Source: an uncultured Pelagibacteraceae bacterium
GTDB lineage: Bacteria > Pseudomonadota > Alphaproteobacteria > Pelagibacterales > Pelagibacteraceae
Assembly: GCA_902556065.1 (NCBI GenBank)
Contig: CACDUV010000001.1
Location: forward strand, 94,534-158,533
Length of the DNA: 64,000 nt
Direction: 5' to 3'
The position numbers were made by a program, and so were the translations under genes. Under the pieces are notes generated by a model. That model was given only the letters and a program-made list of their open reading frames with translations. It was not told where the DNA came from and searched no databases. How positions within the stretch are numbered: position 1 is the stretch's first letter; each line of letters starts with the position of its first letter. This document shows positions 1-64,000 of this stretch, piece after piece.

Positions 1-1068
1 AATTTAGGAGACCATATTTCTGGTGTTTTCTGGGCTGCCTTTTTACTTTTCTCTTGGACAGCTGCTTCTATCGTTTCTGGAGCAATCATTGAAAGAATTA
101 CAACTTTTGCATTTGGAATTTTAGCAATTGCAATTGGCTCTGTATTTTGGACAATTGATGCTGCATGGGGATGGCACTTCGATGGTTGGATGCTGAAAAT
201 TCTAGGATATCACGATGCATACGCATCAGGGGTAATTCACGCAATTGCGGGTGGATTTGCCTTAGGTGTTCTAATGGTTTTAGGACCACGAATTGGTAAG
301 TTCTCATCAAGCGGTGAACCAAGAAACATTGGACCAAGAAATCCTTGGCTAGTAACAATTGGATTATTTCTTATTTATACTGGATTTTGGGGTTTTTATG
401 CTGCTTGTAACATACCGATATATGATCTTGGGCCAGAATACGGAATGGAAGGTATTTCATATTGGACGGCTACCAACATTTACGTAACTCCTACTACACT
501 GAGTGGTATTACGATGAATTTCTTGATGTCATTATCAGGAGGTTTGTTGGCAGGTTATGTGATTGCTAAAGGTGATCCTTTTTGGACATATTCTAGTGGA
601 CTAGCAGGAATAATATGCGCGTCAGCTGGGAATGATTTATATCATCCAATTCAATCAATGATCATAGGTATGATCGGTGTTGTGATTTCATACAAACTAC
701 ATTACTGGGTTGAGCGAAAGTTCAAAATTGACGATGCAGTTGGTGCTGTCGCAGTACATGGTTATGCAGGATTTATCGGACTAGTAATTTGTGGTTTCGT
801 CTTGAATGGTTATCCTTCATCTGGTTACAGTGTTGGAGCTATGTGGGATGGAACAACATATGCAGCAATAAATCCATTGGGTATGTTTATAGGGGCAATA
901 ATTATGTTTGTTGTTCTTGGGCTAATACCGGGCTATATCATAGCTAAGATACTACACGGAATGGGTAAATTAAGAATCCCTCGTGAAGTTGAAATAGCTG
1001 GGCTAGACTATGAAATAATGGAGACTGCTAAAGAAGATGAAAAAGCAGTTTCATCCGCAACCAGGTAA
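1..1068 (+). CDS. amtB: Ammonium transporter (Amt family), 5' end outside window
   Basis: Frame open from base 1 (NLGDHISGVFWAAFLLFSWTAASIVSGAIIERITTFAF...) with Amt-like TM segments and GAVAVHGYAGFIGLV motif; the listed ORF start at 190 is internal. Confidence 0.93.
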   Translation, partial: NLGDHISGVFWAAFLLFSWTAASIVSGAIIERITTFAFGILAIAIGSVFWTIDAAWGWHFDGWMLKILGYHDAYASGVIHAIAGGFALGVLMVLGPRIGKFSSSGEPRNIGPRNPWLVTIGLFLIYTGFWGFYAACNIPIYDLGPEYGMEGISYWTATNIYVTPTTLSGITMNFLMSLSGGLLAGYVIAKGDPFWTYSSGLAGIICASAGNDLYHPIQSMIIGMIGVVISYKLHYWVERKFKIDDAVGAVAVHGYAGFIGLVICGFVLNGYPSSGYSVGAMWDGTTYAAINPLGMFIGAIIMFVVLGLIPGYIIAKILHGMGKLRIPREVEIAGLDYEIMETAKEDEKAVSSATR

Positions 1069-1080
1069 AGGAGGAATAAT

Positions 1081-1311
1081 ATGGCTACAGTTACAAACTG
1101 GATAGATCACCTTAATAAACCAGCAGAAGAAGTTGTTGGTGCTGTTTACCCTGGTGCTGGATCTAGTGAAGGTATACTAGTTATTATTGCTATAATTATA
1201 TGGATTGGTTGGCATGTTATTACTGCAAAATCTGAAAAGGATGAGCTTGACAGATTAGCACGTAAACGACATGGAGCAAATGACCATAAAAGCAATATTA
1301 CTGACTGGTAA
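1081..1311 (+). CDS. Small single-TM hypothetical protein downstream of amt
   Basis: 76 aa ORF, SD-like aaaggagg upstream, TM segment ILVIIAIIIWIGWHVI, 12 nt after amt. Confidence 0.75.
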   Translation: MATVTNWIDHLNKPAEEVVGAVYPGAGSSEGILVIIAIIIWIGWHVITAKSEKDELDRLARKRHGANDHKSNITDW

Positions 1312-1326
1312 TTTTAAATAAAATTT

Positions 1327-1362
1327 GGGCGCTACTTAATGTGGCGCCCTCATTTTTTCTTT
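1327..1362 (+). terminator. Rho-independent terminator after the amt operon
   Basis: GGGCGCTAC-TTAAT-GTGGCGCCC stem (one G.T wobble) followed by TCATTTTTTCTTT. Confidence 0.85.
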
Positions 1363-1370
1363 AATCCAAA

Positions 1371-1526
1371 ATGTCAGAAGAAAATAATAAAGATGAATTA
1401 AGACCCTCTAAAATGAGAGGTGTAGCATTTCCTAAGGCTAAGTATGGTGTGATACTAGCTATAATTGTAATTATTGTTGTAAATTTAATTTATTATAAAG
1501 AAACAATTTTATCTTTTTTCAAATAA
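1371..1526 (+). CDS. Short ORF, 51 aa single-TM protein (below the ORF-track cutoff)
   Basis: MSEENNKDELRPSKMRGVAFPKAKYGVILAIIVIIVVNLIYYKETILSFFK*; polar N-terminus plus one hydrophobic helix. Confidence 0.5.
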   Translation: MSEENNKDELRPSKMRGVAFPKAKYGVILAIIVIIVVNLIYYKETILSFFK

Positions 1527-1543
1527 TTGTGTTAACTTAGATT

Positions 1544-2869
1544 GTGTCTAAAAATTTATTTCAAATTGCTAAGCAAAAAAAAATTAAATATTTTTTAATC
1601 AGTTTTGTAGATTTATTTGGTGTATTAAGATCAAAATTAGTACCTGCTCATGCAATAAAAGAAATGCAAAATGCAGGAGCTGGTTTTGCTGGATTTGCAG
1701 CATGGTTAGATATGACACCTGCTGACTCAGACATGTTTGGAATTCCCGACCCAGATAGTTTAATTCAACTTCCATGGAATAAAGAAGTTGGATGGTTAGC
1801 ATCTGATCTATGGATGAATGGCAAACCAGTAGATGCATCGCCCAGAGTGATGCTAAAAAATCAGATAAAAAAACTAAAAAAACAGAATTTAACAATGAAA
1901 TCAGGTGTTGAGTGTGAATATTTTTTAATTTCACCTGATGGCAATTCAATTGCAGATCCAAGGGATACTCAGTCTAAACCTTGTTATGACCAATCTGCAT
2001 TAATGAGAAGGTATGATTTAATTAAGGAAATTTGTGACTGTATGATTGAAATGGGATGGGGCCCTTATCAAAACGATCACGAGGATGCTAACGGTCAATT
2101 TGAAATGAATTGGGATTATTCAGATTGCCTAAAAACTGCAGATAGACATACTTTTTTTAAGTTTATGGTAAAAACAATTGCTGAAAAGCACGGATTAAGA
2201 GCAACATTTATGCCTAAACCATTTGGAAATTTAACCGGCAATGGTTGTCATGCTCACGTATCAGTTTGGCAAGGTAGTAAAAATAAATTCTTAGATAATA
2301 AAGATAAACTTGGTTTAAGTAAAATGGCCTATAATTTTTTAGGCGGAGTAATTAATAATGCTTCATCTTTATCTGCGTTTTTTAATCCAACAATCAATAG
2401 TTACAGAAGAATAAATGCACCACCTACAAAATCTGGAGCATCATGGTCACCAAGTAGTATTTCCTATACAGGTAATAATCGAACACACATGATAAGAATC
2501 CCTGATCCTGGAAGATTTGAATTAAGATTAATGGATGGTTCTGCTAATCCTTACTTATTGCAAGCAAGTGTTTTAGCAGCTGGTCTATATGGTTTAAAAA
2601 ATAAAGTTGATCCAGGTAAACCTTTGGATTGCAATATGTATGAAGACCACGCTAAATATCCAGACTTACCTAAGCTACCTGATGAACTTTCACAATCATT
2701 AAATTTATTAAAAAATAATAAAGATATGAATGATGCTTTTGGCAAAGATGTTATTGAAAGTTATATAAAATTAAGAAGTTCAGAAATGAATGAATTCGAA
2801 TCAAAAGATAGTTTTGATAAAACAAAAGATGTTACAAAGTGGGAAAAAGATAATACTTTAGATTGTTAG
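1544..2869 (+). CDS. Glutamine synthetase family protein (type III/GlnT-like or gamma-glutamylmethylamide synthetase-like)
   Basis: GS catalytic motifs (GVECEYFLI, NGCHAHVSVW, RIPDPGRFELRLMDGSANPYL); GTG start. Confidence 0.85.
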   Translation: MSKNLFQIAKQKKIKYFLISFVDLFGVLRSKLVPAHAIKEMQNAGAGFAGFAAWLDMTPADSDMFGIPDPDSLIQLPWNKEVGWLASDLWMNGKPVDASPRVMLKNQIKKLKKQNLTMKSGVECEYFLISPDGNSIADPRDTQSKPCYDQSALMRRYDLIKEICDCMIEMGWGPYQNDHEDANGQFEMNWDYSDCLKTADRHTFFKFMVKTIAEKHGLRATFMPKPFGNLTGNGCHAHVSVWQGSKNKFLDNKDKLGLSKMAYNFLGGVINNASSLSAFFNPTINSYRRINAPPTKSGASWSPSSISYTGNNRTHMIRIPDPGRFELRLMDGSANPYLLQASVLAAGLYGLKNKVDPGKPLDCNMYEDHAKYPDLPKLPDELSQSLNLLKNNKDMNDAFGKDVIESYIKLRSSEMNEFESKDSFDKTKDVTKWEKDNTLDC

Positions 2870-2872
2870 TAC

Positions 2873-4003
2873 ATGACTATATTATCTAACGGTCATCAAT
2901 GGAAATACACTGAATTTACAGACAATAAAAATTACTCGTTTAACAAAAAAGAAATTCTAAGTTCTCTAACTTCAGAAGAAATTGATGATGCTTATAAGAG
3001 TATTTCTGAGTGGAAAGATTATTCTCCTACTCCCCTACTTTCTTTGAATAAACTTTCAAAGGAATTAAATTTAAACAAAATTTTTTATAAAGATGAAAAT
3101 AAAAGATTTGATTTAAAATCTTTTAAAGCTTTAGGTGGAGCTTATGCAGTAGAAAAAGTAACCAAAGGAAATAAAGATATAGTCGTAGCAACAGCTACTG
3201 CTGGCAATCATGGAAGATCAGTTGCCTGGGGAGCTAGAAGATTGGGATTAAAATGTAAAATATTTATTAGTGAATTTGTAAGTGATGCAAGAGGCAAAGC
3301 TATGTCTGATCTTGGAGCAGAAGTAGTTAAAGTAAAAGGTAATTACGAAAAATCATTGATGGAATGTATAAAGCAATCTACTGAAAATAATTGGCAAATA
3401 GTTCAGGATGTTGCTTGGAAAGATTATATGGTCGTCCCCAAGTATACCATGGCAGGTTATACGGTAATGATGAAGGAGATAACTAATCAAATGCAGGAAG
3501 AGAAAATAACTCACATCATTTTACAGGCTGGTGTTGGTGGCATGGCTGCTGCCATGGTTGCAGGTATTGCAAAATATTTGAACTATGTTCCAACAATTAT
3601 AATTGTTGAACCAGATAGTGCTGCGTGCGTAATGGAAAGCATTAAAACTGGAAAAATAGAAAAATTAGATATTAAAAGAGAGAGCTTAATGGGTGGTATG
3701 TCTTGTGGTGAAGTATCATTGGTCCCATGGGAAATACTCAAAAATTCAGTTAAACATTGTATTAGTTTACCAGATGATGATATTGCAAAAACTATGAAAC
3801 TACTTGGAAATTCAAGCTTTAGTGATGATAAAATAATTGCAGGAGAAAACTCAGCACCTGGCGTAATCAGTCTGATTACAAGTTGTGAAGATCAAGCAAT
3901 TAAAGAAAAATTAGATCTAAATGAAAAATCTAATATTTTAGTTTTTGGTTGTGAGGGAGATACTGATCAAGAAATGTATCAAAAGTTAATTAACCAAAAT
4001 TAA
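2873..4003 (+). CDS. Diaminopropionate ammonia-lyase-like PLP fold-II enzyme
   Basis: RFDLKSFKALGGAYAVE (PLP Lys), ATAGNHGRSVAWGAR, GVGGMAAAM motifs. Confidence 0.8.
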   Translation: MTILSNGHQWKYTEFTDNKNYSFNKKEILSSLTSEEIDDAYKSISEWKDYSPTPLLSLNKLSKELNLNKIFYKDENKRFDLKSFKALGGAYAVEKVTKGNKDIVVATATAGNHGRSVAWGARRLGLKCKIFISEFVSDARGKAMSDLGAEVVKVKGNYEKSLMECIKQSTENNWQIVQDVAWKDYMVVPKYTMAGYTVMMKEITNQMQEEKITHIILQAGVGGMAAAMVAGIAKYLNYVPTIIIVEPDSAACVMESIKTGKIEKLDIKRESLMGGMSCGEVSLVPWEILKNSVKHCISLPDDDIAKTMKLLGNSSFSDDKIIAGENSAPGVISLITSCEDQAIKEKLDLNEKSNILVFGCEGDTDQEMYQKLINQN

Positions 4004-4007
4004 ACCA

Positions 4008-5429
4008 ATGAGTAGTACAGGTATTTTTTGGATAAGAGAGGATTTTAGAATTGAAAATAATCCTGCTTTATCTTTTGCAACACAAAATCATGATAATGTA
4101 ATTGCATTATATATTTATAATAATAATGATTTTGACAACAAAAGAGAAGCTCAAAAATGGTGGGTTTTTAAATCTCTAGAAACTTTAAAAAAAGAATTAT
4201 CTGATTATAAAATTAATCTTGAAATAGTAAAAGGTGATGAATTAGAAATTTTTTCTAAATTTAATAAAAAGGATAAGCTTTCAGTTTATTGGAATAAAAT
4301 TTATGAGCCAGATGTTATAGCTAAAGGAAAAAAAATACGTGACCTATTTATTAAAAATGAAATCAATTATAAATATTTCAAAGGAAATATTTTAAATGAA
4401 TTTCAAGAGATAACAAAAAATGATGGAACTCCCTTTAAAGTGTTTACCCCTTTTTGGAGAAATGCGGAGCAAGTTTATTTAAATCAACCACCAAGCAAAA
4501 ATTATATTGTTAAAAAGAAAATAAAAAAGATTTCATATTTTAAAAAATCTATTGAACCAAAGGATATTTTACCAAAAAAAAATTGGTATAAAAAATTTGA
4601 AAAAAATTGGAAAGTTTCAGAAAATGAATCAAAAAAAATACTTAAAAATTTAATTGAAAATAAAATTAAGGATTATGGAACTTCTCGAGATATACCATCT
4701 ATCGAAGGAACCTCTAAATTATCTCCTTACATCAAACATGGCCAAATTCATGTGGGCAGTATTTGGAAAAAATGTTCTGAAATTAAATCAAAAGGAATTG
4801 GTTATAGAAAATATATTAATGAGCTTGGTTGGAGGGAGTTTTCACATAGTTTAATTAATTATTTCCCTGAATTCTTAAAAGGAAATTTTAGAAAAGAATT
4901 CGACAAATTCCCTTGGGAAAAAAATGAGAAATTTTTAAAAGCATGGAAAAAAGGAATGACCGGTTATCCTATTGTTGATGCAGGTATGAGAGAATTGTAT
5001 GAGACTGGATGGATGCATAATAGAATAAGAATGGTTGTTGGTTCATTTTTAGTCAAACATTTGAGAATTAATTGGACTGAGGGTGAGAAGCATTTTAGAA
5101 ATTGTCTACTAGATTTTAACAAAGCAAATAATGTTGCTCAATGGCAATGGGTTGCTGGCTGTGGTGCAGATGCAGCACCTTATTTTAGAATATTCAATCC
5201 AATACTTCAGGGTGAAAAATTTGATAAAGAAGGCAATTATGTAAAAAAATGGGTTCCTGAACTTAAAAATGTTCCAAATAAATTTATTCATAAACCATGG
5301 GAAATGGAATTAAAGTATCAAGAAGCTATAAAAACAATTATTGGCAAAGATTACCCAGGTCCTATTGTTGTTCATGAAAAAGCTAGAGCTGCAGCTCTAG
5401 AAGCGTTTCAATCTTTGAAGAAGAAATAA
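4008..5429 (+). CDS. phrB: Deoxyribodipyrimidine photolyase / cryptochrome family
   Basis: WIREDFRIENNPAL N-terminus; FAD domain GWREFSHSLINYFPE, GYPIVDAGMRELYETGWMHNRIRM, NNVAQWQWVAGCGADAAPYFRIFNP. Confidence 0.93.
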   Translation: MSSTGIFWIREDFRIENNPALSFATQNHDNVIALYIYNNNDFDNKREAQKWWVFKSLETLKKELSDYKINLEIVKGDELEIFSKFNKKDKLSVYWNKIYEPDVIAKGKKIRDLFIKNEINYKYFKGNILNEFQEITKNDGTPFKVFTPFWRNAEQVYLNQPPSKNYIVKKKIKKISYFKKSIEPKDILPKKNWYKKFEKNWKVSENESKKILKNLIENKIKDYGTSRDIPSIEGTSKLSPYIKHGQIHVGSIWKKCSEIKSKGIGYRKYINELGWREFSHSLINYFPEFLKGNFRKEFDKFPWEKNEKFLKAWKKGMTGYPIVDAGMRELYETGWMHNRIRMVVGSFLVKHLRINWTEGEKHFRNCLLDFNKANNVAQWQWVAGCGADAAPYFRIFNPILQGEKFDKEGNYVKKWVPELKNVPNKFIHKPWEMELKYQEAIKTIIGKDYPGPIVVHEKARAAALEAFQSLKKK

Positions 5430-5437
5430 ATTTAATT

Positions 5438-5857
5438 TTATTCTCCAATAAAATGATGAATTATAGTTCTTTTTTGAGCTTCTAATCTGTGTTCAAATAA
5501 ATATATGCCCTGCCAAGTTCCAAGCAATAATTCACTATCTTTCACACTTAGAGAGATTTGATTATTTGTTAATGCAGATTTTATATGAGCTGGCATATCA
5601 TCTTTACCTTCAGTTGTATGAACATAAAGCGAATTATCCATTGGAGCTAACTTATCAAAATATTTAATCAAATCAGTTTGTACATCTGGGTCTGCATTCT
5701 CCTGCACAATTAAAGATGCACTTGTATGCTGAATACTTAAATTTAAAATTCCATTCTTGAAATTATTTTCATTTATCCAATCAAGAGTTTGATCTGTAAA
5801 TTCATATAATTTTTGACCATTAGTATTTATTTGAAGATTAAAAAATTCTTGTTTCAT
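5438..5857 (-). CDS. YjbQ/UPF0047 family protein
   Basis: LSIQHTSASLIVQENADPDVQTDL motif. Confidence 0.88.
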   Translation of the reverse strand: MKQEFFNLQINTNGQKLYEFTDQTLDWINENNFKNGILNLSIQHTSASLIVQENADPDVQTDLIKYFDKLAPMDNSLYVHTTEGKDDMPAHIKSALTNNQISLSVKDSELLLGTWQGIYLFEHRLEAQKRTIIHHFIGE

Positions 5858-6909
5858 GAATTCATCACTTTGGATGTTAATTCATATAATCTACTGATTG
5901 TTCTTTCAAATGGTTTTTCTAATAGTTTTGATGATGTGAATTTATCTAAACTTTGATTAGCTGTTACTGCAATTGGAACACTGTTATCATAAATTATGTC
6001 TAATAAAGTTATAAATCTTTGCTGTTGGTTAGAATTAAAATTGTCAAACTGTGGTATTTGATCGATTACTATAAAATCACAATTTTTAATAATTTCTAAA
6101 TAATCTTCTGAACCTAAATTTTGATCACATAATGTTTTAAAATCAAATCTAACTACTCCTTCATAAAAATTTTCTATTTTAAAGTTTCTTCCTTTTACAT
6201 TAATTATTTTTTCAGTTTTATTTTTATCTTTTGTAATAGTTCTAAAAAATTTATTTATTTTAAAATTAGTTTCTTCATCAAGTGGAAAAAAGTATCTATC
6301 TTGAGCATTATTAGATTTTCTATAGTCATCTTCAATTACAAGTTCGTATTGAAAAGATTGATCCTCCATTATTTTTATGAATGGTTTGAACTGATCTCTT
6401 TGAAGACCATCTTTATAAAGTTCAGAGATTTTAATATTAGAAGTTACAATTACTTTTAAATCTTCTTTGAAGATTTGATCAAACAATTTTCCTAAAATCA
6501 TTGCATCAACTATGTTGGTTACTTGAAACTCATCAAAGAAAATTAACAATGCTTTTGATTTTAAATCTTTAACAAATTCATTAATAATATTTTCTTGGTT
6601 ATCACTTTTTCTTTCATGTACAAAATTATGAAAACTCAACATAAACTCATTAAAGTGTAATCTTAATTTCTTATGATCTAATTGATCATAAAAGAAATCT
6701 AAAATCATTGTTTTACCTACACCAACATCTCCATATAAATAAAATCCTTTTTTTAAAGATTGGCTCTTAAAAATTTTTGATATTAATGATTGAAAATTAC
6801 CTTGGTAGTATTCTTGTAATTTTTTTACTAAATCTATCTGGCTAGGATTAATTTCTAAATTTTGTTTTTTACAGTGAGATATAAATTTTTTTTCAAAATG
6901 TAGAGCCAT
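5854..6909 (-). CDS. zapE: AFG1-like/ZapE ATPase
   Basis: Walker A GDVGVGKTMILDFFYD, Walker B ALLIFFDEFQVTNIVDAMIL. Confidence 0.88.
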   Translation of the reverse strand: MALHFEKKFISHCKKQNLEINPSQIDLVKKLQEYYQGNFQSLISKIFKSQSLKKGFYLYGDVGVGKTMILDFFYDQLDHKKLRLHFNEFMLSFHNFVHERKSDNQENIINEFVKDLKSKALLIFFDEFQVTNIVDAMILGKLFDQIFKEDLKVIVTSNIKISELYKDGLQRDQFKPFIKIMEDQSFQYELVIEDDYRKSNNAQDRYFFPLDEETNFKINKFFRTITKDKNKTEKIINVKGRNFKIENFYEGVVRFDFKTLCDQNLGSEDYLEIIKNCDFIVIDQIPQFDNFNSNQQQRFITLLDIIYDNSVPIAVTANQSLDKFTSSKLLEKPFERTISRLYELTSKVMNS

Positions 6910-7340
6910 TAACTTCTTTTAGTTTTAAAATCAATACCATATTCTGCTCGTGGTCCTTTTCTTAAACCAAATGGTCCTGGAATAAATATTGTCATTGGTT
7001 TTGTGCCCGGTTCTAAATCAACTCTATGAAAAGAGTTTGCGGATCTAAAACCTATGTATCCTGGCTTTCTCCAAAATCTTCCATTTTTTGTCGTTTCCCA
7101 ATACCCTCCTCTTAATATTATAGTGATGTATGGGCATAAATGGTTATGCACCCCATCGCCATGATCATCATCTAACATTTCATGAATTAATATATTAAAT
7201 GGAAACCATTTAGGTCTATTCCTGAATATCACATAGTATCTATTCATCCACGGTTTTGCTTCTTCAAATTTTGGGTGTGATGGTCCTCTATCTAGAACTA
7301 TTTTTTTTCTTCCGATCTTCTCTAAAAATTTCAAGATCAT
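6909..7340 (-). CDS. Cupin-fold hypothetical protein
   Basis: GVHNHLCPYITIILRGGYWE...SFHRVDLEPGTKPMTIFIPGP. Confidence 0.65.
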   Translation of the reverse strand: MILKFLEKIGRKKIVLDRGPSHPKFEEAKPWMNRYYVIFRNRPKWFPFNILIHEMLDDDHGDGVHNHLCPYITIILRGGYWETTKNGRFWRKPGYIGFRSANSFHRVDLEPGTKPMTIFIPGPFGLRKGPRAEYGIDFKTKRS

Positions 7341-7342
7341 AT

Positions 7343-8641
7343 TTAATTGTATTGTACGATAGAACCTTTTCTAACTACATACAAATTATTATTAAATATA
7401 AATGGCTCTGAAACCATGTCTCCTGAAACTTTTTCTATGTTTAAAACTTTTCCATCACTTAAATCTGCAATTATTATTTTTCCATCTGAATTTGTTAAAT
7501 ATAAATTAGTATTACCTATAACAAAACCAACTGGTCTAATTTCTTTTCTTTTTTTAATTTTATAATTTTTAAAAAGATCGGTAATTCTAAGTATATTACC
7601 CTTTTTTTTTTCAACTACATAAAGATATCCATCATTGGAAACTGTAAAAATCAAATTACCAGTAATCACTGGAGTAATATTAGAATTTAAATCATTTATC
7701 CAATTAATTATCCCTGTTTTTAAATCCAATGAATAAAATTGATTTTTATTATTTGAAAAAAAAATAGAAGTTCCATCTGATACTAGTTTTGATATTTTAA
7801 AATTATAAGTTTCATTAACAATACTACTGCTTTGAGTTGGTAACTGCCATTTAATCAAGCCAGTCTCAATATCAACTGCAGTAATATCTCCAATTGAGTT
7901 ACTAAATACCACCATTTCATCAGCTATTATTAATGAATATTTTGCATTTGATATTGTAAAAGAATCTTCCGTTTGCAAATTCCAACATTCGGAGCCATCT
8001 TCAATTTTGTAGCATCTCAAAGTATTTTTATAATCAACGACAAAAATTTTATTTTTATAACTTTTAATATCTGAATTAAATGGATAAGTATTATTTTTTG
8101 ACCAATTTAACTCTCCAGTATCAAAATTAACCGAGTAATATTTAGCAATACTGTCTGTAATTAAAATATTATTTTCTTTAATTATAAAATTTAATTTAGG
8201 TCTTAATTTTTTTTCAGACTTTTTATAATGATTTTTTTTCCATAACACTTTTTTATTATTGTCATATCTAATTATTGTACCTTTTTTATCAAAGAAAATT
8301 ATTCCATCTGACAAGAAAATTGGTTTGAAATTAAGATTGTTTATTTCATCTAACTTTGAAAATTTAAAACTACCAATTTTTTTAAACACACCATCATATA
8401 TTTGGGCACCATAATTATTTTTATTATCAATTATTTTATTAGATGTTCTTAATTCTGATAAATTCAGTTTAACTTCTTGATTAAATTCAGAAGATTTTAC
8501 TTCTTCCTCTGTAAATATTTTTTTTATATTTTCTTTTTCCGATAAATCTTTCTCTTTATCTTTCCAAATTCTTGAATTTTCATTGAAAGAACAATTATTT
8601 AAAAGAAAAAATGCAATAAATAATGCTAATATTCTATTCAC
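7343..8641 (-). CDS. PQQ-like beta-propeller lipoprotein, BamB-like
   Basis: Lipobox-like LLNNC; repeated G.INW / G.L.W beta-propeller blades. Confidence 0.75.
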   Translation of the reverse strand: MNRILALFIAFFLLNNCSFNENSRIWKDKEKDLSEKENIKKIFTEEEVKSSEFNQEVKLNLSELRTSNKIIDNKNNYGAQIYDGVFKKIGSFKFSKLDEINNLNFKPIFLSDGIIFFDKKGTIIRYDNNKKVLWKKNHYKKSEKKLRPKLNFIIKENNILITDSIAKYYSVNFDTGELNWSKNNTYPFNSDIKSYKNKIFVVDYKNTLRCYKIEDGSECWNLQTEDSFTISNAKYSLIIADEMVVFSNSIGDITAVDIETGLIKWQLPTQSSSIVNETYNFKISKLVSDGTSIFFSNNKNQFYSLDLKTGIINWINDLNSNITPVITGNLIFTVSNDGYLYVVEKKKGNILRITDLFKNYKIKKRKEIRPVGFVIGNTNLYLTNSDGKIIIADLSDGKVLNIEKVSGDMVSEPFIFNNNLYVVRKGSIVQYN

Positions 8642-9278
8642 TCAAATCTCTGCTTAATCTTTTCTCTGATTCTATTCTTATATCTGGATTTGGATTTTCT
8701 AAAGTCGTTATTTGTTCAAAAAACTCTTTTGCTTTCTGTTTTTGATCTTGTGCATAAAAATATTCAGCCATTAAATATAATGCGTGAGATTTCCATACAC
8801 TTTTTGAATTGATTAATGGATTTAGTATATTCAACAAATTAGCTTCATTTGCCTGATCTGCATTAAATAACGCCTTTTTATAAATGACCAAATTTTTAAT
8901 TTCTTCATCTAGTGAAGTTTTATCAATTAAGACATCGAATAATTTATTAACTTCGCTTTGATCAGAAAGGAGATTGTTATCAATTATAAAATAAAGAGAA
9001 AGGGGCGAGTAAGTTGGATCTTTTTGATTAATTATTTCTAATAATTTATTTAATGTTGTGTCTTTTGAACTTTCAGAATGATCAATAGTGATTGCATTAA
9101 AACTATCAGATATCTGCCTTTTTTTATCAGTTGTATATTTGTCATAACCGTAAACACCTATTACAATTAAAGCTAAAATAATAACTGAAGAAATTAGTAA
9201 TTTTTTATTATTAACAAAAAAATTCTTAATTTTTTCGTTTCTACTGTTTGCATTTATTATCGATAAATCTTCATCCAT
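8634..9278 (-). CDS. Tetratricopeptide/YfgM-like membrane-anchored protein
   Basis: N-terminal TM LLISSVIILALIVIGVYGYDKY, C-terminal TPR-like region, coupled to BamB-like gene. Confidence 0.65.
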   Translation of the reverse strand: MDEDLSIINANSRNEKIKNFFVNNKKLLISSVIILALIVIGVYGYDKYTTDKKRQISDSFNAITIDHSESSKDTTLNKLLEIINQKDPTYSPLSLYFIIDNNLLSDQSEVNKLFDVLIDKTSLDEEIKNLVIYKKALFNADQANEANLLNILNPLINSKSVWKSHALYLMAEYFYAQDQKQKAKEFFEQITTLENPNPDIRIESEKRLSRDLSE

Positions 9279-9279
9279 A

Positions 9280-11949
9280 TCAAATCATGTTCCTTAGCAC
9301 ATATTGGAGAATTCCTCCATTTTTATAATATTCCAACTCATTTTTAGTATCTATTCTAGACAAAGTCTTCACTTTTTTTATTTCTCCAGTGATATATTTA
9401 ATCTCTATAATAACTTCATCAGAGGGATTTATACCTTTTTCAATATCAACTACACTTATTAGTTCTGAACCAATTAAATTTAAGGTTTTTCTATTTTCTC
9501 CATCTTTAAATTGAAGTGGTAAAATCCCCATCCCAATTAAGTTTGATCTATGGATTCTTTCAAAGCTTTCAGCAATGACCACTTTTACTCCAAGAAGTTT
9601 AGTTCCTTTAGCTGCCCAATCTCGTGAAGAGCCAGTACCATATTCTTTACCACCTATGACTACTAAATCAGTTCCTCTTTTTTTATATTCAACAACTGCA
9701 TCATAAACTGGCATTACTTTTTCTTCAGGATATAACTTTGTAAATCCACCTTCAGTTCCTGGAACCATCTCATTTCTTATTCTAATATTTGCAAAAGTTC
9801 CTCTCATCATAACTTCATGATTCCCTCTTCTTGAGCCATAAGAATTATAATCTTTAGGTAAAATTTGGTGTTCCATAAAATATTCTCCAGTTGGACTATC
9901 TTTTTGTATGCTGCCAGCAGGTGAAATATGATCTGTTGTTATCATGTCGCCTAATATTAATAACGGTCTTGCATCTTTAATTTCTTTAAATCCTTCTGGT
10001 TCATTAGATAAACCTTCAAAGAATGGTGGTTTTTTTACATAAGTTGAACCCTCATCCCATTTATAAATACTGCTTTTTTCAGTTTTGATTTGTTGCCATT
10101 GAGTAGGACCATCTGAGACATTTGAGTATCTTTGAATAAACATATCAGCATTCAAAGATTGTTTAAGAGTATCTTCTATCTCTTGATTAGAAGGCCAAAT
10201 ATCTTTTAAAAAAATATCTTTTCCATCTTTACTTTTTCCTAAAGGATCTTTGTATAAATCGAACTCCATGTGTCCTGCTATTGCGTAAGCAACCACTAAT
10301 GGTGGAGAAGCTAAATAGTTTGCTTTGATATGAGGAGAAATTCTTCCTTCAAAATTTCTATTTCCAGATAGTACAGAAACAGCATGAATATTTTCTTTTT
10401 GAATTGCCTCTACTATATTTTCAGGCAATGGTCCTGAGTTTCCAATACAGGTAGTGCATCCATATCCAACTAAATTAAACCCTAATTGATCTAAATAAGT
10501 ATTCAAACCAGCTTTTTCTAAATAGTCAGTCACAACTTGAGATCCGGGTGCTAATGATGTTTTGACCCATGGTTTAACTTCTAGTCCGTACTCAACAGCT
10601 TTTTTTGCAAGCAAACCTGCTCCAATTAAAACATTTGGATTTGAAGTATTTGTACATGAAGTTATTGCAGCAATTAAAATTGAACCATCTTGAATTTCGT
10701 AATCAGTGTTAGAGATTTTAGAGATTGATTTTTTATCATTATTGGTTGCTTCAGATAAAACTTTTTTAAATGAAGTTGGCGCATCGGTTAACAAAACCTT
10801 GTCTTGAGGTCTTTTTGGACCAGATATAGTTGGTACAACTGTGGACATGTCTAAAGAAATTACATCAGTAAATTCTAAATCATTACTTGCCCATAAACCT
10901 TGTTCCTTCGCATATTTCTCAACTATCTCAACTGTATGCTGATCTCTTCCTGAAAATTTTAAATATTTTAAAGTTTCATCATCTATTGGAAAAAAACCAC
11001 AAGTTGCGCCATATTCTGGAGCCATATTTGCGATAGTTGCTCTATCTGCAAGAGTTAGGTTTTTTAATCCATCTCCATAAAATTCTACAAATTTTCCAAC
11101 AACACCTTTATCTCTTAGCATTTTTACCACTGTTAAAACAAGATCTGTTGCTGTTGTACCTTCAGGCATTTTATTTTTAACCTCGAAACCTACCACTTCA
11201 GGTATCAACATCGAAATCGGCTGACCTAACATTCCTGCCTCCGCTTCAATACCACCTACACCCCAGCCCAAAACGGAAAGTCCGTTAACCATCGTTGTAT
11301 GACTATCTGTACCAACAAGAGTATCTGGAAATATATATTTCTCTCCTTTAAATTCTTCAGACCAAACTACTTTGGATAAGTATTCTAAATTTACCTGATG
11401 ACATATTCCCGTTCCTGGCGGGACAATTCTAAAATTATCAAAAGCTTGTTGTCCCCATTTTAAAAATGAATATCTCTCGCCATTTCTATTGAATTCTATA
11501 TCTACATTTTTTTCAAATGAATCTGCTTTTGCAGATTGATCAACTTGCACAGAGTGATCAATTACAAGATCAACTGCTGATAATGGATTGATTGTATTTG
11601 GATCTTTATTTTTTTCTTTAACAGCTTCTCTCATGGCAGCTAGATCTGCAACTGCAGGGATTCCTGTATAATCTTGAAGTAAAACTCTCGCAGGTCTATA
11701 TGCGATTTCGGTTTTAGATTTTTTTGTTTCTAACCAATTTTTAATTGCTTCTATTTGAGACTTTGTAACACTTAAATCATCTTCATATCTCAATAAGTTT
11801 TCTAATAAAACTTTTAAAGATTTAGGAAGGTTACCAATTCCCTCAAGTCCATTTTTTTCTGCTTCGTTTAATGAATAATAATTATACTCTTTGTTATTGA
11901 TTGTGATTTTTTTTAGTGAATTGTAAGAATTTTTGTTTCCTGGTGTCAT
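9280..11949 (-). CDS. acnA: Aconitate hydratase
   Basis: 889 aa; DLVIDHSVQVD, VGTDSHTTMVNGL, AAITSCTNTSNP, GYGCTTCIGNSGPL, GKEYGTGSSRDWAAKG. Confidence 0.97.
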   Translation of the reverse strand: MTPGNKNSYNSLKKITINNKEYNYYSLNEAEKNGLEGIGNLPKSLKVLLENLLRYEDDLSVTKSQIEAIKNWLETKKSKTEIAYRPARVLLQDYTGIPAVADLAAMREAVKEKNKDPNTINPLSAVDLVIDHSVQVDQSAKADSFEKNVDIEFNRNGERYSFLKWGQQAFDNFRIVPPGTGICHQVNLEYLSKVVWSEEFKGEKYIFPDTLVGTDSHTTMVNGLSVLGWGVGGIEAEAGMLGQPISMLIPEVVGFEVKNKMPEGTTATDLVLTVVKMLRDKGVVGKFVEFYGDGLKNLTLADRATIANMAPEYGATCGFFPIDDETLKYLKFSGRDQHTVEIVEKYAKEQGLWASNDLEFTDVISLDMSTVVPTISGPKRPQDKVLLTDAPTSFKKVLSEATNNDKKSISKISNTDYEIQDGSILIAAITSCTNTSNPNVLIGAGLLAKKAVEYGLEVKPWVKTSLAPGSQVVTDYLEKAGLNTYLDQLGFNLVGYGCTTCIGNSGPLPENIVEAIQKENIHAVSVLSGNRNFEGRISPHIKANYLASPPLVVAYAIAGHMEFDLYKDPLGKSKDGKDIFLKDIWPSNQEIEDTLKQSLNADMFIQRYSNVSDGPTQWQQIKTEKSSIYKWDEGSTYVKKPPFFEGLSNEPEGFKEIKDARPLLILGDMITTDHISPAGSIQKDSPTGEYFMEHQILPKDYNSYGSRRGNHEVMMRGTFANIRIRNEMVPGTEGGFTKLYPEEKVMPVYDAVVEYKKRGTDLVVIGGKEYGTGSSRDWAAKGTKLLGVKVVIAESFERIHRSNLIGMGILPLQFKDGENRKTLNLIGSELISVVDIEKGINPSDEVIIEIKYITGEIKKVKTLSRIDTKNELEYYKNGGILQYVLRNMI

Positions 11950-11952
11950 ATT

Positions 11953-12546
11953 TTACAAATAAAAAGTTATTATGCTCGTTAAGAGAAGCAGTGACATAGC
12001 ATAATTAAAATAATTAATAAATTTCTGATTTGTCGCAAATTTCCTAAAGAATTTACCTAAAAATGTCCAAAGAGTTATGCTTGTTACTGAAACTAGTAAA
12101 GCCATAACAAGAATTTGAGTCGTATAACTCACAAATGTTTGTCCTGGATTTATATAAGTGGATACAAGAATAATAGATGCAATTACACCTTTCGGATTTA
12201 AAAACTGAAAGATAAAAGTTTCATGAAATTTAATCGGATTTTTATTTTTGTTTTCTTGGTTAGATGGACCTGAAAAAGAAATTTTATAAGCTAAATAAAT
12301 CAAAAATAGAGTTCCTAAATATTTTAATATCTCTTGAATTAAAGGATAAAGCTCAAATATATTTATCAAACCTATAGCTAGGCATAATAATAAAAATGGA
12401 AAACCTAGGGTGACACCGATTATATGTGGAAGTGTTCTAGCTATACCAAAGTTAAAACCAGAATAAAAAGCAACAAAGTTATTAGGACCAGGTGTAAATG
12501 CAGCAACAATTCCAAATAAAGTTATCGAAAGAATTTCAGGATGCAT
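11953..12546 (-). CDS. LysE/RhtB family exporter
   Basis: GIVAAFTPGPNNFVAFYSGFNFG N-terminus, multi-TM. Confidence 0.88.
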   Translation of the reverse strand: MHPEILSITLFGIVAAFTPGPNNFVAFYSGFNFGIARTLPHIIGVTLGFPFLLLCLAIGLINIFELYPLIQEILKYLGTLFLIYLAYKISFSGPSNQENKNKNPIKFHETFIFQFLNPKGVIASIILVSTYINPGQTFVSYTTQILVMALLVSVTSITLWTFLGKFFRKFATNQKFINYFNYAMSLLLLTSIITFYL

Positions 12547-12548
12547 TA

Positions 12549-12893
12549 CTAAGCAATTGGTAAACCATTCTCAGCTTTTTGTGATGGGTGTACAAGCGTA
12601 ACTTTCCCTTCAGCATCAATTGCTCCTAAAACCAATACTTGTGAAACTACACCAGCAATATTTTTCTCAGCAAAATTACAAACTGCAATGACTTGCTTTC
12701 CTTTTAAATTCTCTTCATTATAGTAATGAGTGATTTGTGCTGAAGATTGCTTGATCCCAATTTCATTTCCAAAATCAACTTCAACCACTAAAGATGGTTT
12801 TCTCGCCTTTTCATTTTTTTTGACTGAAATAACAGTCCCAACTCTAATATCTACTTTGTCAAAAATGTCATAGGTAATTTGCTCTTTAATCAT
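12549..12893 (-). CDS. csaA: tRNA-binding domain protein CsaA
   Basis: FDKVDIRVGTVISVKKNEKARKPSLVVEVDFG...KQSSAQIT...GKQVIAVCNF. Confidence 0.9.
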   Translation of the reverse strand: MIKEQITYDIFDKVDIRVGTVISVKKNEKARKPSLVVEVDFGNEIGIKQSSAQITHYYNEENLKGKQVIAVCNFAEKNIAGVVSQVLVLGAIDAEGKVTLVHPSQKAENGLPIA

Positions 12894-12911
12894 AATATAA
12901 TATAGTGTTTT

Positions 12912-14096
12912 ATGGTAATGAGTATAGATAACAATTTATATGAAAAATCAATCAAGATTTTAACCGACTTAATTGCTTTTAAGACTATCTCGGGTCAAGA
13001 TAATAGTAGTTTAATTGATTATTGTGAAAACATTTTTAATAACATTGGAATAGATACTTTCAAAGTTTACGATGATGATAAAAAAAGAGTTAATCTGTTT
13101 GGAACTTTAAAAGCAAAAAATCAAAGCACAAAAAAACCAATCATTCTATCAGGGCATACAGATGTGGTTCCAGTTTCTAAAGGTTGGAGCAGCGATCCAT
13201 TTGTTGCAACAATTAAAAACAATAAACTTTATGGAAGAGGCTCATGTGACATGAAAGGTTTTATTGCATGTACACTTGCTTACGCACCAATTTTTAAAGA
13301 AAGTAATTTAGATAGAGATTTACATTTCTGTTACACATTTGATGAAGAGACTGCATGTATTGGAGCTCCTTTATTAATAAAGGAATTGAAAAAAAGAGAT
13401 ATCAAAAATGGAATTTGTATAATTGGAGAACCAACTACAATGAAAATAATAGATGCCCACAAAGGTATGAATGAATACACAGTGCACTTTGGAGGATTAG
13501 CAGGACATAGTTCAAAACCACATTTGGGAGTAAATGCTGCAGAATATGCTACTAGGTATGTTGGAAAACTTTTAGAAATAAGAGAACAGTTAAAAAAAAG
13601 AGTTAAAGAAAATAGTATTTTTGATCCTCCGCATTCAACTTTATCAATTGGAGGTATTAAAGGTGGTATTGCTCATAATGTCATTGCAGACAAATGTAGT
13701 GTTGAATGGGAAACAAGGCCAGTTATTAAAGAGGATGGAGAATTTGTAACAAATGAAATTGATAAATATGCAAATGAAGTACTGCTACCAGAAATGAAAA
13801 AAGTATTTCCAGATTCTTATATTAAAAAAGAAACGATTGGTGAAGTGGTTGGGTTTAATAGATTAGATGAGTCTGAGGCATGTGAATTTGTATCAAATAT
13901 AACTGGTGATAATTCAAGGGAAGTAGTTTCTTTTGGAACAGAGGCTGGTTTATTCCAAGAATTAGGAATCAGTACAGTTGTTTGTGGACCTGGATCTATT
14001 GAACAAGCTCACAAAATTGATGAGTTCATTGAATTAAACGAAATGAAAAAATGCCTTAAATTTTTAGAAGGTGTAAAAGATAAATCAGTAAATTAA
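12912..14096 (+). CDS. argE: Acetylornithine deacetylase / ArgE-DapE family M20 peptidase
   Basis: LSGHTDVVPV, YGRGSCDMKGFIA, TFDEETACIGA, GAHKGM-type motifs. Confidence 0.88.
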   Translation: MVMSIDNNLYEKSIKILTDLIAFKTISGQDNSSLIDYCENIFNNIGIDTFKVYDDDKKRVNLFGTLKAKNQSTKKPIILSGHTDVVPVSKGWSSDPFVATIKNNKLYGRGSCDMKGFIACTLAYAPIFKESNLDRDLHFCYTFDEETACIGAPLLIKELKKRDIKNGICIIGEPTTMKIIDAHKGMNEYTVHFGGLAGHSSKPHLGVNAAEYATRYVGKLLEIREQLKKRVKENSIFDPPHSTLSIGGIKGGIAHNVIADKCSVEWETRPVIKEDGEFVTNEIDKYANEVLLPEMKKVFPDSYIKKETIGEVVGFNRLDESEACEFVSNITGDNSREVVSFGTEAGLFQELGISTVVCGPGSIEQAHKIDEFIELNEMKKCLKFLEGVKDKSVN

Positions 14097-15526
14097 CTCC
14101 AACCACCCACAGCTTTTACTTCTAAAAATTCTTCTAAGCCGTGTTCACCTGCTTCTCTACCAATGCCAGAGTGTTTAAAGCCTCCAAATGGAGCATCAAC
14201 TGCAATACCAGCTCCGTTAACATCCACCATTCCAGATCTTAATTTTCTAGCAACTCTTTGAACTTTTTCAGAATCTTGAGTTTGAATATAGTTTGTTAAT
14301 CCATAAGAAGTATCATTTGCAATTTCAATTGCCTCTTCTTCTGTTTCAAATGGGATAACAGATAAAACAGGTCCAAAAATTTCAGTTCTTGCAACATCCA
14401 TATCATTATTTACATCTGCAAAAACAGTTGGTTTAACAAAGTAACCTTTGTCTAATCCATCGGGTTTACCTGTTCCTCCAGCAACTAATTTTGCTCCTTC
14501 ATCAATACCTTTTTGAATTAAAGTTTGAATTTTATTGTATTGGGTTTCTGAAATAACTGGACCTATGTGCTCTCCTTCCTTTTTAGGATCACCCACCTCA
14601 AAGTTTTCAGTATATTTTTTTAGTCTATCAATAGCCTCATCATACATTGATTTTTCGACCAACATTCTTGTTGGCGCATTACAAGATTGACCTGAATTTC
14701 TAAAACATCTCAAAGCACCTCTTTCAATAGCTTCTGGATCAGCATCTTTAAAAATTATATTTGCTCCTTTGCCACCTAGCTCTAAGCTTACTCTTTTAAA
14801 ATCTTTAGCAGCATTTTGAGAAATCAAAGCTCCAGCTCTTGTTGATCCTGTGAAAGAAATCATATTAATATCTGGATGACTTGTAAGTGCATCACCTGTT
14901 GTTGCTCCATCACCATTAACTAAATTAAACACACCTTTAGGAAATTTTACTTCATGTATAATTTCGGCAAGTATCATTGATGAAAGTGGTGCTAATTCTG
15001 ATGGCTTTAAAACCATGGTACAACCTGAGGCGATTGCTGGCATTACTTTTAAACAAACTTGATTCATAGGCCAATTCCATGGTGTTATTAACGCACAAAC
15101 ACCTTTTGGTTCATAAATTAATCTTTGGTTAGGAGCGTGTTCTCCTAATGGTTTTTCAAATTCAAAATTTTTTAAATATCTAATGAATGATTTAATATGA
15201 CTTGCTCCTGTACCTGCTTGTAATTTTGATGCAAAATCTTTTGGAGCGCCCATTTCAAGAGTTATAGCTTCTGCAATATCGGCCCATCTTTTTTTATAAT
15301 TTTCATAAAGTTTTTCTAATAGTGTAATTCTTTCTTCTTTAGAGGAAAAAGCCCAAGACTCGTAAGCATCTTTTGCTGCACTAACTGCTAAATCAACATC
15401 TGCTTTATTTCCTGAGGTAATTATAGCACAGTTTTCCTCAGTAGCTGGATCGATTACTTTTATTTCTTCGGCACTATTTGGTTTAACCCATGCTCCATTA
15501 ATATAAAAATTTTTTTTATCTAACAT
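14093..15526 (-). CDS. Aldehyde dehydrogenase family protein (477 aa)
   Basis: PWNWPMNQ, FTGSTRAG, SLELGGKGANIIF, NSGQSCNAPTRM, EIFGPVLSV. Confidence 0.93.
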   Translation of the reverse strand: MLDKKNFYINGAWVKPNSAEEIKVIDPATEENCAIITSGNKADVDLAVSAAKDAYESWAFSSKEERITLLEKLYENYKKRWADIAEAITLEMGAPKDFASKLQAGTGASHIKSFIRYLKNFEFEKPLGEHAPNQRLIYEPKGVCALITPWNWPMNQVCLKVMPAIASGCTMVLKPSELAPLSSMILAEIIHEVKFPKGVFNLVNGDGATTGDALTSHPDINMISFTGSTRAGALISQNAAKDFKRVSLELGGKGANIIFKDADPEAIERGALRCFRNSGQSCNAPTRMLVEKSMYDEAIDRLKKYTENFEVGDPKKEGEHIGPVISETQYNKIQTLIQKGIDEGAKLVAGGTGKPDGLDKGYFVKPTVFADVNNDMDVARTEIFGPVLSVIPFETEEEAIEIANDTSYGLTNYIQTQDSEKVQRVARKLRSGMVDVNGAGIAVDAPFGGFKHSGIGREAGEHGLEEFLEVKAVGGWS

Positions 15527-15546
15527 GATTTAAAATTATCCTTTCC

Positions 15547-16506
15547 TTATGATTTTGCAAATAAATTTGTTAATTCGTAAACTATTGTTGCGGCTGCAAG
15601 AGAAGTAACTTCTGCATGATCGTATGCAGGTGAAACTTCAACCACATCAGCAGAAACTAAATTTAATCCTGACAACCCTCTTAAAACATTTACCATTTCT
15701 CTGGTTGTCATTCCTGCAATTTCTGGTGTACCTGTACCAGGAGCAAATGCTGGATCTAACACATCAATATCTATAGATAAATAAAGAGGATTATCTCCTA
15801 CTCTCTTTCTAATCCTTTCAGCAATTTTATCTGTTCCTTCAGTTTGAAATTCATCACAGTGAATTATTTTAAAACCAAAACTTTCATCATTTTTAATATC
15901 ATCTCTACTATAAAGTGGGCCTCGAATTCCAACATGCATAGAAGCATCATCTAAAAATAAACCTTCTTCTCTTGCTCTTCTAAAAGGAGTTCCATGTGTA
16001 TATGGAGCACCGAAATAAGTATCCCAAGTATCTAGATGAGCATCAAAATGAACTAAAGAAACTGGTCCTTTGTTTTTTTTATTAATCGCTCTTAACAATG
16101 GTACTGCAATTGTATGATCACCACCTAAACTAATTATTCCACCTACTTTATTTAATAAATCAGTTGCCCCCTCTTCTATTTGTTTAATTGCTTCATCAAT
16201 ACTAAAAGGATTACACGAAATATCTCCAGCATCGGCCACTTGTTGAATTTTAAATGGCTCTACATCATAACTTGGATGATAATTTGTTCTTAAATGTCTT
16301 GATGCTTGTCGGATACTCTGAGGGCCAAATCTCGCCCCTGGTCTATAACTGGTTCCAGCATCAAACGGAACACCTACAATCGCTACATCACAACTTTCAA
16401 CATCTTTCAATTCAGGCAATCTAGCAAAAGTACTTGGACCAGCATACCGAGGTACTTTTGTTCCGCTTACTGGTTGAATAGGATTTTTATTTCTTTCTTT
16501 TGTCAT
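15547..16506 (-). CDS. speB: Agmatinase / ureohydrolase family
   Basis: SLGGDHTI, HFDAHLDTWD, SIDIDVLDPAFAPGTGTPE metal-binding motifs. Confidence 0.88.
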   Translation of the reverse strand: MTKERNKNPIQPVSGTKVPRYAGPSTFARLPELKDVESCDVAIVGVPFDAGTSYRPGARFGPQSIRQASRHLRTNYHPSYDVEPFKIQQVADAGDISCNPFSIDEAIKQIEEGATDLLNKVGGIISLGGDHTIAVPLLRAINKKNKGPVSLVHFDAHLDTWDTYFGAPYTHGTPFRRAREEGLFLDDASMHVGIRGPLYSRDDIKNDESFGFKIIHCDEFQTEGTDKIAERIRKRVGDNPLYLSIDIDVLDPAFAPGTGTPEIAGMTTREMVNVLRGLSGLNLVSADVVEVSPAYDHAEVTSLAAATIVYELTNLFAKS

Positions 16507-16559
16507 TTTTTAATAATCTAAGATAATATTATCTAATCTAATTCGTCTATAATAAATTA

Positions 16560-17288
16560 ATGAAAGTTATATTTTTATTCATCATATTATTTCAGTTTTT
16601 CCATGTAAATGCTGATGAAATATATAATCTATTAAAAATTCCAAACTTAGAAATCTACAAACTAAAAAATGAGAATAATATCCGTTATCTAAATGCAAAA
16701 GAAGATTTTAAAATAGGAGTAGATGATAATATTACTTGCAACAAAACAAATAAAGAAAATCTTAATACAAAATTTCAAGTTATTGAAAGAAATATAAAAA
16801 GATACAATTCTAAATTCCTAAAGAAAATAGATTTAAAATATATTGTATTTTGTGAAGGTTTATTTATTTCGAACATTAATACTGGTGGAATACCAGATAA
16901 TAAAAATAGAACCTTAATATTAGACATAAACTTTAATGAAAAATATTTTGAAAGAATGATCCATCATGAAATTTTTCACATGATTCAAAATAGTTATGAG
17001 GATGATTTTAATGATCAAAAATTTTCTTTATTTAATAATTCTGATTTCGAATACGCTGAATGCTCCACTTGCTCTGATAGATTAAATTTAGATTTATATG
17101 AAAATACAAATGGTTTTTTAACAGAATATTCAAAATCAATTCCATCAGAAGATATGGCTGAAATCTTTTCTTTTTTAATGGTTAATAAAAATTTAATTGA
17201 AGAGAAAATAAAAAAAGACTCCATATTAAGGAATAAGGTTAATTTTATTAAGACCAATATATTTAAAATCGATGAAAATATTTTATGA
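16560..17288 (+). CDS. Secreted putative zinc metallopeptidase of unknown family
   Basis: Signal peptide MKVIFLFIILFQFFHVNA; HExxH motif MIHHEIFHMIQNS; acidic SEDMAE downstream. Confidence 0.6.
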   Translation: MKVIFLFIILFQFFHVNADEIYNLLKIPNLEIYKLKNENNIRYLNAKEDFKIGVDDNITCNKTNKENLNTKFQVIERNIKRYNSKFLKKIDLKYIVFCEGLFISNINTGGIPDNKNRTLILDINFNEKYFERMIHHEIFHMIQNSYEDDFNDQKFSLFNNSDFEYAECSTCSDRLNLDLYENTNGFLTEYSKSIPSEDMAEIFSFLMVNKNLIEEKIKKDSILRNKVNFIKTNIFKIDENIL

Positions 17289-17935
17289 TTAAAACAATTA
17301 AAGCTTCAAAATCAGAAAAAATTTTATTTATTTTTTTAATAGTTTTGGGCGTTTCTGCTTTTTCATCTTTTTTTTTATTAAAAAATAAATGTTTGTTTGT
17401 AGAAAAAAATGATTTAAAAAAATTAAACTTTGAAAACCCAGATAATATTGTTGTGATGAATTTAGAATGTGGAAATGTAATTATAGAGCTATACCCAGAT
17501 ATATCTCCAAAAGCTGTTGAAAGATTTAAAACACTAATTAAAAAAAAAATGTATGATGGTTCAGCCTTCTATAAAGTTGTTGAAAATACATTGGTGCAAG
17601 CTGGTGATATAGAATTTGGTAACATTGAGTATTTAGATTACTCAAAAATTGGAAGTGGAAAATCTGGACTGGGATTATTAAAATCAGAGCTTAGTGATAA
17701 TTTTGAATTTACTGAAGGAAGTATTGGTTTTGCAAGGTCAACAGAGTTTGACTCTGAAGATAGTGAATTTTTTATAACCTTAAAAGAAATCCCAATTTAT
17801 CAAGGAGAATATACTCCAATTGGAAAAGTGAAGTATGGCCTAGATATTATTAAGAAAATAAAAACGGGGAATAAAGCAATATATGTGCTTAGACCTGATT
17901 ATATAAATACTTTTAGAATGCTCGAGACTAATTAA
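17285..17935 (+). CDS. Membrane-anchored cyclophilin-type PPIase-like protein (degenerate active site)
   Basis: N-terminal TM; VIIELYPDISPKAVERFKTLIKKKMYDGSAFYKVV...QAGD...EFFITL. Confidence 0.75.
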   Translation: MIKTIKASKSEKILFIFLIVLGVSAFSSFFLLKNKCLFVEKNDLKKLNFENPDNIVVMNLECGNVIIELYPDISPKAVERFKTLIKKKMYDGSAFYKVVENTLVQAGDIEFGNIEYLDYSKIGSGKSGLGLLKSELSDNFEFTEGSIGFARSTEFDSEDSEFFITLKEIPIYQGEYTPIGKVKYGLDIIKKIKTGNKAIYVLRPDYINTFRMLETN

Positions 17936-20150
17936 CTAATGGTTTTCCAGTTGTAAGAGTGTGTTTAATTCTATCCTGAGTTTGTTTAGTTTCTATCAAT
18001 CTCATAAAAGAATCTAACTCTAATTTGTAAAGATCATCTTCTGATAAAGTTTTGTCTAAATTTGTATCACCGCCACTTAAAACATTTGCTAGTTCTGTTC
18101 CAACATGCATTCCGTGATCTAAAATAATTTTTTCATTATATAATTTATCTAAAACTTTAATCATCTTCTCTTTCAAAGGTTTGCCAGATAGATTAAATTT
18201 ACATTCTTCTGGAGGAACAAAATCATTATTTTGATAGATAAGATTTCTAGCCTCCTCAAAAAGGCTGTTTCTATTCATGATTTTTTTATCTTCAGGTTTT
18301 AAATATTTTAAAGGCTCTGCTTCTACAGGTGAGCTTGCAGTTTTTGCGTATCCAATAATATCAAATACTTTCAAAGGAGCATAATCAGGATCAGATTTTG
18401 CTTCATCAGTTTGTGACCATCTCCAAAGCATTTCTTTACATCCACCTCCGGCAGGCACTAATCCAACAATTGTCTCTACAAGACCAACCACAATATTTGT
18501 GTGTGATGCAACAAAGTTACTTTGAACTAAAACTTCAAAGCCACCACCCAATGTAAGACCAGAAGGCGCAGAAACTACTGGGTGCTTAGAGTATTTTAAT
18601 GTTTTGCAAGTATCTTGAAAATATTTAATAAATTTTTCAATAGATTTGAAATCACCCTTATCTGCAAAATTCATCGTATAACTTAAATTCACGCCTGCAG
18701 AAAATTGCATACTTTCATTCATAACAATAAGCGGTTTATCAGTTGCATTTTTTAATGCGTCCATCGAGTCGTAATCTAGTGCACAAGCTTTTGTAGTAAA
18801 TTCAACAATATTAAAATCCTTAAAACGGTGAATTTCAGCAGAATTATTTTTATCTACTTTTATTGCTGATGGTCTAATTTTTCCTAGTGTTTCAATATCA
18901 GTGTAAAGTTGTCTTTCTCCATAAAAGTTTTCATCTTTTGATTTCGATAAATTTTCTAAAAATTTATTGTTTTCAAAATTATCTATTCTTGAAAAAAAAT
19001 TTTCTACCCCAATTGATTTTAACATTTCAAAAGGACCCATTGCCCAATTAAAACCAAGTCTCATTGCTTCATCTATATCGTTGAACTTATCTGTAATTCC
19101 CGGAACTAAAGAAGATGCATATTTTATTATTTTAGAAATTACTCCCCAAGCATATTCTCCATATTTATCTTTTCGATTAATTAAATTATTTATATTTACA
19201 GTCTCAACCCCTAAATCTACTTTTTTTGAAGTTGTGTATTCACCTGTTTCTAAATTAATGGCTTCTAATATTTTCTGGTTTCCACTTTTATTCATTCTAT
19301 AAAAACCACCTTTTCCTTTACGTCCAGTGTAACCAGTATCAATTAATTTTTTTACTAATGGAATTTCTTTTGCAACTATTTGAAATTCATCATTTTCAGA
19401 AAGTTCTTTAATAAAACTTTTTAAAACATCAGCCATCAAATCAATTCCGATTAGGTCATATAAGCCAAAAACTCCTGTTTTAGGTATACCCATTGGTCTT
19501 CCAAATACTGCATCAGCTTCTTCAATAGACAATTTCATTCTAAATGCTTCGGTCATTGCTACCTGCATTGCATAAACACCTATTCTATTTCCCAAAAAAC
19601 CAGGTGTATCATTACAAACAATAGCACCTTTACCTAATTCAATTTCACAAAATTTTTTAAGAGAATTAATTTTATTTAAATCATTATTCTCATTCTTAAC
19701 AATTTCTAACAATCCCATGTATCTAACTGGATTAAAGAAATGAGTTATGCAAAAATCTTTTTTTTCTTCCTCAGTTAATTTTTCTGACAAAACTTTTATT
19801 GGGATAGATGATGTATTTGACGAAACAATTGCTCCCTGTTTTCTATTCTTAAATATTTTTTCATAAATAGTGTGCTTTATATCAATTCTTTCAACAACAG
19901 CCTCAACAACCCAATCAGCTTCTTTCACTACATCAAAATTATCATTAATGTTCCCAACTTTAATATTTTCTATTTTAGTTTTATCTAAAAGTAACGGGGG
20001 TCTTGATTTATGAATTCTATCTCTAGCTTTTTCAGATATTTCTGTTGTTAAATCTAGAAGGGTTACTGGTACATTGGCATTACAAAGGTGTGCTGCAATT
20101 CCGCTGCCCATAGTACCAGATCCGATAACAACTACTTTTTTTATATCCAT
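17928..20150 (-). CDS. 3-hydroxyacyl-CoA dehydrogenase / enoyl-CoA hydratase fusion, FadN-like domain order
   Basis: N-terminal HCDH (VVVIGSGTMGSGIAAHL, SSNTSS, HFFNPVRYM, NDTPGFLGNR); C-terminal crotonase (FSAGVNL, GLTLGGGFEV, GLVPAGGG). Confidence 0.9.
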   Translation of the reverse strand: MDIKKVVVIGSGTMGSGIAAHLCNANVPVTLLDLTTEISEKARDRIHKSRPPLLLDKTKIENIKVGNINDNFDVVKEADWVVEAVVERIDIKHTIYEKIFKNRKQGAIVSSNTSSIPIKVLSEKLTEEEKKDFCITHFFNPVRYMGLLEIVKNENNDLNKINSLKKFCEIELGKGAIVCNDTPGFLGNRIGVYAMQVAMTEAFRMKLSIEEADAVFGRPMGIPKTGVFGLYDLIGIDLMADVLKSFIKELSENDEFQIVAKEIPLVKKLIDTGYTGRKGKGGFYRMNKSGNQKILEAINLETGEYTTSKKVDLGVETVNINNLINRKDKYGEYAWGVISKIIKYASSLVPGITDKFNDIDEAMRLGFNWAMGPFEMLKSIGVENFFSRIDNFENNKFLENLSKSKDENFYGERQLYTDIETLGKIRPSAIKVDKNNSAEIHRFKDFNIVEFTTKACALDYDSMDALKNATDKPLIVMNESMQFSAGVNLSYTMNFADKGDFKSIEKFIKYFQDTCKTLKYSKHPVVSAPSGLTLGGGFEVLVQSNFVASHTNIVVGLVETIVGLVPAGGGCKEMLWRWSQTDEAKSDPDYAPLKVFDIIGYAKTASSPVEAEPLKYLKPEDKKIMNRNSLFEEARNLIYQNNDFVPPEECKFNLSGKPLKEKMIKVLDKLYNEKIILDHGMHVGTELANVLSGGDTNLDKTLSEDDLYKLELDSFMRLIETKQTQDRIKHTLTTGKPLVN

Positions 20151-20255
20151 AATCAGTAAACTTTTATTGAATTAATCAAAAACTTGAAATAAGACAAATT
20201 TCCTGATTAATTAAAATGGTAAGCTATATAAATTAACACAATATTAAAGAGAAAA

Positions 20256-21383
20256 ATGTACAATTCAGTAATAGTTGGTTACTCCAGGTCCCCTTTTGCA
20301 ATGGCAAATAAAGGGAAATTAATAGATGTAAAACCAGTTTATTTACTAGCTGAAGTAATTAGAAACCTTGTTTCACAATCAAAGATTAATCCAAAAGAAA
20401 TTGATGATGTTGTTATAGGATGTGCTTTTCAGGTTGGTGAGCAGTGTTTTAATATTGGAAGATTAGTAACTTTTTTATCAGACTTAGATATGAGAGTTCC
20501 AGGTATGTCCGTAGATAGATGGTGTGGATCCTCTATGGAAGCAATTCATATTGCTGCTGGAAAAATAGCAATGGGATCAGGTAAGATATTTATTTGTGGA
20601 GGGGTAGAAAGTATGACAAGAGTAAGAACTGGATTTGACCCTTTGCCTTATCCTTATTCGGATGAAGAAAAACAAAATCCACATTTATATTTATCAATGG
20701 GAATTACTGCAGAGAATGTTGCAAAAAAATATAATATTTCAAGAACAGAGCAACAAAAGTTCTCTTTAGAAAGTCATAGAAAAGCAAATGAAGCACAACA
20801 AAAAGAAAAATTTATAAGCGAGATTACCAAGATAGGTGATTGTCAAACAGATGAAAATATTAGACCTAATAGTACAATGGAAAAATTAGATAATTTAAAG
20901 TTAGCATTTGATCAGAATGGAACTGTAACAGCCGCAACTGCCTCTCCCCTAACTGATGGCGCCGCTGTAACTTTAATATGTGAAGAAAATTTTGCTAAAG
21001 AGAATGGTTTGGAAATTTTTGGAAGAATAAAATCTACAGCTGTTGAGGGATGTGATCCAAATTATATGGGATTAGGTCCAATTTCAGCTACCAAAAAAGC
21101 TTTGGAAAGAGCTAAACTTTCAATGAAAGATATTGATATTGTGGAACTAAATGAAGCCTTCGCATCTCAATCACTTGCTTGTATCAAGGATTTAGAAATA
21201 GACATTAAAAAAGTAAATCTAGACGGTGGTGCAATTGCTTTGGGACATCCTTTAGGTGCAACAGGTGCGAGGATAACAGGAAAAGCTGCACAACTTTTAA
21301 AAAGAGAAAATAAAAAATACGCTCTTGCTACTCAATGTATTGGTTTGGGAATGGGAATTGCAACAATAATTGAAGCAGTTTAA
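20256..21383 (+). CDS. Acetyl-CoA acyltransferase / thiolase
   Basis: VDRWCGSSMEAIHIAA, GGVESMTR, NEAFASQ, GGAIALGHPLGATGAR, QCIGLGMG. Confidence 0.93.
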   Translation: MYNSVIVGYSRSPFAMANKGKLIDVKPVYLLAEVIRNLVSQSKINPKEIDDVVIGCAFQVGEQCFNIGRLVTFLSDLDMRVPGMSVDRWCGSSMEAIHIAAGKIAMGSGKIFICGGVESMTRVRTGFDPLPYPYSDEEKQNPHLYLSMGITAENVAKKYNISRTEQQKFSLESHRKANEAQQKEKFISEITKIGDCQTDENIRPNSTMEKLDNLKLAFDQNGTVTAATASPLTDGAAVTLICEENFAKENGLEIFGRIKSTAVEGCDPNYMGLGPISATKKALERAKLSMKDIDIVELNEAFASQSLACIKDLEIDIKKVNLDGGAIALGHPLGATGARITGKAAQLLKRENKKYALATQCIGLGMGIATIIEAV

Positions 21384-21385
21384 TT

Positions 21386-22240
21386 TTATCTATTAATTCC
21401 TCTTAATCTCTCAGATCTTCTTCTTAACAATTCTGCACTAATTAAGATTAAAGTTGAAAGAATAATTAAACATGTTGCAACAGCTAAAATTGTTGGACTT
21501 AACTGTTCTCTTAAACCAGTCCACATTTGTACTGGTATTGTAGTATTTTCTAAACCAGCAAGAAATAAAACTACAACTACTTCATCAAATGAAGTTACAA
21601 ATGCAAATAAACCTCCTGAAATTACTCCCGGTAATATTAAAGGAAGAGTAATTTTCATAAAAGTGTTCACTGGATTACTACCTAAGCTAGCTGCCGCTCT
21701 TGTTACACTATGATCAAATCCTGACAATGTTGCAGTTACGGTGATTACAACAAATGGCGTTCCAAGAATTATATGAGCAAAAACTATTCCTGTATGCGTT
21801 GCTGCTAAACCTACTTTTGCCATGAAAAAGAATATTGCAACACCTGAAATAATTAATGGAACAATCATTGGAGAAATAAGAGTGGCCATTATAATTCCTT
21901 TATAAGGCATGTGCCTACTACTCAAACCTAGTGCAGCCAATGTCCCTAGTATTATAGACCCTATTGTTGCAAATATTGCGATTATAAAACTATTTTTCGC
22001 GGCTAATCCCCATGGGTTTTTGGTTCCATAGACCATATCCTTATACCATCTTAGAGAAAAGGCATCAGGGTCAAGATTTTTCATCCCCTCAGAAAATACT
22101 AAAAATTCTTCAGCATTAAATGATAATGGAAATATTACGAATAAAGGGGCAACTAAAAAGAAAAACACAAAAGCACAAATAGCTAAATAAACATAATGCC
22201 AAATTCTATAACGAGTTTCTGTATAACTTGGTAATGCCAT
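21386..22240 (-). CDS. ABC transporter permease, PotC-like
   Basis: EAA-loop AAASLGSNPVNTFMKITLPLILPGVISG; 284 aa multi-TM. Confidence 0.85.
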   Translation of the reverse strand: MALPSYTETRYRIWHYVYLAICAFVFFFLVAPLFVIFPLSFNAEEFLVFSEGMKNLDPDAFSLRWYKDMVYGTKNPWGLAAKNSFIIAIFATIGSIILGTLAALGLSSRHMPYKGIIMATLISPMIVPLIISGVAIFFFMAKVGLAATHTGIVFAHIILGTPFVVITVTATLSGFDHSVTRAAASLGSNPVNTFMKITLPLILPGVISGGLFAFVTSFDEVVVVLFLAGLENTTIPVQMWTGLREQLSPTILAVATCLIILSTLILISAELLRRRSERLRGINR

Positions 22241-22242
22241 CT

Positions 22243-23505
22243 TTATCCTAATTTAATATTATCTACTCCAACAAGTTTATTATAAATCCAATAAATAACT
22301 AAAACTCCAGTTAACAACATCAATCCCATTGCAGACGCAAAACTCCAATCTAGAGTTGTTTTCATATGATATGCAATCTGGTTACTAATTAATGTTCCAG
22401 ACGCACCCCCTACAAGTGCCGGTGTAATGTAATACCCAATCGCTAAAATAAATACTAACAAACATCCTGCTCCAATACCTGGGATAGTTAATGGGAAATA
22501 TACTTTCCAAAATGCAACGAAAGGAGTTCCTCCTAAAGATTTTCCTGCTCTCATTAAACTAGGAGAGATTGTTTTCATCACACTATAAAGAGGAAGAACC
22601 ATGAAAGGTAATAATATTTGTGTCATCGCCACGTAGGTTCCAACTTTATTGTACATCATTTCAGGCCTGCTATCGTCTGCAACTAATCCTATCATAACAA
22701 AGAAATCATTAACTACCCCTTGTTGTTGTAATAAAATCATCCAACTTGCAGTTCTAACCAAAAGTGAAGTCCAAAATGGAAGGAGAACACAAATCATTAA
22801 TAGATTTGAATATTTCATTGGTAATGTAGCCAATAAATGAGCTATGGGATATCCCATTAAAAAACAGAATACTGTTACAAAAAAAGCAATTTCAAGCGTT
22901 CTTAACCACAAAATTCTATGAATTCTTCTATCTTCATCTACTTGAGTAATACTTCCATCAGCAGCATAATACATGTCCATACCTTTTAGATATTTAGCTA
23001 ATGTGTAAGGCGGTGCTGTTCTTTTTATAGCCTGCCAATACTCAACTTTACCCCAATTTTTATGCACCTTAATCATCTGTTCTTTGATGCTAGCGCTTTC
23101 GTCTATCTTCTTTCTTTTAATATTTCTAAACAATCTTTTAGTTGTTGAATTAAAACCATTTTTTTCTTTATTTAATCTTTGTCCAAGTTTTCCATGTTCT
23201 TGGTTCTCGACAAGAACTTTGTAGTCATAATAAAAAGCAGAAAAAATTTCTTTGGGTGGTAATTCCTGTCCATCCCAACTTTCCATTTTCTTAAATGTTT
23301 TAGGTAGCATATTTGTAATCATTTTGTCATCAATACTTCTCGTAAACATTTCTCCAATTGGAAATATATAAGTGATGACTAGAAATAATAATAAAGGAGC
23401 CACTAGAAGAAAGGCTTTAATTTTATTCTTCCGTTCAGCTTTTTTCAAACTGACTTCTAATGGTATTCCGTCAGTTGTTAAAATTTGTTTTACTTCAGAG
23501 CTCAT
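22243..23505 (-). CDS. ABC transporter permease, PotB-like with large insertion
   Basis: EAA-loop AGKSLGGTPFVAFWKVYFPLTIPGIGAG; 420 aa. Confidence 0.83.
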   Translation of the reverse strand: MSSEVKQILTTDGIPLEVSLKKAERKNKIKAFLLVAPLLLFLVITYIFPIGEMFTRSIDDKMITNMLPKTFKKMESWDGQELPPKEIFSAFYYDYKVLVENQEHGKLGQRLNKEKNGFNSTTKRLFRNIKRKKIDESASIKEQMIKVHKNWGKVEYWQAIKRTAPPYTLAKYLKGMDMYYAADGSITQVDEDRRIHRILWLRTLEIAFFVTVFCFLMGYPIAHLLATLPMKYSNLLMICVLLPFWTSLLVRTASWMILLQQQGVVNDFFVMIGLVADDSRPEMMYNKVGTYVAMTQILLPFMVLPLYSVMKTISPSLMRAGKSLGGTPFVAFWKVYFPLTIPGIGAGCLLVFILAIGYYITPALVGGASGTLISNQIAYHMKTTLDWSFASAMGLMLLTGVLVIYWIYNKLVGVDNIKLG

Positions 23506-23512
23506 AAAAAAA

Positions 23513-23539
23513 TAGGGCGGTTATTAAATAACCGCCCTA
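23513..23539 (-). terminator. Strong hairpin plus U-tract between SBP and permease genes (terminator/attenuator)
   Basis: TAGGGCGGTTAT-TAA-ATAACCGCCCTA, perfect 12-bp stem; T7 run on the minus strand immediately after. Confidence 0.85.
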
Positions 23540-23574
23540 AATATATTATATAAATTCAGTGATTAAAACTGAAA

Positions 23575-24693
23575 TTATAGGCCTGCTTTAAAAGCTTCCC
23601 ACTTCTCACCAATCTCTGTTCCGTAGTCAGCCCAGAAGAATGGGTCTACTAAGAAATAGTTTTTAGTGTTAGCAGGAGCAGTTGGCATTTGAGGCATCAT
23701 TACTGTTTTACCATCTTTGTACCATGGCTCACCAGCAGTGATTACATCAAGAGAAGATTTTCTGTATGGTGCATAAGCAATATACTTCGCACTACCAGCT
23801 AACATCTCAGTGTTAGTCATCATAGCTAAAGCTTTTTTAGCATCTGCTTCGTTTGGTCCACCTTTAACTAAAGCAAAGTATTCGTAGTCAAGACCTTGAC
23901 CATCCCATACTTGTTTGATTGGAGCACCTTCACCAATTTCAGCATTGAAGAATCTTCCGTTCCAACCAGTTGCCATAACAACTTCACCAGCAACTAATAA
24001 TTCAGGTGGTTGAGCACCTGCAGACCAGAATACACATCCACCATTTGGATCTGTACATAGTTCTCTAATTTTATTTAATGCTCTGTCGATTCCACCGTCT
24101 TCTAAAAGTTTTCTGTAAACTCTAGTTCCGCCGTCACCTAACTTCACACCATCCGCAGCTAAAGCAATTTCTAAATTAGTTAAAGCACTAGTATAGATTG
24201 CTCTTTTTCCTGGGAATTTTTTAGTGTTAAAGAAATCCTTAATTTTTGTAGGCTCTTTACCACCAAATGCTCTTGTGTCAAAAGCATAGTTCCAAGAATA
24301 CAAGATGTTACCTACAGCACATTCACTAGGCATTGGTGCAAAGAAATCTTCACTTGCAGGAGTTCCATCTGGTGCAGCTGGGAAGTCTTTGTCAAAATCA
24401 AATTTAACAAATAAACCCTCATCACATCCGTTAATTGTATCGAATGCGAATAAGTCAATGATATCCCAAGTGATAGCACCCGCTTCTTTTTGCGCTTTAA
24501 TTTCTGATAAACCACCAGAGTAATCAACCCAGTTGATTTCTACTCCAAGTGCTTTAGCAGTTGGATCACCATACCCTAACTTCTGAGACTCTGTATAAGC
24601 TCCACCCCAAGATGCAACCGTTACTGCAAATGCTGATGAAGTTATAGATAGAGCAAAAGAAAGAGCTAGTAATAACTTACTTATTTTCTTCAT
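23575..24693 (-). CDS. ABC transporter substrate-binding protein, PotD-like
   Basis: Signal peptide; ASWGGAYTESQ...; permease and ATPase neighbours. Confidence 0.88.
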   Translation of the reverse strand: MKKISKLLLALSFALSITSSAFAVTVASWGGAYTESQKLGYGDPTAKALGVEINWVDYSGGLSEIKAQKEAGAITWDIIDLFAFDTINGCDEGLFVKFDFDKDFPAAPDGTPASEDFFAPMPSECAVGNILYSWNYAFDTRAFGGKEPTKIKDFFNTKKFPGKRAIYTSALTNLEIALAADGVKLGDGGTRVYRKLLEDGGIDRALNKIRELCTDPNGGCVFWSAGAQPPELLVAGEVVMATGWNGRFFNAEIGEGAPIKQVWDGQGLDYEYFALVKGGPNEADAKKALAMMTNTEMLAGSAKYIAYAPYRKSSLDVITAGEPWYKDGKTVMMPQMPTAPANTKNYFLVDPFFWADYGTEIGEKWEAFKAGL

Positions 24694-24801
24694 TATTCCT
24701 CCGTTTAAACGTTGATATAAATTAATTTATATAAACAAAAGTACAACAAATAGACCAACTTAAGTCAACAGCTCTTTTTTGTCTTTACAATAATAATATA
24801 T

Positions 24802-25887
24802 TTATTTTGGGTCTAAAGCCCTAGCATCTAAGCTGTTCCATCCAATATTAATATCTTGACTTACTTTTAGCTCTAGATTGGACGTACTATTTGGAACTTT
24901 TAAAATAAATTCTGAGCTACCTAAAAGATTTAATCTCACTCTTGTATGGTCGCCATGATAGATAACTTCCTCTATCTTTCCAGTAAACATATTATCCATT
25001 TTATCTTTTGGATTTATTAGTGCCCTTTCGGGTCTTAATGAAACTGTAGTTTTTTCTCCTTTGGATTTAACTGAAATAGGATTGGCTAATATTTCTGAAT
25101 TCGCCAGCTTAACTTTACATTTATCTTTATCTATATCTATAACTTCTCCATTAAAAGTATTATTCTCACCAATAAATTCAGCGACAAACGAATTTACAGG
25201 TTTTTCATATAATTCAGCTGGATCTGATAATTGTTGAACTTTTCCATCATTGAAAACTGCAATTCTATTGGACATTGTCAAAGCTTCACTTTGATCGTGA
25301 GTTACATAAACAACTGTTACCCCAATGCTTTCATGAATATGTTTAATTTCATATTGCATACTTTCTCTCAAATTTTTATCTAGCGCTCCTAAAGGTTCGT
25401 CCATTAAAACAACTGCTGGGTCAAATACTAAAGCTCTTGCTACAGCAACCCTTTGTTGTTGACCACCTGAAAGTTGGGCTGGCATTCTAGTTTCAAATCC
25501 GTTTAATGAAACCATCGACAAAGCCTTATCAACTTTTTTATCAATTTCGTCTTTCTCAACTTTTCTTACTCTTAAAGGAAAAGCTAAGTTTTCATAAACA
25601 GTCATATGTGGGAATAATGCATAGTTTTGAAATACCATTCCAATTCCTCTTTTATGAGGAGGAATATTTGAAATTATATTTCCGTCTAATAATATCTCAC
25701 CATGAGTTGGTGTTTCAAATCCAGCCAACATCATTAAACATGTTGTCTTACCTGATCCAGATGGACCAAGCATGGTTATAAACTCGCCCTCAGCAATATC
25801 TAATTGAAGATCTTTGACGACAAGAACTTTACCGTCATAACTTTTATCTACTTTATCGAATTTAACGAATTCTGGATTTTTAGACAT
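24802..25887 (-). CDS. ABC transporter ATP-binding protein, PotA-like
   Basis: GPSGSGKTTCLMMLAGFE, LSGGQQQRVAVARAL, VVLMDEPLGALD, TOBE-like C-terminus. Confidence 0.93.
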   Translation of the reverse strand: MSKNPEFVKFDKVDKSYDGKVLVVKDLQLDIAEGEFITMLGPSGSGKTTCLMMLAGFETPTHGEILLDGNIISNIPPHKRGIGMVFQNYALFPHMTVYENLAFPLRVRKVEKDEIDKKVDKALSMVSLNGFETRMPAQLSGGQQQRVAVARALVFDPAVVLMDEPLGALDKNLRESMQYEIKHIHESIGVTVVYVTHDQSEALTMSNRIAVFNDGKVQQLSDPAELYEKPVNSFVAEFIGENNTFNGEVIDIDKDKCKVKLANSEILANPISVKSKGEKTTVSLRPERALINPKDKMDNMFTGKIEEVIYHGDHTRVRLNLLGSSEFILKVPNSTSNLELKVSQDINIGWNSLDARALDPK

Positions 25888-25932
25888 AAAGGTGAATATA
25901 AAACATTTGTGTAAATAGATTTCAATAGCTAA

Positions 25933-27102
25933 TTAACTCTTAATATGAAGCTCTTTTGGAAAATTACAAAATAGTTCTGATCCATTTTCAGTAACTCTAA
26001 TTGCTTCAGATGCCTCAACACCCCAATCACCAAACTGCATCACTGCTATCATGTGAAAACAAACATTGGGCTTAAGCACTGTCATATCTCCTTTATATAT
26101 ATTAAGAGTATGCTCACCCCAGTCAGGAGGATATCCAATTCCAATCGAATAACCTGTTCTAGATTTTTTTTCTATTCCATATTTATCTAAAATTTTCCAA
26201 AAAGATTGAGCAACATCATCTGCGGTATTTCCAGGTTTGATTGCACTAATTCCAGCATTTAGTGCCTCGATGGTTTTGTTCATTGTGTCAATTTTTAGCT
26301 GATTAGGTTTTCCAAGAAGAACTGTTCTGGCCATTGGAGCATGATACCTCTTATAAACTCCAGATAGTTCAATAATTGTAGCCTCTCCTTCGACAAATTT
26401 TTCTTGAGTTGCTGTTAAATGTGAAGCTGAGGTTCCTTTTCCTGTTGGTAGTAAAGTTGCTATACTAGAATACTCACCACCATATTCCTCTGTACCATAA
26501 AATAATGTTTTTTGAATTTCACCTACAGCATCACATTGTCTAACACCTGGTTTAATTACTTCCATTGCAGTTTTCATTCCTTTTTCAGATATTTTTGCAG
26601 CAGATTTCATAAAACCAATCTCAGCATCAGATTTAACCAATCTTGCCCAATTAACCAAACGATCACTATCCTTTATTTGTGCGTTTGGTAATCCCTGTTT
26701 AATTTTTTCATAACAGAAGGCGGTAAAATAATGGGCATCCATTTCAACTCCTATATTTAGTTTATCCCACTTACGCTCTTTAATGATTTCAACTAAATAA
26801 TCATAAGGATGTTTTGGCCATGTATGAATGTAATTTTCATCGTAAACAATAATATTTTCGTTTTTTAAGTAAGTTGTTATATACGCGCCTCCAGCATCCT
26901 GTGCTCTTACAAAACATAAAGGCTCATCAGCATTTACATGAACAATAGCACATTGAGCATAATAGAAAGACCACGCATCATAGCCTGTTAAATAATTCAT
27001 ATTATTTGTATCATGTGAAATTAAAAGTTCGATGCCTTTTTCCTGCATCATTTTCTGAACTTTTTTTAACCTTTGTCTATATTCTTCTTTACTAAATGAC
27101 AT
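25933..27102 (-). CDS. M24 family hydrolase, ectoine-hydrolase (DoeA)/creatinase-like
   Basis: M24 fold (MNYLTGYDAWSFYYAQC...ELSGVYKRYHAPMARTVLLG...VEASEAIRVTENG), metalloprotease metal ligands not conserved. Confidence 0.72.
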   Translation of the reverse strand: MSFSKEEYRQRLKKVQKMMQEKGIELLISHDTNNMNYLTGYDAWSFYYAQCAIVHVNADEPLCFVRAQDAGGAYITTYLKNENIIVYDENYIHTWPKHPYDYLVEIIKERKWDKLNIGVEMDAHYFTAFCYEKIKQGLPNAQIKDSDRLVNWARLVKSDAEIGFMKSAAKISEKGMKTAMEVIKPGVRQCDAVGEIQKTLFYGTEEYGGEYSSIATLLPTGKGTSASHLTATQEKFVEGEATIIELSGVYKRYHAPMARTVLLGKPNQLKIDTMNKTIEALNAGISAIKPGNTADDVAQSFWKILDKYGIEKKSRTGYSIGIGYPPDWGEHTLNIYKGDMTVLKPNVCFHMIAVMQFGDWGVEASEAIRVTENGSELFCNFPKELHIKS

Positions 27103-27848
27103 TAATTTACTTGGAATAATTTTCCAAACCCTTCAACTGAATTATTTTTTTTTATTTTTACAAGGGTATCCCAAATTAACGCCTGATTGCTAGATAAAAC
27201 TGTCGTATTTAATTTTTTTTCTAATTTATCAATAATTTCTAGAACTGGTAAAGCTGTGCATGAAACAAATAAAGCATCAGCTCCATTCAAATCTATTTTT
27301 GATAATACTTCATACAAATAATCTTGATCAACTTTTCCAATGTCATAATCATCTTGAATATCAAAATAAGAATTTGATGTAACTTCAAAACCTTCACTTT
27401 TAAAATAATCTAAAACATCGTCATTTAATTTTTTGCTATAAGGGGTAAATATTGAAACTTTCTTAATATTTAATTTTTTTAATGCTTTAATAGCAGCAGT
27501 GCTTGGTGTTGATACATCTGCCATTGGTTTAGCAACTTTAACTTTTTCTTCAATTGAGTCATGACCAGCAGCAATAGTTCCTGATGTGCATCCATAAACT
27601 ACACAATCCAAGTCTTGATCAGGTAAAATATCTTTTGTAACGTCAGTGATTTTATTAGACATTTTAATCAAGTTTTCTTTCGTGAGAGGGTTGTAACACT
27701 CAATACGATTAACGAAGAAATCGATTTTCTTATTTTTAATCACATTTATAAAATCTTTTTCAATCATAAAATCACTAGCAAGAGCAATTAAACCAACTCT
27801 AGGGTTAGCTTGGCCGATAAACTTAGGATCTATTTTTGTTGAATTCAT
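27102..27848 (-). CDS. Asp/Glu racemase / maleate isomerase superfamily, EutA-like
   Basis: Catalytic Cys pair in VVYGCTSGTIAAG and ALFVSCTALPVLE. Confidence 0.72.
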   Translation of the reverse strand: MNSTKIDPKFIGQANPRVGLIALASDFMIEKDFINVIKNKKIDFFVNRIECYNPLTKENLIKMSNKITDVTKDILPDQDLDCVVYGCTSGTIAAGHDSIEEKVKVAKPMADVSTPSTAAIKALKKLNIKKVSIFTPYSKKLNDDVLDYFKSEGFEVTSNSYFDIQDDYDIGKVDQDYLYEVLSKIDLNGADALFVSCTALPVLEIIDKLEKKLNTTVLSSNQALIWDTLVKIKKNNSVEGFGKLFQVN

Positions 27849-27905
27849 AAATTAAAAAGTGAATATATCATAAGTTCTTTAATAATCATTAATATTAAAA
27901 TAGGC

Positions 27906-28778
27906 ATGAATATAAAAGATACTTTCGTAGCATCCCTTGTGCCTATTTTTTTAGGGTTCGGTTTTGTAATTGCTAAACCAGCATTTGAATCTTTTCCTCC
28001 TGTTCTTTTAATGGGTATCAGATTTACATTTGCTGCATCATTATTAATTTGGTGGTTTCCAATTCCAAAAGGATATTTGAAAAGAATATTTGTTGCGTCA
28101 TTAGTGGCTAATTCGTTGCAATATAGTATTACATATACTGGTTTAGATTTAATTGATGCATCTTCTGCAGTTCTTTTGGTTCAGATGGAAGTTCCGTTTG
28201 GAGTTATTTTTGCTTACTTCATGCTTAAAGAAAAACCAACTATTAGAGCATTGATTGGTATAGCGATCGCTTTTGTTGGTGTTTATATTTTAACTGGATC
28301 TCCTAACTTGGATGGAAAATTTATTGGAATTGGTCTTACAATTTTAGGATCTGCTATATGGGCTCTTGGACAAGTTATGGTTAAACCTTTAAGTAAAGAA
28401 ATAAATCCTTTAGCTTTAGTTGCATGGTTAGCATTATTCTCTGGACCAATTTTAATAATGCTTTCTGCAATAATTGATGGAAATACAATTAATTATTTAA
28501 CAAATGCAAAAATTGATCACTGGATCATTGCAATTTATATTGGTTTCATCATGCAACCAATTACTTATGGTTGTTTCTATTATGTTTTAAAAAACAATCC
28601 GCTTTATAAAGTGCTTCCTATCGTTACGATGGGTATACCCCCAACAGGATTATTGGCTGCAATTTTTCTTTTAGGTGAAAAACCAACACAAGAATTATTT
28701 ATAGGAGGTGCAATAATAATAGTAGGTGTAATTTTAATTGTATTTACAAAAAATAAAAAAGAAGAGGAAATAAAATGA
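27906..28778 (+). CDS. EamA/DMT family transporter
   Basis: 10-TM DMT pattern with internal repeat. Confidence 0.85.
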   Translation: MNIKDTFVASLVPIFLGFGFVIAKPAFESFPPVLLMGIRFTFAASLLIWWFPIPKGYLKRIFVASLVANSLQYSITYTGLDLIDASSAVLLVQMEVPFGVIFAYFMLKEKPTIRALIGIAIAFVGVYILTGSPNLDGKFIGIGLTILGSAIWALGQVMVKPLSKEINPLALVAWLALFSGPILIMLSAIIDGNTINYLTNAKIDHWIIAIYIGFIMQPITYGCFYYVLKNNPLYKVLPIVTMGIPPTGLLAAIFLLGEKPTQELFIGGAIIIVGVILIVFTKNKKEEEIK

Positions 28779-29716
28779 AAATAGGTTTTATTGGTTTAGG
28801 AAATGTGGGTGGTAAACTAGCTGGAAGCTTAATAAGAAATAATTTTGATGTTACTGTTAGAGAAATAGATGAAAGTTTAACAAATGAATTTAAAAAGCTA
28901 GGTGCTAAAATTGCAAAATCACCTAAAGAATTAGCAGAAAAATCAGATCTAATAATTACTTCTCTTCCTTCGCCTGAAGTTTCTGCAGAAGTTATGGAAA
29001 ATGAAGATGGAGTTCTAAATGGTTTGTCAGAAAATAAAATTTGGTTAGAAATGAGTACAACAGATGAAAATGAAGTTAAAAGACTTGGGAATAAAGTAAT
29101 ATCAAAAAAAGGTATCCCACTAGATGGTCCTGTAAGTGGTGGTTGTCATAGAGCTGCTACAGGTAATATTGCTATATTTGTAGGTGGAGAAAGAAAAGCT
29201 TTTGAAAAAATATTGCCTGCATTAACTGTAATGGGTAGAAAAGTTTTACATACTGGTGAATTAGGTAGTGCATCAGTTCTTAAAGTCATAACAAATTATC
29301 TTGCATCAGTTCATTTAGTAGCTTTAGGTGAAGCATGGACTGTTGCGAAAAAATCAAATTTAGATCTAACTAAAGCATTTAAAGGTATAGCAGTTTCATC
29401 TGGAAATTCTTTTGTACATGAAACAGAAAGTCAGGTTATTTTAAATGGCTCTTATAATATCAATTTCACAATGGATCTTGTTTTAAAAGATACTGGTTTA
29501 TTTGATAATCTGGCTAAGAAATTAAATGCTCCTTTAGAGATTTCTCCAAAGATAGTTGAGATATTTAAAGATGGACAAAAAAAATATGGTTCAAGAGCAT
29601 GGTCTTCCATGATTGTAAAAAGAATGGAGGATTTAAATAATATTAATTTTAGAGCTGAAGGTTTTCCTGATGAGCTTGTGGATAATGAGCCAGAAGAAAA
29701 AGGCTATGAAATTTAA
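28775..29716 (+). CDS. 3-hydroxyisobutyrate/6-phosphogluconate-type beta-hydroxyacid dehydrogenase
   Basis: MKIGFIGLGNVGGKLA, DGPVSGGCHRAATGNIAIFVGG, GSASVLKVITNYL. Confidence 0.88.
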   Translation: MKIGFIGLGNVGGKLAGSLIRNNFDVTVREIDESLTNEFKKLGAKIAKSPKELAEKSDLIITSLPSPEVSAEVMENEDGVLNGLSENKIWLEMSTTDENEVKRLGNKVISKKGIPLDGPVSGGCHRAATGNIAIFVGGERKAFEKILPALTVMGRKVLHTGELGSASVLKVITNYLASVHLVALGEAWTVAKKSNLDLTKAFKGIAVSSGNSFVHETESQVILNGSYNINFTMDLVLKDTGLFDNLAKKLNAPLEISPKIVEIFKDGQKKYGSRAWSSMIVKRMEDLNNINFRAEGFPDELVDNEPEEKGYEI

Positions 29717-29737
29717 TAAATATGCTAAGATTATTAA

Positions 29738-31171
29738 ATGTTAGATAAAAGAAAATTTTATATAAATGGTGAATGGGTTGATCCAGTTAAAAAAAACGAC
29801 TTCGAAGTAATTAACCCATGTAATGAAGATCCTTGTGCAATTATTTCGTTAGGTTCAAAGGATGATACTGATAATGCCGTAAAAGCTGCAAAAACTGCAT
29901 TTGAGAGCTTTAAAGAAACAAGCAAAGAAGAAAGATTAGATTTACTTGAAAAATTATTAGCTATTTACAAAAGAAGGTTTGGTGAAATGGCTGAAGCTAT
30001 CTCATTAGAAATGGGAGCACCAATGGATTGGGCTACAGATGTGCAAACTGCATCTGGACAAGCTCACTTGGAAGATTTTATAATTAGACTTAAAGAATTT
30101 GAATTTGATGAACATTTTGATGAAAAATCAAACAACCATATTTATTATGAGCCAATTGGTGTTTGTGGATTAATAACTCCGTGGAACTGGCCTATAAATC
30201 AAATAGCTTTAAAGGTAGTTCCTGCATTTGCAACAGGATGTACAATGATTTTAAAACCATCTGAAATAGCACCAATATCAGCAATGTTATTTGCAGAAAT
30301 GATTGATGAAGTTGGATTCCCTAAAGGGGTTTTTAATTTAGTGAATGGAGATGGTGTGGGCGTTGGAACTCAAATTTCAAGTCATCCTGATATTGATATG
30401 GTTTCTTTTACAGGTTCAACAAGAGCTGGGAGATTAATTTCAAAAAATGCAGCTGAAACAATTAAAAGAGTTTGTTTAGAACTTGGAGGCAAAGGCGGAA
30501 ATATAGTTTTTGCAGACAGTTATAAAAACGCAGTTCGAGATGGTATCAGAAATGTAATGAGTAATTCAGGTCAATCCTGTGATGCACCTACAAGAATGCT
30601 TGTTGAAAAATCTATTTACCAAAGAGCTGTAGATGAAGCAGTTGATGAAGCAAACAAAATAGGAGTTGATCAAGCCTCTAAAAAAGGAGATCACATTGGA
30701 CCTGTAATTTCAAAAACTCAGTATGATAAAATTATAAATTTAATTGAAAGTGGAATTAAGGAAGGAGCAACGTTAGCTGCAGGAGGTCCTGAGCTACCTA
30801 ATGGATTAAACAAAGGCTATTTTATTAAACCCACAATTTTCACAAATGTTACAAATGAGATGAGAATAGCAAAAGAAGAAATTTTTGGTCCAGTTCTATC
30901 TATTATTCCATTTGAAACTGAAGATGAAGCAGTAAACATTGTTAATGACACTTCATATGGTTTAGGAAATTATTTACAAACTGATGATAGAGAAAAAGCT
31001 CATAGAGTTTCAAAAAAATTAAGATCAGGTTGCGTTTACATAAATGGTAATGCAGCTGACGCCGGCACTCCGTTTGGGGGATATAGGCAATCCGGAAATG
31101 GAAGAGAAGGTGGAGTATGGGGCCTCACAGAATATCTTGAAGTAAAAACTGTTACAGGTTGGAAGAATTAA
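29738..31171 (+). CDS. Aldehyde dehydrogenase family protein (477 aa)
   Basis: PWNWPINQ, FTGSTRAG, LELGGKGGNIVF, NSGQSCDAPTRM, EEIFGPVLSI. Confidence 0.93.
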   Translation: MLDKRKFYINGEWVDPVKKNDFEVINPCNEDPCAIISLGSKDDTDNAVKAAKTAFESFKETSKEERLDLLEKLLAIYKRRFGEMAEAISLEMGAPMDWATDVQTASGQAHLEDFIIRLKEFEFDEHFDEKSNNHIYYEPIGVCGLITPWNWPINQIALKVVPAFATGCTMILKPSEIAPISAMLFAEMIDEVGFPKGVFNLVNGDGVGVGTQISSHPDIDMVSFTGSTRAGRLISKNAAETIKRVCLELGGKGGNIVFADSYKNAVRDGIRNVMSNSGQSCDAPTRMLVEKSIYQRAVDEAVDEANKIGVDQASKKGDHIGPVISKTQYDKIINLIESGIKEGATLAAGGPELPNGLNKGYFIKPTIFTNVTNEMRIAKEEIFGPVLSIIPFETEDEAVNIVNDTSYGLGNYLQTDDREKAHRVSKKLRSGCVYINGNAADAGTPFGGYRQSGNGREGGVWGLTEYLEVKTVTGWKN

Positions 31172-31871
31172 TACTTTTAAATTCTAGCATATCTTCAAAA
31201 GTACACATTTCAGGTCTTTCAAGAGTTAGTTTTGAAAAACTTTTGCTGAAATCAAAAAATAATTTTTTATTAAATTCAATTAAATTTTTTATTTCAGTTT
31301 GATTAAGTTCTCTTAATATATACGCTAAAGTAATATGGAAAGTGTATCTTTGATGATTTTCAAATTTAATTTTTAACAAACTGCTTAGTTCATCTCTACA
31401 ATTTCTTAATATTTTTTCGTCCTTTTCAGAAAATGGTTCTAAAATAATACTGTAACCACCAAAAAACATTTTTAATTTTAAGTTTAATTCTTTAGGAAAA
31501 ATATAGTCCTTAATTCTTTTATTTAACTCAATAGCTATATTTTTGTAATCCATATTAGGATCTATATTTGATGGCCAATATTTAGTGTTTTTTGTATTTA
31601 AATTACAACAATCAAATAATGTCATATGAAAGCTGGAAGGAGGTAAATAGAAATAAGTTTTTTTAGGATTAAAATTTTCTATTTTTTTTTGATAATTAAT
31701 AATTTCATCAGATAAATCAGTATTTAGAGGAATATTGCAAATTATTGTACAACCTGGAAATAATAAAGGATTTCCTTTGTCATCAAATTTATTTTCAGCA
31801 CCCTTTAAACTATATCCTTGAAGTTTACCTGATAAAAACTTTTCCTCATTATTAACTATATTTAAGTCCAT
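31152..31871 (-). CDS. DUF1868-like / 2H phosphoesterase superfamily protein
   Basis: Two HxTL motifs (SFHMTLFDC and TFHITLAYI). Confidence 0.65.
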   Translation of the reverse strand: MDLNIVNNEEKFLSGKLQGYSLKGAENKFDDKGNPLLFPGCTIICNIPLNTDLSDEIINYQKKIENFNPKKTYFYLPPSSFHMTLFDCCNLNTKNTKYWPSNIDPNMDYKNIAIELNKRIKDYIFPKELNLKLKMFFGGYSIILEPFSEKDEKILRNCRDELSSLLKIKFENHQRYTFHITLAYILRELNQTEIKNLIEFNKKLFFDFSKSFSKLTLERPEMCTFEDMLEFKSINSSNL

Positions 31872-31880
31872 TAAAATAAA

Positions 31881-32801
31881 CTAAAACCAGTTTATATTTT
31901 CTTTATCACAAAGTTCTTTCAACCTTAGTGGATAATCTGTCATGATGCCGTCTACACCATATTCAATCATTTTTAACATGTCGTACTCTTTATTTACCGT
32001 CCATACATTCACTGGCAAATCCTCTTGATGTGAAATATCAACAAGTTTTTTTGTAATGTCTTTACGGTAAGGATGCCAAGCTTTTCCACCTTGTGACTTT
32101 ATAATTCCTGGTAATTCATGGTCTTCATAATATGGCAAAAAGCTCAACCAAGGAGATCTGTTGTAGATAGTTTGATTAATGTTAATTCCTGTCAAATGTT
32201 GAGTTAAGTAAGCTCTTGGAATTTCTGGATAGTTATTTTTGATTACTGTTAAAGTTCTCCAATCAAATGATGAAACGATTATTTTATCTTTTAAATGTGA
32301 TCCATTTATATCCTTCATAACTAATTTTACTGTATCTTCTGGTTCCGGTGTTAAATTTTCTTCGTCTGGTGTAGATTTAATTTCTAAATTAATTAATAAA
32401 TTTTCAGATTTATTTTTTTTAGACATTTCTAGTAATTCAGAAAGTTTTGGTATTTTTTGATTTTCTAATTTTTTTTGATTAATAAATCTTCTACCATATC
32501 TAGATAATTTATTTACTGAACCTACGTCAAATTTTAAAAGTTCTTTATAAGTTAAATCAAATATTTTTATATTTTCATCCTCTATCCAATTTCCTTCATT
32601 ATCTTTTGTTCTGCTTGGATCTAATCTAAAATCATGAGCAATAACTGGTACAAAATCTTTTGAAATTAAAATATCTGTTTCGTAGGCATTAATATTATTA
32701 TCAAATAAATATTTAAAACTATCTAGTGTATTTTCTGGTAGATCGCCTCTTGCTCCTCGGTGACCATAAATTTTTATATGATTTGGTTTTGCTAAAATCA
32801 A
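31881..32801 (-). CDS. ugpQ: Glycerophosphodiester phosphodiesterase
   Basis: IYGHRGARGDLPENTLDSF, ETDILISKDFVPVIAHD, GVDGIMTDYP. Confidence 0.93.
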   Translation of the reverse strand: MILAKPNHIKIYGHRGARGDLPENTLDSFKYLFDNNINAYETDILISKDFVPVIAHDFRLDPSRTKDNEGNWIEDENIKIFDLTYKELLKFDVGSVNKLSRYGRRFINQKKLENQKIPKLSELLEMSKKNKSENLLINLEIKSTPDEENLTPEPEDTVKLVMKDINGSHLKDKIIVSSFDWRTLTVIKNNYPEIPRAYLTQHLTGININQTIYNRSPWLSFLPYYEDHELPGIIKSQGGKAWHPYRKDITKKLVDISHQEDLPVNVWTVNKEYDMLKMIEYGVDGIMTDYPLRLKELCDKENINWF

Positions 32802-32803
32802 AT

Positions 32804-33856
32804 TTAGTTTACTCTTTTGCCGGTGCTTTTATCAAAGATATAATATTTATTTTCTTCAATATTCAAACTTAGAGTGTTGCCTTTTTTGATTGTTTGGTTT
32901 CCTGGAGATCTATAACAAAAATCTTTTATATTTTTTATTTGTCCATAAACAAGATTATCTGAACCTAGCTGTTCAACTAATTCTACTTTTAAATTTATCA
33001 AACCATTTTCAGACTCTATTAAATGCTCTGGTCTTATTCCTAAAGTAACCTCACCATTATAATCGCTATCTATATTTTTTATTTCAAAATTTTCAGCTGA
33101 CAGCGTTTTGTTATTTAAATTAGCATCTAAAAAATTCATTTGTGGAGAACCGATAAAACCAGCAACAAATAAAGATTCCGGATTATTATAAATTTCAATA
33201 GGAGTTCCAAGCTGTTCAATAATTCCATTATTTATAACAGCCAATCTATCCGCAAGGGTCATGGCCTCAACTTGATCGTGTGTAACAAATATACTTGTTA
33301 CTCCAACTTTCTGCTGAAGTTTTTTGATTTCAAGTCTCATCTGGATTCTTAGTTTTGCGTCCAAGTTTGAAAGAGGCTCATCAAATAAGAATATTTTAGG
33401 GTTTCTAACAATCGCTCTACCCATAGCAACTCTTTGTCTTTGACCACCAGATAACATTGATGGTTTTCTTTGTAAAAAATCTGAAATTTGTAAAAGTTTA
33501 GCTGCATCATTAACTTTTTGCTCGATTGTTTCTTTGTCAATTCCTCTGTTTTTCAAACCATAAGCTAGATTGTTATAAACATTCATATGTGGATACAATG
33601 CATAGTTCTGAAATACCATTGCTACATCTCTCTCAGATGGATCAACTTCATTTATTAATTGTCCATCAAGATTAATATCACCTTCGGTTATTTCCTCTAA
33701 ACCTGCAACCATTCTTAACAACGTTGATTTTCCACATCCACTAGGTCCTACAAAAACCATGAACTCTCCTTCATCAACACTTAATGAAGTTTCGTGTACT
33801 GCTTTTGTGCCATTAGGGTAAATCTTAGTTACATTTTTTAAATCTAAAAAACTCAT
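32804..33856 (-). CDS. ugpC: sn-glycerol-3-phosphate-type ABC transporter ATP-binding protein
   Basis: GPSGCGKSTLLRMVAGLE, MLSGGQRQRVAMGRAIVRNP, LFDEPLSNLD. Confidence 0.9.
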   Translation of the reverse strand: MSFLDLKNVTKIYPNGTKAVHETSLSVDEGEFMVFVGPSGCGKSTLLRMVAGLEEITEGDINLDGQLINEVDPSERDVAMVFQNYALYPHMNVYNNLAYGLKNRGIDKETIEQKVNDAAKLLQISDFLQRKPSMLSGGQRQRVAMGRAIVRNPKIFLFDEPLSNLDAKLRIQMRLEIKKLQQKVGVTSIFVTHDQVEAMTLADRLAVINNGIIEQLGTPIEIYNNPESLFVAGFIGSPQMNFLDANLNNKTLSAENFEIKNIDSDYNGEVTLGIRPEHLIESENGLINLKVELVEQLGSDNLVYGQIKNIKDFCYRSPGNQTIKKGNTLSLNIEENKYYIFDKSTGKRVN

Positions 33857-34708
33857 TTATTTCTCCGTTTGAATTAATCCTTTTATGAACCATTTTTGTA
33901 AAAATACCACCACTAATACTGGAGGGATCATAGACAAAATAATATACGCAAATCTTTCTGCAGTTCTTGGTAGTGCAACTCCTTCATAACTCTCTGTGTA
34001 AATAATTTTCATACCCATTACAACAGTCCAATATTCTTCGGCAGTAGTCATAATCAATGGCCATAAATATTGGCTATATCCATAAACAAACATGAATATA
34101 AACATTGCAGCTATCATAGTTTTTGATAGTGGGATTAAGAAATCAATGAAAAAACTCCAAGCATTTGCTCCATCTAATTTTGCAGACTCCAATAGTTCAT
34201 CTGGAATTGTTTTGTAGAATTGTCTGAAGAAAAAAGTTGCCGTTGCTGAGGCTACTAATGGAAGAATAAGGCCTGTATACGAGTTGGTCAAACCTAAATC
34301 AGATACTATTTTATAGCTTGGAAATATTCTCACCTCCAAAGGAACTAGTAGAGTAATGAAGATCAACCAAAAAATTGGTACTGCTAATTTAAATCTATAA
34401 TAAACTAAAGCGTATGCAGACATTGCTGAAATAGCTACTTTAAGTGTAGCAATTCCTAAAGCCATTATAAAACTGTTAATAAACATTTTTGCAGCAGTTA
34501 CTTCCTCAGACCAACCACCTTTTTCATTTAATACTTCATTATAGTTTCTTGAAAATTGATCACCCAAAGTAAATCTCATACCTTCTGTAAGTATAGATAC
34601 ATTTTCATGTGTGGAACTTGCAAAAGAAATCCAAATTGGAAGAACCATTAACAAAACTCCTATTATTAAAATAATATGAGCTACAATTTGAAGTGGTTTT
34701 ATTTTCAT
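33857..34708 (-). CDS. ugpE: ABC transporter permease, UgpE-like (copy 1)
   Basis: EAA loop ELLESAKLDGANAWSFFIDFLIPLSKT. Confidence 0.88.
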   Translation of the reverse strand: MKIKPLQIVAHIILIIGVLLMVLPIWISFASSTHENVSILTEGMRFTLGDQFSRNYNEVLNEKGGWSEEVTAAKMFINSFIMALGIATLKVAISAMSAYALVYYRFKLAVPIFWLIFITLLVPLEVRIFPSYKIVSDLGLTNSYTGLILPLVASATATFFFRQFYKTIPDELLESAKLDGANAWSFFIDFLIPLSKTMIAAMFIFMFVYGYSQYLWPLIMTTAEEYWTVVMGMKIIYTESYEGVALPRTAERFAYIILSMIPPVLVVVFLQKWFIKGLIQTEK

Positions 34709-35526
34709 TTATCTTGAAAAACTCCTTTAATAAAATGTTTCTGTAAAACAATTATAATTAAGATTGGTGGAACCATAGACATCATAACAAACGCAAAACG
34801 ATGAACGATTGAACCTGACATCATTTTTAATCCCATAACCACAGTCCAGTATTGCTCTGAGCTTGTTACTAACAAGGGCCATAGATACTGATTGTAACCA
34901 AACACAAACATAAATATTAACATTGCTACAATCATTGTTTTTGATAATGGAACTAAAAAATCAATAAAAAATCTCCAAGTATTTGCTCCATCAAGCTTTG
35001 CTGATTCAAGTAACTCATCAGGAACAGTTTTGTAAAATTGTCTAAAAAACAATGTTGCTATCGCTGAAGCCGAAATAGGCACAATTAATCCAAAATAAGA
35101 ATTTACAAGATTTAATTCAGCCATTACTGAATAAGTAGGAAAAATTCTTAACTCTAATGGAACTAAGATTGTAACAAATATTATCCAGAACAATAATGTT
35201 GCATATTTTGTTCTATAATAAACTAAAGCATAAGCAGCCATTAAAGATGTAATAACAGATAATATTGCAACTCCGGTTGCCATTATGAAACTGTTTAAAA
35301 ACATTTTTAAAGCGGTTATCTCTTTGAAAAAACCACCCTTGTATAACAAAACTCTCATATAATTTTCATAAAAGCTGTCTCCTAAAAACATTTGAAGACC
35401 ATGAGTATTAATCGTTAAACCTGTATGAGTTGAGCTAGCAAAAATCATCCATACAGGAACAATCATAATTAATATTCCTATGAATAAAATAAAATGAGAA
35501 AATCCTGATGTAATTAATCTAGTCAT
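34705..35526 (-). CDS. ABC transporter permease, UgpE-like (copy 2, tandem paralog)
   Basis: EAA loop ELLESAKLDGANTWRFFIDFLVPLSKT; colinear with copy 1. Confidence 0.88.
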   Translation of the reverse strand: MTRLITSGFSHFILFIGILIMIVPVWMIFASSTHTGLTINTHGLQMFLGDSFYENYMRVLLYKGGFFKEITALKMFLNSFIMATGVAILSVITSLMAAYALVYYRTKYATLLFWIIFVTILVPLELRIFPTYSVMAELNLVNSYFGLIVPISASAIATLFFRQFYKTVPDELLESAKLDGANTWRFFIDFLVPLSKTMIVAMLIFMFVFGYNQYLWPLLVTSSEQYWTVVMGLKMMSGSIVHRFAFVMMSMVPPILIIIVLQKHFIKGVFQDK

Positions 35527-36404
35527 TAATTATAATGTATTCTCCCTTCTATGTATCTAAATTGAAAAATTGTAATAAATAATACTATGAACATCATCAT
35601 TATTGATTGAGCGCCTGCACTTCCTAAATCTAATCCTCTGAAGCCATCCATGTAGGCTTTGTAAACTAGAGTTCTTGTTTCACCTGATGGGGCACCTATT
35701 GTTGTAGTATCAATAATACCGAACGTATCAAAAAATGCATAAGTAATATTAATAATAATTAAAAAGAATGTTGTTGGCATTAATAGAGGAAACGTAATTG
35801 TCCAAAATCTTCTAACACTGTTTTTGCAATCTATCATAGATGCTTCAATCACAGATCTTTGTATGGCTTGTAGACCCGCCAAAAAGAAAATGAAATTTGC
35901 ACTAATTTGCTTCCAGGAACCAGCAATAATTAAATAAATATATGAGTCAAAGACACTTTCGTACCAATTAAATCCCCATAGATTATTAAACAAATGGTAA
36001 AGTAGTCCAAATCTTTCACTAAAAAAATAATTTGCCATTACACCAACAACTGCAGGAGCAATTGCATACGGCCAAATTAATAATGTTTTGTATGCACTTT
36101 TACCATGTATAACATTATTTGCCTGAACTGCGAGCAACAAGCCAATAGAAGCTGTGATTAGGGTTATCACAAAGCTATAAATAATAGTAAACTTAAATGC
36201 TATCCAATAAGCAGGATCATCAAAGATGAATAAAAAATTATCAAACCATACAAACTGAGTTCCAAATCCAAATGCATCCTGCATTGTAAATGCATCTCTA
36301 AACGTTTGTATGATTGGCCAATATAAAAAAATTAATAAAATTCCTAACTGTGGAGCCAAAAATAAATATTGAGAATAACTAGATTTAAATTGGACTTTTT
36401 TCAT
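35526..36404 (-). CDS. ugpA: ABC transporter permease, UgpA-like
   Basis: EASMIDCKNSVRRFWTITFPLLMPT; position upstream of UgpE. Confidence 0.87.
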   Translation of the reverse strand: MKKVQFKSSYSQYLFLAPQLGILLIFLYWPIIQTFRDAFTMQDAFGFGTQFVWFDNFLFIFDDPAYWIAFKFTIIYSFVITLITASIGLLLAVQANNVIHGKSAYKTLLIWPYAIAPAVVGVMANYFFSERFGLLYHLFNNLWGFNWYESVFDSYIYLIIAGSWKQISANFIFFLAGLQAIQRSVIEASMIDCKNSVRRFWTITFPLLMPTTFFLIIINITYAFFDTFGIIDTTTIGAPSGETRTLVYKAYMDGFRGLDLGSAGAQSIMMMFIVLFITIFQFRYIEGRIHYN

Positions 36405-36420
36405 ATAGGTAAAATAAAAA

Positions 36421-36448
36421 TAAGGAGGGTAATAACTTACCCTCCTTA
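36421..36448 (-). terminator. Strong hairpin between ugpB-like and ugpA-like genes
   Basis: TAAGGAGGGTAA-TAAC-TTACCCTCCTTA, perfect 12-bp stem; T-rich tract on the minus strand. Confidence 0.83.
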
Positions 36449-36461
36449 ATTAGATTATTGT

Positions 36462-37769
36462 TTATAAAGTTTTAGCAAATTGTTTTAACAATTTAGCTGC
36501 ACCTTTATCCATGTTCTTCAATCCTTTTTCGATAGATATTTTACCGTTTAACATAGGCTCAACATTTTCGTAAATTACTTCACGAATTTGTGGCCAGTTA
36601 CCAGCTCTATATCCACCAGGAATAGTCGAACCTTCTAAGCTTAATTGTTCACCAACTGCTTTATGATATGGAGAAGCTCTATAGAAGTTTATAGTTTCAG
36701 CTAACTCTATACCACCTTTAGTTACTGCAGAGTAACCAGTCATATTATGATAATAAAGATCCATTTCTGGAGAACCCATAAATTCTATAAATTTAGCAAG
36801 TCCTTTGTACTCTTCTTCCGTATGACCATTTAATATCCAGTTAGCAGCACCACCAATAAATGTTGGATACTCTTTACCACCTGTTACAGAATCCCAATAA
36901 GGAATATGGTTTACTGTAAAGTTAGGAACAACACCTTTCATTCCACCGAACGATGCAGCTGAACCAAACCAAAACGCAGCTTCACCAGCTATAAATGGAG
37001 CTTGGTTATCTCCCCATGCTCTTCCTTTATAACCATAAAAGCCTTTTTCATACCATTCCTTAACTTTTTTCCAATGCATAACAAATGCATCTGTTTCAGC
37101 AAATAAAGTTTTTGTTGGAACAGCATCGTAACCATTGTTTCCATCTGTCATAAGCAGATTATGCCTTGAAAAGAAATTTTCTGTCCAGATCCAAGGAAAG
37201 TGACTTTGAACTAAAGGAATGTATCCAGCAGCTTTAATTTTTGGAGCCATAGCCTCAAACTCTTCATAAGTTTTTGGAACTGATTCAATTCCTACTTTTT
37301 TCAAAATGTCCATGTTTGCATACATTAAACAAGTTGAGCTATTAAAAGGAACACCAATCATTTTTCCATCAGAGTCAGCATAGAAATTTTTAATTCCTGG
37401 AATATAATTGTCTGCATCGACTTTAATTCCATATTTCTCTGCCATTTCTTCAAAACCAATGACAACACCATTTTTAACTTGCGCTACCATTATCGCAGCA
37501 CCAGCATCGTAAACCTGTGAATAATGTGGTTGGTCTCCTGCTCTAAATGCAGCAATAGTTGCCGCCATGTTATCTTCGTAACTTCCTTTACCTGTAGGAA
37601 TTACTGTATATTGATCTTGTGAAGCATTAAATCTATTTGCAATTTCAATAATTACATCACCAAGAAAACCACTGTTTCCATACCACCAATGAATTTCTGT
37701 CTTTGAGTAGCTGTGTGATGTAAAAGAGAATGTAAATAGAATTGTTAAAATACTAAGTATTTTTTTCAT
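36462..37769 (-). CDS. ugpB: ABC transporter substrate-binding protein, UgpB-like
   Basis: Signal peptide; EIHWWYGNSGFLGDVIIEIANRFNASQDQY; ugp neighbours. Confidence 0.87.
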   Translation of the reverse strand: MKKILSILTILFTFSFTSHSYSKTEIHWWYGNSGFLGDVIIEIANRFNASQDQYTVIPTGKGSYEDNMAATIAAFRAGDQPHYSQVYDAGAAIMVAQVKNGVVIGFEEMAEKYGIKVDADNYIPGIKNFYADSDGKMIGVPFNSSTCLMYANMDILKKVGIESVPKTYEEFEAMAPKIKAAGYIPLVQSHFPWIWTENFFSRHNLLMTDGNNGYDAVPTKTLFAETDAFVMHWKKVKEWYEKGFYGYKGRAWGDNQAPFIAGEAAFWFGSAASFGGMKGVVPNFTVNHIPYWDSVTGGKEYPTFIGGAANWILNGHTEEEYKGLAKFIEFMGSPEMDLYYHNMTGYSAVTKGGIELAETINFYRASPYHKAVGEQLSLEGSTIPGGYRAGNWPQIREVIYENVEPMLNGKISIEKGLKNMDKGAAKLLKQFAKTL

Positions 37770-37891
37770 TTTTTCCCTCTCTTTATAATTTATGTATTTA
37801 CAATTAAGTAAAATATAATTGTTAAGATAACGTTAAATTTTAATTACTTAAATATTAAAATTTATAAATTTTCTATACTGAGTTGAATCTG

Positions 37892-39019
37892 TTAATAACT
37901 TTTTAGGTATTTTAACCTTCCAATTATCTCGTCTCTGTCCATATAATATCCTTGGAGATGTCTGTGCCCAGAATTTGGATCAAACTCAGTTCTTCCATGA
38001 AGCAATCTTCTATTATTGAAAGAAAAAATATCACCTGGCTCTAATCTAAAATTAATTTGAAATTTATCATCATGTAATAAATTTCCGAAACGGTGATGAG
38101 CTTTATAGACTGAGTCCATTATATCTGGATGACAATCAAGAGCATCCAGTGTTGCAATACTATAACGAATATCATTGTAATCTCCATCTTTAGTCAGTGA
38201 TATTGCTGTTCCATAAACACTTCGGACTGCTTCTTGGGTGTAGTCTTTATCTCTAAATTTAAGCGGAGTATTTACCAATATATCAAAAGTATCTTTCTCG
38301 TTATTTTTTAAATAATCTGCCACAGCAAATGCATCTACAGCTGAGGAGTCACCACCCTTCGCTGAATTTATTAAACAATGTAAAAATTGATAACCAGGTG
38401 GGTTTTCAAACCAAGGCAAATCCATATGATTTCTTAAAGCGTGCGCTGTGTATGCGGAGTTATTTGGTTTTGGAATATTAATTACTTCAAAGGGGGTATT
38501 AAAAAATGTCTCTCGTGTATGACTAATACGATTTAAAACTTTTAACGCAGAATTTTTTTCTATCGGTGCATTTTTGACTATAGCTATACCAGTATAATGT
38601 AAAAGTTCTAACCACTTAACCAATCCTTCATCTGAATTAATAATTTCATCGTGATCAATTTGAATTGATTTTAAATTTTTTTGTAATGAACTATCCCATA
38701 ACTTGTATGGAGAAACATATTTTTGTTTATTTTTTATGGTATAACAATTTTCTCTAAGCCAATTAGGATCATAATAACTTGTGTGATCTCCTTCACTCCA
38801 TTCAATTTCTAATTTTCCATCTGAACTTATGCAATATTTTGCTGGATTAATGTTTTGCGAGACTTCCAAAATATTAAACATTCTGTGTCTTGAGTCTTTA
38901 TCATGAGCAGTTGGACAATTATCTCTAAGCCAAAGATAATTAAACTTGCTTTCCTCACCATCATTCCAAATAACTTTTAAATATGTTGAATTTTTTTCTA
39001 GTTTAGAAATTGAGCTCAC
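37892..39019 (-). CDS. Gamma-butyrobetaine hydroxylase/TmpA-like Fe(II)/2-oxoglutarate dioxygenase
   Basis: N-terminal WLRDNCP DUF971-type domain; RNHMDLPWFENPPGYQFLHCL; NRRLLHGRTEF. Confidence 0.85.
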   Translation of the reverse strand: MSSISKLEKNSTYLKVIWNDGEESKFNYLWLRDNCPTAHDKDSRHRMFNILEVSQNINPAKYCISSDGKLEIEWSEGDHTSYYDPNWLRENCYTIKNKQKYVSPYKLWDSSLQKNLKSIQIDHDEIINSDEGLVKWLELLHYTGIAIVKNAPIEKNSALKVLNRISHTRETFFNTPFEVINIPKPNNSAYTAHALRNHMDLPWFENPPGYQFLHCLINSAKGGDSSAVDAFAVADYLKNNEKDTFDILVNTPLKFRDKDYTQEAVRSVYGTAISLTKDGDYNDIRYSIATLDALDCHPDIMDSVYKAHHRFGNLLHDDKFQINFRLEPGDIFSFNNRRLLHGRTEFDPNSGHRHLQGYYMDRDEIIGRLKYLKSY

Positions 39020-39149
39020 ACTTAATTTTTATATAAAAGAGTAATCAAATCAACTCAATTAATAGTTGTATTTATAATTCAAAGCTTGTTTTTTATCTAC
39101 ATTCATTATTAACTCTCAGAATTAAAACTTAACCTTAAGGAGATAATTA

Positions 39150-40166
39150 ATGAAGTTTTTAAAGAAATTAACAATCTCAATTTTCCTTCTGTCATCTTTG
39201 CTTGCGACAAGTGCAAATGCTGGCGAATGTAAAGCAAGATTGGGAGACTTTGACTGGAGTAGTGCTAACATTCATACGGCAATTACTACTTTTATTCTTG
39301 AAAAAGGATACGGGTGTGAAGTTTCTGTAACTAAAGGAAGTACTACCCCAATAATGGCTGCTCATTACGACGGTCAATTAGATGTTATTACTGAAGTTTG
39401 GTATGACAACATTATTGCTAATTACGAGCCACATGAAAAGGCTGGCACTATTATTAATATTGGAGTCAACACTCCTGACTCACAACAAGCTTTCTATGTA
39501 GATAAAACAACAGCTGATAAATACAATTTGAAATCAGTTGATGATATGAAAGATCCAAAAATTGCAGCTTTATTTAAAGACCCAGAAGATCCTTCAAAAG
39601 GACGTATGACTAGCTGTATATCTGGTTGGACTTGTTATACTGTAAACTTGGTTAAACAAATAGAGTATGGTTTAGATGAATACTATACTAACTTTGATCC
39701 AGGTTCAGGTGGAGCATTAGATGCTGCTATAGCAGGAGCTTTTGCCAAGAAAAAACCAATCTTTACATATTACTGGGCGCCAACTGGTTTAATGGGTAAA
39801 GTTGACCTAGTTAGACTTACAGAGCCAAAATTTGATTCTGATTGTTGGAATTCTATGTCTGCAGTTGTTGAAGATATTAAAGCAAACGGACCAGATGCTT
39901 ACAAAAAAAGCTGTGCATGTGAATATAGAGATATGGCTTTGACAAAATCTGTTTTAACTGATTGGGCGAAAGCTAATCCTAAAGAAACTGATTTCTTAAA
40001 GAAATATACTATTCCAACAGCTACAGTTAACAAAATGTTAGCTTTTTACGAAGATGAGTCAGATGGTGATATGGAACTTACTGCGATGCACTTCTTAAAA
40101 AATGAAAGCATGTGGAAAGATTGGGTGCCAGCAGACGTTGCTAAAAAAGTTAGCGCCGCTCTATAA
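39150..40166 (+). CDS. Glycine betaine/quaternary amine-type ABC substrate-binding protein
   Basis: Signal peptide; OpuAC/ProX-like; adjacent ProW/ProV-like genes. Confidence 0.87.
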   Translation: MKFLKKLTISIFLLSSLLATSANAGECKARLGDFDWSSANIHTAITTFILEKGYGCEVSVTKGSTTPIMAAHYDGQLDVITEVWYDNIIANYEPHEKAGTIINIGVNTPDSQQAFYVDKTTADKYNLKSVDDMKDPKIAALFKDPEDPSKGRMTSCISGWTCYTVNLVKQIEYGLDEYYTNFDPGSGGALDAAIAGAFAKKKPIFTYYWAPTGLMGKVDLVRLTEPKFDSDCWNSMSAVVEDIKANGPDAYKKSCACEYRDMALTKSVLTDWAKANPKETDFLKKYTIPTATVNKMLAFYEDESDGDMELTAMHFLKNESMWKDWVPADVAKKVSAAL

Positions 40167-40187
40167 TCCAATATCATAAATAATTAT

Positions 40188-40211
40188 GAAAGAGCCCTTC
40201 GGGGCTCTTTC
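40188..40211 (+). terminator. Hairpin with UUCG tetraloop between SBP and permease
   Basis: GAAAGAGCCC-TTCG-GGGCTCTTTC followed by TTTAATT. Confidence 0.88.
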
Positions 40212-40229
40212 TTTAATTAGATTTAAATT

Positions 40230-41261
40230 ATGGAAGCATTAAAGAAAAATAAAAAAATATTTTTTAATATTGGTTTGCTCGTTATCTTTGTATGGTTATT
40301 AATAACTAGTTATTCTCAATCAAAAAGAAAACCTGACAATATTGGAGAATTATTAAATGATTTTTCATGGTTAGGGGGTAAATGGCCAAAGTGGCTAGAT
40401 TTACCATTAATGAATTGGATCAATGTTGGTTTCAAAACACTTAATGAAAAATATGGGTACATATTTGAAGCTATTAATAATGTTCTTCTTTATATGTTAA
40501 TGCTTGTAAAAAACTTTTTAATTCAAGCTCCATGGCCATTGGTTATACTTGGTGTAGTAGTTCTAACTTATTTTGCAAGTGGAAGAAAAGTTGGAACGAC
40601 AGTATTTGTAGGGTTTTGTACTTTTTTTATAGGGTTTCTTCACCCAATATTTTGGCAAAAAGCAATTGAAACAACTGCTATAATGTTAATTGGAATATTT
40701 CTTTGTGTTGTTGCGGGCATTCCATTGGGAATAGCGATGGCAAGAAGCGTAAGAACAAGAAATGTAATTTTACCAGTTTTAGATTTAATGCAAACTATTC
40801 CTAGTTTCTGTTACTTAATTCCAGGTATTATGTTATTTGGTTTAGGAGCAGTTCCAGCGATTATAGCTACATTTATTTATGCGGTTCCTCCTTTAGTAAG
40901 ACTTACAGATTTAGGTATAAGGCTTGTTGATACTGAGGTTATTGAAGCCGCAGATGCATTTGGTGCAAGTAAAAAACAAAAGCTATGGGGGGTGCAAATG
41001 CCATTAGCTTTACCTAATATAATGCAAGGTATTAATCAGTGTACAATGATGGCATTAGCTATGGTAGTTATTGCATCGATGATAGGAACTAGAGGTTTGG
41101 GGGATGAAGTTTTACTTGGACTTCAACAATTAAATGTGGGAAGAGCTGCTGAAGCAGGGATCGCAATTGTGCTATTGGCAATAGTTCTTGATAGGATAAC
41201 TCAGTCTTACGGAGAAACTCTGCAAGAGAGAACAGCTCCAAATACAAAGAAAGGTAAATAA
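40230..41261 (+). CDS. Glycine betaine/proline-type ABC permease (ProW-like)
   Basis: GIPLGIAMARS, PSFCYLIPGIMLFGLGAVPAIIATFIYAVPPLVRLTDLGIRLVD, EAADAFGASKKQKLWGVQMPLALPNIM. Confidence 0.92.
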   Translation: MEALKKNKKIFFNIGLLVIFVWLLITSYSQSKRKPDNIGELLNDFSWLGGKWPKWLDLPLMNWINVGFKTLNEKYGYIFEAINNVLLYMLMLVKNFLIQAPWPLVILGVVVLTYFASGRKVGTTVFVGFCTFFIGFLHPIFWQKAIETTAIMLIGIFLCVVAGIPLGIAMARSVRTRNVILPVLDLMQTIPSFCYLIPGIMLFGLGAVPAIIATFIYAVPPLVRLTDLGIRLVDTEVIEAADAFGASKKQKLWGVQMPLALPNIMQGINQCTMMALAMVVIASMIGTRGLGDEVLLGLQQLNVGRAAEAGIAIVLLAIVLDRITQSYGETLQERTAPNTKKGK

Positions 41262-42286
41262 TGTCTAAAATTGAGATTAACAATGTTTATAAAATCTTCG
41301 GTAACAATCCTCAATCTGTAATGCCTATGGTAAAAGGTGGGGCGAACAAAGAAGAGGTTTTAGAACAAACTGGTCATACAGTTGGTCTTGATGATGTTTC
41401 ATTAAAAATAGAAGAAGGTGAAACTTTTGTTTGTATGGGTTTGTCAGGATCTGGAAAATCAACTCTAATTAGGCATTTAAATAGATTAATTGATCCAACA
41501 GACGGTGAGATCTTGGTTGAAGGTACAAATGTTATGTCATTTAATAAAGATCAACTGATTGAATTTAGAAGACACAAAATGAGTATGGTGTTTCAAAGAT
41601 TTGGATTATTCCCTCACAAAACAGTTATACAAAACGTTGGTTATGGTTTGGAAATGCAAGGTAAACCTGAGGATGAGAGATACAGAGTTGCGATGGAAAA
41701 AATTGATGCTGTCGGATTAAATGGATTTGAAAATCAATTTCCAAATCAATTATCAGGTGGAATGCAACAACGTGTCGGTTTAGCTAGAGCTCTTGCTACA
41801 GACAGCGATATTATGCTTATGGATGAAGCTTTCAGTGCGTTAGATCCACTGATTAGAAGTGATATGCAAAAACAGTTACTTGATCTTCAATCAGAATTAA
41901 AAAAAACTATTGTATTTATTACTCACGACTTAGATGAGTCTCTTAGACTTGGTGATCATATTGGAATACTAAATGCTGGAAAATTAGTTCAAGTTGGAAC
42001 TCCCGTGGATATCATTATGAACCCAGCAGATGATTATGTAAAAGCTTTTGTAAAAGATGTAAATAGAGCAAAAGTTATTAAAGCCAAAGTTATTATGAAA
42101 GATATTAATAATGCTAATGATATTGATAAGTCCAGTTTAATAAAAGTAAATGAAGATCAGTTTATTGAGGAATTCCTGCCACAAATAGTTTGTTCAAATT
42201 CAAACTGTGAGGTAGTTGATAAAAGTGGAAATGTTAAAGGCTATATATCTAATAAAGAATTACAGTCATCTTTAACAAAATCATAA
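41261..42286 (+). CDS. Glycine betaine/proline-type ABC ATPase (ProV-like)
   Basis: MGLSGSGKSTLIRHLNRLIDPT, LSGGMQQRVGLARALA, IMLMDEAFSALDPLIR, CBS-like C-terminus. Confidence 0.93.
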   Translation: MSKIEINNVYKIFGNNPQSVMPMVKGGANKEEVLEQTGHTVGLDDVSLKIEEGETFVCMGLSGSGKSTLIRHLNRLIDPTDGEILVEGTNVMSFNKDQLIEFRRHKMSMVFQRFGLFPHKTVIQNVGYGLEMQGKPEDERYRVAMEKIDAVGLNGFENQFPNQLSGGMQQRVGLARALATDSDIMLMDEAFSALDPLIRSDMQKQLLDLQSELKKTIVFITHDLDESLRLGDHIGILNAGKLVQVGTPVDIIMNPADDYVKAFVKDVNRAKVIKAKVIMKDINNANDIDKSSLIKVNEDQFIEEFLPQIVCSNSNCEVVDKSGNVKGYISNKELQSSLTKS

Positions 42287-42289
42287 TTA

Positions 42290-43078
42290 ATGGTTAACCA
42301 ATCATTAAAGAATAAAAAAATAATAATTTCTGCAGGAGCATCTGGAATAGGTTTAGCTACAGCCAAATTATGTCTTGCACGCGGAGCATATGTTTATCTT
42401 TGTGATATTGACACTAAATCTTTAAACAAACTCAATAAACATCCTTTAAAAAACAAAAGATTGTTTGCATACGCATGTGATGCCTCAGATGAAAATCAAG
42501 TTTCAGATTTATTTAAAAATATAAATAAAAAAACAAAAAAAATCGATGCTTTAATAAATAATGTTGGAATTGCCGGACCAACTGGATCTCTTGAAAAATT
42601 AAAATCTGAAGATTGGGAAAATACCTTACATGTAGATGTAAATAGCCACTTCTATTTCACAAAAAAAGCTATTCCATTACTTAAAAAATCTAAAAATGGT
42701 TCAATAATCAATATTTCATCAACAGCTGGAATTCTTGGTTTTCCTCTTAGGTCTCCTTATGCTGCAAGTAAATGGGCAATAATTGGAGTTACAAAAACCT
42801 TAGCTATGGAGCTTGGCAAATTTAACATTAGAGTGAACGCAGTGTGTCCCGGAACAATTAAGGGAGACAGAATGAAAAGAGTTATAAAAGATAAAGCAAA
42901 ATTTACTAAAGTTTCAACAAAAGTAATTGAAAAAGATTTTGTTTCAATGAGCTCAATGAAACAATGGATTTTGGAGGAGGATATTGGAAAAATGTGTTCT
43001 TTTCTAATTTCTGATGACTCAACCAAAGTTTCTGGACAAGTAATTTCTGTTGATGGTCACACAGAAAGAAATGATTAG
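42290..43078 (+). CDS. Short-chain dehydrogenase/reductase
   Basis: SAGASGIGLATAKL, NNVGIAGP, SPYAASKWA, NAVCPG. Confidence 0.93.
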   Translation: MVNQSLKNKKIIISAGASGIGLATAKLCLARGAYVYLCDIDTKSLNKLNKHPLKNKRLFAYACDASDENQVSDLFKNINKKTKKIDALINNVGIAGPTGSLEKLKSEDWENTLHVDVNSHFYFTKKAIPLLKKSKNGSIINISSTAGILGFPLRSPYAASKWAIIGVTKTLAMELGKFNIRVNAVCPGTIKGDRMKRVIKDKAKFTKVSTKVIEKDFVSMSSMKQWILEEDIGKMCSFLISDDSTKVSGQVISVDGHTERND

Positions 43079-43079
43079 T

Positions 43080-44021
43080 TTATCTTAATTTTTTTTCGTA
43101 TTTTTTTCTAAGCTTTTGAAGCTCAACTAAATATTCATCTCTAATATTTGAGATTTTGGTAACTGATTTTCCTTTAGATTGTTTTTTCGTTCCTTTAACT
43201 AATCTATCAATTAACTTGTTTGATAATTTTGGAGCCTTAAGTTTTGTCCATGGAAGTTTTAAAGCTGGTCCAAATTGTTCTAACATGTGTCTCATACCAG
43301 CTTTTCCTCCAGCTAAATGAAAAGTTAGAAAGGTTCCCATTAATGACCATCTTAAACCTGGTCCATCTTCAATTGCTCTATCTAAATCCTCTGTAGTTGC
43401 GTGACCTTCGTTAATTATGTGTAGCCCTTCTCTCCACAAAGCTTCCTGCAATCTATCCGATAAATAACCTGGCAACTCATGTTTAACCATTATTGGATTC
43501 ATAGAAATTGATTTATAAAATTTTTTAGCCAAATTTAAATTTTTTTTTGAAGTTTTCTTACCTGGAACAATTTCTACGGCAGGCAATAAATAAACAGGAT
43601 TAAATGGATGTCCAATTATTCCCCTCTCTGGATTTTTACATTTAGAATAAATTCTTGTTGGTAGCAATCCTGATGAACTTGATGAAATAATTGCACTAGG
43701 TTTAGAATATTTTCCAATAGTGCTCATCAACTTAGTTTTTAAAGTATAATTTTCAGTTGCACATTCTTGAATAAAATCTGCATCCCTTAAAGCTTCATCA
43801 ATAGAAGTAAAATATTTAAAATTTTTAAAATTAATTGTTTTTTTATTGAAAAGTTTTTTTACATAGGGCCAAGTTCTTTTAATCTCAGTAATTAAATTTT
43901 TTTTTAATTTAATATCTTTGTCATAAGCATGAACAATTTTATTATGAGCCAAACATCTGATGATCCAGCCTGTACCAATTACTCCAGTTCCAATAACTGC
44001 TATTTTTTTAATTTGAGACAT
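43080..44021 (-). CDS. L-carnitine dehydrogenase-like (3-hydroxyacyl-CoA DH fold)
   Basis: AVIGTGVIGTGWIIRCLAHN, SSSSGLLPTRI, GHPFNPVYLLPAVEIVPG, FHLAGGKAGMRHMLEQFGPALKLPWTKL. Confidence 0.8.
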   Translation of the reverse strand: MSQIKKIAVIGTGVIGTGWIIRCLAHNKIVHAYDKDIKLKKNLITEIKRTWPYVKKLFNKKTINFKNFKYFTSIDEALRDADFIQECATENYTLKTKLMSTIGKYSKPSAIISSSSSGLLPTRIYSKCKNPERGIIGHPFNPVYLLPAVEIVPGKKTSKKNLNLAKKFYKSISMNPIMVKHELPGYLSDRLQEALWREGLHIINEGHATTEDLDRAIEDGPGLRWSLMGTFLTFHLAGGKAGMRHMLEQFGPALKLPWTKLKAPKLSNKLIDRLVKGTKKQSKGKSVTKISNIRDEYLVELQKLRKKYEKKLR

Positions 44022-44908
44022 TACTTGTGTTTAACAAGTTTTAACTTTTCTCTAGTTTCTGATGGTGTCATTGGGGCATAGCCAAGTTCATCTATAATTC
44101 TTACAGCTTTTTCTACCAATTGAGCGTTAGTAGCTAATTTACCTTTAGATAAATATAAATTATCCTCTAATCCAACTCTTGGGTTCCCTCCCATCAAAAC
44201 GGTTTGAGCAACAAATGGCATTTCATTTTTTGAAATTGCAAAACCTGACCAAATCCCTTCTTTTGGCATTATATCTTTCATGGCTTGCATAGCTAATGTT
44301 GTAGCAGGTGCTCCCCATGGAATTCCTAAACACATTTGAAACATTGGTGGATCACTTAATAACCCTTCTTTATATAATTGCGCACCAAACCACATGTTTC
44401 CTAAATCAAAAGCTTCTATTTCTGGTTTAACTTTTATCTCTTTTAATTTCTTTGCTGCTTTTCTTAAATCATTTGGTGTATTAACTGTAATTACTGAGCT
44501 ATCACCAAAATTTAAAGTACCCGCATCTAGAGTGCAAATTTCTGGAAGAAATTGTTCAGCGTTTGCAATTCTTTCCATTACATTTGCCATATCAGTCATA
44601 GGACCAAAATCTAAAGGATTTTTACCTTGTCCAATATCAAGATCTCCCCCCATACCTGTTGTTAAATTTAATATTACATCTGTGTCACTTGAACGAACTC
44701 TATCTACAACCTCTTTATATAACTCTAATCTTCTACTTGGTGTTCCGTCTTCTTCCCTCACATGTATATGAGCAATAGCAGCTCCTGCTTTTGCAGCTTC
44801 AATTGATGCTTTAGCAATTTGTTCTGGTGTTTTTGGTAAATCTGGATGCTTGCTTGCGGTATCTCCTGACCCCGTAACAGCACATGATATGAATACCTTG
44901 TTGTTCAT
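44021..44908 (-). CDS. BKACE family enzyme, candidate 3-dehydrocarnitine cleavage enzyme (CdhC-like)
   Basis: ISCAVTGSGDTASKHPDLPKTPEQIA, AIAHIHVREEDGTPSRRLELYKEVVDRVR, NLTTGMGGD. Confidence 0.83.
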   Translation of the reverse strand: MNNKVFISCAVTGSGDTASKHPDLPKTPEQIAKASIEAAKAGAAIAHIHVREEDGTPSRRLELYKEVVDRVRSSDTDVILNLTTGMGGDLDIGQGKNPLDFGPMTDMANVMERIANAEQFLPEICTLDAGTLNFGDSSVITVNTPNDLRKAAKKLKEIKVKPEIEAFDLGNMWFGAQLYKEGLLSDPPMFQMCLGIPWGAPATTLAMQAMKDIMPKEGIWSGFAISKNEMPFVAQTVLMGGNPRVGLEDNLYLSKGKLATNAQLVEKAVRIIDELGYAPMTPSETREKLKLVKHK

Positions 44909-44955
44909 TTTAAGTAAGATTTATACTATTATAAAAAGGACGAGGGAATAAAAAA

Positions 44956-45423
44956 ATGTCTTTTCACATAACAAACCAAACAATCAAAAAAGAATGGACT
45001 GATTATAATAATCATATGAACATGGCTTACTATGTCTTAGTTTTTGATCAGACTTGGGAGATCATTCTAGAAAAGTTCAAGATGGGTGAAAAATCAGCAA
45101 AGGATACCCAAAGAAGTACCATGGTTGTTGAAACTCGCACTACATATGATGGTGAAGTTAAAGAGGGAGATGAAGTAGAAATTGTTTTAACCTTCTTTGA
45201 TCATGATAAAAAGAGATTACATTTTAAGATGGAAATGATTGAAAAATCATCAAAAAAATTATCAGCAACTATTGAAATGTTAGCTCTTTATATTGATCTT
45301 AGTAAAAGAAAAGTTACAGAATTTGAAGATGAAAAAATTAAAATTATGGATAACTTCATAAATGAAAATAAAAATGAATTTAATTCCGATAATTTATCCA
45401 TTATTGGAAAACTTAAAAAATGA
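44956..45423 (+). CDS. Hotdog thioesterase, candidate betainyl-CoA thioesterase (CdhB-like)
   Basis: DYNNHMNMAYYVLVFDQTWE hotdog motif; divergent to CdhA/CdhC-like pair. Confidence 0.75.
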   Translation: MSFHITNQTIKKEWTDYNNHMNMAYYVLVFDQTWEIILEKFKMGEKSAKDTQRSTMVVETRTTYDGEVKEGDEVEIVLTFFDHDKKRLHFKMEMIEKSSKKLSATIEMLALYIDLSKRKVTEFEDEKIKIMDNFINENKNEFNSDNLSIIGKLKK

Positions 45424-46250
45424 TTGATGTAAAATTATTATCAGGAGCATTAGGTGCTGAAATAAGTGGAATTGACTTGACTGACGTTTCAGATGAAAAT
45501 TTTAAAAGAATAAATAACCTATTATTAGAACACAAAGTTATATTTTTTCGAAATCAACCTTTGACTTCAGAACAACATGTTGCTTTAGCTTCAAAATTTG
45601 GACCATTAGAAACACATGCTTATGTAAGAGGTTTAAGTGAATTCCCCGAAATAATAAGAATAATAAAAAAGCCTGAAGAAAAAACACAATGGGGTGAAGG
45701 TTGGCATTCAGATGTTAGCTATAACGAAAAACCAACTAAAGCTGTAATTTTAAAATCAATTAAAATTCCACCAGTTGGAGGAGATACTGTTTTCTCAAAC
45801 ATGGAACTTGCATGGGAGACCCTAGAAGAAGAGATAAAAAATAAAATCAAAAATAAAAAAGCAGTTCATTCCTCATTAGGAGGTGGGTTTTTCCTTGATA
45901 AATATAAAGCAATGCAAAGTAATGGAAATATGGATGAATATTCAAATACTCATCCAATTTTAAGAACTCATCCAGAAACAGGTAAAAAAATTCTTTTTGT
46001 AAATTGGACTTACACAAAAGAAATTGTTGCTATGGACAAAGAAGAAAGTAAAGAGATATTAAATTATTTATTTGAACATCAGGCAAGATTAGATCTTACT
46101 TGTAGATTTAAATGGACCGAAAATGCAGTGGCTATTTGGGATAATAGAAGTGTTCAGCATTATGCTATTGCTGATTTTTATCCAAATAAAGGCCTTGGTT
46201 TTGAAAGAGTAATGGATCGTATAGCTGTTGAAGGGGATCATCCACAATAA
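45420..46250 (+). CDS. TauD/TfdA family Fe(II)/2OG dioxygenase
   Basis: GWHSDVSY and VQHYAIAD facial triad; LGAEISGIDL N-terminus. Confidence 0.9.
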   Translation: MIDVKLLSGALGAEISGIDLTDVSDENFKRINNLLLEHKVIFFRNQPLTSEQHVALASKFGPLETHAYVRGLSEFPEIIRIIKKPEEKTQWGEGWHSDVSYNEKPTKAVILKSIKIPPVGGDTVFSNMELAWETLEEEIKNKIKNKKAVHSSLGGGFFLDKYKAMQSNGNMDEYSNTHPILRTHPETGKKILFVNWTYTKEIVAMDKEESKEILNYLFEHQARLDLTCRFKWTENAVAIWDNRSVQHYAIADFYPNKGLGFERVMDRIAVEGDHPQ

Positions 46251-46253
46251 TAA

Positions 46254-46790
46254 ATGAAGATAATTTATAAAATCATTTCAAATTTTATAAATAATAAATC
46301 TTTGTACATTGGAGAGAAAGTAACTATGTCAGAACATATGATTCAGTCAGCAATGCTTGCTGAAAAAGCTAAATGTAATGATGATTTAATTTGTGCATGT
46401 TTACTTCATGATTATGGTCATTTTCTTTTAGAAGATCCTGAAGAATTAGTTAAAAATAAATTAAATGGAGAGCATGAAAATATTGGATATCAGTATTTAA
46501 AAAAATTTTTTGGACAAAAAATTGTTGAGCCAATTAAATACCATGTTTTGGCTAAACGTTATTTAGCTCGAGACAAAAAATATTTTGATTTTTTATCAGA
46601 TGCGTCAAAAATAAGCCTCAAATTACAAGGCGGAGTTTTAAATGACAAAGAAAGTAAAAAGTTTGAAAATAAATCTTACTTTAAGCCATCAATTCTTCTT
46701 CGAAAATTTGATGAAGCCGCTAAAAGAACTGACATAAAAATGAAATCTATTCATGACTATGAAAAGTTGTTAAGTTCAAAACTTATATGA
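46254..46790 (+). CDS. HD-domain protein, PhnZ/TmpB-like oxygenase candidate
   Basis: SEHMIQSAMLAE, CLLHDYGHFL, EHENIGYQYL, KYHVLAKRYL, FLSDASKISLKLQGG, RKFDEAAKRTD, resembles PhnZ (from memory). Confidence 0.72.
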   Translation: MKIIYKIISNFINNKSLYIGEKVTMSEHMIQSAMLAEKAKCNDDLICACLLHDYGHFLLEDPEELVKNKLNGEHENIGYQYLKKFFGQKIVEPIKYHVLAKRYLARDKKYFDFLSDASKISLKLQGGVLNDKESKKFENKSYFKPSILLRKFDEAAKRTDIKMKSIHDYEKLLSSKLI

Positions 46791-48367
46791 ATTTCGATTA
46801 TTTAATCATTGGCGCTGGAAGTGCAGGCTGTGTACTTGCAAATCGATTAACAGAAAATGATCAAAACAATGTAGCCATATTTGAAGCTGGGAAACCCAGT
46901 GATATCTGGAAAGTCAACATGCCACTTGCGATTTTATACACAATGCATGATCCAAAGTATAACTACAAATATTATTCAGAACCAGAACCTCATCTACATA
47001 ACAGAAGATTATTTTGTCCAAGAGGAAAAATGATTGGTGGATGTTCTGCGCATAATGGAATGGTATTCGTAAGAGGTAATCCGAATGATTATCAAAGATG
47101 GGCATCATTTGGATTGGAAGATTGGTCTTATGAAAAAGTTCTTCCCTATTTTAAAAAAATTGAAACATGGTCTGAGGGAGAAAATGAATATCGTGGTGGC
47201 AGTGGAATACTACCAGTAAACCAATCTAAAAATAAAAACCCTTTATTCAAAGCATTTGTCGATTCAGCTGGTGAAGCAGGCTACAAAATAAATAATGACA
47301 TGAATGGTAAAGAACAAGAAGGTTTTGGAATGTACGATGTTACTATCCATAAAGGAGAGAGAGCAAGTGTATCTAAGTATTATTTAAATCCTGCTAAAAA
47401 AAGAAAAAACCTTAAAGTATTTACAGAAGCTTTTGTTGAAAGAATAATTTTTGATGGAAAAAAAGCAATTGGAATTGAAGTAAAAATAAAAAATAAAGTC
47501 GAAAAGATTTATGCTAATAAAGAAGTAATTTTAAGTGGAGGAGCAATCAATTCACCGCAATTACTAATGCTTTCTGGAATTGGTCCAAGCCAACACTTAA
47601 AAGATAAAGGAATTAGTATTGTTCACAACTTAGATGGTGTTGGAAAAAACTTACAGGATCACTTGGAAACTTATGTTCAGCAAGAATGCAAAACTAAAGA
47701 CACCTTATACTCATACGTTAATAAGTTAAATATGGTTAGAATTGGAATTCAATGGTTTTTGAATAAAAGTGGTCCTTGTTCTACTTCTTTCTTGGAAGCT
47801 GGAGGATTTTGTAAATCATCTCCAGAAAGAGAGTATCCAAATATTCAATTTCATTTTTTTCCTGCCTTTGTAATCGATCATGGATTAGTTGATCCAGATA
47901 GGCATGGTTATCAGTTACATGCAAGTCCAAACCATCCAAAAAGTAGAGGTCATATAACTTTAAACAGCTCAAACCCTTATGATTATCCAAAAATTCAATT
48001 TAATTATCTAGAACATGGGGATGATTTAAAACAAACAATAGAATGTATTCATGTAGCTAGAAAAATTTTAGGACAAGACTCTTTGAAGCCTTTTGCAGGA
48101 AAAGAGATTGGACCAGGAGAACATGCTCAAACTAATGAGGTATTCGAAGAATACATTAGATCTAAAGCTGAGACTGCTTACCACCCATCTTGTACTTTAA
48201 AAATGGGAGTAGACAATATGTCTGTTGTAGATCAAAAACTAAAAGTTCATGGTGTTGAAAATCTAAGAGTAGTTGATGCGTCTGTAATGCCTGAAATTAC
48301 AAGCGGAAACCTTAACGCTCCAACATTAATGATTGCTGAAAGAGCATCCGAATTTATTTTAAATTAA
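46787..48367 (+). CDS. GMC oxidoreductase, choline dehydrogenase-like
   Basis: FDYLIIGAGSAGCVLANRL, RGKMIGGCSAHNGMVFVRGNPNDY, VDASVMPEITSGNLNAPTLMIAERASE. Confidence 0.9.
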   Translation: MNFDYLIIGAGSAGCVLANRLTENDQNNVAIFEAGKPSDIWKVNMPLAILYTMHDPKYNYKYYSEPEPHLHNRRLFCPRGKMIGGCSAHNGMVFVRGNPNDYQRWASFGLEDWSYEKVLPYFKKIETWSEGENEYRGGSGILPVNQSKNKNPLFKAFVDSAGEAGYKINNDMNGKEQEGFGMYDVTIHKGERASVSKYYLNPAKKRKNLKVFTEAFVERIIFDGKKAIGIEVKIKNKVEKIYANKEVILSGGAINSPQLLMLSGIGPSQHLKDKGISIVHNLDGVGKNLQDHLETYVQQECKTKDTLYSYVNKLNMVRIGIQWFLNKSGPCSTSFLEAGGFCKSSPEREYPNIQFHFFPAFVIDHGLVDPDRHGYQLHASPNHPKSRGHITLNSSNPYDYPKIQFNYLEHGDDLKQTIECIHVARKILGQDSLKPFAGKEIGPGEHAQTNEVFEEYIRSKAETAYHPSCTLKMGVDNMSVVDQKLKVHGVENLRVVDASVMPEITSGNLNAPTLMIAERASEFILN

Positions 48368-48369
48368 AA

Positions 48370-49395
48370 TTATTTGTTACGATAAACCGAGATTAAACAA
48401 ATAATTTCAAACATTATAGAAGCTGCAACCATTGCTGTAATTTGATTTGGACTATCTTTTGTTGGCATTAAACAAGCAACATCTCCTCCAATTACATTTT
48501 TTCCTTTTAAACACTGAATCAGCTTACGTGCTTCATCCATATTAAATCCTTTATACGCAGGCTCTATATTTGCTACTCCTGGAGCTACTGCTGGATCTAA
48601 ACAATCTAAATCGAAAGTAACATAAATTGGATTGTCACCTAGTCTATCTAAAATCATTTTCACACATTTTTCATGACCCCATTCTCTATATTCATCCATT
48701 GTAATTACTTGATAACCAATATCGTAACTTGCTTGTAACCAATCTAATGTTCTTGGATTTCCTCTTATACCTATCTGAGTACTTGTATGTGGATCAACAT
48801 TTCCTTGTTTAACTAAATAAGAAGCCCAATGTGCTGCTGATTTTTTTGCGCCTAGAAAATGATCTAATTTTTCAAAACAATCTGTATGGGCATCAAAATG
48901 TAGAAATGTTATTTTTTTTCCTTTAGTTAATTTTGAATTCTTTTTTGCTAAACTTTGAACAATTCCTCCAGTTACCGAATGATCTCCACCAATTGAAACA
49001 ACTGGTTTTTCAGCTTGTTCTATATGATCGTAAAAAGCCGAAATTCTTTCTATACATTTTTCATTATCATTAGCTTCTGGAAAAGGAACATCTCCCAAAT
49101 CGTGAATTTTATTTTCTTTCCAAGGATCAATTTTGTAATCAAAGTGAGATCGTCTCAACATTGCAGAAATATTTCTAACTGCTCTTGGACCTAAATGCTG
49201 ATCTCTTTCGGTAGTTCCATTCCCAGTACTATGAGGAACGCCTACTAACGCTATGTCACAATTTTTCGGGTCTGGATCATTTTTACATCTAAATAAAGTT
49301 GGTATACCCCACCAATAAAGGGTTTCCATCATTATTTTATCTTCTTCAGAAATCATGAATAGAATATTGCATAAATTTAATAAATTTAAAAACAC
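48370..49395 (-). CDS. Divergent ureohydrolase (agmatinase/arginase family)
   Basis: SIGGDHSV, HFDAHTDCFE, TFDLDCLDPAVAPGVANIEP; true start may be 49356 or further in. Confidence 0.85.
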   Translation of the reverse strand: MFLNLLNLCNILFMISEEDKIMMETLYWWGIPTLFRCKNDPDPKNCDIALVGVPHSTGNGTTERDQHLGPRAVRNISAMLRRSHFDYKIDPWKENKIHDLGDVPFPEANDNEKCIERISAFYDHIEQAEKPVVSIGGDHSVTGGIVQSLAKKNSKLTKGKKITFLHFDAHTDCFEKLDHFLGAKKSAAHWASYLVKQGNVDPHTSTQIGIRGNPRTLDWLQASYDIGYQVITMDEYREWGHEKCVKMILDRLGDNPIYVTFDLDCLDPAVAPGVANIEPAYKGFNMDEARKLIQCLKGKNVIGGDVACLMPTKDSPNQITAMVAASIMFEIICLISVYRNK

Positions 49396-49419
49396 ATTCT
49401 TTTTTGATATATACCGACA

Positions 49420-50370
49420 ATGAGCACTCCAAACAATAATCCTAAAGGAATAGTTTACATATTAATAGCCATGATGGTTTTTTCTGTACAGGATGGAATT
49501 ATGAAACATATTTACAATTTTGTTTCACTTTATGAAGTTTACTTAATTAGAACAGTGGTAAGTTTTGTGCTTATCTTAGCATTTTTAATAATTAGAAAAA
49601 AACCAATAGTATTTAAAAGCCAATATCCTTTTTTAACTTTTTTACGAGTAATACTTTTTTTCTTTGGTTTTAGTTCTTTTTATGTTTCTTTAACTGTATT
49701 ACCGCTTGGTACTGCAACAGCTTTATTTTTTGTTACTCCATTTTTAATTACAATATTTGCTCATTTTTTTTTAAAAGAAGAAATAGGAATAAGAAGATGG
49801 GCTGCTGTAGTAGTGGGATTTATTGGAGTTTATGTAACACTAAATCCTGATTTTAGTAATTTTAATTATTTAAGTTTGCTGCCTATTTTGTGTGCGTTTT
49901 GTTATTCCTTATCAATGATAATAATAAAAAAAACATCTGACAAAGATAGTGTGCACACGCAAACGTTTACATTTTATATTGGCGCAATGATACTTAGTAT
50001 AATTTTTTATTTTGTCATTGGTGATGGTCAATATAACAATTCAGATCATCCAGCTTCTCAATTTATATTTAGAGAATGGTTTGTTGATTTTAATGCTAAT
50101 ATTTTATTAATGGTTGCAACTGGAATTACAGCTACTCTTGCTTTTCTTTTTTTATTTACTGCTTACAGCATTGCTTCTCCAGCTGTTGTTTCGCCTTTTG
50201 AATATTCAATATTATTTTGGTCGCCGCTTGTAGGATGGTTATTTTTTGAAGAGATACCTTCATTAAATACAGCAATTGGTATTTTAATAATAGTATCCAG
50301 CGGTATTTATATTTTTATTCGTGAAAAAGCACAAAATCAATCTATAGCTACAGAAAAACCTCTTAGATAA
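49420..50370 (+). CDS. EamA/DMT transporter (tandem copy 1)
   Basis: 10-TM EamA pattern; similar to next ORF. Confidence 0.87.
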   Translation: MSTPNNNPKGIVYILIAMMVFSVQDGIMKHIYNFVSLYEVYLIRTVVSFVLILAFLIIRKKPIVFKSQYPFLTFLRVILFFFGFSSFYVSLTVLPLGTATALFFVTPFLITIFAHFFLKEEIGIRRWAAVVVGFIGVYVTLNPDFSNFNYLSLLPILCAFCYSLSMIIIKKTSDKDSVHTQTFTFYIGAMILSIIFYFVIGDGQYNNSDHPASQFIFREWFVDFNANILLMVATGITATLAFLFLFTAYSIASPAVVSPFEYSILFWSPLVGWLFFEEIPSLNTAIGILIIVSSGIYIFIREKAQNQSIATEKPLR

Positions 50371-51324
50371 ATGACAAAAGATAATAATTCTAAGGGTATT
50401 ATTTTAATAATCATTGCAATGACATTATTTGCGATGCAAGACTCTTTAATTAAATATATTTTTGAAAAAGCCTCTCTTTATGAGATTTTTTTTGGAAGAT
50501 ACTTTGTTGCTGCTGTTTTGCTTTTTAGTTACATAAAATTTAGAAAACAAAAAGTTTCATTAAAAACTTATTATCCTATTTTAACAATTTTTAGAGTGGT
50601 TCTTCACTTTTTAGCTTTTTCAGCTTTCTTTATTTCTCTTACTTACATGCCCTTAGCAACTGCAAATGCCTTATTTTTCTCTTGTCCTTTTTTTGTGTCT
50701 ATTTTTGCTAAATTTTTTTTGAAAGAATTTATTGGAATAAGAAGATGGTCAGCAATTGTATTTGGTTTCATAGGAGTTTTTATTGTACTTGATCCAAACT
50801 TTTCTGACTTTGAATACAAAAGTTTACTTCCAGTAGTATGTGCATTTTTTTATGCAGCATCCATGACAATAACAAAGTACACATCTGATAAAGACGATGT
50901 AAATACTCAATTATTTTATTTTTATTTAATAGCTCTAATTTTATGTGGTCTTATTTATTTGTTTATGGGAAATGGACAATTAAATAACCCAGACTTTGAT
51001 CCGACTACACAGTTTATTTTTAGAGAATGGTTTTCAAACATCGAATATACATGGAAATTTATCTTATTTTTTGGGTTCGTCGCCTCGATTGCCTTTCTCT
51101 GTATATTTTCTGCCTACATTGTAGCTTCACCTTCTGTAGTTTCTCTTTTTGAATATTCATTAATTATAATGTCAATGATACCTGGATATTTTTTATTTAA
51201 TGAAATTCCATCAAGTAGAACATTTTTTGGAGTTGCGTGTATTATAGCAGCTGGCATTTATATTTACTTTAGAGAAAAAGCTAGAGATCAATATATTGCA
51301 ACAGAAACGCCGGTAAGAAGATGA
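50371..51324 (+). CDS. EamA/DMT transporter (tandem copy 2)
   Basis: Colinear similarity with preceding ORF; starts directly after its stop (TAA|ATG). Confidence 0.87.
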   Translation: MTKDNNSKGIILIIIAMTLFAMQDSLIKYIFEKASLYEIFFGRYFVAAVLLFSYIKFRKQKVSLKTYYPILTIFRVVLHFLAFSAFFISLTYMPLATANALFFSCPFFVSIFAKFFLKEFIGIRRWSAIVFGFIGVFIVLDPNFSDFEYKSLLPVVCAFFYAASMTITKYTSDKDDVNTQLFYFYLIALILCGLIYLFMGNGQLNNPDFDPTTQFIFREWFSNIEYTWKFILFFGFVASIAFLCIFSAYIVASPSVVSLFEYSLIIMSMIPGYFLFNEIPSSRTFFGVACIIAAGIYIYFREKARDQYIATETPVRR

Positions 51325-52289
51325 CCAAAAACTATATACCGACAATCAATATATCATCACTAATTAAAAATAATTTTGAAACTCAAAGTGCTTTTAAAAC
51401 AATTAAAGAAATTGAAAAAGCTTGTGTAAATATAGGTTTTTTCCAAGTGACAGGACATGGACTTAACTTAAAAGAAATTAAAAATATATGTGATGTGGGA
51501 AATAAGTTTTTCAATTTACCAGAAATGAAAAAAAGAAAACTATCGCCAAAAAAGTGGAACAAAAAAAATAAAAATCTTTACAGAGGTTATTTTCCAAATG
51601 ATGTGAATGGCAAAGAAGGTTTAGATATAGGAGATTTAAAAATCACTAAGAAATATTCTTCAAAAATTAAAAACCAATATATTGAATTTTTGGATTTAAA
51701 TACATGTTTTAACAAAACTTCTATAAGAGCCTTGAATAAATATTTTGAAAATATTTATAATTTAAGTGAAACTTTGTTTAAAAGTGTGATTAAATTAAAC
51801 AAACTTAATCCAAATCTTTCAAGCAAGGCTTTTTCAAGGTTAAAAACACTTAGCACCTTAAGATTTAATTTTTATCCAAATCAAACAACTCCAGTAGAAA
51901 TTTCTAAACAAGATGGTGTGGCGCTTGGATGTGAAACACATGTTGATAGTGGAATATTTACAGTTCTCTACCAAGATAAAAAAGGTGGTCTTCAAGTACA
52001 GAATAGAAAAACGAAAAAATGGTATGATGTACCATTAAATAAAAAAGCTTTAGTAGTAAATACTGGTAGAGCTTTAGAATTTTTAAGTAGAGGAAAATTT
52101 AAAGCCACAAATCACAGGGTACTATGGAATAAAAGTAAGAGACTTTCTATTCCATTCTTCTTTGAACCCTCTTATGACTTTAAAATGAACAGATCTTTCC
52201 TTAATTCAAAAAAATATTCTAACAGAGGTCAGATTTACGAAAAATTTCTAAATCAATCATTAAAAAAATTTATTGAATATCAACGTTAA
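51321..52289 (+). CDS. Isopenicillin N synthase-like Fe(II)/2OG oxygenase
   Basis: FFQVTGHGL, CETHVDSGIFTVLYQD, ATNHRV, RLSIPFFFEP. Confidence 0.88.
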   Translation: MTKNYIPTINISSLIKNNFETQSAFKTIKEIEKACVNIGFFQVTGHGLNLKEIKNICDVGNKFFNLPEMKKRKLSPKKWNKKNKNLYRGYFPNDVNGKEGLDIGDLKITKKYSSKIKNQYIEFLDLNTCFNKTSIRALNKYFENIYNLSETLFKSVIKLNKLNPNLSSKAFSRLKTLSTLRFNFYPNQTTPVEISKQDGVALGCETHVDSGIFTVLYQDKKGGLQVQNRKTKKWYDVPLNKKALVVNTGRALEFLSRGKFKATNHRVLWNKSKRLSIPFFFEPSYDFKMNRSFLNSKKYSNRGQIYEKFLNQSLKKFIEYQR

Positions 52290-52342
52290 AATACTTTAAG
52301 TCGTTGAAAATTTATAATTAACTTTTATAAAGAATTTATAAT

Positions 52343-53497
52343 TTGATGTCTAAAGTATTTGATTTATTTATAATTGGTGGTGGTATTAACGGCGCTGGTA
52401 TTGCAAGAGATGCTTCTGGAAGAGGTTTGTCGGTGTGTTTGGCAGATAAAGGAGAAATTGGAGGTGCAACTTCTTCTTGGTCTACAAAATTAATTCATGG
52501 TGGACTTCGTTATTTAGAAAATTATGAATTTAAGTTAGTAAGAGAGTCACTTAAAGAAAGAGAAATTGTTTACAAAATTGCAAAACATATCTCAAGACCA
52601 ATCCCATTTATCATTCCACATACCGATAAAATTAGACCAGCCTGGTTGATTAAATTTGGTTTGTTTTTGTATGACAATTTAGGAGGAAAAACCAATATTC
52701 CAAAATCAAAAACATTTGATCTTAATAAAAAATTTCCAAATATTCTAAAAGAAAAATACAAAACTGGTTTTCAATATTTTGATATTCAAATTGATGATAA
52801 AAAATTGACAAAACTAAATGCTCGAGATGCAAAAAGAAACAAAGCTAAAATTTTAGAATACAACAAAGTTAAAAAGGCAGAAATTATTAACAATGAGTGG
52901 GTCATAAGTCTTCAAAATGGAAAAAAAATAAAATCAAAAGTTTTAATCAATGCATCTGGCCCATGGATAAATGAGACTTTAAATAAAAATATAAAAATAA
53001 AATCTAAAAATAAAATTAGATTAGTTAAAGGAAGTCACATCATTACTAAGAAACTATATAAAGAAGATGTTGCATTTACTTTTCAAAATACAGATAAAAG
53101 AATAATATTTGTAATTCCTTACAAAAAATATTTTTCATTAATTGGAACAACTGAAGTGGAAGTCAAATCCCCAGAAAATAATGGAATATCAAATCAAGAA
53201 ATTCAATATTTAATTAAATCAGTAAATAATTATTTAAAAAAACAAATTAGCAAAAAAGATATAATGGATACTTATTCAGGAATAAGGCCTCTAATAGAGG
53301 ATTTTAAAGAGGCCTCAAAAGTTACTAGGGATTATGTTTTTGATTTACACATTGTGAAAAAATTACCTCTTTTAAATATTTATGGAGGAAAACTTACTAC
53401 ATATAGAAAGTTATCTGAAAAAGTCCTCATAGACCTTAAAAAGTTTTTACCCAAAACCAAAAAAGGCCCATGGACAGATAAAAAGAGACTTTTTTAG
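52343..53497 (+). CDS. glpD: Glycerol-3-phosphate dehydrogenase-like FAD protein lacking C-terminal domain
   Basis: FIIGGGINGAGIARDASGRGLSVCLADKGEIGGATSSWSTKLIHGGLRYLE; GGKLTTYRKLSEKVL near the C-terminus. Confidence 0.85.
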   Translation: MMSKVFDLFIIGGGINGAGIARDASGRGLSVCLADKGEIGGATSSWSTKLIHGGLRYLENYEFKLVRESLKEREIVYKIAKHISRPIPFIIPHTDKIRPAWLIKFGLFLYDNLGGKTNIPKSKTFDLNKKFPNILKEKYKTGFQYFDIQIDDKKLTKLNARDAKRNKAKILEYNKVKKAEIINNEWVISLQNGKKIKSKVLINASGPWINETLNKNIKIKSKNKIRLVKGSHIITKKLYKEDVAFTFQNTDKRIIFVIPYKKYFSLIGTTEVEVKSPENNGISNQEIQYLIKSVNNYLKKQISKKDIMDTYSGIRPLIEDFKEASKVTRDYVFDLHIVKKLPLLNIYGGKLTTYRKLSEKVLIDLKKFLPKTKKGPWTDKKRLF

Positions 53498-53499
53498 AT

Positions 53500-53620
53500 T
53501 TCCACACCTATAAAAAAGTGATATCGTTATTCAATAAAGCGATACATAACTCGTCGTTAAAATCAAAGATTTACGAAAGTGGGATCGGTCGTCTTTAAAT
53601 TAACTTTTAAAGGAGGCTTT
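53500..53620 (+). promoter_or_regulatory. Possible structured 5' leader of the LLM operon
   Basis: Several complementary arms including two alternative pairings around the SD sequence. Confidence 0.35.
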
Positions 53621-54790
53621 ATGAAATTTGGTTATTTTTGCAATACCACTAACTGGACACACAAACCATATCATCAATTATTAGACGAAACCAAAGAAAT
53701 CACAGAATATTGTGATCAAAATAATTGGAACTCTATTTGGTTTACTGAACATCACTTTAATCACGAAGGAATGGAGTCATGCACAAACCCAATAATGATG
53801 GGAGTAGATGCAGCTGCAAGAACGAAAAATATAAGAATAGGACAAGCTGCAAATGTAATTACATTTCATAATCCTATAAGACTAGCAGAAGATATTGCTA
53901 CACTAGATCAGCTTTCAAAAGGAAGAGTTGAGGTGGGTGTTGCAAGAGGAATTTATGGAAGAGAAGCAATTAATCTAAACAAAGAGGCTGATCTTAAAGA
54001 TCAGGCAAAAAATTTCAGATTGTTTGCTGAAACATTAGAAGTGCTAAAAAAAGCATGGAGTGAAAAGTTTTTTAGTCATCAAGGTGAGTTTTATACTTAT
54101 CCTTCTCCAAATTATGTTTGGCAGCATGATATGAGTCCGCCAAGTGAAGAATTTATGAATATTGATGATAACACTATGAAAAAGATTAGTGTTCTTCCAC
54201 AACCTTTTCAAAAACCTTATCCTCCAATTCATCAAGTAGTAGATGGAATTAGATCAATCGAGTGGGCAGCTGAGAACAATATAAATATCATAATGTGGAT
54301 ACCAACAGTAAAAGCTTTAAAAGCAAAATTTGAAGCTTATAAAAATAAAAGATCTGAGGTGACCAAAAAAAATATTCCTTTGGGTGAGGGTGTATCTCTT
54401 GTTAGAGATATGTTTGTAGCTGACACAATGGAAGAGGCTAAAGAAAAAGCTGGTGAACATATGGTAAATTATATGCGTTGGGTTTGTCATTGGCGTGGTC
54501 TAGGAAACCATATGGATCCAGGTGAAGAACTACCAGAAACCAAAGGAAAGCTTGATTTATTAGATTATGAATTTTTGCATAAAAGAAATATGTTATTTGG
54601 AACACCAGAGTATGTAATTGATAAAATTCATGAATTAAAATCTGAGTTAAATCTTCAAAACTTGCAAGTTTGGTCAAACTTTCCCGGTGTAAAACATAAA
54701 GATTGTATGAAAAGCATTAAACTTTTTACAGAAAAAGTTATGCCTCATTTCCAAGATGATTTAGGAACTGAAGTTAAAAAAGTTTCGTGA
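53621..54790 (+). CDS. LLM-class flavin-dependent oxidoreductase (luciferase-like)
   Basis: SIWFTEHHFNHEG, NIRIGQAANVITFHNPIRLAEDIATLDQLSKGRVEVGVARG; ATG preceded by AAAGGAGG (listed GTG 53579 less likely). Confidence 0.9.
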   Translation: MKFGYFCNTTNWTHKPYHQLLDETKEITEYCDQNNWNSIWFTEHHFNHEGMESCTNPIMMGVDAAARTKNIRIGQAANVITFHNPIRLAEDIATLDQLSKGRVEVGVARGIYGREAINLNKEADLKDQAKNFRLFAETLEVLKKAWSEKFFSHQGEFYTYPSPNYVWQHDMSPPSEEFMNIDDNTMKKISVLPQPFQKPYPPIHQVVDGIRSIEWAAENNINIIMWIPTVKALKAKFEAYKNKRSEVTKKNIPLGEGVSLVRDMFVADTMEEAKEKAGEHMVNYMRWVCHWRGLGNHMDPGEELPETKGKLDLLDYEFLHKRNMLFGTPEYVIDKIHELKSELNLQNLQVWSNFPGVKHKDCMKSIKLFTEKVMPHFQDDLGTEVKKVS

Positions 54791-56490
54791 TCAAATCCAA
54801 AAAAAATATAAGCGGTGGTCAAGCTGCCGTTAGAGCTCTTAAGAGAGAAAAAACTAAACATGTTTTTGGTTTAATTGGTTCTGCAACAATGGAAATGTTT
54901 GATGCTCTGTATCATGAAAAAAGTATAAAATTTATTGGAGTTAGAGATGAGCGAACTGGAACACATATGGCAGATGGTTATGCTAGAGCATCTAATAAAC
55001 ATGGTGTAATTATTGCAGGCCAGAATGGACCAGGTGCCACAAATTTAGTAACAGGTGTAGCACAAGCAAAAGCTGCCTTCTCTCCTGTTGTTGCAATTGC
55101 AGGTTCTTACTCAACAAAAGATAAAATGGAAGATGCTTTTCAAGGGTTAGATCAACAATCCTTATTTGCTCCAATTACAAAAAAGACTTGGACTGTGAAA
55201 AATTCGAAAATTGTTCCTAAAATAATTGGAGATGCATTTAATTTATCAATGAAACCTAGAAGAGGACCAGTTTGCATTAATCTTCCAAGAAATATATTAG
55301 CTGAGAAAAACACTTATAATATCAATATTAATAAACCTTCGTTTTCAAATGAAAGTAATCTTAAAGGGAACAAGGAAAAAATTAAAATAGCAGCAAGCCT
55401 ATTATTAAAATCAAAACAACCAACAATAATAGTTGGGGCTGGAATTAAGTATAACTCAAAATATAAAGAAGTAATTAAATTGGCAGAATTGCTAAATATT
55501 CCAACTGTTACAGCTGCAGGTCATGGTGATGCTATACCATTTAATCATAAATTAAATGCTGGACAGATGGGTCCAAGAGGAAACCCTGTTGCATCAAGAC
55601 TAGTGAAAGAAGCGGATGTTATTTTAGCTATCGGAACTCGATTAGGATTTAATTCAACTTTTTATTCCTATGAAAATATAAATAAAAAAGCAAAAATAAT
55701 TCAAATTGAATTAGAAAAAAAAATGGTTGGAAAGTATTTTCCAGTATCAATAGGAATTCATGCAGATGCTACAATTGCTACTATTCAATTATTTAAAGAA
55801 ATAAAAAAACAAAAGATTAAATCAAATGTAAAAAGATGGACTGATTTATATTTAAAGGAAAGAAAAGAATTTTTATATAATAGAGATAATAAAAATTTAG
55901 GAAAAAACTTTCCCATTCAGCCAAAAGGGTTGTTTAAGCAACTAAGAAGGGTTTTACCTAAAAACTCAGCGATCACTTTGGATGCTGGAACGTTGTGTTT
56001 ACAAGCTACAGATGCTTTAGAATACTATGATCCTCCTTCTCTATTTACACCTTTGGATTTTGGCCTAGTTGGTTTCTCATTTGCTTGTGGACTTGGAGTA
56101 AAAGTTGCAAAACCAAAAAAAACAGTTGTAAGTTTGATGGGTGATGGTGGTTTTGGAATGACAATTTCTGAATTAAGTACAGCTGTTGAATATGGAATAA
56201 ATACTACAACAATAGTAATGAATAATAAAAGTTGGGGGGCAGAGAAAGCTTATCAAAAAGATTTTTTTGGTAAAAGATATTTGGGTGCTGATATAACTAG
56301 TCCATCTTTTGATAAAGTTGCTGAATTATATGGAGCAAAAGGATTTAAAGTTGAAAAAGTTTCTGAGATAAATGAAGCAGTTAGAGCTGCAATCAAAAGT
56401 AAAAAACCTGCTGTGATAGATGTTGATGTAGATCCGAAAGCATTATACAGTTTTAGAAGAGATAGTTTTCAACATAGAATTAAAAAATGA
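54787..56490 (+). CDS. ThDP-dependent enzyme, acetolactate-synthase-like superfamily with Xsc-like motifs
   Basis: GLIGSATMEMFD, GQNGPGATNLVTG, VSLMGDGGFGMTISELSTAVEYGI, NNKSWGAEKAYQKDFFGKRYLG; GTG start. Confidence 0.87.
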   Translation: MIKSKKNISGGQAAVRALKREKTKHVFGLIGSATMEMFDALYHEKSIKFIGVRDERTGTHMADGYARASNKHGVIIAGQNGPGATNLVTGVAQAKAAFSPVVAIAGSYSTKDKMEDAFQGLDQQSLFAPITKKTWTVKNSKIVPKIIGDAFNLSMKPRRGPVCINLPRNILAEKNTYNININKPSFSNESNLKGNKEKIKIAASLLLKSKQPTIIVGAGIKYNSKYKEVIKLAELLNIPTVTAAGHGDAIPFNHKLNAGQMGPRGNPVASRLVKEADVILAIGTRLGFNSTFYSYENINKKAKIIQIELEKKMVGKYFPVSIGIHADATIATIQLFKEIKKQKIKSNVKRWTDLYLKERKEFLYNRDNKNLGKNFPIQPKGLFKQLRRVLPKNSAITLDAGTLCLQATDALEYYDPPSLFTPLDFGLVGFSFACGLGVKVAKPKKTVVSLMGDGGFGMTISELSTAVEYGINTTTIVMNNKSWGAEKAYQKDFFGKRYLGADITSPSFDKVAELYGAKGFKVEKVSEINEAVRAAIKSKKPAVIDVDVDPKALYSFRRDSFQHRIKK

Positions 56491-57074
56491 AATTAGAACT
56501 AAGAAAATTTACTAAATTTGTAGATAAAACTTTTATTGAGGGAGGCAAAGAAGCAAAAGAACCTGTATTATTGGTATCTGTTGCTGCAGTTTTTAAAAAT
56601 CCATGGCATGGTCAAGGATTTGTTGAGGACTTAAGACCAACTATTTTAGATCTGGCTCCTAAGTTAGGTGATTTACTTGTTCCAGAATTAATAAAAGAAA
56701 TAGGATCTCCAGAAAAAATACTAGCATATGGTAAAGCAGGAGTAGTTGGATTAGATGGAGAAATAGAGCATGCATCAGCTTTTATTCACACTTTGAGATT
56801 TGGAAATAAATTTAGAGACGCTGTGGGAGGCACATCTTATTTAAGTTTTACAAATACAAGGGGACCAGCTGGATCAAAAATTTCTATTCCCATGATGCAT
56901 AAAACTGACTCTGGGTTAAGACCTTATTATCTAACACATGAATTTACTATACATGATGCACCATTTAATGATGAGGTGGTGATTGCGATAGGTGGAGCAT
57001 CTAGTGGAAGAGCACATGCTAGAACAGGTGATCGATATCAAGATATGAAAGAAATGGGAATTGAACCCAAATAA
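56487..57074 (+). CDS. DUF1185 / amino acid synthesis family protein
   Basis: AAVFKNPWHGQGFVEDL, AYGKAGVVGLDGEIEHASAFIHT, GRAHARTGDRYQDM. Confidence 0.8.
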   Translation: MKLELRKFTKFVDKTFIEGGKEAKEPVLLVSVAAVFKNPWHGQGFVEDLRPTILDLAPKLGDLLVPELIKEIGSPEKILAYGKAGVVGLDGEIEHASAFIHTLRFGNKFRDAVGGTSYLSFTNTRGPAGSKISIPMMHKTDSGLRPYYLTHEFTIHDAPFNDEVVIAIGGASSGRAHARTGDRYQDMKEMGIEPK

Positions 57075-57080
57075 ATCTTG

Positions 57081-57863
57081 ATGACTACTGGAACTACTGA
57101 TTCTGGAACTTTTTACTCATACAAAAAAAAAGACCAAGAAATTCCAATTGTATTTGTTCATGGTGTTGGTTTAACCCATGAGATTTGGAAACCTCAATTA
57201 GATTTCTTTAATAATTATAGTACTCTTGCATACGATATTCTTGGTCATGGAAAATCATCTTTAGATAAAGAAATAATTTCATTTGATGATTTTTCGGATC
57301 AACTAATTGATTTAATTAATCACCTTAATATAAAAAAAATTCATTTGGTTGGTTTTTCAATAGGTTCTTTGATTGCGAGGAACTTTGCTATCAATCACAG
57401 TTCACATTTACAATCACTAACTCTGTTATGCTCAATATATAAAAGAACTGAAGAGCAACAAAAAATTGTAAATCAAAGATTTGAACAAGCAAAAAAAGAT
57501 CTTAAATTATCAAGACAAGCTCTTAAAAGATGGTTTAGTGACGAATATATTGAAAAGCATCCAAATATTTATGATAAAATTAGCTCAATTTTAGCAGCTA
57601 ACAATATGGAGCATTTTCTGAAAGTTTATGAGCTATTTGTAAAACATCAAAATGATGAAGATTTTAATAAAATTCAAAATCACACTTTAGTTATGACTGG
57701 AGAGCATGACATTGGCTCCACAGTTAAAATGTCTCAAGAATTAAATGCTCTAATACCAAAAAGCCAATTAAAGATCATCAAAGATGGAAAACATCTTTGT
57801 GGTATTGAGTGTGCGGATGATGTAAATTCAAGTCTCAATAGTTTTATCAAAGACAATGAGTAA
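57081..57863 (+). CDS. Alpha/beta hydrolase
   Basis: PIVFVHGVGLTHEIWKPQ, HLVGFSIGSLIARNFA, GKHLCGIE; ATG at 57081 (listed TTG at 57078). Confidence 0.87.
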   Translation: MTTGTTDSGTFYSYKKKDQEIPIVFVHGVGLTHEIWKPQLDFFNNYSTLAYDILGHGKSSLDKEIISFDDFSDQLIDLINHLNIKKIHLVGFSIGSLIARNFAINHSSHLQSLTLLCSIYKRTEEQQKIVNQRFEQAKKDLKLSRQALKRWFSDEYIEKHPNIYDKISSILAANNMEHFLKVYELFVKHQNDEDFNKIQNHTLVMTGEHDIGSTVKMSQELNALIPKSQLKIIKDGKHLCGIECADDVNSSLNSFIKDNE

Positions 57864-59337
57864 ACTTAAAAAATATCAAATGTATATTGATGGTCAGTGG
57901 GTTGATGCTGAAAACAACAAAACATTTGAAACTTTAAACCCAGAAAATAACGAACCTTGGGCAATTGTTCCTGAAGCAAGTGCAAAAGATACTGATAAAG
58001 CTGTTCAAGCTGCACAAAAAGCCTTTGAAGGTGAATGGCCTAAATTACTGCCAAGAGAAAGAGCAAAATTTTTAAGAGCAATTGGAGATCAGTTAAGAGA
58101 AAATGCAGAAATGCTTGGAGAAATAGAAACCATAGACACTGGAAAATTATTTAGAGAAACAAAAAAACAAGCAATCTATATAGCAGAGTACTATGATTAT
58201 TATGCAGGTTTAGCAGACAAAGTTGAAGGTACTGTACTGCCAATTGATAAACCAAACGTTCAAGCAATAACTACTAGAATTCCTATTGGTGTTATAGCTG
58301 CAATAATACCATGGAATTCGCAAATGTTTTTAACTGCAACTAAGTTGGCGCCAGCACTTGCAATGGGAAATACTGTTGTAATTAAATCATCAGAATTAGC
58401 GCCTGCAGTATTATTTGAATTTGCAAAATTAATTGAAAAAACTGGAATACCAAAAGGAGTTGTAAATATAATTACTGGTTTTGGTGATCTATGTGGAAAA
58501 ACTTTAACAACACATGATATGGTTGAAAAGATAGCGTTTACTGGTGGACCAGAAACTGCAAGACATATAATTAAAAATTCAGCAGAAAACCTCTCTGAAG
58601 TTAGTTTGGAACTTGGAGGAAAAAGTCCTGTAGCTGTTTTTGATGATGCTGAACAAGAGAATGCAATTAATGGAATTACAGCAGGAATTTTTGGAGCAAG
58701 TGGACAAAGTTGTATAGCTGGCTCACGGCTTTATATTCAAAAAGGAATCTATAATGAATTTTTAGATAAACTTTCTAAACGTGCATCAAAAATTAAAATA
58801 GGAGCACCAATGGATCCTGAAACAGAAATGGGTCCTTTAAGTAATTTTAAACAACTAGAGACTATAGAAAAAAACATTAAAGAAACTGTTGATCAAGGAG
58901 GAAAAATTAAATGCGGTGGTGAAAGACATTCTTTTTCAAATAAAGGTTATTATTTTCCACCGACTATAATTGAATGTGATAATCATAATTTACCTGTTGC
59001 TGAAAATGAATTATTTGGTCCTGTACTCTCTGTTATGAAATTTGATACTGAAGAAGAAGTTATATCAAAAATGAATGATAATCAGTATGGATTGTCTTCT
59101 GGGGTTTATACAAGTAATTTATCTAGGGGCATGAGAGTATCTAAGGCAATAAGAGCTGGAATAACTTTTGTGAATACTTATCGATTAATCTCACCATCAG
59201 CTCCTTTTGGTGGAATTAAAGATAGTGGATACGGTAAAGAAGCTGGAATAGACTCTATTAAAGATTATACAAGGGTAAAAACAACTTGGTTCTACACATC
59301 TGACGAGCCGTCTCTAGATCCATTCTCAATCAGATAA
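57856..59337 (+). CDS. Aldehyde dehydrogenase family protein
   Basis: IIPWNSQMF, FTGGPETARH, SLELGGKSPVAVF, GQSCIAGSR, ELFGPVLSV. Confidence 0.93.
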   Translation: MSKLKKYQMYIDGQWVDAENNKTFETLNPENNEPWAIVPEASAKDTDKAVQAAQKAFEGEWPKLLPRERAKFLRAIGDQLRENAEMLGEIETIDTGKLFRETKKQAIYIAEYYDYYAGLADKVEGTVLPIDKPNVQAITTRIPIGVIAAIIPWNSQMFLTATKLAPALAMGNTVVIKSSELAPAVLFEFAKLIEKTGIPKGVVNIITGFGDLCGKTLTTHDMVEKIAFTGGPETARHIIKNSAENLSEVSLELGGKSPVAVFDDAEQENAINGITAGIFGASGQSCIAGSRLYIQKGIYNEFLDKLSKRASKIKIGAPMDPETEMGPLSNFKQLETIEKNIKETVDQGGKIKCGGERHSFSNKGYYFPPTIIECDNHNLPVAENELFGPVLSVMKFDTEEEVISKMNDNQYGLSSGVYTSNLSRGMRVSKAIRAGITFVNTYRLISPSAPFGGIKDSGYGKEAGIDSIKDYTRVKTTWFYTSDEPSLDPFSIR

Positions 59338-59446
59338 TTGTCAGCGTCAATTAACTGTCTAAAATAGGATAATTTTGTCATTGAATATTGATTGTATTCA
59401 TACTTAAATTGGTTTTTATAAATTGTTAACAATAAAGAGGAAGATA

Positions 59447-60628
59447 ATGAGAAAACTATTTATTGCTGCATTTATGTTTGTTTCTATTTTTGGAACAAAG
59501 GTAATGGCAGATATTAAAATGGGGATCATCTTAGGATTCACTGGTCCTATTGAATCTCTAACACCAGCTATGGCTGCATCTGCAGAGCTTGCATTTAAAG
59601 AAGCTTCTGATTCAGGTTCGCTATTAGGTGGAAAAAAAATTGAGCCAGTAAGAGCAGACTCAACTTGTGTTGACTCAGCAGCAGCAACAGCAGCAGCTGA
59701 AGGTTTAATTTCAGGTGATGTGGCTGCGATTATGGGAGCAGACTGTTCAGGTGTAACTGGTGCTATTGCAACTAACGTTGCTGTACCAAATGGTGTAGTA
59801 ATGATTTCACCTTCAGCTACTTCTCCAGGATTAACAACTCTAGATGACAAAGGGTATTTCTTTAGAACTGCTCCATCAGATGCTAGAGGTGGCCAAATTT
59901 TAGCTGATATAACTAAAGATAGAAAAGTAAAAAGTGTTGCAATCACTTATACTAACAATGACTATGGTAAAGGTTTAGCTGATGTTTATAAAGCAGCAGT
60001 TGAGGCTCATGGTATTAAAGTTACAACTGTAACTGCTCACGAAGATGGAAAAGCAGATTACTCATCTGAAGTAGCAACTCTTGCTTCTGCTGGTGGTGAT
60101 GCTGTAGCAGTTATTGGTTATCTTGACCAAGGAGGAAAAGGAATTATTCAAGCTTCTTTAGACTCTGGTGCCTTTGATAGATTTATTTTATCAGATGGTA
60201 TGATTGGTCAATCTTTAGTTGATGCATTCGGAAAAGATTTAAGTAAATCATTTGGATCATTACCAGGTTCTACTGGTAAAGGTGCAGGTATATTTGCTGA
60301 TGTTGCAAAAGCTGGAGGTGTAGAAGCTTCTGGTCCTTACACAGGTGAATCTTACGATGCAGCTGCTTTGATCGTTCTTGCAATGCAAGCAGGTAACTCT
60401 GCTGACAGAGCATCAATTGCAAAAAATGTAATGGATGTTGCTAACGCTCCTGGAACTAAAATTTATCCAGGTGAACTTAAGAAAGGTTTAGATTTATTAG
60501 CAAAAGGTAAAAAGATAAATTACGAAGGTGCTACTGGAGTAACTTTTACTAGTGTTGGTGAAGCTGAAGGTTCTTTCTTAGAACAAGAAATTAAAGGCGG
60601 AAAATTCAAAACTAAAAAACAAAGATAA
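59447..60628 (+). CDS. Branched-chain amino acid-type ABC substrate-binding protein (LivJ/K-like)
   Basis: Signal peptide from MRKLFIAAF; MGIILGFTGPIESLTPAMAASAELAFKEA; listed start 59423 is upstream of SD aaagaggaa. Confidence 0.9.
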   Translation: MRKLFIAAFMFVSIFGTKVMADIKMGIILGFTGPIESLTPAMAASAELAFKEASDSGSLLGGKKIEPVRADSTCVDSAAATAAAEGLISGDVAAIMGADCSGVTGAIATNVAVPNGVVMISPSATSPGLTTLDDKGYFFRTAPSDARGGQILADITKDRKVKSVAITYTNNDYGKGLADVYKAAVEAHGIKVTTVTAHEDGKADYSSEVATLASAGGDAVAVIGYLDQGGKGIIQASLDSGAFDRFILSDGMIGQSLVDAFGKDLSKSFGSLPGSTGKGAGIFADVAKAGGVEASGPYTGESYDAAALIVLAMQAGNSADRASIAKNVMDVANAPGTKIYPGELKKGLDLLAKGKKINYEGATGVTFTSVGEAEGSFLEQEIKGGKFKTKKQR

Positions 60629-60644
60629 TTTTTTATCTTAATTC

Positions 60645-60682
60645 AAAAAACCCCAGTAATTTAATTGCTGGGGTTTTTTTTT
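60645..60682. terminator. Bidirectional terminator between convergent livJ-like and MFS genes
   Basis: AAAAAACCCCAG...CTGGGGTTTTTTTTT palindromic stem flanked by A and T runs. Confidence 0.9.
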
Positions 60683-61830
60683 AGATCAGCTCTTATAGTA
60701 GATAGAGCTATGATAATTAGAAAAATCAAACATATTAAATTCATAGTTTTCCAGCTAGTTAAGCTTAGAAACACCCCAGCAGACAAACTCGCTGCTGCTT
60801 GTATAGTATAAACGATCAAATCATTATACCCTTGAGCTCTAAATTTTTCTTCTTCTCTGTAACACAAAACAAGTAAACTTGTTCCTGAAATGAATAAAAA
60901 ATTCCACCCTAGCCCCAGAAAAATAAGAGCAATCAAATAATTAGTAAAGTTTTGTTCAAATAAACTAGTAATAATTGTGACTAAAAACAATAAAACTCCC
61001 ATATACATAATTTTACTATGACCAAACCTTTTAATTAAATTTCCAGTAACTAATGAAGGTAAAAACATGGCTGCTATATGAAGCTGAATAACAAATCCAG
61101 TCTTGGACAAACTTATTTTCTCCATCAAGTGCATACTTATAGGTGTGGCTGTCATTAAAAAAGTCATAACAGCATAGGCAAAAGCTGAAGCCATAAGTGC
61201 CTGTAGAAATCTTGGTTGTGACATAAGTTCGAAAAAACTTCTTCCAGTTTTATATTGATTGTTTGATGTCTTTATAGGTTCCTGATAAAAAAATAAAAAT
61301 ATTGTTGATGAAATAGATAATACTGCAAGAGTAAAATAAGAACCTGCATACATATGATTTGAGATAAGTCCTTTAGTAATATTTGCAATGTTGGGACCAA
61401 TAAATGCTGAACCTATTCCCGCTAACAAAATGATAGAAATTGCTTTTGGTGCATAGTCCTTATTCACAACCTCGACTGCTGCAAAACGATATTGATGACT
61501 AAAAGCTATTCCTCCACCAATTAAAAAACATCCTAAATTATATAAGACAAAGCTTTCTACTATTATAGAGTATGCAGTTAAAAGAGATGCAAAACATGTA
61601 CCTATTGATGCATAAATAAATCCTAATTTTCGTCCAATTATACTCATTAACTTTGCAGCAAAAAAAGCAAATAACGCAATTCCGACTACTGACAAAGCCA
61701 TTGGAAGAGTTGCTAAAGATTTTATTGGACTAAATTTTGAACCAATTATACCACTTAAAAAAACGGTGACTGGTGCAGCTGTAAAAGCAAAAATCTGACT
61801 TAAAATAAGTAACGAAAGATTTTTATTCAT
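60661..61830 (-). CDS. MFS transporter
   Basis: 389 aa, 12-TM-like, GRKLGFIYASIG motif. Confidence 0.83.
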   Translation of the reverse strand: MNKNLSLLILSQIFAFTAAPVTVFLSGIIGSKFSPIKSLATLPMALSVVGIALFAFFAAKLMSIIGRKLGFIYASIGTCFASLLTAYSIIVESFVLYNLGCFLIGGGIAFSHQYRFAAVEVVNKDYAPKAISIILLAGIGSAFIGPNIANITKGLISNHMYAGSYFTLAVLSISSTIFLFFYQEPIKTSNNQYKTGRSFFELMSQPRFLQALMASAFAYAVMTFLMTATPISMHLMEKISLSKTGFVIQLHIAAMFLPSLVTGNLIKRFGHSKIMYMGVLLFLVTIITSLFEQNFTNYLIALIFLGLGWNFLFISGTSLLVLCYREEEKFRAQGYNDLIVYTIQAAASLSAGVFLSLTSWKTMNLICLIFLIIIALSTIRADLKKNPSN

Positions 61831-61901
61831 TAAAAGAATAAATACTTATCAGCCATATACAAAGCCCAAGCAGCAGCAGCACCTAATATAATATATTTCA
61901 T
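61830..61901 (-). CDS. 23-aa membrane micro-ORF between livM-like and MFS genes
   Basis: MKYIILGAAAAWALYMADKYLFF*; starts 5 nt after livM stop, stop overlaps MFS start as TAATG. Confidence 0.45.
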   Translation of the reverse strand: MKYIILGAAAAWALYMADKYLFF

Positions 61902-61906
61902 TACAT

Positions 61907-63277
61907 TTACTTTATTTCTATTTTTTCAGGAAGTATACCTTTAGGTCTATACCTCATTATAAACAACAATCCTAATCCCATCAGTAAAAATCTGAAATAA
62001 GGAACGCTTTCAATTAAATGAGCTTTAAGTGCATTTGTTTCAGGAATTCCCGCAGTGAAAAAGTTTATTAAGAATAATGATATTGGTGCAGCTTCAATCC
62101 ATAAAAACCAAACAACAAATCCTCCTAAAATTGCTCCAAAATTATTTCCACTTCCTCCAACAATTACCATTACCCAAATCAAAAAAGTATATCTCATGGG
62201 TCTATAACTTCCTGGAGTAAATAAACCATCTTGAGTAACCAACATTGCACCAGCTATTCCAACAATTGCTGAGCCTAAAATAAAAATTAGTAAATGTTGT
62301 TTAACAACATTTTTACCCATTGCATTTGCAGCTTCCTCATTATCTCTTATTGCTCTCATCATTCTTCCCCAAGGTGAATAAAGAGCTTTTTGAGTTAAAA
62401 TTAGAAGAATAATTACTACTACTAAGAATAATCCTGAATAACACAGTTTTACAAATACTGATGAACCTTCAATAACAAGTTGGTTTAAAGCAGCTTGACG
62501 ATCAGCTAAATTCTCGATTACACTTAATTTTCCTGAATTAAACTTTTCAACTAATTTAATAAACCAATCAGTAGTTTGAAGATCTACTTCATAAGGTGCA
62601 GGTCTTTTTAATCCAATAACGTTTTTGACACCTCTTGTGAGCCAATCTTCGTGTTTAATAATTGCAATAACAATTTCAGAAATAAGAAGAGTAGCAATAG
62701 CTAAATAGTCTGCTCTAAGACCGAGCGCAACTTTTCCAACTATAAAAGCTAAACCACCAGCAAAAAGAGCGCCTACTATCCAAGAAAATACAATTGGTAA
62801 TCCAAATCCTCCTAGGAAACCGGTTTTAGCAGGATCAACTGCTTCAATAGCTTCTATGCCGGGCTCTGCAGAAAATCTAATAAGCAAAATACCTGAAATT
62901 ATTATTGCAGCTATGCTGTATGTTCTTATTTTTGATTTTTCAAATCTTTTTAAAATAAACCTTATAACTAATACCATTACTACTATCAGCCATAACGACA
63001 TTAAAATATCAAAACCTCCTGCCCTCCAAGCTTCTTGAACAGGATCGACAGATATCAATACTGCGGCTAAACCACCTAAAGCTGTATAACCCATAATTCC
63101 AAAATTAATTAAACCAGCATATCCCCATTGAATATTTGCACCCATCGTCATAACTGCAGAAATCAAACAAAGATTAAATATTGATAAGGCTATGTTCCAT
63201 GACTGAAATATACCAACCAACAGAATGAGCACCATCATGATGCTATATGCTGCAATTACATTTAAATTCTTTCTCAC
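61907..63277 (-). CDS. livM: Branched-chain amino acid ABC transporter permease (LivM-like)
   Basis: GYAGLINFGIMGYTALGG, GLRADYLAIATLLISEIV, SPWGRMMRAIRDNEEAANAMGKNV. Confidence 0.9.
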   Translation of the reverse strand: MRKNLNVIAAYSIMMVLILLVGIFQSWNIALSIFNLCLISAVMTMGANIQWGYAGLINFGIMGYTALGGLAAVLISVDPVQEAWRAGGFDILMSLWLIVVMVLVIRFILKRFEKSKIRTYSIAAIIISGILLIRFSAEPGIEAIEAVDPAKTGFLGGFGLPIVFSWIVGALFAGGLAFIVGKVALGLRADYLAIATLLISEIVIAIIKHEDWLTRGVKNVIGLKRPAPYEVDLQTTDWFIKLVEKFNSGKLSVIENLADRQAALNQLVIEGSSVFVKLCYSGLFLVVVIILLILTQKALYSPWGRMMRAIRDNEEAANAMGKNVVKQHLLIFILGSAIVGIAGAMLVTQDGLFTPGSYRPMRYTFLIWVMVIVGGSGNNFGAILGGFVVWFLWIEAAPISLFLINFFTAGIPETNALKAHLIESVPYFRFLLMGLGLLFIMRYRPKGILPEKIEIK

Positions 63278-64000
63278 AATACTTTTCCTTTAAATATTCC
63301 TGAAGGTCTATAAAGCAAGACAATCACCAAAATTGAAAATGAAACTGCAAATTTATAATCTGTCGAAAGTAATTGAACTAAACCTTCTGGCTCCATACTT
63401 TCTGGTAAAACATATATAAAAAATTTCTTATATGCGTATGTTAATAAAATTTCTGAAAAAGCAATGACATAGCCACCTAAAAATGCACCAAAAGGATTAC
63501 CAATTCCACCTACAATTGCTGCAGCAAAAATTGGAAGCATATTATTAAAATAAGTGAAAGGTTTAAAACTTTTATCTAAACCATACAAAGCACCACCTAT
63601 TGTAGCTAAAATACCAGCAATAACCCAAGTAACTAAAACTATTTTTTTTGGATCAATACCTGATAACAGAGCAAGATCTTCGTTGTCCGAATAGGCTTTC
63701 ATGCTTTTTCCTGTTTTAGTTTTATTTAAAAACCAGAATAGTAAAGAGACTAAAATTATTGTAACAAAAATAGTTATTACCTGAGTAGATTTAAGAGCAA
63801 GCCCTTCATTTAAGCCTGTCATTTCTTTAAATTCTCTAGCCTTGATAATGAATTTTTCTCCATCAAAAAATCTTCTGTCACCAGGTCCAATAATAATTCT
63901 TACCACTGCTTGAGTTACAAACATCACACCAATACTGACCATGGCAAACTGAACTGGTGGACTCTTTTGAGTTCTATAATACTTAAAAACAAATTTATCT
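63274..64000 (-). CDS. livH: Branched-chain amino acid ABC transporter permease (LivH-like), 5' end outside window
   Basis: Frame stays open to 64000 on the minus strand (DKFVFKYYRTQKSPPVQFAMVSIG...); MKAYSDNEDLALLSGIDPKKI, GGIGNPFGAFLGGYVI. Confidence 0.9.
   Translation of the reverse strand, partial: DKFVFKYYRTQKSPPVQFAMVSIGVMFVTQAVVRIIIGPGDRRFFDGEKFIIKAREFKEMTGLNEGLALKSTQVITIFVTIILVSLLFWFLNKTKTGKSMKAYSDNEDLALLSGIDPKKIVLVTWVIAGILATIGGALYGLDKSFKPFTYFNNMLPIFAAAIVGGIGNPFGAFLGGYVIAFSEILLTYAYKKFFIYVLPESMEPEGLVQLLSTDYKFAVSFSILVIVLLYRPSGIFKGKVL

Follow-up and report, generated by a model that had tools for sequence, protein, structure and literature searches.

The HD-domain gene described here encodes an oxygenase of the PhnZ/TmpB family, which we propose, with a probability of about 0.6, to be the SAR11 counterpart of TmpB, converting hydroxylated trimethylaminoethylphosphonate (TMAEP) and O2 to glycine betaine and phosphate. 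The data directly support the genes, the family, fold and active site of the HD protein, the operon, and its conservation and selection; phosphonate C–P cleavage is the best-supported reaction and the protein most likely works like TmpB, while a residue signature, the locus and co-occurrence with TmpA suggest TMAEP as the substrate. The gene lies in a 64,000-nucleotide stretch of Pelagibacteraceae DNA (the window), in a plus-strand operon ordered thioesterase–TauD–HD–GMC (Table 1). It starts 3 nt past the TauD stop and overlaps the GMC gene by ATGA, as TauD does with the thioesterase, and its product contains the motifs SEHMIQ, LLHDYGH, EHENIG, KYHVLAKRYL, LSDASKISLKLQGG and RKFDEAAKRTD; the motifs, the spacing and the GMC overlap reported in an earlier note on this DNA are all confirmed in the sequence. 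The 4-nt HD/GMC overlap recurs in 78 of 78 loci, some of them redundant, and the TauD–HD gap ranges from −1 to 9 nt across SAR11 loci. Of 290 genomes of the genus, 55 have an HD orthologue, as do 76 SAR11 contigs; the closest relatives are Pelagibacteraceae contigs at up to 99% identity. With a dN/dS of 0.03 to 0.08 against SAR11 orthologues, this is a real gene under strong purifying selection. The GMC protein scores 744 bits on PRK02106 (cut-off 605) and 679.5 bits on the betA model TIGR01810 (cut-off 732.1). An Rfam-threshold scan of 36.5 to 50 kb found no riboswitch and no other known RNA.

Table 1. Genes of the HD operon and of the adjoining carnitine locus in the window.
Feature	Coordinates	Strand	Basis and remarks
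HD-domain diiron oxygenase, SAR11 clade of PhnZ/TmpB family	46254..46790	+	178 aa; proposed (R)-1-hydroxy-TMAEP oxygenase
TauD/RdpA-like Fe(II)/2-oxoglutarate oxygenase	45420..46250	+	276 aa; candidate alpha-hydroxylase
GMC oxidoreductase, choline-dehydrogenase-like (BetA paralogue)	46787..48367	+	526 aa; ATGA-coupled to HD
4HBT thioesterase, probable betainyl-CoA thioesterase	44956..45423	+	ATGA overlap with TauD
BKACE beta-keto acid cleavage enzyme, probable dehydrocarnitine cleavage enzyme	44021..44908	-	PF05853, 1.1e-91; neighbours
L-carnitine dehydrogenase-like 3HCDH protein	43080..44021	-	PRK07066, 361.5 bits (cut-off 414)
SDR-family oxidoreductase of carnitine/betaine locus	42290..43078	+	Family match
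OpuA-like quaternary-ammonium ABC transporter	39150..42286	+	OpuAC, 3.7e-45; glycine betaine/proline binding proteins
Parts of OpuA-like transporter	binding protein 39150-40166; permease 40230-41261; ATPase 41261-42286	+	
Gamma-butyrobetaine dioxygenase (GBBH)-like gene	37892..39019	-	GBBH 317.6 vs TmpA 268.4 bits, both below cut-off

The HD protein matches three NCBIfam models below their cut-offs, namely Phn-HD (TIGR03276; 165 bits, E 1.2e-48, cut-off 214.6), the TmpB equivalog (NF049941; 151.8 bits, E 1.7e-44, cut-off 300) and the PhnZ1 hydroxymethylphosphonate dioxygenase (NF052439; 136.8 bits, E 6e-40, cut-off 300), and by score it falls outside all three curated equivalogs. Among PDB sequences it matches TmpB (3.6e-30) and PhnZ (3.6e-27). 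For an AlphaFold2 model built on 19 relatives (pLDDT 93), the ten best PDB structure matches are all PhnZ or TmpB (TM 0.87–0.91, E ~1e-10 to 1e-11), and MIOX comes next at an E of only 0.25. The diiron ligands are all present (H28, H52, D53, H74, H97 and D153) and, like the YxxE loop and the equivalents of PhnZ H62, K108, S126, Q133 and R158, are conserved in 76 to 77 of 77 SAR11 HDs; we take H62, K108, S126 and R158 of PhnZ to be its phosphonate-binding residues. The YxxE loop, Y18-I-G-E21 in this protein, sets PhnZ and TmpB apart from MIOX (PMC8177086). On the profile and PDB matches, the full ligand set and this loop, the assignment to the PhnZ/TmpB-type diiron oxygenases made in the earlier note stands. 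Family, YxxE and fold together rule out a simple hydrolase or phosphohydrolase, and likewise MIOX. The tree of HD proteins that the same note had proposed recovers the SAR11 HDs as a clade of their own (support 99/100, stem length 1.09; root and deep branches weak), not nested in certified TmpB, and most TmpB-specific columns beyond the first shell are absent from them. The TmpB-type assignment is weakened by this separate clade, by the sub-cut-off TmpB score and by the slightly higher score on Phn-HD.

The residues at positions 25 and 29 (numbering of the window HD), which flank the first His ligand, bear on the identity of the phosphonate. In a comparison that ignores the relatedness of the sequences, HDs adjacent to TmpA have a hydrophobic residue at position 25 in 15 of 17 cases and Met at 29 in 14 of 17, while 18 of 19 HDs that are not TmpA-adjacent are without both signature residues and mostly have Gln 25 with Ala, Gly or Ser 29, the lone exception carrying Ile and Met. 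SAR11 HDs have Met or Ile at 25 in 75 of 77 sequences and Met at 29 in all 77, and the window HD, with M25 and M29, carries the first-shell signature of TmpA-partnered enzymes. This is shared with the TmpA/TmpB system of Leisingera caerulea, which turns TMAEP into glycine betaine and phosphate, together with the HD fold, the diiron ligands and YxxE; the SAR11 HD differs in belonging to a separate clade of ~37–42% identity and in its usual neighbour, a short TauD/RdpA-like oxygenase in place of TmpA. Because the SAR11 clade is distinct from that of certified TmpB, the signature was not trivially inherited within TmpB. An enzyme of the PhnZ kind, acting on hydroxylated 2-aminoethylphosphonate (2-AEP) or on hydroxymethylphosphonate, is an unlikely reading, although it would agree with the family, with the generic Phn-HD score and with the usual interpretation of marine phnZ as 2-AEP catabolism (PMC9381506). 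The window HD has the fold, ligands and YxxE of PhnZ, the partner of PhnY* in converting 2-AEP to glycine and phosphate, but is 34% identical to it, replaces PhnZ Gln31/Ser35 by Met/Met, lacks the Gln plus Ala/Gly/Ser pair of non-TmpA HDs, and has no PhnY*, 2-AEP or Phn genes nearby. With GmPhnY/GmPhnZ1, which converts methylphosphonate to formate and phosphate, it shares the HD family but stays well under the PhnZ1 cut-off given above. An HD that does score best on PhnZ1 (187.8 bits) occurs in a sister family (L042:8819-15050), where this 40%-identical protein accompanies PhnX-like and PhnCDE-like genes in a separate phosphonate cluster.

The setting of the operon, which was absent from the earlier note, points to TMAEP over 2-AEP. 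GBBH, carnitine dehydrogenase, BKACE and thioesterase genes are found together in a grouping conserved in relatives, the 4HBT protein matches the thioesterase portion of fused carnitine 3-dehydrogenase, and, judged from predicted activities, the HD operon belongs to a SAR11 locus for conversion of carnitine to glycine betaine. The window thus holds the components of that pathway and an OpuA-like transporter, and departs from it in the TauD, HD and GMC genes added to the thioesterase operon; the locus showed neither a phosphonate transporter nor a certified TmpA. The GBBH-like gene was considered as a dedicated TmpA partner and rejected, since its GBBH score is the higher one and it is retained with carnitine dehydrogenase regardless of HD; a promiscuous GBBH-like activity as the hydroxylase is possible. 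In several SAR11 loci (L036:10278-11138, L132:7197-8789, L133, L134 and L135), BKACE and the thioesterase are separated by an HpcH/CitE-like lyase of 286 aa; in L132 and L135 an aldolase-like protein (~242 aa) comes before this lyase. The window also encodes an arginase-family protein (48370-49395, minus strand), whose nearest solved structure is 3-guanidinopropionase (6e-45) and which many SAR11 genomes have in the vicinity of their carnitine locus.

Two genomes of another alphaproteobacterial family (L178 and L179) carry TmpA, TmpB, GBBH-like, BKACE and carnitine 3-dehydrogenase genes consecutively on one strand. TmpB scores 313.3 and 311.7 bits in the two operons (cut-off 300); the scores for TmpA (528.2, cut-off 400) and the fused carnitine 3-dehydrogenase (730.1, cut-off 592) come from L178. 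By their predicted functions, these operons place TmpAB inside a pathway with the same product, glycine betaine. Their existence also argues against an HD that breaks a C–C or other bond of a hydroxylated non-phosphonate betaine, as MIOX does with inositol, a reading favoured by HD being the sole phosphonate-specific gene of its locus; with the PhnZ-equivalent Lys, Ser, Arg and His and YxxE all retained and a structure remote from MIOX, we regard this as quite improbable.

Certified TmpA is also found within SAR11 itself, in six of 297 genomes of the family, all in one sister genus. A window-type HD accompanies it in all six, a count drawn from mostly incomplete genomes of a single genus. In two of these genomes, TmpA and HD are divergent neighbours (L119/L181 and L180), the TmpA proteins scoring 541.9 and 531.7 bits (cut-off 400). 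In the other four (G173, G191, G216 and G222), HD adjoins TauD or a piece of it with TmpA elsewhere, and no further HD of the family was found in these mostly incomplete genomes. Because the window-type HD is the sole family HD found, the product of certified TmpA appears to depend on it in these SAR11 genomes, as judged from gene content. The window genome (74% complete) yielded no TmpA at E <= 1e-110.

The immediate neighbour, TauD, is tentatively the first candidate hydroxylase where TmpA is absent, followed by the GBBH-like oxygenase or by a substrate arriving already hydroxylated. By alignment, TauD conserves the iron triad H96/D98/H247, the 2-oxoglutarate Arg and the anion-binding Arg and His of the TauD/RdpA oxygenases (R263, R267 and H66), and its nearest solved structure is RdpA. 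It is 33% identical to Escherichia coli TauD, in which Y73, D94 and N95 are presumably the taurine-amine contacts and correspond to V69, W91 and G92 here, and reaches 230.3 bits on taurine dioxygenase PRK09553 (cut-off 313); the pocket was judged by alignment only, the AlphaFold model being unusable at a mean pLDDT of 51. The earlier note had regarded the known partners as not TauD-type, which does not hold in that TmpA itself belongs to Pfam PF02668 (TauD), while the short TauD/RdpA subfamily, devoid of the GBBH-like N-terminal domain, is indeed an unusual partner.

That note had further proposed TauD and HD as a dedicated pair, in which TauD, having replaced TmpA, would hydroxylate the phosphonate that HD cleaves. 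We hold this sub-case of the TmpB-like reading to be somewhat less probable than its negation. TauD lies directly upstream of HD in 64 of 76 SAR11 loci, with the short gaps given above, its pocket is unlike that of taurine dioxygenase yet keeps the anion clamp, and among 114 GMC operons TauD is more frequent where HD is present (odds ratio 3.5, Fisher p 0.0066, relatedness ignored). These operons divide, however, into 43 with TauD and HD, 38 with TauD only, 8 with HD only (two of them at contig ends) and 25 with neither, TauD occurs in 91 of 290 genomes of the genus, and some SAR11 HDs sit beside certified TmpA instead. TauD is neither necessary nor sufficient, and its pairing with HD is not obligatory. 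Five HD loci without TauD form one clade in the tree and so probably reflect a single loss. Two loci have TauD in two pieces beside an intact HD (L114:844-1664 and L100:9172-9997); the L114 frameshift is perhaps a sequencing error and was excluded from the evidence.

The active-site residues of TauD are identical in HD-linked, unlinked and sister-family copies, so TauD may have its own substrate; from this pattern it probably serves a separate function and may also hydroxylate TMAEP. An alternative to the pair, which we consider plausible at a little under even odds, is that TauD acts on another anionic substrate, for instance taurobetaine or choline-O-sulfate, with betaine aldehyde passing to the GMC enzyme, and that a shared product, glycine betaine, explains why HD was placed between TauD and GMC. 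HD would then receive its hydroxylated substrate from either oxygenase, TmpA or the GBBH-like one, or else from the environment. TauD–GMC operons free of HD and the TmpA genomes that retain a TauD-linked HD are consistent with this, although TauD–HD linkage is still the commonest HD arrangement. In a sister family (L127:6412-9911 and similarly L128-L131 and L141), the TauD orthologue adjoins a DMT exporter together with a divergent protein of the MBL fold, which in L127 is an alkyl sulfatase (PF14863/PF14864); this neighbourhood hints at an organosulfur substrate for TauD; in two SAR11 genomes TauD adjoins an ammonium-transporter-like gene, named from its sequence by eye. Nothing on topic came out of a literature search on taurobetaine and dioxygenases.

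Whichever enzyme supplies its substrate, the TmpB-like reading of HD can be set out as a scheme modelled on the PhnZ/TmpB mechanism (PMC8177086, PMC10574752). TMAEP would be imported, perhaps via the OpuA-like transporter, and hydroxylated at C1 by a 2-oxoglutarate oxygenase; the resulting (R)-1-hydroxy-2-(trimethylammonio)ethylphosphonate would be taken up by a mixed-valent diiron site formed by the six ligands. The YxxE loop (Y18/E21) would gate O2, with Tyr18 leaving Fe2 as O2 binds, and C–P bond breakage would release glycine betaine and phosphate. In parallel, gamma-butyrobetaine and carnitine would reach glycine betaine via GBBH, carnitine dehydrogenase, BKACE and the thioesterase, such that the locus would funnel several imported quaternary ammonium compounds into glycine betaine, with the hydroxylase and HD forming the TMAEP branch.

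SAR11 bacteria are the most abundant marine heterotrophs. Were the short TauD/RdpA-type oxygenase to have replaced TmpA as the TMAEP hydroxylase alongside the SAR11-specific HD clade, which we consider rather doubtful, this would constitute a fifth form of oxidative C–P cleavage, embedded in carnitine/glycine betaine catabolism and present in roughly one in five genomes sampled from the genus. An HD acting on TMAEP would in itself couple the gain of phosphorus to the breakdown of osmolytes within a single operon, and would imply that TMAEP occurs naturally in seawater. One survey interprets phnZ as 2-AEP catabolism and assigns 45% of the marine sequences to Pelagibacterales (PMC9381506), and another survey divides phnZ into subclades, just one of them 2-AEP-specific (PMC8316502). 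If SAR11 HDs of the present clade were in the 45% and act on TMAEP, part of the 2-AEP potential would be misassigned.

Other oxygenases were also noted. At 51321-52289 (plus strand) the window encodes a 2OG-Fe(II) oxygenase that belongs to the isopenicillin-N-synthase/ethylene-forming type, matches no NCBIfam model and is conserved 3' of DMT transporters in SAR11. A second HD family (~184 aa, without YxxE, 37–51 bits on Phn-HD) appears widespread in Pelagibacterales. At two loci (L120:11465-13116 and L139:6446-8088) it adjoins a TmpA-like/GBBH-like oxygenase of 334–347 bits, below the TmpA cut-off, with BHMT/DMGDH-like genes close by; at a third (L183:5209-5763), an HD of this type lies beside BHMT/DMGDH-like genes. 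From this arrangement, the second HD family and its oxygenase are possibly another 2-oxoglutarate oxygenase plus HD pair acting on some betaine substrate.

Follow-up and report, generated by a model that had tools for sequence, protein, structure and literature searches.

A conserved five-gene operon of Pelagibacterales as a probable variant of the tgn-type ring-opening operons

Five adjacent genes of an uncultured Pelagibacteraceae bacterium (assembly GCA_902556065.1) form a set that recurs within the order Pelagibacterales and in other taxa, and its aldehyde dehydrogenase (ALDH) and DUF1185 protein are homologous to those of tgn-type operons. We consider the set to be, on balance, a variant of the tgn-type operons for the opening of N-heterocyclic rings, the probable substrate being an N-methylated pyridine-type betaine from seawater. 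The window, that is, the whole stretch of DNA that was analysed, comprises 64,000 nucleotides of contig CACDUV010000001.1, and the five genes lie in one direction at 53621–59337:

53621–54790, plus strand: LLM-class (bacterial-luciferase-like) flavin monooxygenase, 389 aa (Pfam PF00296)
54787–56490, plus strand: ThDP-dependent enzyme of the Xsc branch, 567 aa (TPP_enzyme N, M and C domains)
56487–57074, plus strand: DUF1185/PF06684 (AA_synth) protein of TgnF type, 195 aa (PF06684, formerly DUF1185, 213 bits)
57081–57863, plus strand: alpha/beta hydrolase (ABH), PcaD/esterase-like (Abhydrolase_1)
57856–59337, plus strand: ALDH of the TgnC-type subfamily, 493 aa (Aldedh)

The initial annotation had described five co-directional genes with overlaps of 4, 4 and 8 nt, and the ORF coordinates and Pfam families bear this out: the overlaps fall between LLM and ThDP genes (end 54790, start 54787), ThDP and DUF1185 genes (56490, 56487), and hydrolase and ALDH genes (57863, 57856). 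The DUF1185 gene ends at 57074, and the hydrolase gene starts with ATG at 57081, with TTG at 57078 as an alternative. The interval had been opened at 53500, which is not a gene start; the LLM gene begins at ATG 53621, preceded by a strong ribosome-binding site (AAAGGAGG), and its longest ORF opens at GTG 53579. In a promoter scan, promoter-like sites were no more numerous than in shuffles.

A survey of gene neighbourhoods, which had been suggested along with that annotation, finds that the operon does recur, both in the order, where an LLM orthologue is present in 100 of 297 genomes, and outside it, where the five families are found together again. The ThDP gene occurs in 59 of the 297 genomes, and 58 of these also carry the LLM gene (Fisher p about 5e-33, phylogeny left uncorrected). 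The other 42 LLM-bearing genomes are without the ThDP gene, and those that were read hold the four tgn families only; in genomes with this four-gene form the ThDP gene was sought elsewhere in the genome and was absent, the only paralogues being about 30% identical. In two genomes the gene is frameshifted. The ThDP gene is optional in the order. Conservation within the order, together with the recurrence of the same families in other classes and phyla, excludes a chance assemblage, and the reading of the five genes as a conserved catabolic operon is supported. Since the ThDP gene is missing from 42 of 100 LLM-bearing genomes, the five genes do not form an indivisible pathway in the order; of the earlier proposal of one linear route, oxygenation, aldehyde oxidation and hydrolysis are supported.

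The tgn operon of Acinetobacter is reportedly responsible for trigonelline degradation, a finding ascribed to Perchat et al. in 2018. In Acinetobacter sp. PK01 (NZ_CP094644) the annotated tgn genes run DUF1185–ABH–reductase–oxygenase (LLM)–tgnC (ALDH), TgnA being annotated as the reductase and TgnB as the oxygenase, and plasmids of Chimaeribacter, Ensifer, A. venetianus and Aquabacterium carry the same set. The LLM, ALDH, ABH and DUF1185 proteins of the window thus represent four families of tgn operons, and the view that no comparable pathway had been described is not supported. The window ALDH shares 52% identity with the tgnC product of strain PK01 and groups in a tree with tgnC-type and ThDP-module ALDHs (support 98/96 for the joint group), two paralogous ALDHs of the window falling outside the TgnC-type group; its closest solved structure is gamma-hydroxymuconic semialdehyde dehydrogenase. 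The window DUF1185 protein is 53–57% identical to those of the Acinetobacter, Chimaeribacter and Ensifer tgn-type operons, and TgnF has been described as homologous to the DUF1185 family (PMC7913881). The solved DUF1185 protein SPO0826 of R. pomeroyi was set aside as a relative, being a distant match only, and its neighbourhood was not used. The hydrolase is 23–33% identical to the hydrolases of tgn-type and ThDP-type modules (23–25% to the tgn-type alone), and its nearest NCBIfam model is 3-oxoadipate enol-lactonase (PcaD), with a score below the cut-off.

The oxygenase belongs to a different LLM subfamily: it is 25–30% identical to tgn-type LLMs, which are 67–81% identical among themselves, and 45–53% identical to LLMs of other alphaproteobacterial tgn-like operons. 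In another alphaproteobacterium an LLM of the window's type is part of a complete tgn-like set, with the gene order flavin reductase–LLM–DUF1185–hydrolase–ALDH. A structure model of the window LLM (pLDDT 73, modest quality) has RslO1 and luciferase as top Foldseek matches, with diketocamphane monooxygenase lower, and these matches place the enzyme no finer than the luciferase/Baeyer–Villiger group. The tgn operon has, in addition, a flavin reductase and a succinate-semialdehyde dehydrogenase, whereas the window operon has neither, its sole ALDH being of TgnC type; the gene orders differ; the tgn operon comes with a permease or polyamine-type importer, the window with a candidate LivK-type one; and the Xsc-branch ThDP enzyme of the window operon has no counterpart among the steps of the tgn scheme. 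The PF01613 model, which covers one flavin reductase family and detected it in 13 of 14 controls, found nothing in the 20 genomes that were searched within the genus, the window's own (74% complete) among them. Thus, the window operon is not tgn itself, in view of the different LLM subfamily, the lack of a detected flavin reductase and the unexplained, dispensable ThDP step; relative to tgn, novelty is confined to the ThDP component and the subfamily of the LLM.

An unnamed ThDP-type module, carried by Rhodobacterales, SAR116, Granulosicoccaceae and others, shares all five families with the window operon, and at 28 of 53 well-covered loci outside the order it has the fixed arrangement ALDH–LLM–DUF1185–ABH–ThDP, which differs from that of the window. 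Its ThDP enzyme is about 58–66% and its ALDH 50–57% identical to the window proteins, whereas its LLM is of a tgn-like subfamily and just 22–28% identical to that of the window; a divergent LysR regulator is usual, and a flavin reductase is sometimes present. In Aquabacterium and in genomes of Roseovarius type, N-methylglutamate-synthase-type genes and glnT/gmaS adjoin the module, and betaine-type (OpuA/ProV) transporters also lie beside it. The methylamine-assimilation genes beside related modules lend support to the tgn-variant reading, although gmaS/mgs genes are found at just 5 of the 53 ThDP loci.

The ThDP enzyme scores 392 bits against TIGR03457 and 406 against PRK07525, the Xsc (sulfoacetaldehyde acetyltransferase) models with cut-offs of 676 and 620, and 391 bits against the acetolactate synthase (ALS) model TIGR00118, with a cut-off of 538. 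It is 31% identical to Xsc, has in common with it the WGAEK and FRRD motifs, and keeps the active-site Glu and the GDGG...NN motif. These comparisons support its placement in the Xsc branch, closer to Xsc than to ALS and far below the Xsc cut-offs, in agreement with the earlier view of an Xsc-like, non-biosynthetic enzyme. Xsc proper is ruled out by the low score. Branched-chain amino-acid biosynthesis is likewise ruled out, the score being below the cut-off and the ThDP gene being followed by DUF1185 and not by an ALS small subunit, as had been noted at the outset. The operon holds no sulfonate genes, and no phosphate acetyltransferase gene is present in it or among its neighbours. The genomes of relatives contain separate, distant ThDP paralogues. 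The nearest annotated paralogue of the enzyme ends a Ruegeria operon with an MttB-like methyltransferase, an aminotransferase and two FAD oxidoreductases.

On the tgn-variant reading, we infer the substrate class, the order of the steps and the release of methylamine as follows. The LLM enzyme, proposed as the ring-opening oxygenase by analogy with TgnB, would use reduced FMN and O2 to cut a ring C–C bond beside the nitrogen, giving an N-formyl enamine with an aldehyde, which the TgnC-type ALDH is proposed to oxidise to the carboxylate. The hydrolase, proposed to act on the N-formyl enamine or a lactone intermediate in the role of TgnD, would then take off the N-formyl/amine part as formate and methylamine, the C4–C5 product entering the TCA cycle. 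The DUF1185 protein may help one step, as reported for TgnF, and in lineages that have the gene the ThDP enzyme may act on an aldehyde or 2-oxo-acid intermediate. More speculatively, the operon could belong to an undescribed pathway for opening N-methylated betaine rings that would extend over several bacterial phyla and be common among ocean bacteria with small genomes. The ring-opened aldehyde or 2-oxo acid would then undergo a novel reaction catalysed by the ThDP enzyme, and two different LLM subfamilies would have been recruited into the same five-enzyme set; we hold this only tentatively.

Two special cases of the tgn-variant reading have to be weighed. A homarine pathway was reportedly published by Ferrer-Gonzalez et al. 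in Nat Microbiol in 2026. As quoted in PMC13390433, it is a conserved pathway that involves N-methylglutamate dehydrogenase (Mgd). The operon might be this homarine (N-methylpicolinate) pathway in a new host, which we regard as possible but not probable. The setting is marine, and among N-methylpyridine betaines of the sea homarine is abundant (PMC8269262); the role of Mgd fits the methylamine and N-methylglutamate genes beside ThDP-type modules. However, a simple chemical scheme would leave the ThDP enzyme without a role, and PMC8269262 argues against an action of the trigonelline machinery on homarine. Literature searches on TgnF, and on trigonelline or homarine with SAR11, gave nothing useful apart from that article. 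A true trigonelline pathway in which the LLM has been exchanged, and in which the ThDP or housekeeping enzymes take the C4 product for want of a dedicated succinate-semialdehyde dehydrogenase, seems unlikely. The best annotated relatives are indeed tgn operons, and those of the 42 genomes without the ThDP gene that were read have just the four tgn families, but the LLM, which is expected to set the substrate, comes from another subfamily, the genus yielded no PF01613 reductase, and the ThDP gene would stay unexplained.

Two other schemes depart further from tgn, and each is in our estimation improbable. In one, the ThDP enzyme forms the core of an Xsc-type, acyl-phosphate-forming route for an alpha-substituted aldehyde supplied by the other four genes, as its motifs, its proximity to Xsc and the company of its Ruegeria paralogue might suggest; yet a phosphate acetyltransferase gene directly follows both Xsc genes examined and was not seen beside the window gene, and the ThDP gene is missing from 42 of 100 LLM-bearing genomes and frameshifted in two. 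The other, to which we attach about the same small weight, envisages a substrate free of a nitrogen ring, such as a lactone or a ketone degraded by a Baeyer–Villiger type route. RslO1 and diketocamphane monooxygenase among the fold neighbours of the LLM, and the proximity of the hydrolase to PcaD, agree with it, but in the annotated neighbourhoods that were examined the relatives of the ALDH and the close ones of DUF1185 belong to tgn-type operons, and methylamine and betaine genes adjoin relatives. Against the tgn-variant reading itself stand the ThDP step, the low LLM and hydrolase identities, the missing PF01613 reductase, the lack of a succinate-semialdehyde dehydrogenase in the operon and the scarcity of gmaS/mgs genes at ThDP loci.

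If the tgn-variant reading is right, genes for the opening of N-heterocyclic betaines such as homarine or trigonelline are carried by about one third of the genomes sampled from an order that is very abundant in the ocean. Dissolved organic nitrogen would then have an uncounted sink, which would also release methylamine, and the operon would give a testable context for the poorly understood DUF1185 and Xsc-branch ThDP proteins. Several genes outside the operon may be connected with it:

59423–60628, plus strand: LivK-type substrate-binding protein (Pfam Peripla_BP_6), candidate importer component by association only
61907–63942, minus strand: LivM and LivH permease genes (ORFs 61907–63277 and 63274–63942), belonging with LivK by association only
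48370–49395, minus strand: agmatinase-like ureohydrolase, putative optional accessory gene with homologues beside ThDP-type modules
1544–2869, plus strand: type III glutamine synthetase/gamma-glutamylmethylamide synthetase (GMAS) family enzyme, distant from the operon (TIGR03105, above cut-off)

In most relatives within the genus the operon is followed by the LivK gene, and LivM/LivH are conserved beside the operon in divergent orientation. The GMAS family is present in 86% of genomes of the order with the LLM gene vs. 52% of those without it (p 2e-9, phylogeny uncorrected), an enrichment that speaks for the tgn-variant reading, and its enzyme is a possible sink for released methylamine. The agmatinase-like gene was found in 17 of the 297 genomes of the order, 16 of them with the LLM gene; homologues of 61–66% identity adjoin ThDP-type modules in other taxa, and the closest solved structure to its product is that of 3-guanidinopropionase.

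The five genes of the operon are open reading frames on the forward strand, and Pfam bears out each of the five gene families named in the initial annotation, while its overlaps of 4, 4 and 8 nt agree with the ORF coordinates. These genes, each of a Pfam-confirmed family, and an accessory gene are as follows.

53621-54790, forward strand: luciferase-like flavin monooxygenase (LLM)
54787-56490, forward strand: thiamine-diphosphate (ThDP) enzyme
56487-57074, forward strand: DUF1185 protein
57081-57863, forward strand: alpha/beta hydrolase (ABH)
57856-59337, forward strand: aldehyde dehydrogenase (ALDH)
48370-49395: agmatinase-like ureohydrolase, putative accessory gene

The LLM gene starts with the ATG at 53621, preceded by AAAGGAGG, and the hydrolase gene with the ATG at 57081. 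A LivK-type binding protein is encoded downstream from 59423, with LivM/LivH beyond it on the opposite strand. The source assembly comprises 0.996 Mb in 43 contigs and is 74% complete; its small size, AT-richness and gene content point to Pelagibacterales (SAR11). Elsewhere in the window, 52343-53497 encodes a GlpD-like glycerol-3-phosphate dehydrogenase of 384 aa, which aligns with the 508-position family model only at positions 3-392 and is missing the C-terminal part. At 43080-45423, two reverse-strand genes, 3-hydroxyacyl-CoA-dehydrogenase-like and 3-keto-acid-cleavage-like, accompany a forward-strand thioesterase-like gene; judged from the sequence, they could belong to a putative carnitine-type route.

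The operon is real and conserved. The neighbourhood survey proposed as a check found it kept in relatives: 100 of the 297 genomes sampled from the order have an LLM orthologue, and the 20 fully read loci show two layouts, LLM-ThDP-DUF1185-ABH-ALDH and LLM-DUF1185-ABH-ALDH; in the genus of the window, LivK usually comes next. The ThDP orthologue occurs in 59 genomes of the order, 58 of which carry the LLM, and is missing from 42 LLM-bearing genomes; it is also frameshifted in two assemblies (L169, L170) with the remaining operon genes intact, which may be an assembly error. Thus, the ThDP step is tied to the operon, yet dispensable for it. Among 20 genomes searched whole, 15 lack the orthologue and hold only distant ThDP paralogues (~30% identity). 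In some relatives, a 209-aa protein resembling a SAM methyltransferase sits between the ThDP and DUF1185 genes (L034:10561-11190, L035:10585-11214).

The operon is probably a variant of the ring-opening operons of the trigonelline (tgn) type, plus an unexplained ThDP step. Annotated tgn-like plasmid operons in Chimaeribacter, Ensifer, A. venetianus, Aquabacterium and Marivivens contain DUF1185, ABH, flavin reductase, LLM and ALDH, and TgnF, encoded in the trigonelline operon of A. baylyi, is a DUF1185-family homologue (PMC7913881). In Acinetobacter sp. PK01, tgnA is annotated as the reductase, tgnB as the oxygenase and tgnC as (Z)-2-((N-methylformamido)methylene)-5-hydroxybutyrolactone dehydrogenase; a succinate-semialdehyde dehydrogenase is encoded nearby. 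The window ALDH shares 52% identity with this tgnC, and the ALDH tree groups it with tgnC-type and ThDP-module ALDHs (98/96), leaving the window's other two ALDHs outside. The window DUF1185 protein is 53-57% identical to those of the tgn type, whereas the hydrolase and LLM are only 23-25% and 25-30% identical to their tgn-type counterparts. Another alphaproteobacterium has the order flavin reductase-LLM-DUF1185-ABH-ALDH with an LLM of the window's type (53% identity); the PF01613 flavin reductase had no match in 20 genomes of the window's genus. One alphaproteobacterium carries a pair of LLM genes from the window's subfamily within a 9-kb stretch (L072:2211-3470 and 9929-11164), one adjoining DUF1185, hydrolase and ALDH genes. 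The operon may coincide with a homarine pathway published in 2026, as cited in PMC13390433, and this possible overlap is the chief uncertainty about novelty.

From the named tgnC substrate and the ring opening by TgnA/TgnB (PMC8269262), a route can be proposed. The LLM would oxidatively open an N-methylated ring, yielding an N-formyl enamine aldehyde, the ALDH would oxidise this aldehyde, and hydrolysis by the ABH would set free formate and methylamine, with DUF1185 in a helper role. Beyond the tgnC substrate and the opening of the ring, these steps follow the chemistry of the trigonelline pathway. The closest solved relative of the ALDH, gamma-hydroxymuconic semialdehyde dehydrogenase, and the nearest family of the hydrolase, 3-oxoadipate enol-lactonase, fit ring-cleavage chemistry. 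The LLM structure model (pLDDT 73) best matches RslO1 and bacterial luciferase, with diketocamphane monooxygenase further down. A GMAS-family gene is present in 86% of genomes of the order with the LLM vs 52% of those without (p 2e-9, phylogeny ignored), in line with methylamine release.

The ThDP enzyme is 40% identical to a Ruegeria paralogue, 31% to sulfoacetaldehyde acetyltransferase (Xsc) and 28% to acetolactate synthase. It shares the WGAEK and FRRD motifs with Xsc, but scores far under the Xsc cut-offs, and no phosphate acetyltransferase lies beside its gene, whereas one is present beside both Xsc genes examined. Candidate reactions are 2-oxo acid decarboxylation after ring opening at a different position, or Xsc-like chemistry with another leaving group. 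The nearest annotated paralogue (40%) is last in an operon with an MttB-like methyltransferase, a class III aminotransferase and two FAD-dependent oxidoreductases (L088:354-9674, on the R. pomeroyi megaplasmid, and L183:356-9665), which looks like a further uncharacterised route for N-methyl compounds.

Scanning named genomes with the ThDP alignment yielded 80 loci in Rhodobacterales, SAR116, Hyphomicrobiales, Granulosicoccaceae, other Gammaproteobacteria, and bins labelled Chloroflexi and Acidimicrobiales. Among the 53 with sufficient flank for neighbourhood counts, 28 hold all five families in the single order and direction ALDH-LLM-DUF1185-ABH-ThDP; the hydrolase occurs in 47 and the LLM in 42. 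Common neighbours are a divergent LysR, flavin reductase, CMD and ABM-like small proteins, as well as OpuA/ProV-type betaine transporters, and N-methylglutamate synthase-type genes (GATase, GXGXG) with glnT/gmaS adjoin five of the 53. Since the module LLMs are only 22-28% identical to that of the window and the gene order also differs, the same families appear to have been assembled more than once, or reshuffled with exchange of the oxygenase. In a module variant of Parasedimentitalea and Aminobacter (L174, L175), LLM, ALDH, hydrolase and DUF1185 occur with enoyl-CoA hydratase, 3-hydroxyacyl-CoA dehydrogenase, RidA and a 3-keto-5-aminohexanoate cleavage protein.

The agmatinase-like gene is statistically tied to the operon: 17 of the 297 genomes have it, and all but one of these, 16, also carry the LLM. 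Its homologues (61-66% identity) adjoin ThDP-type modules in other taxa, and the closest solved relative of its product is 3-guanidinopropionase.
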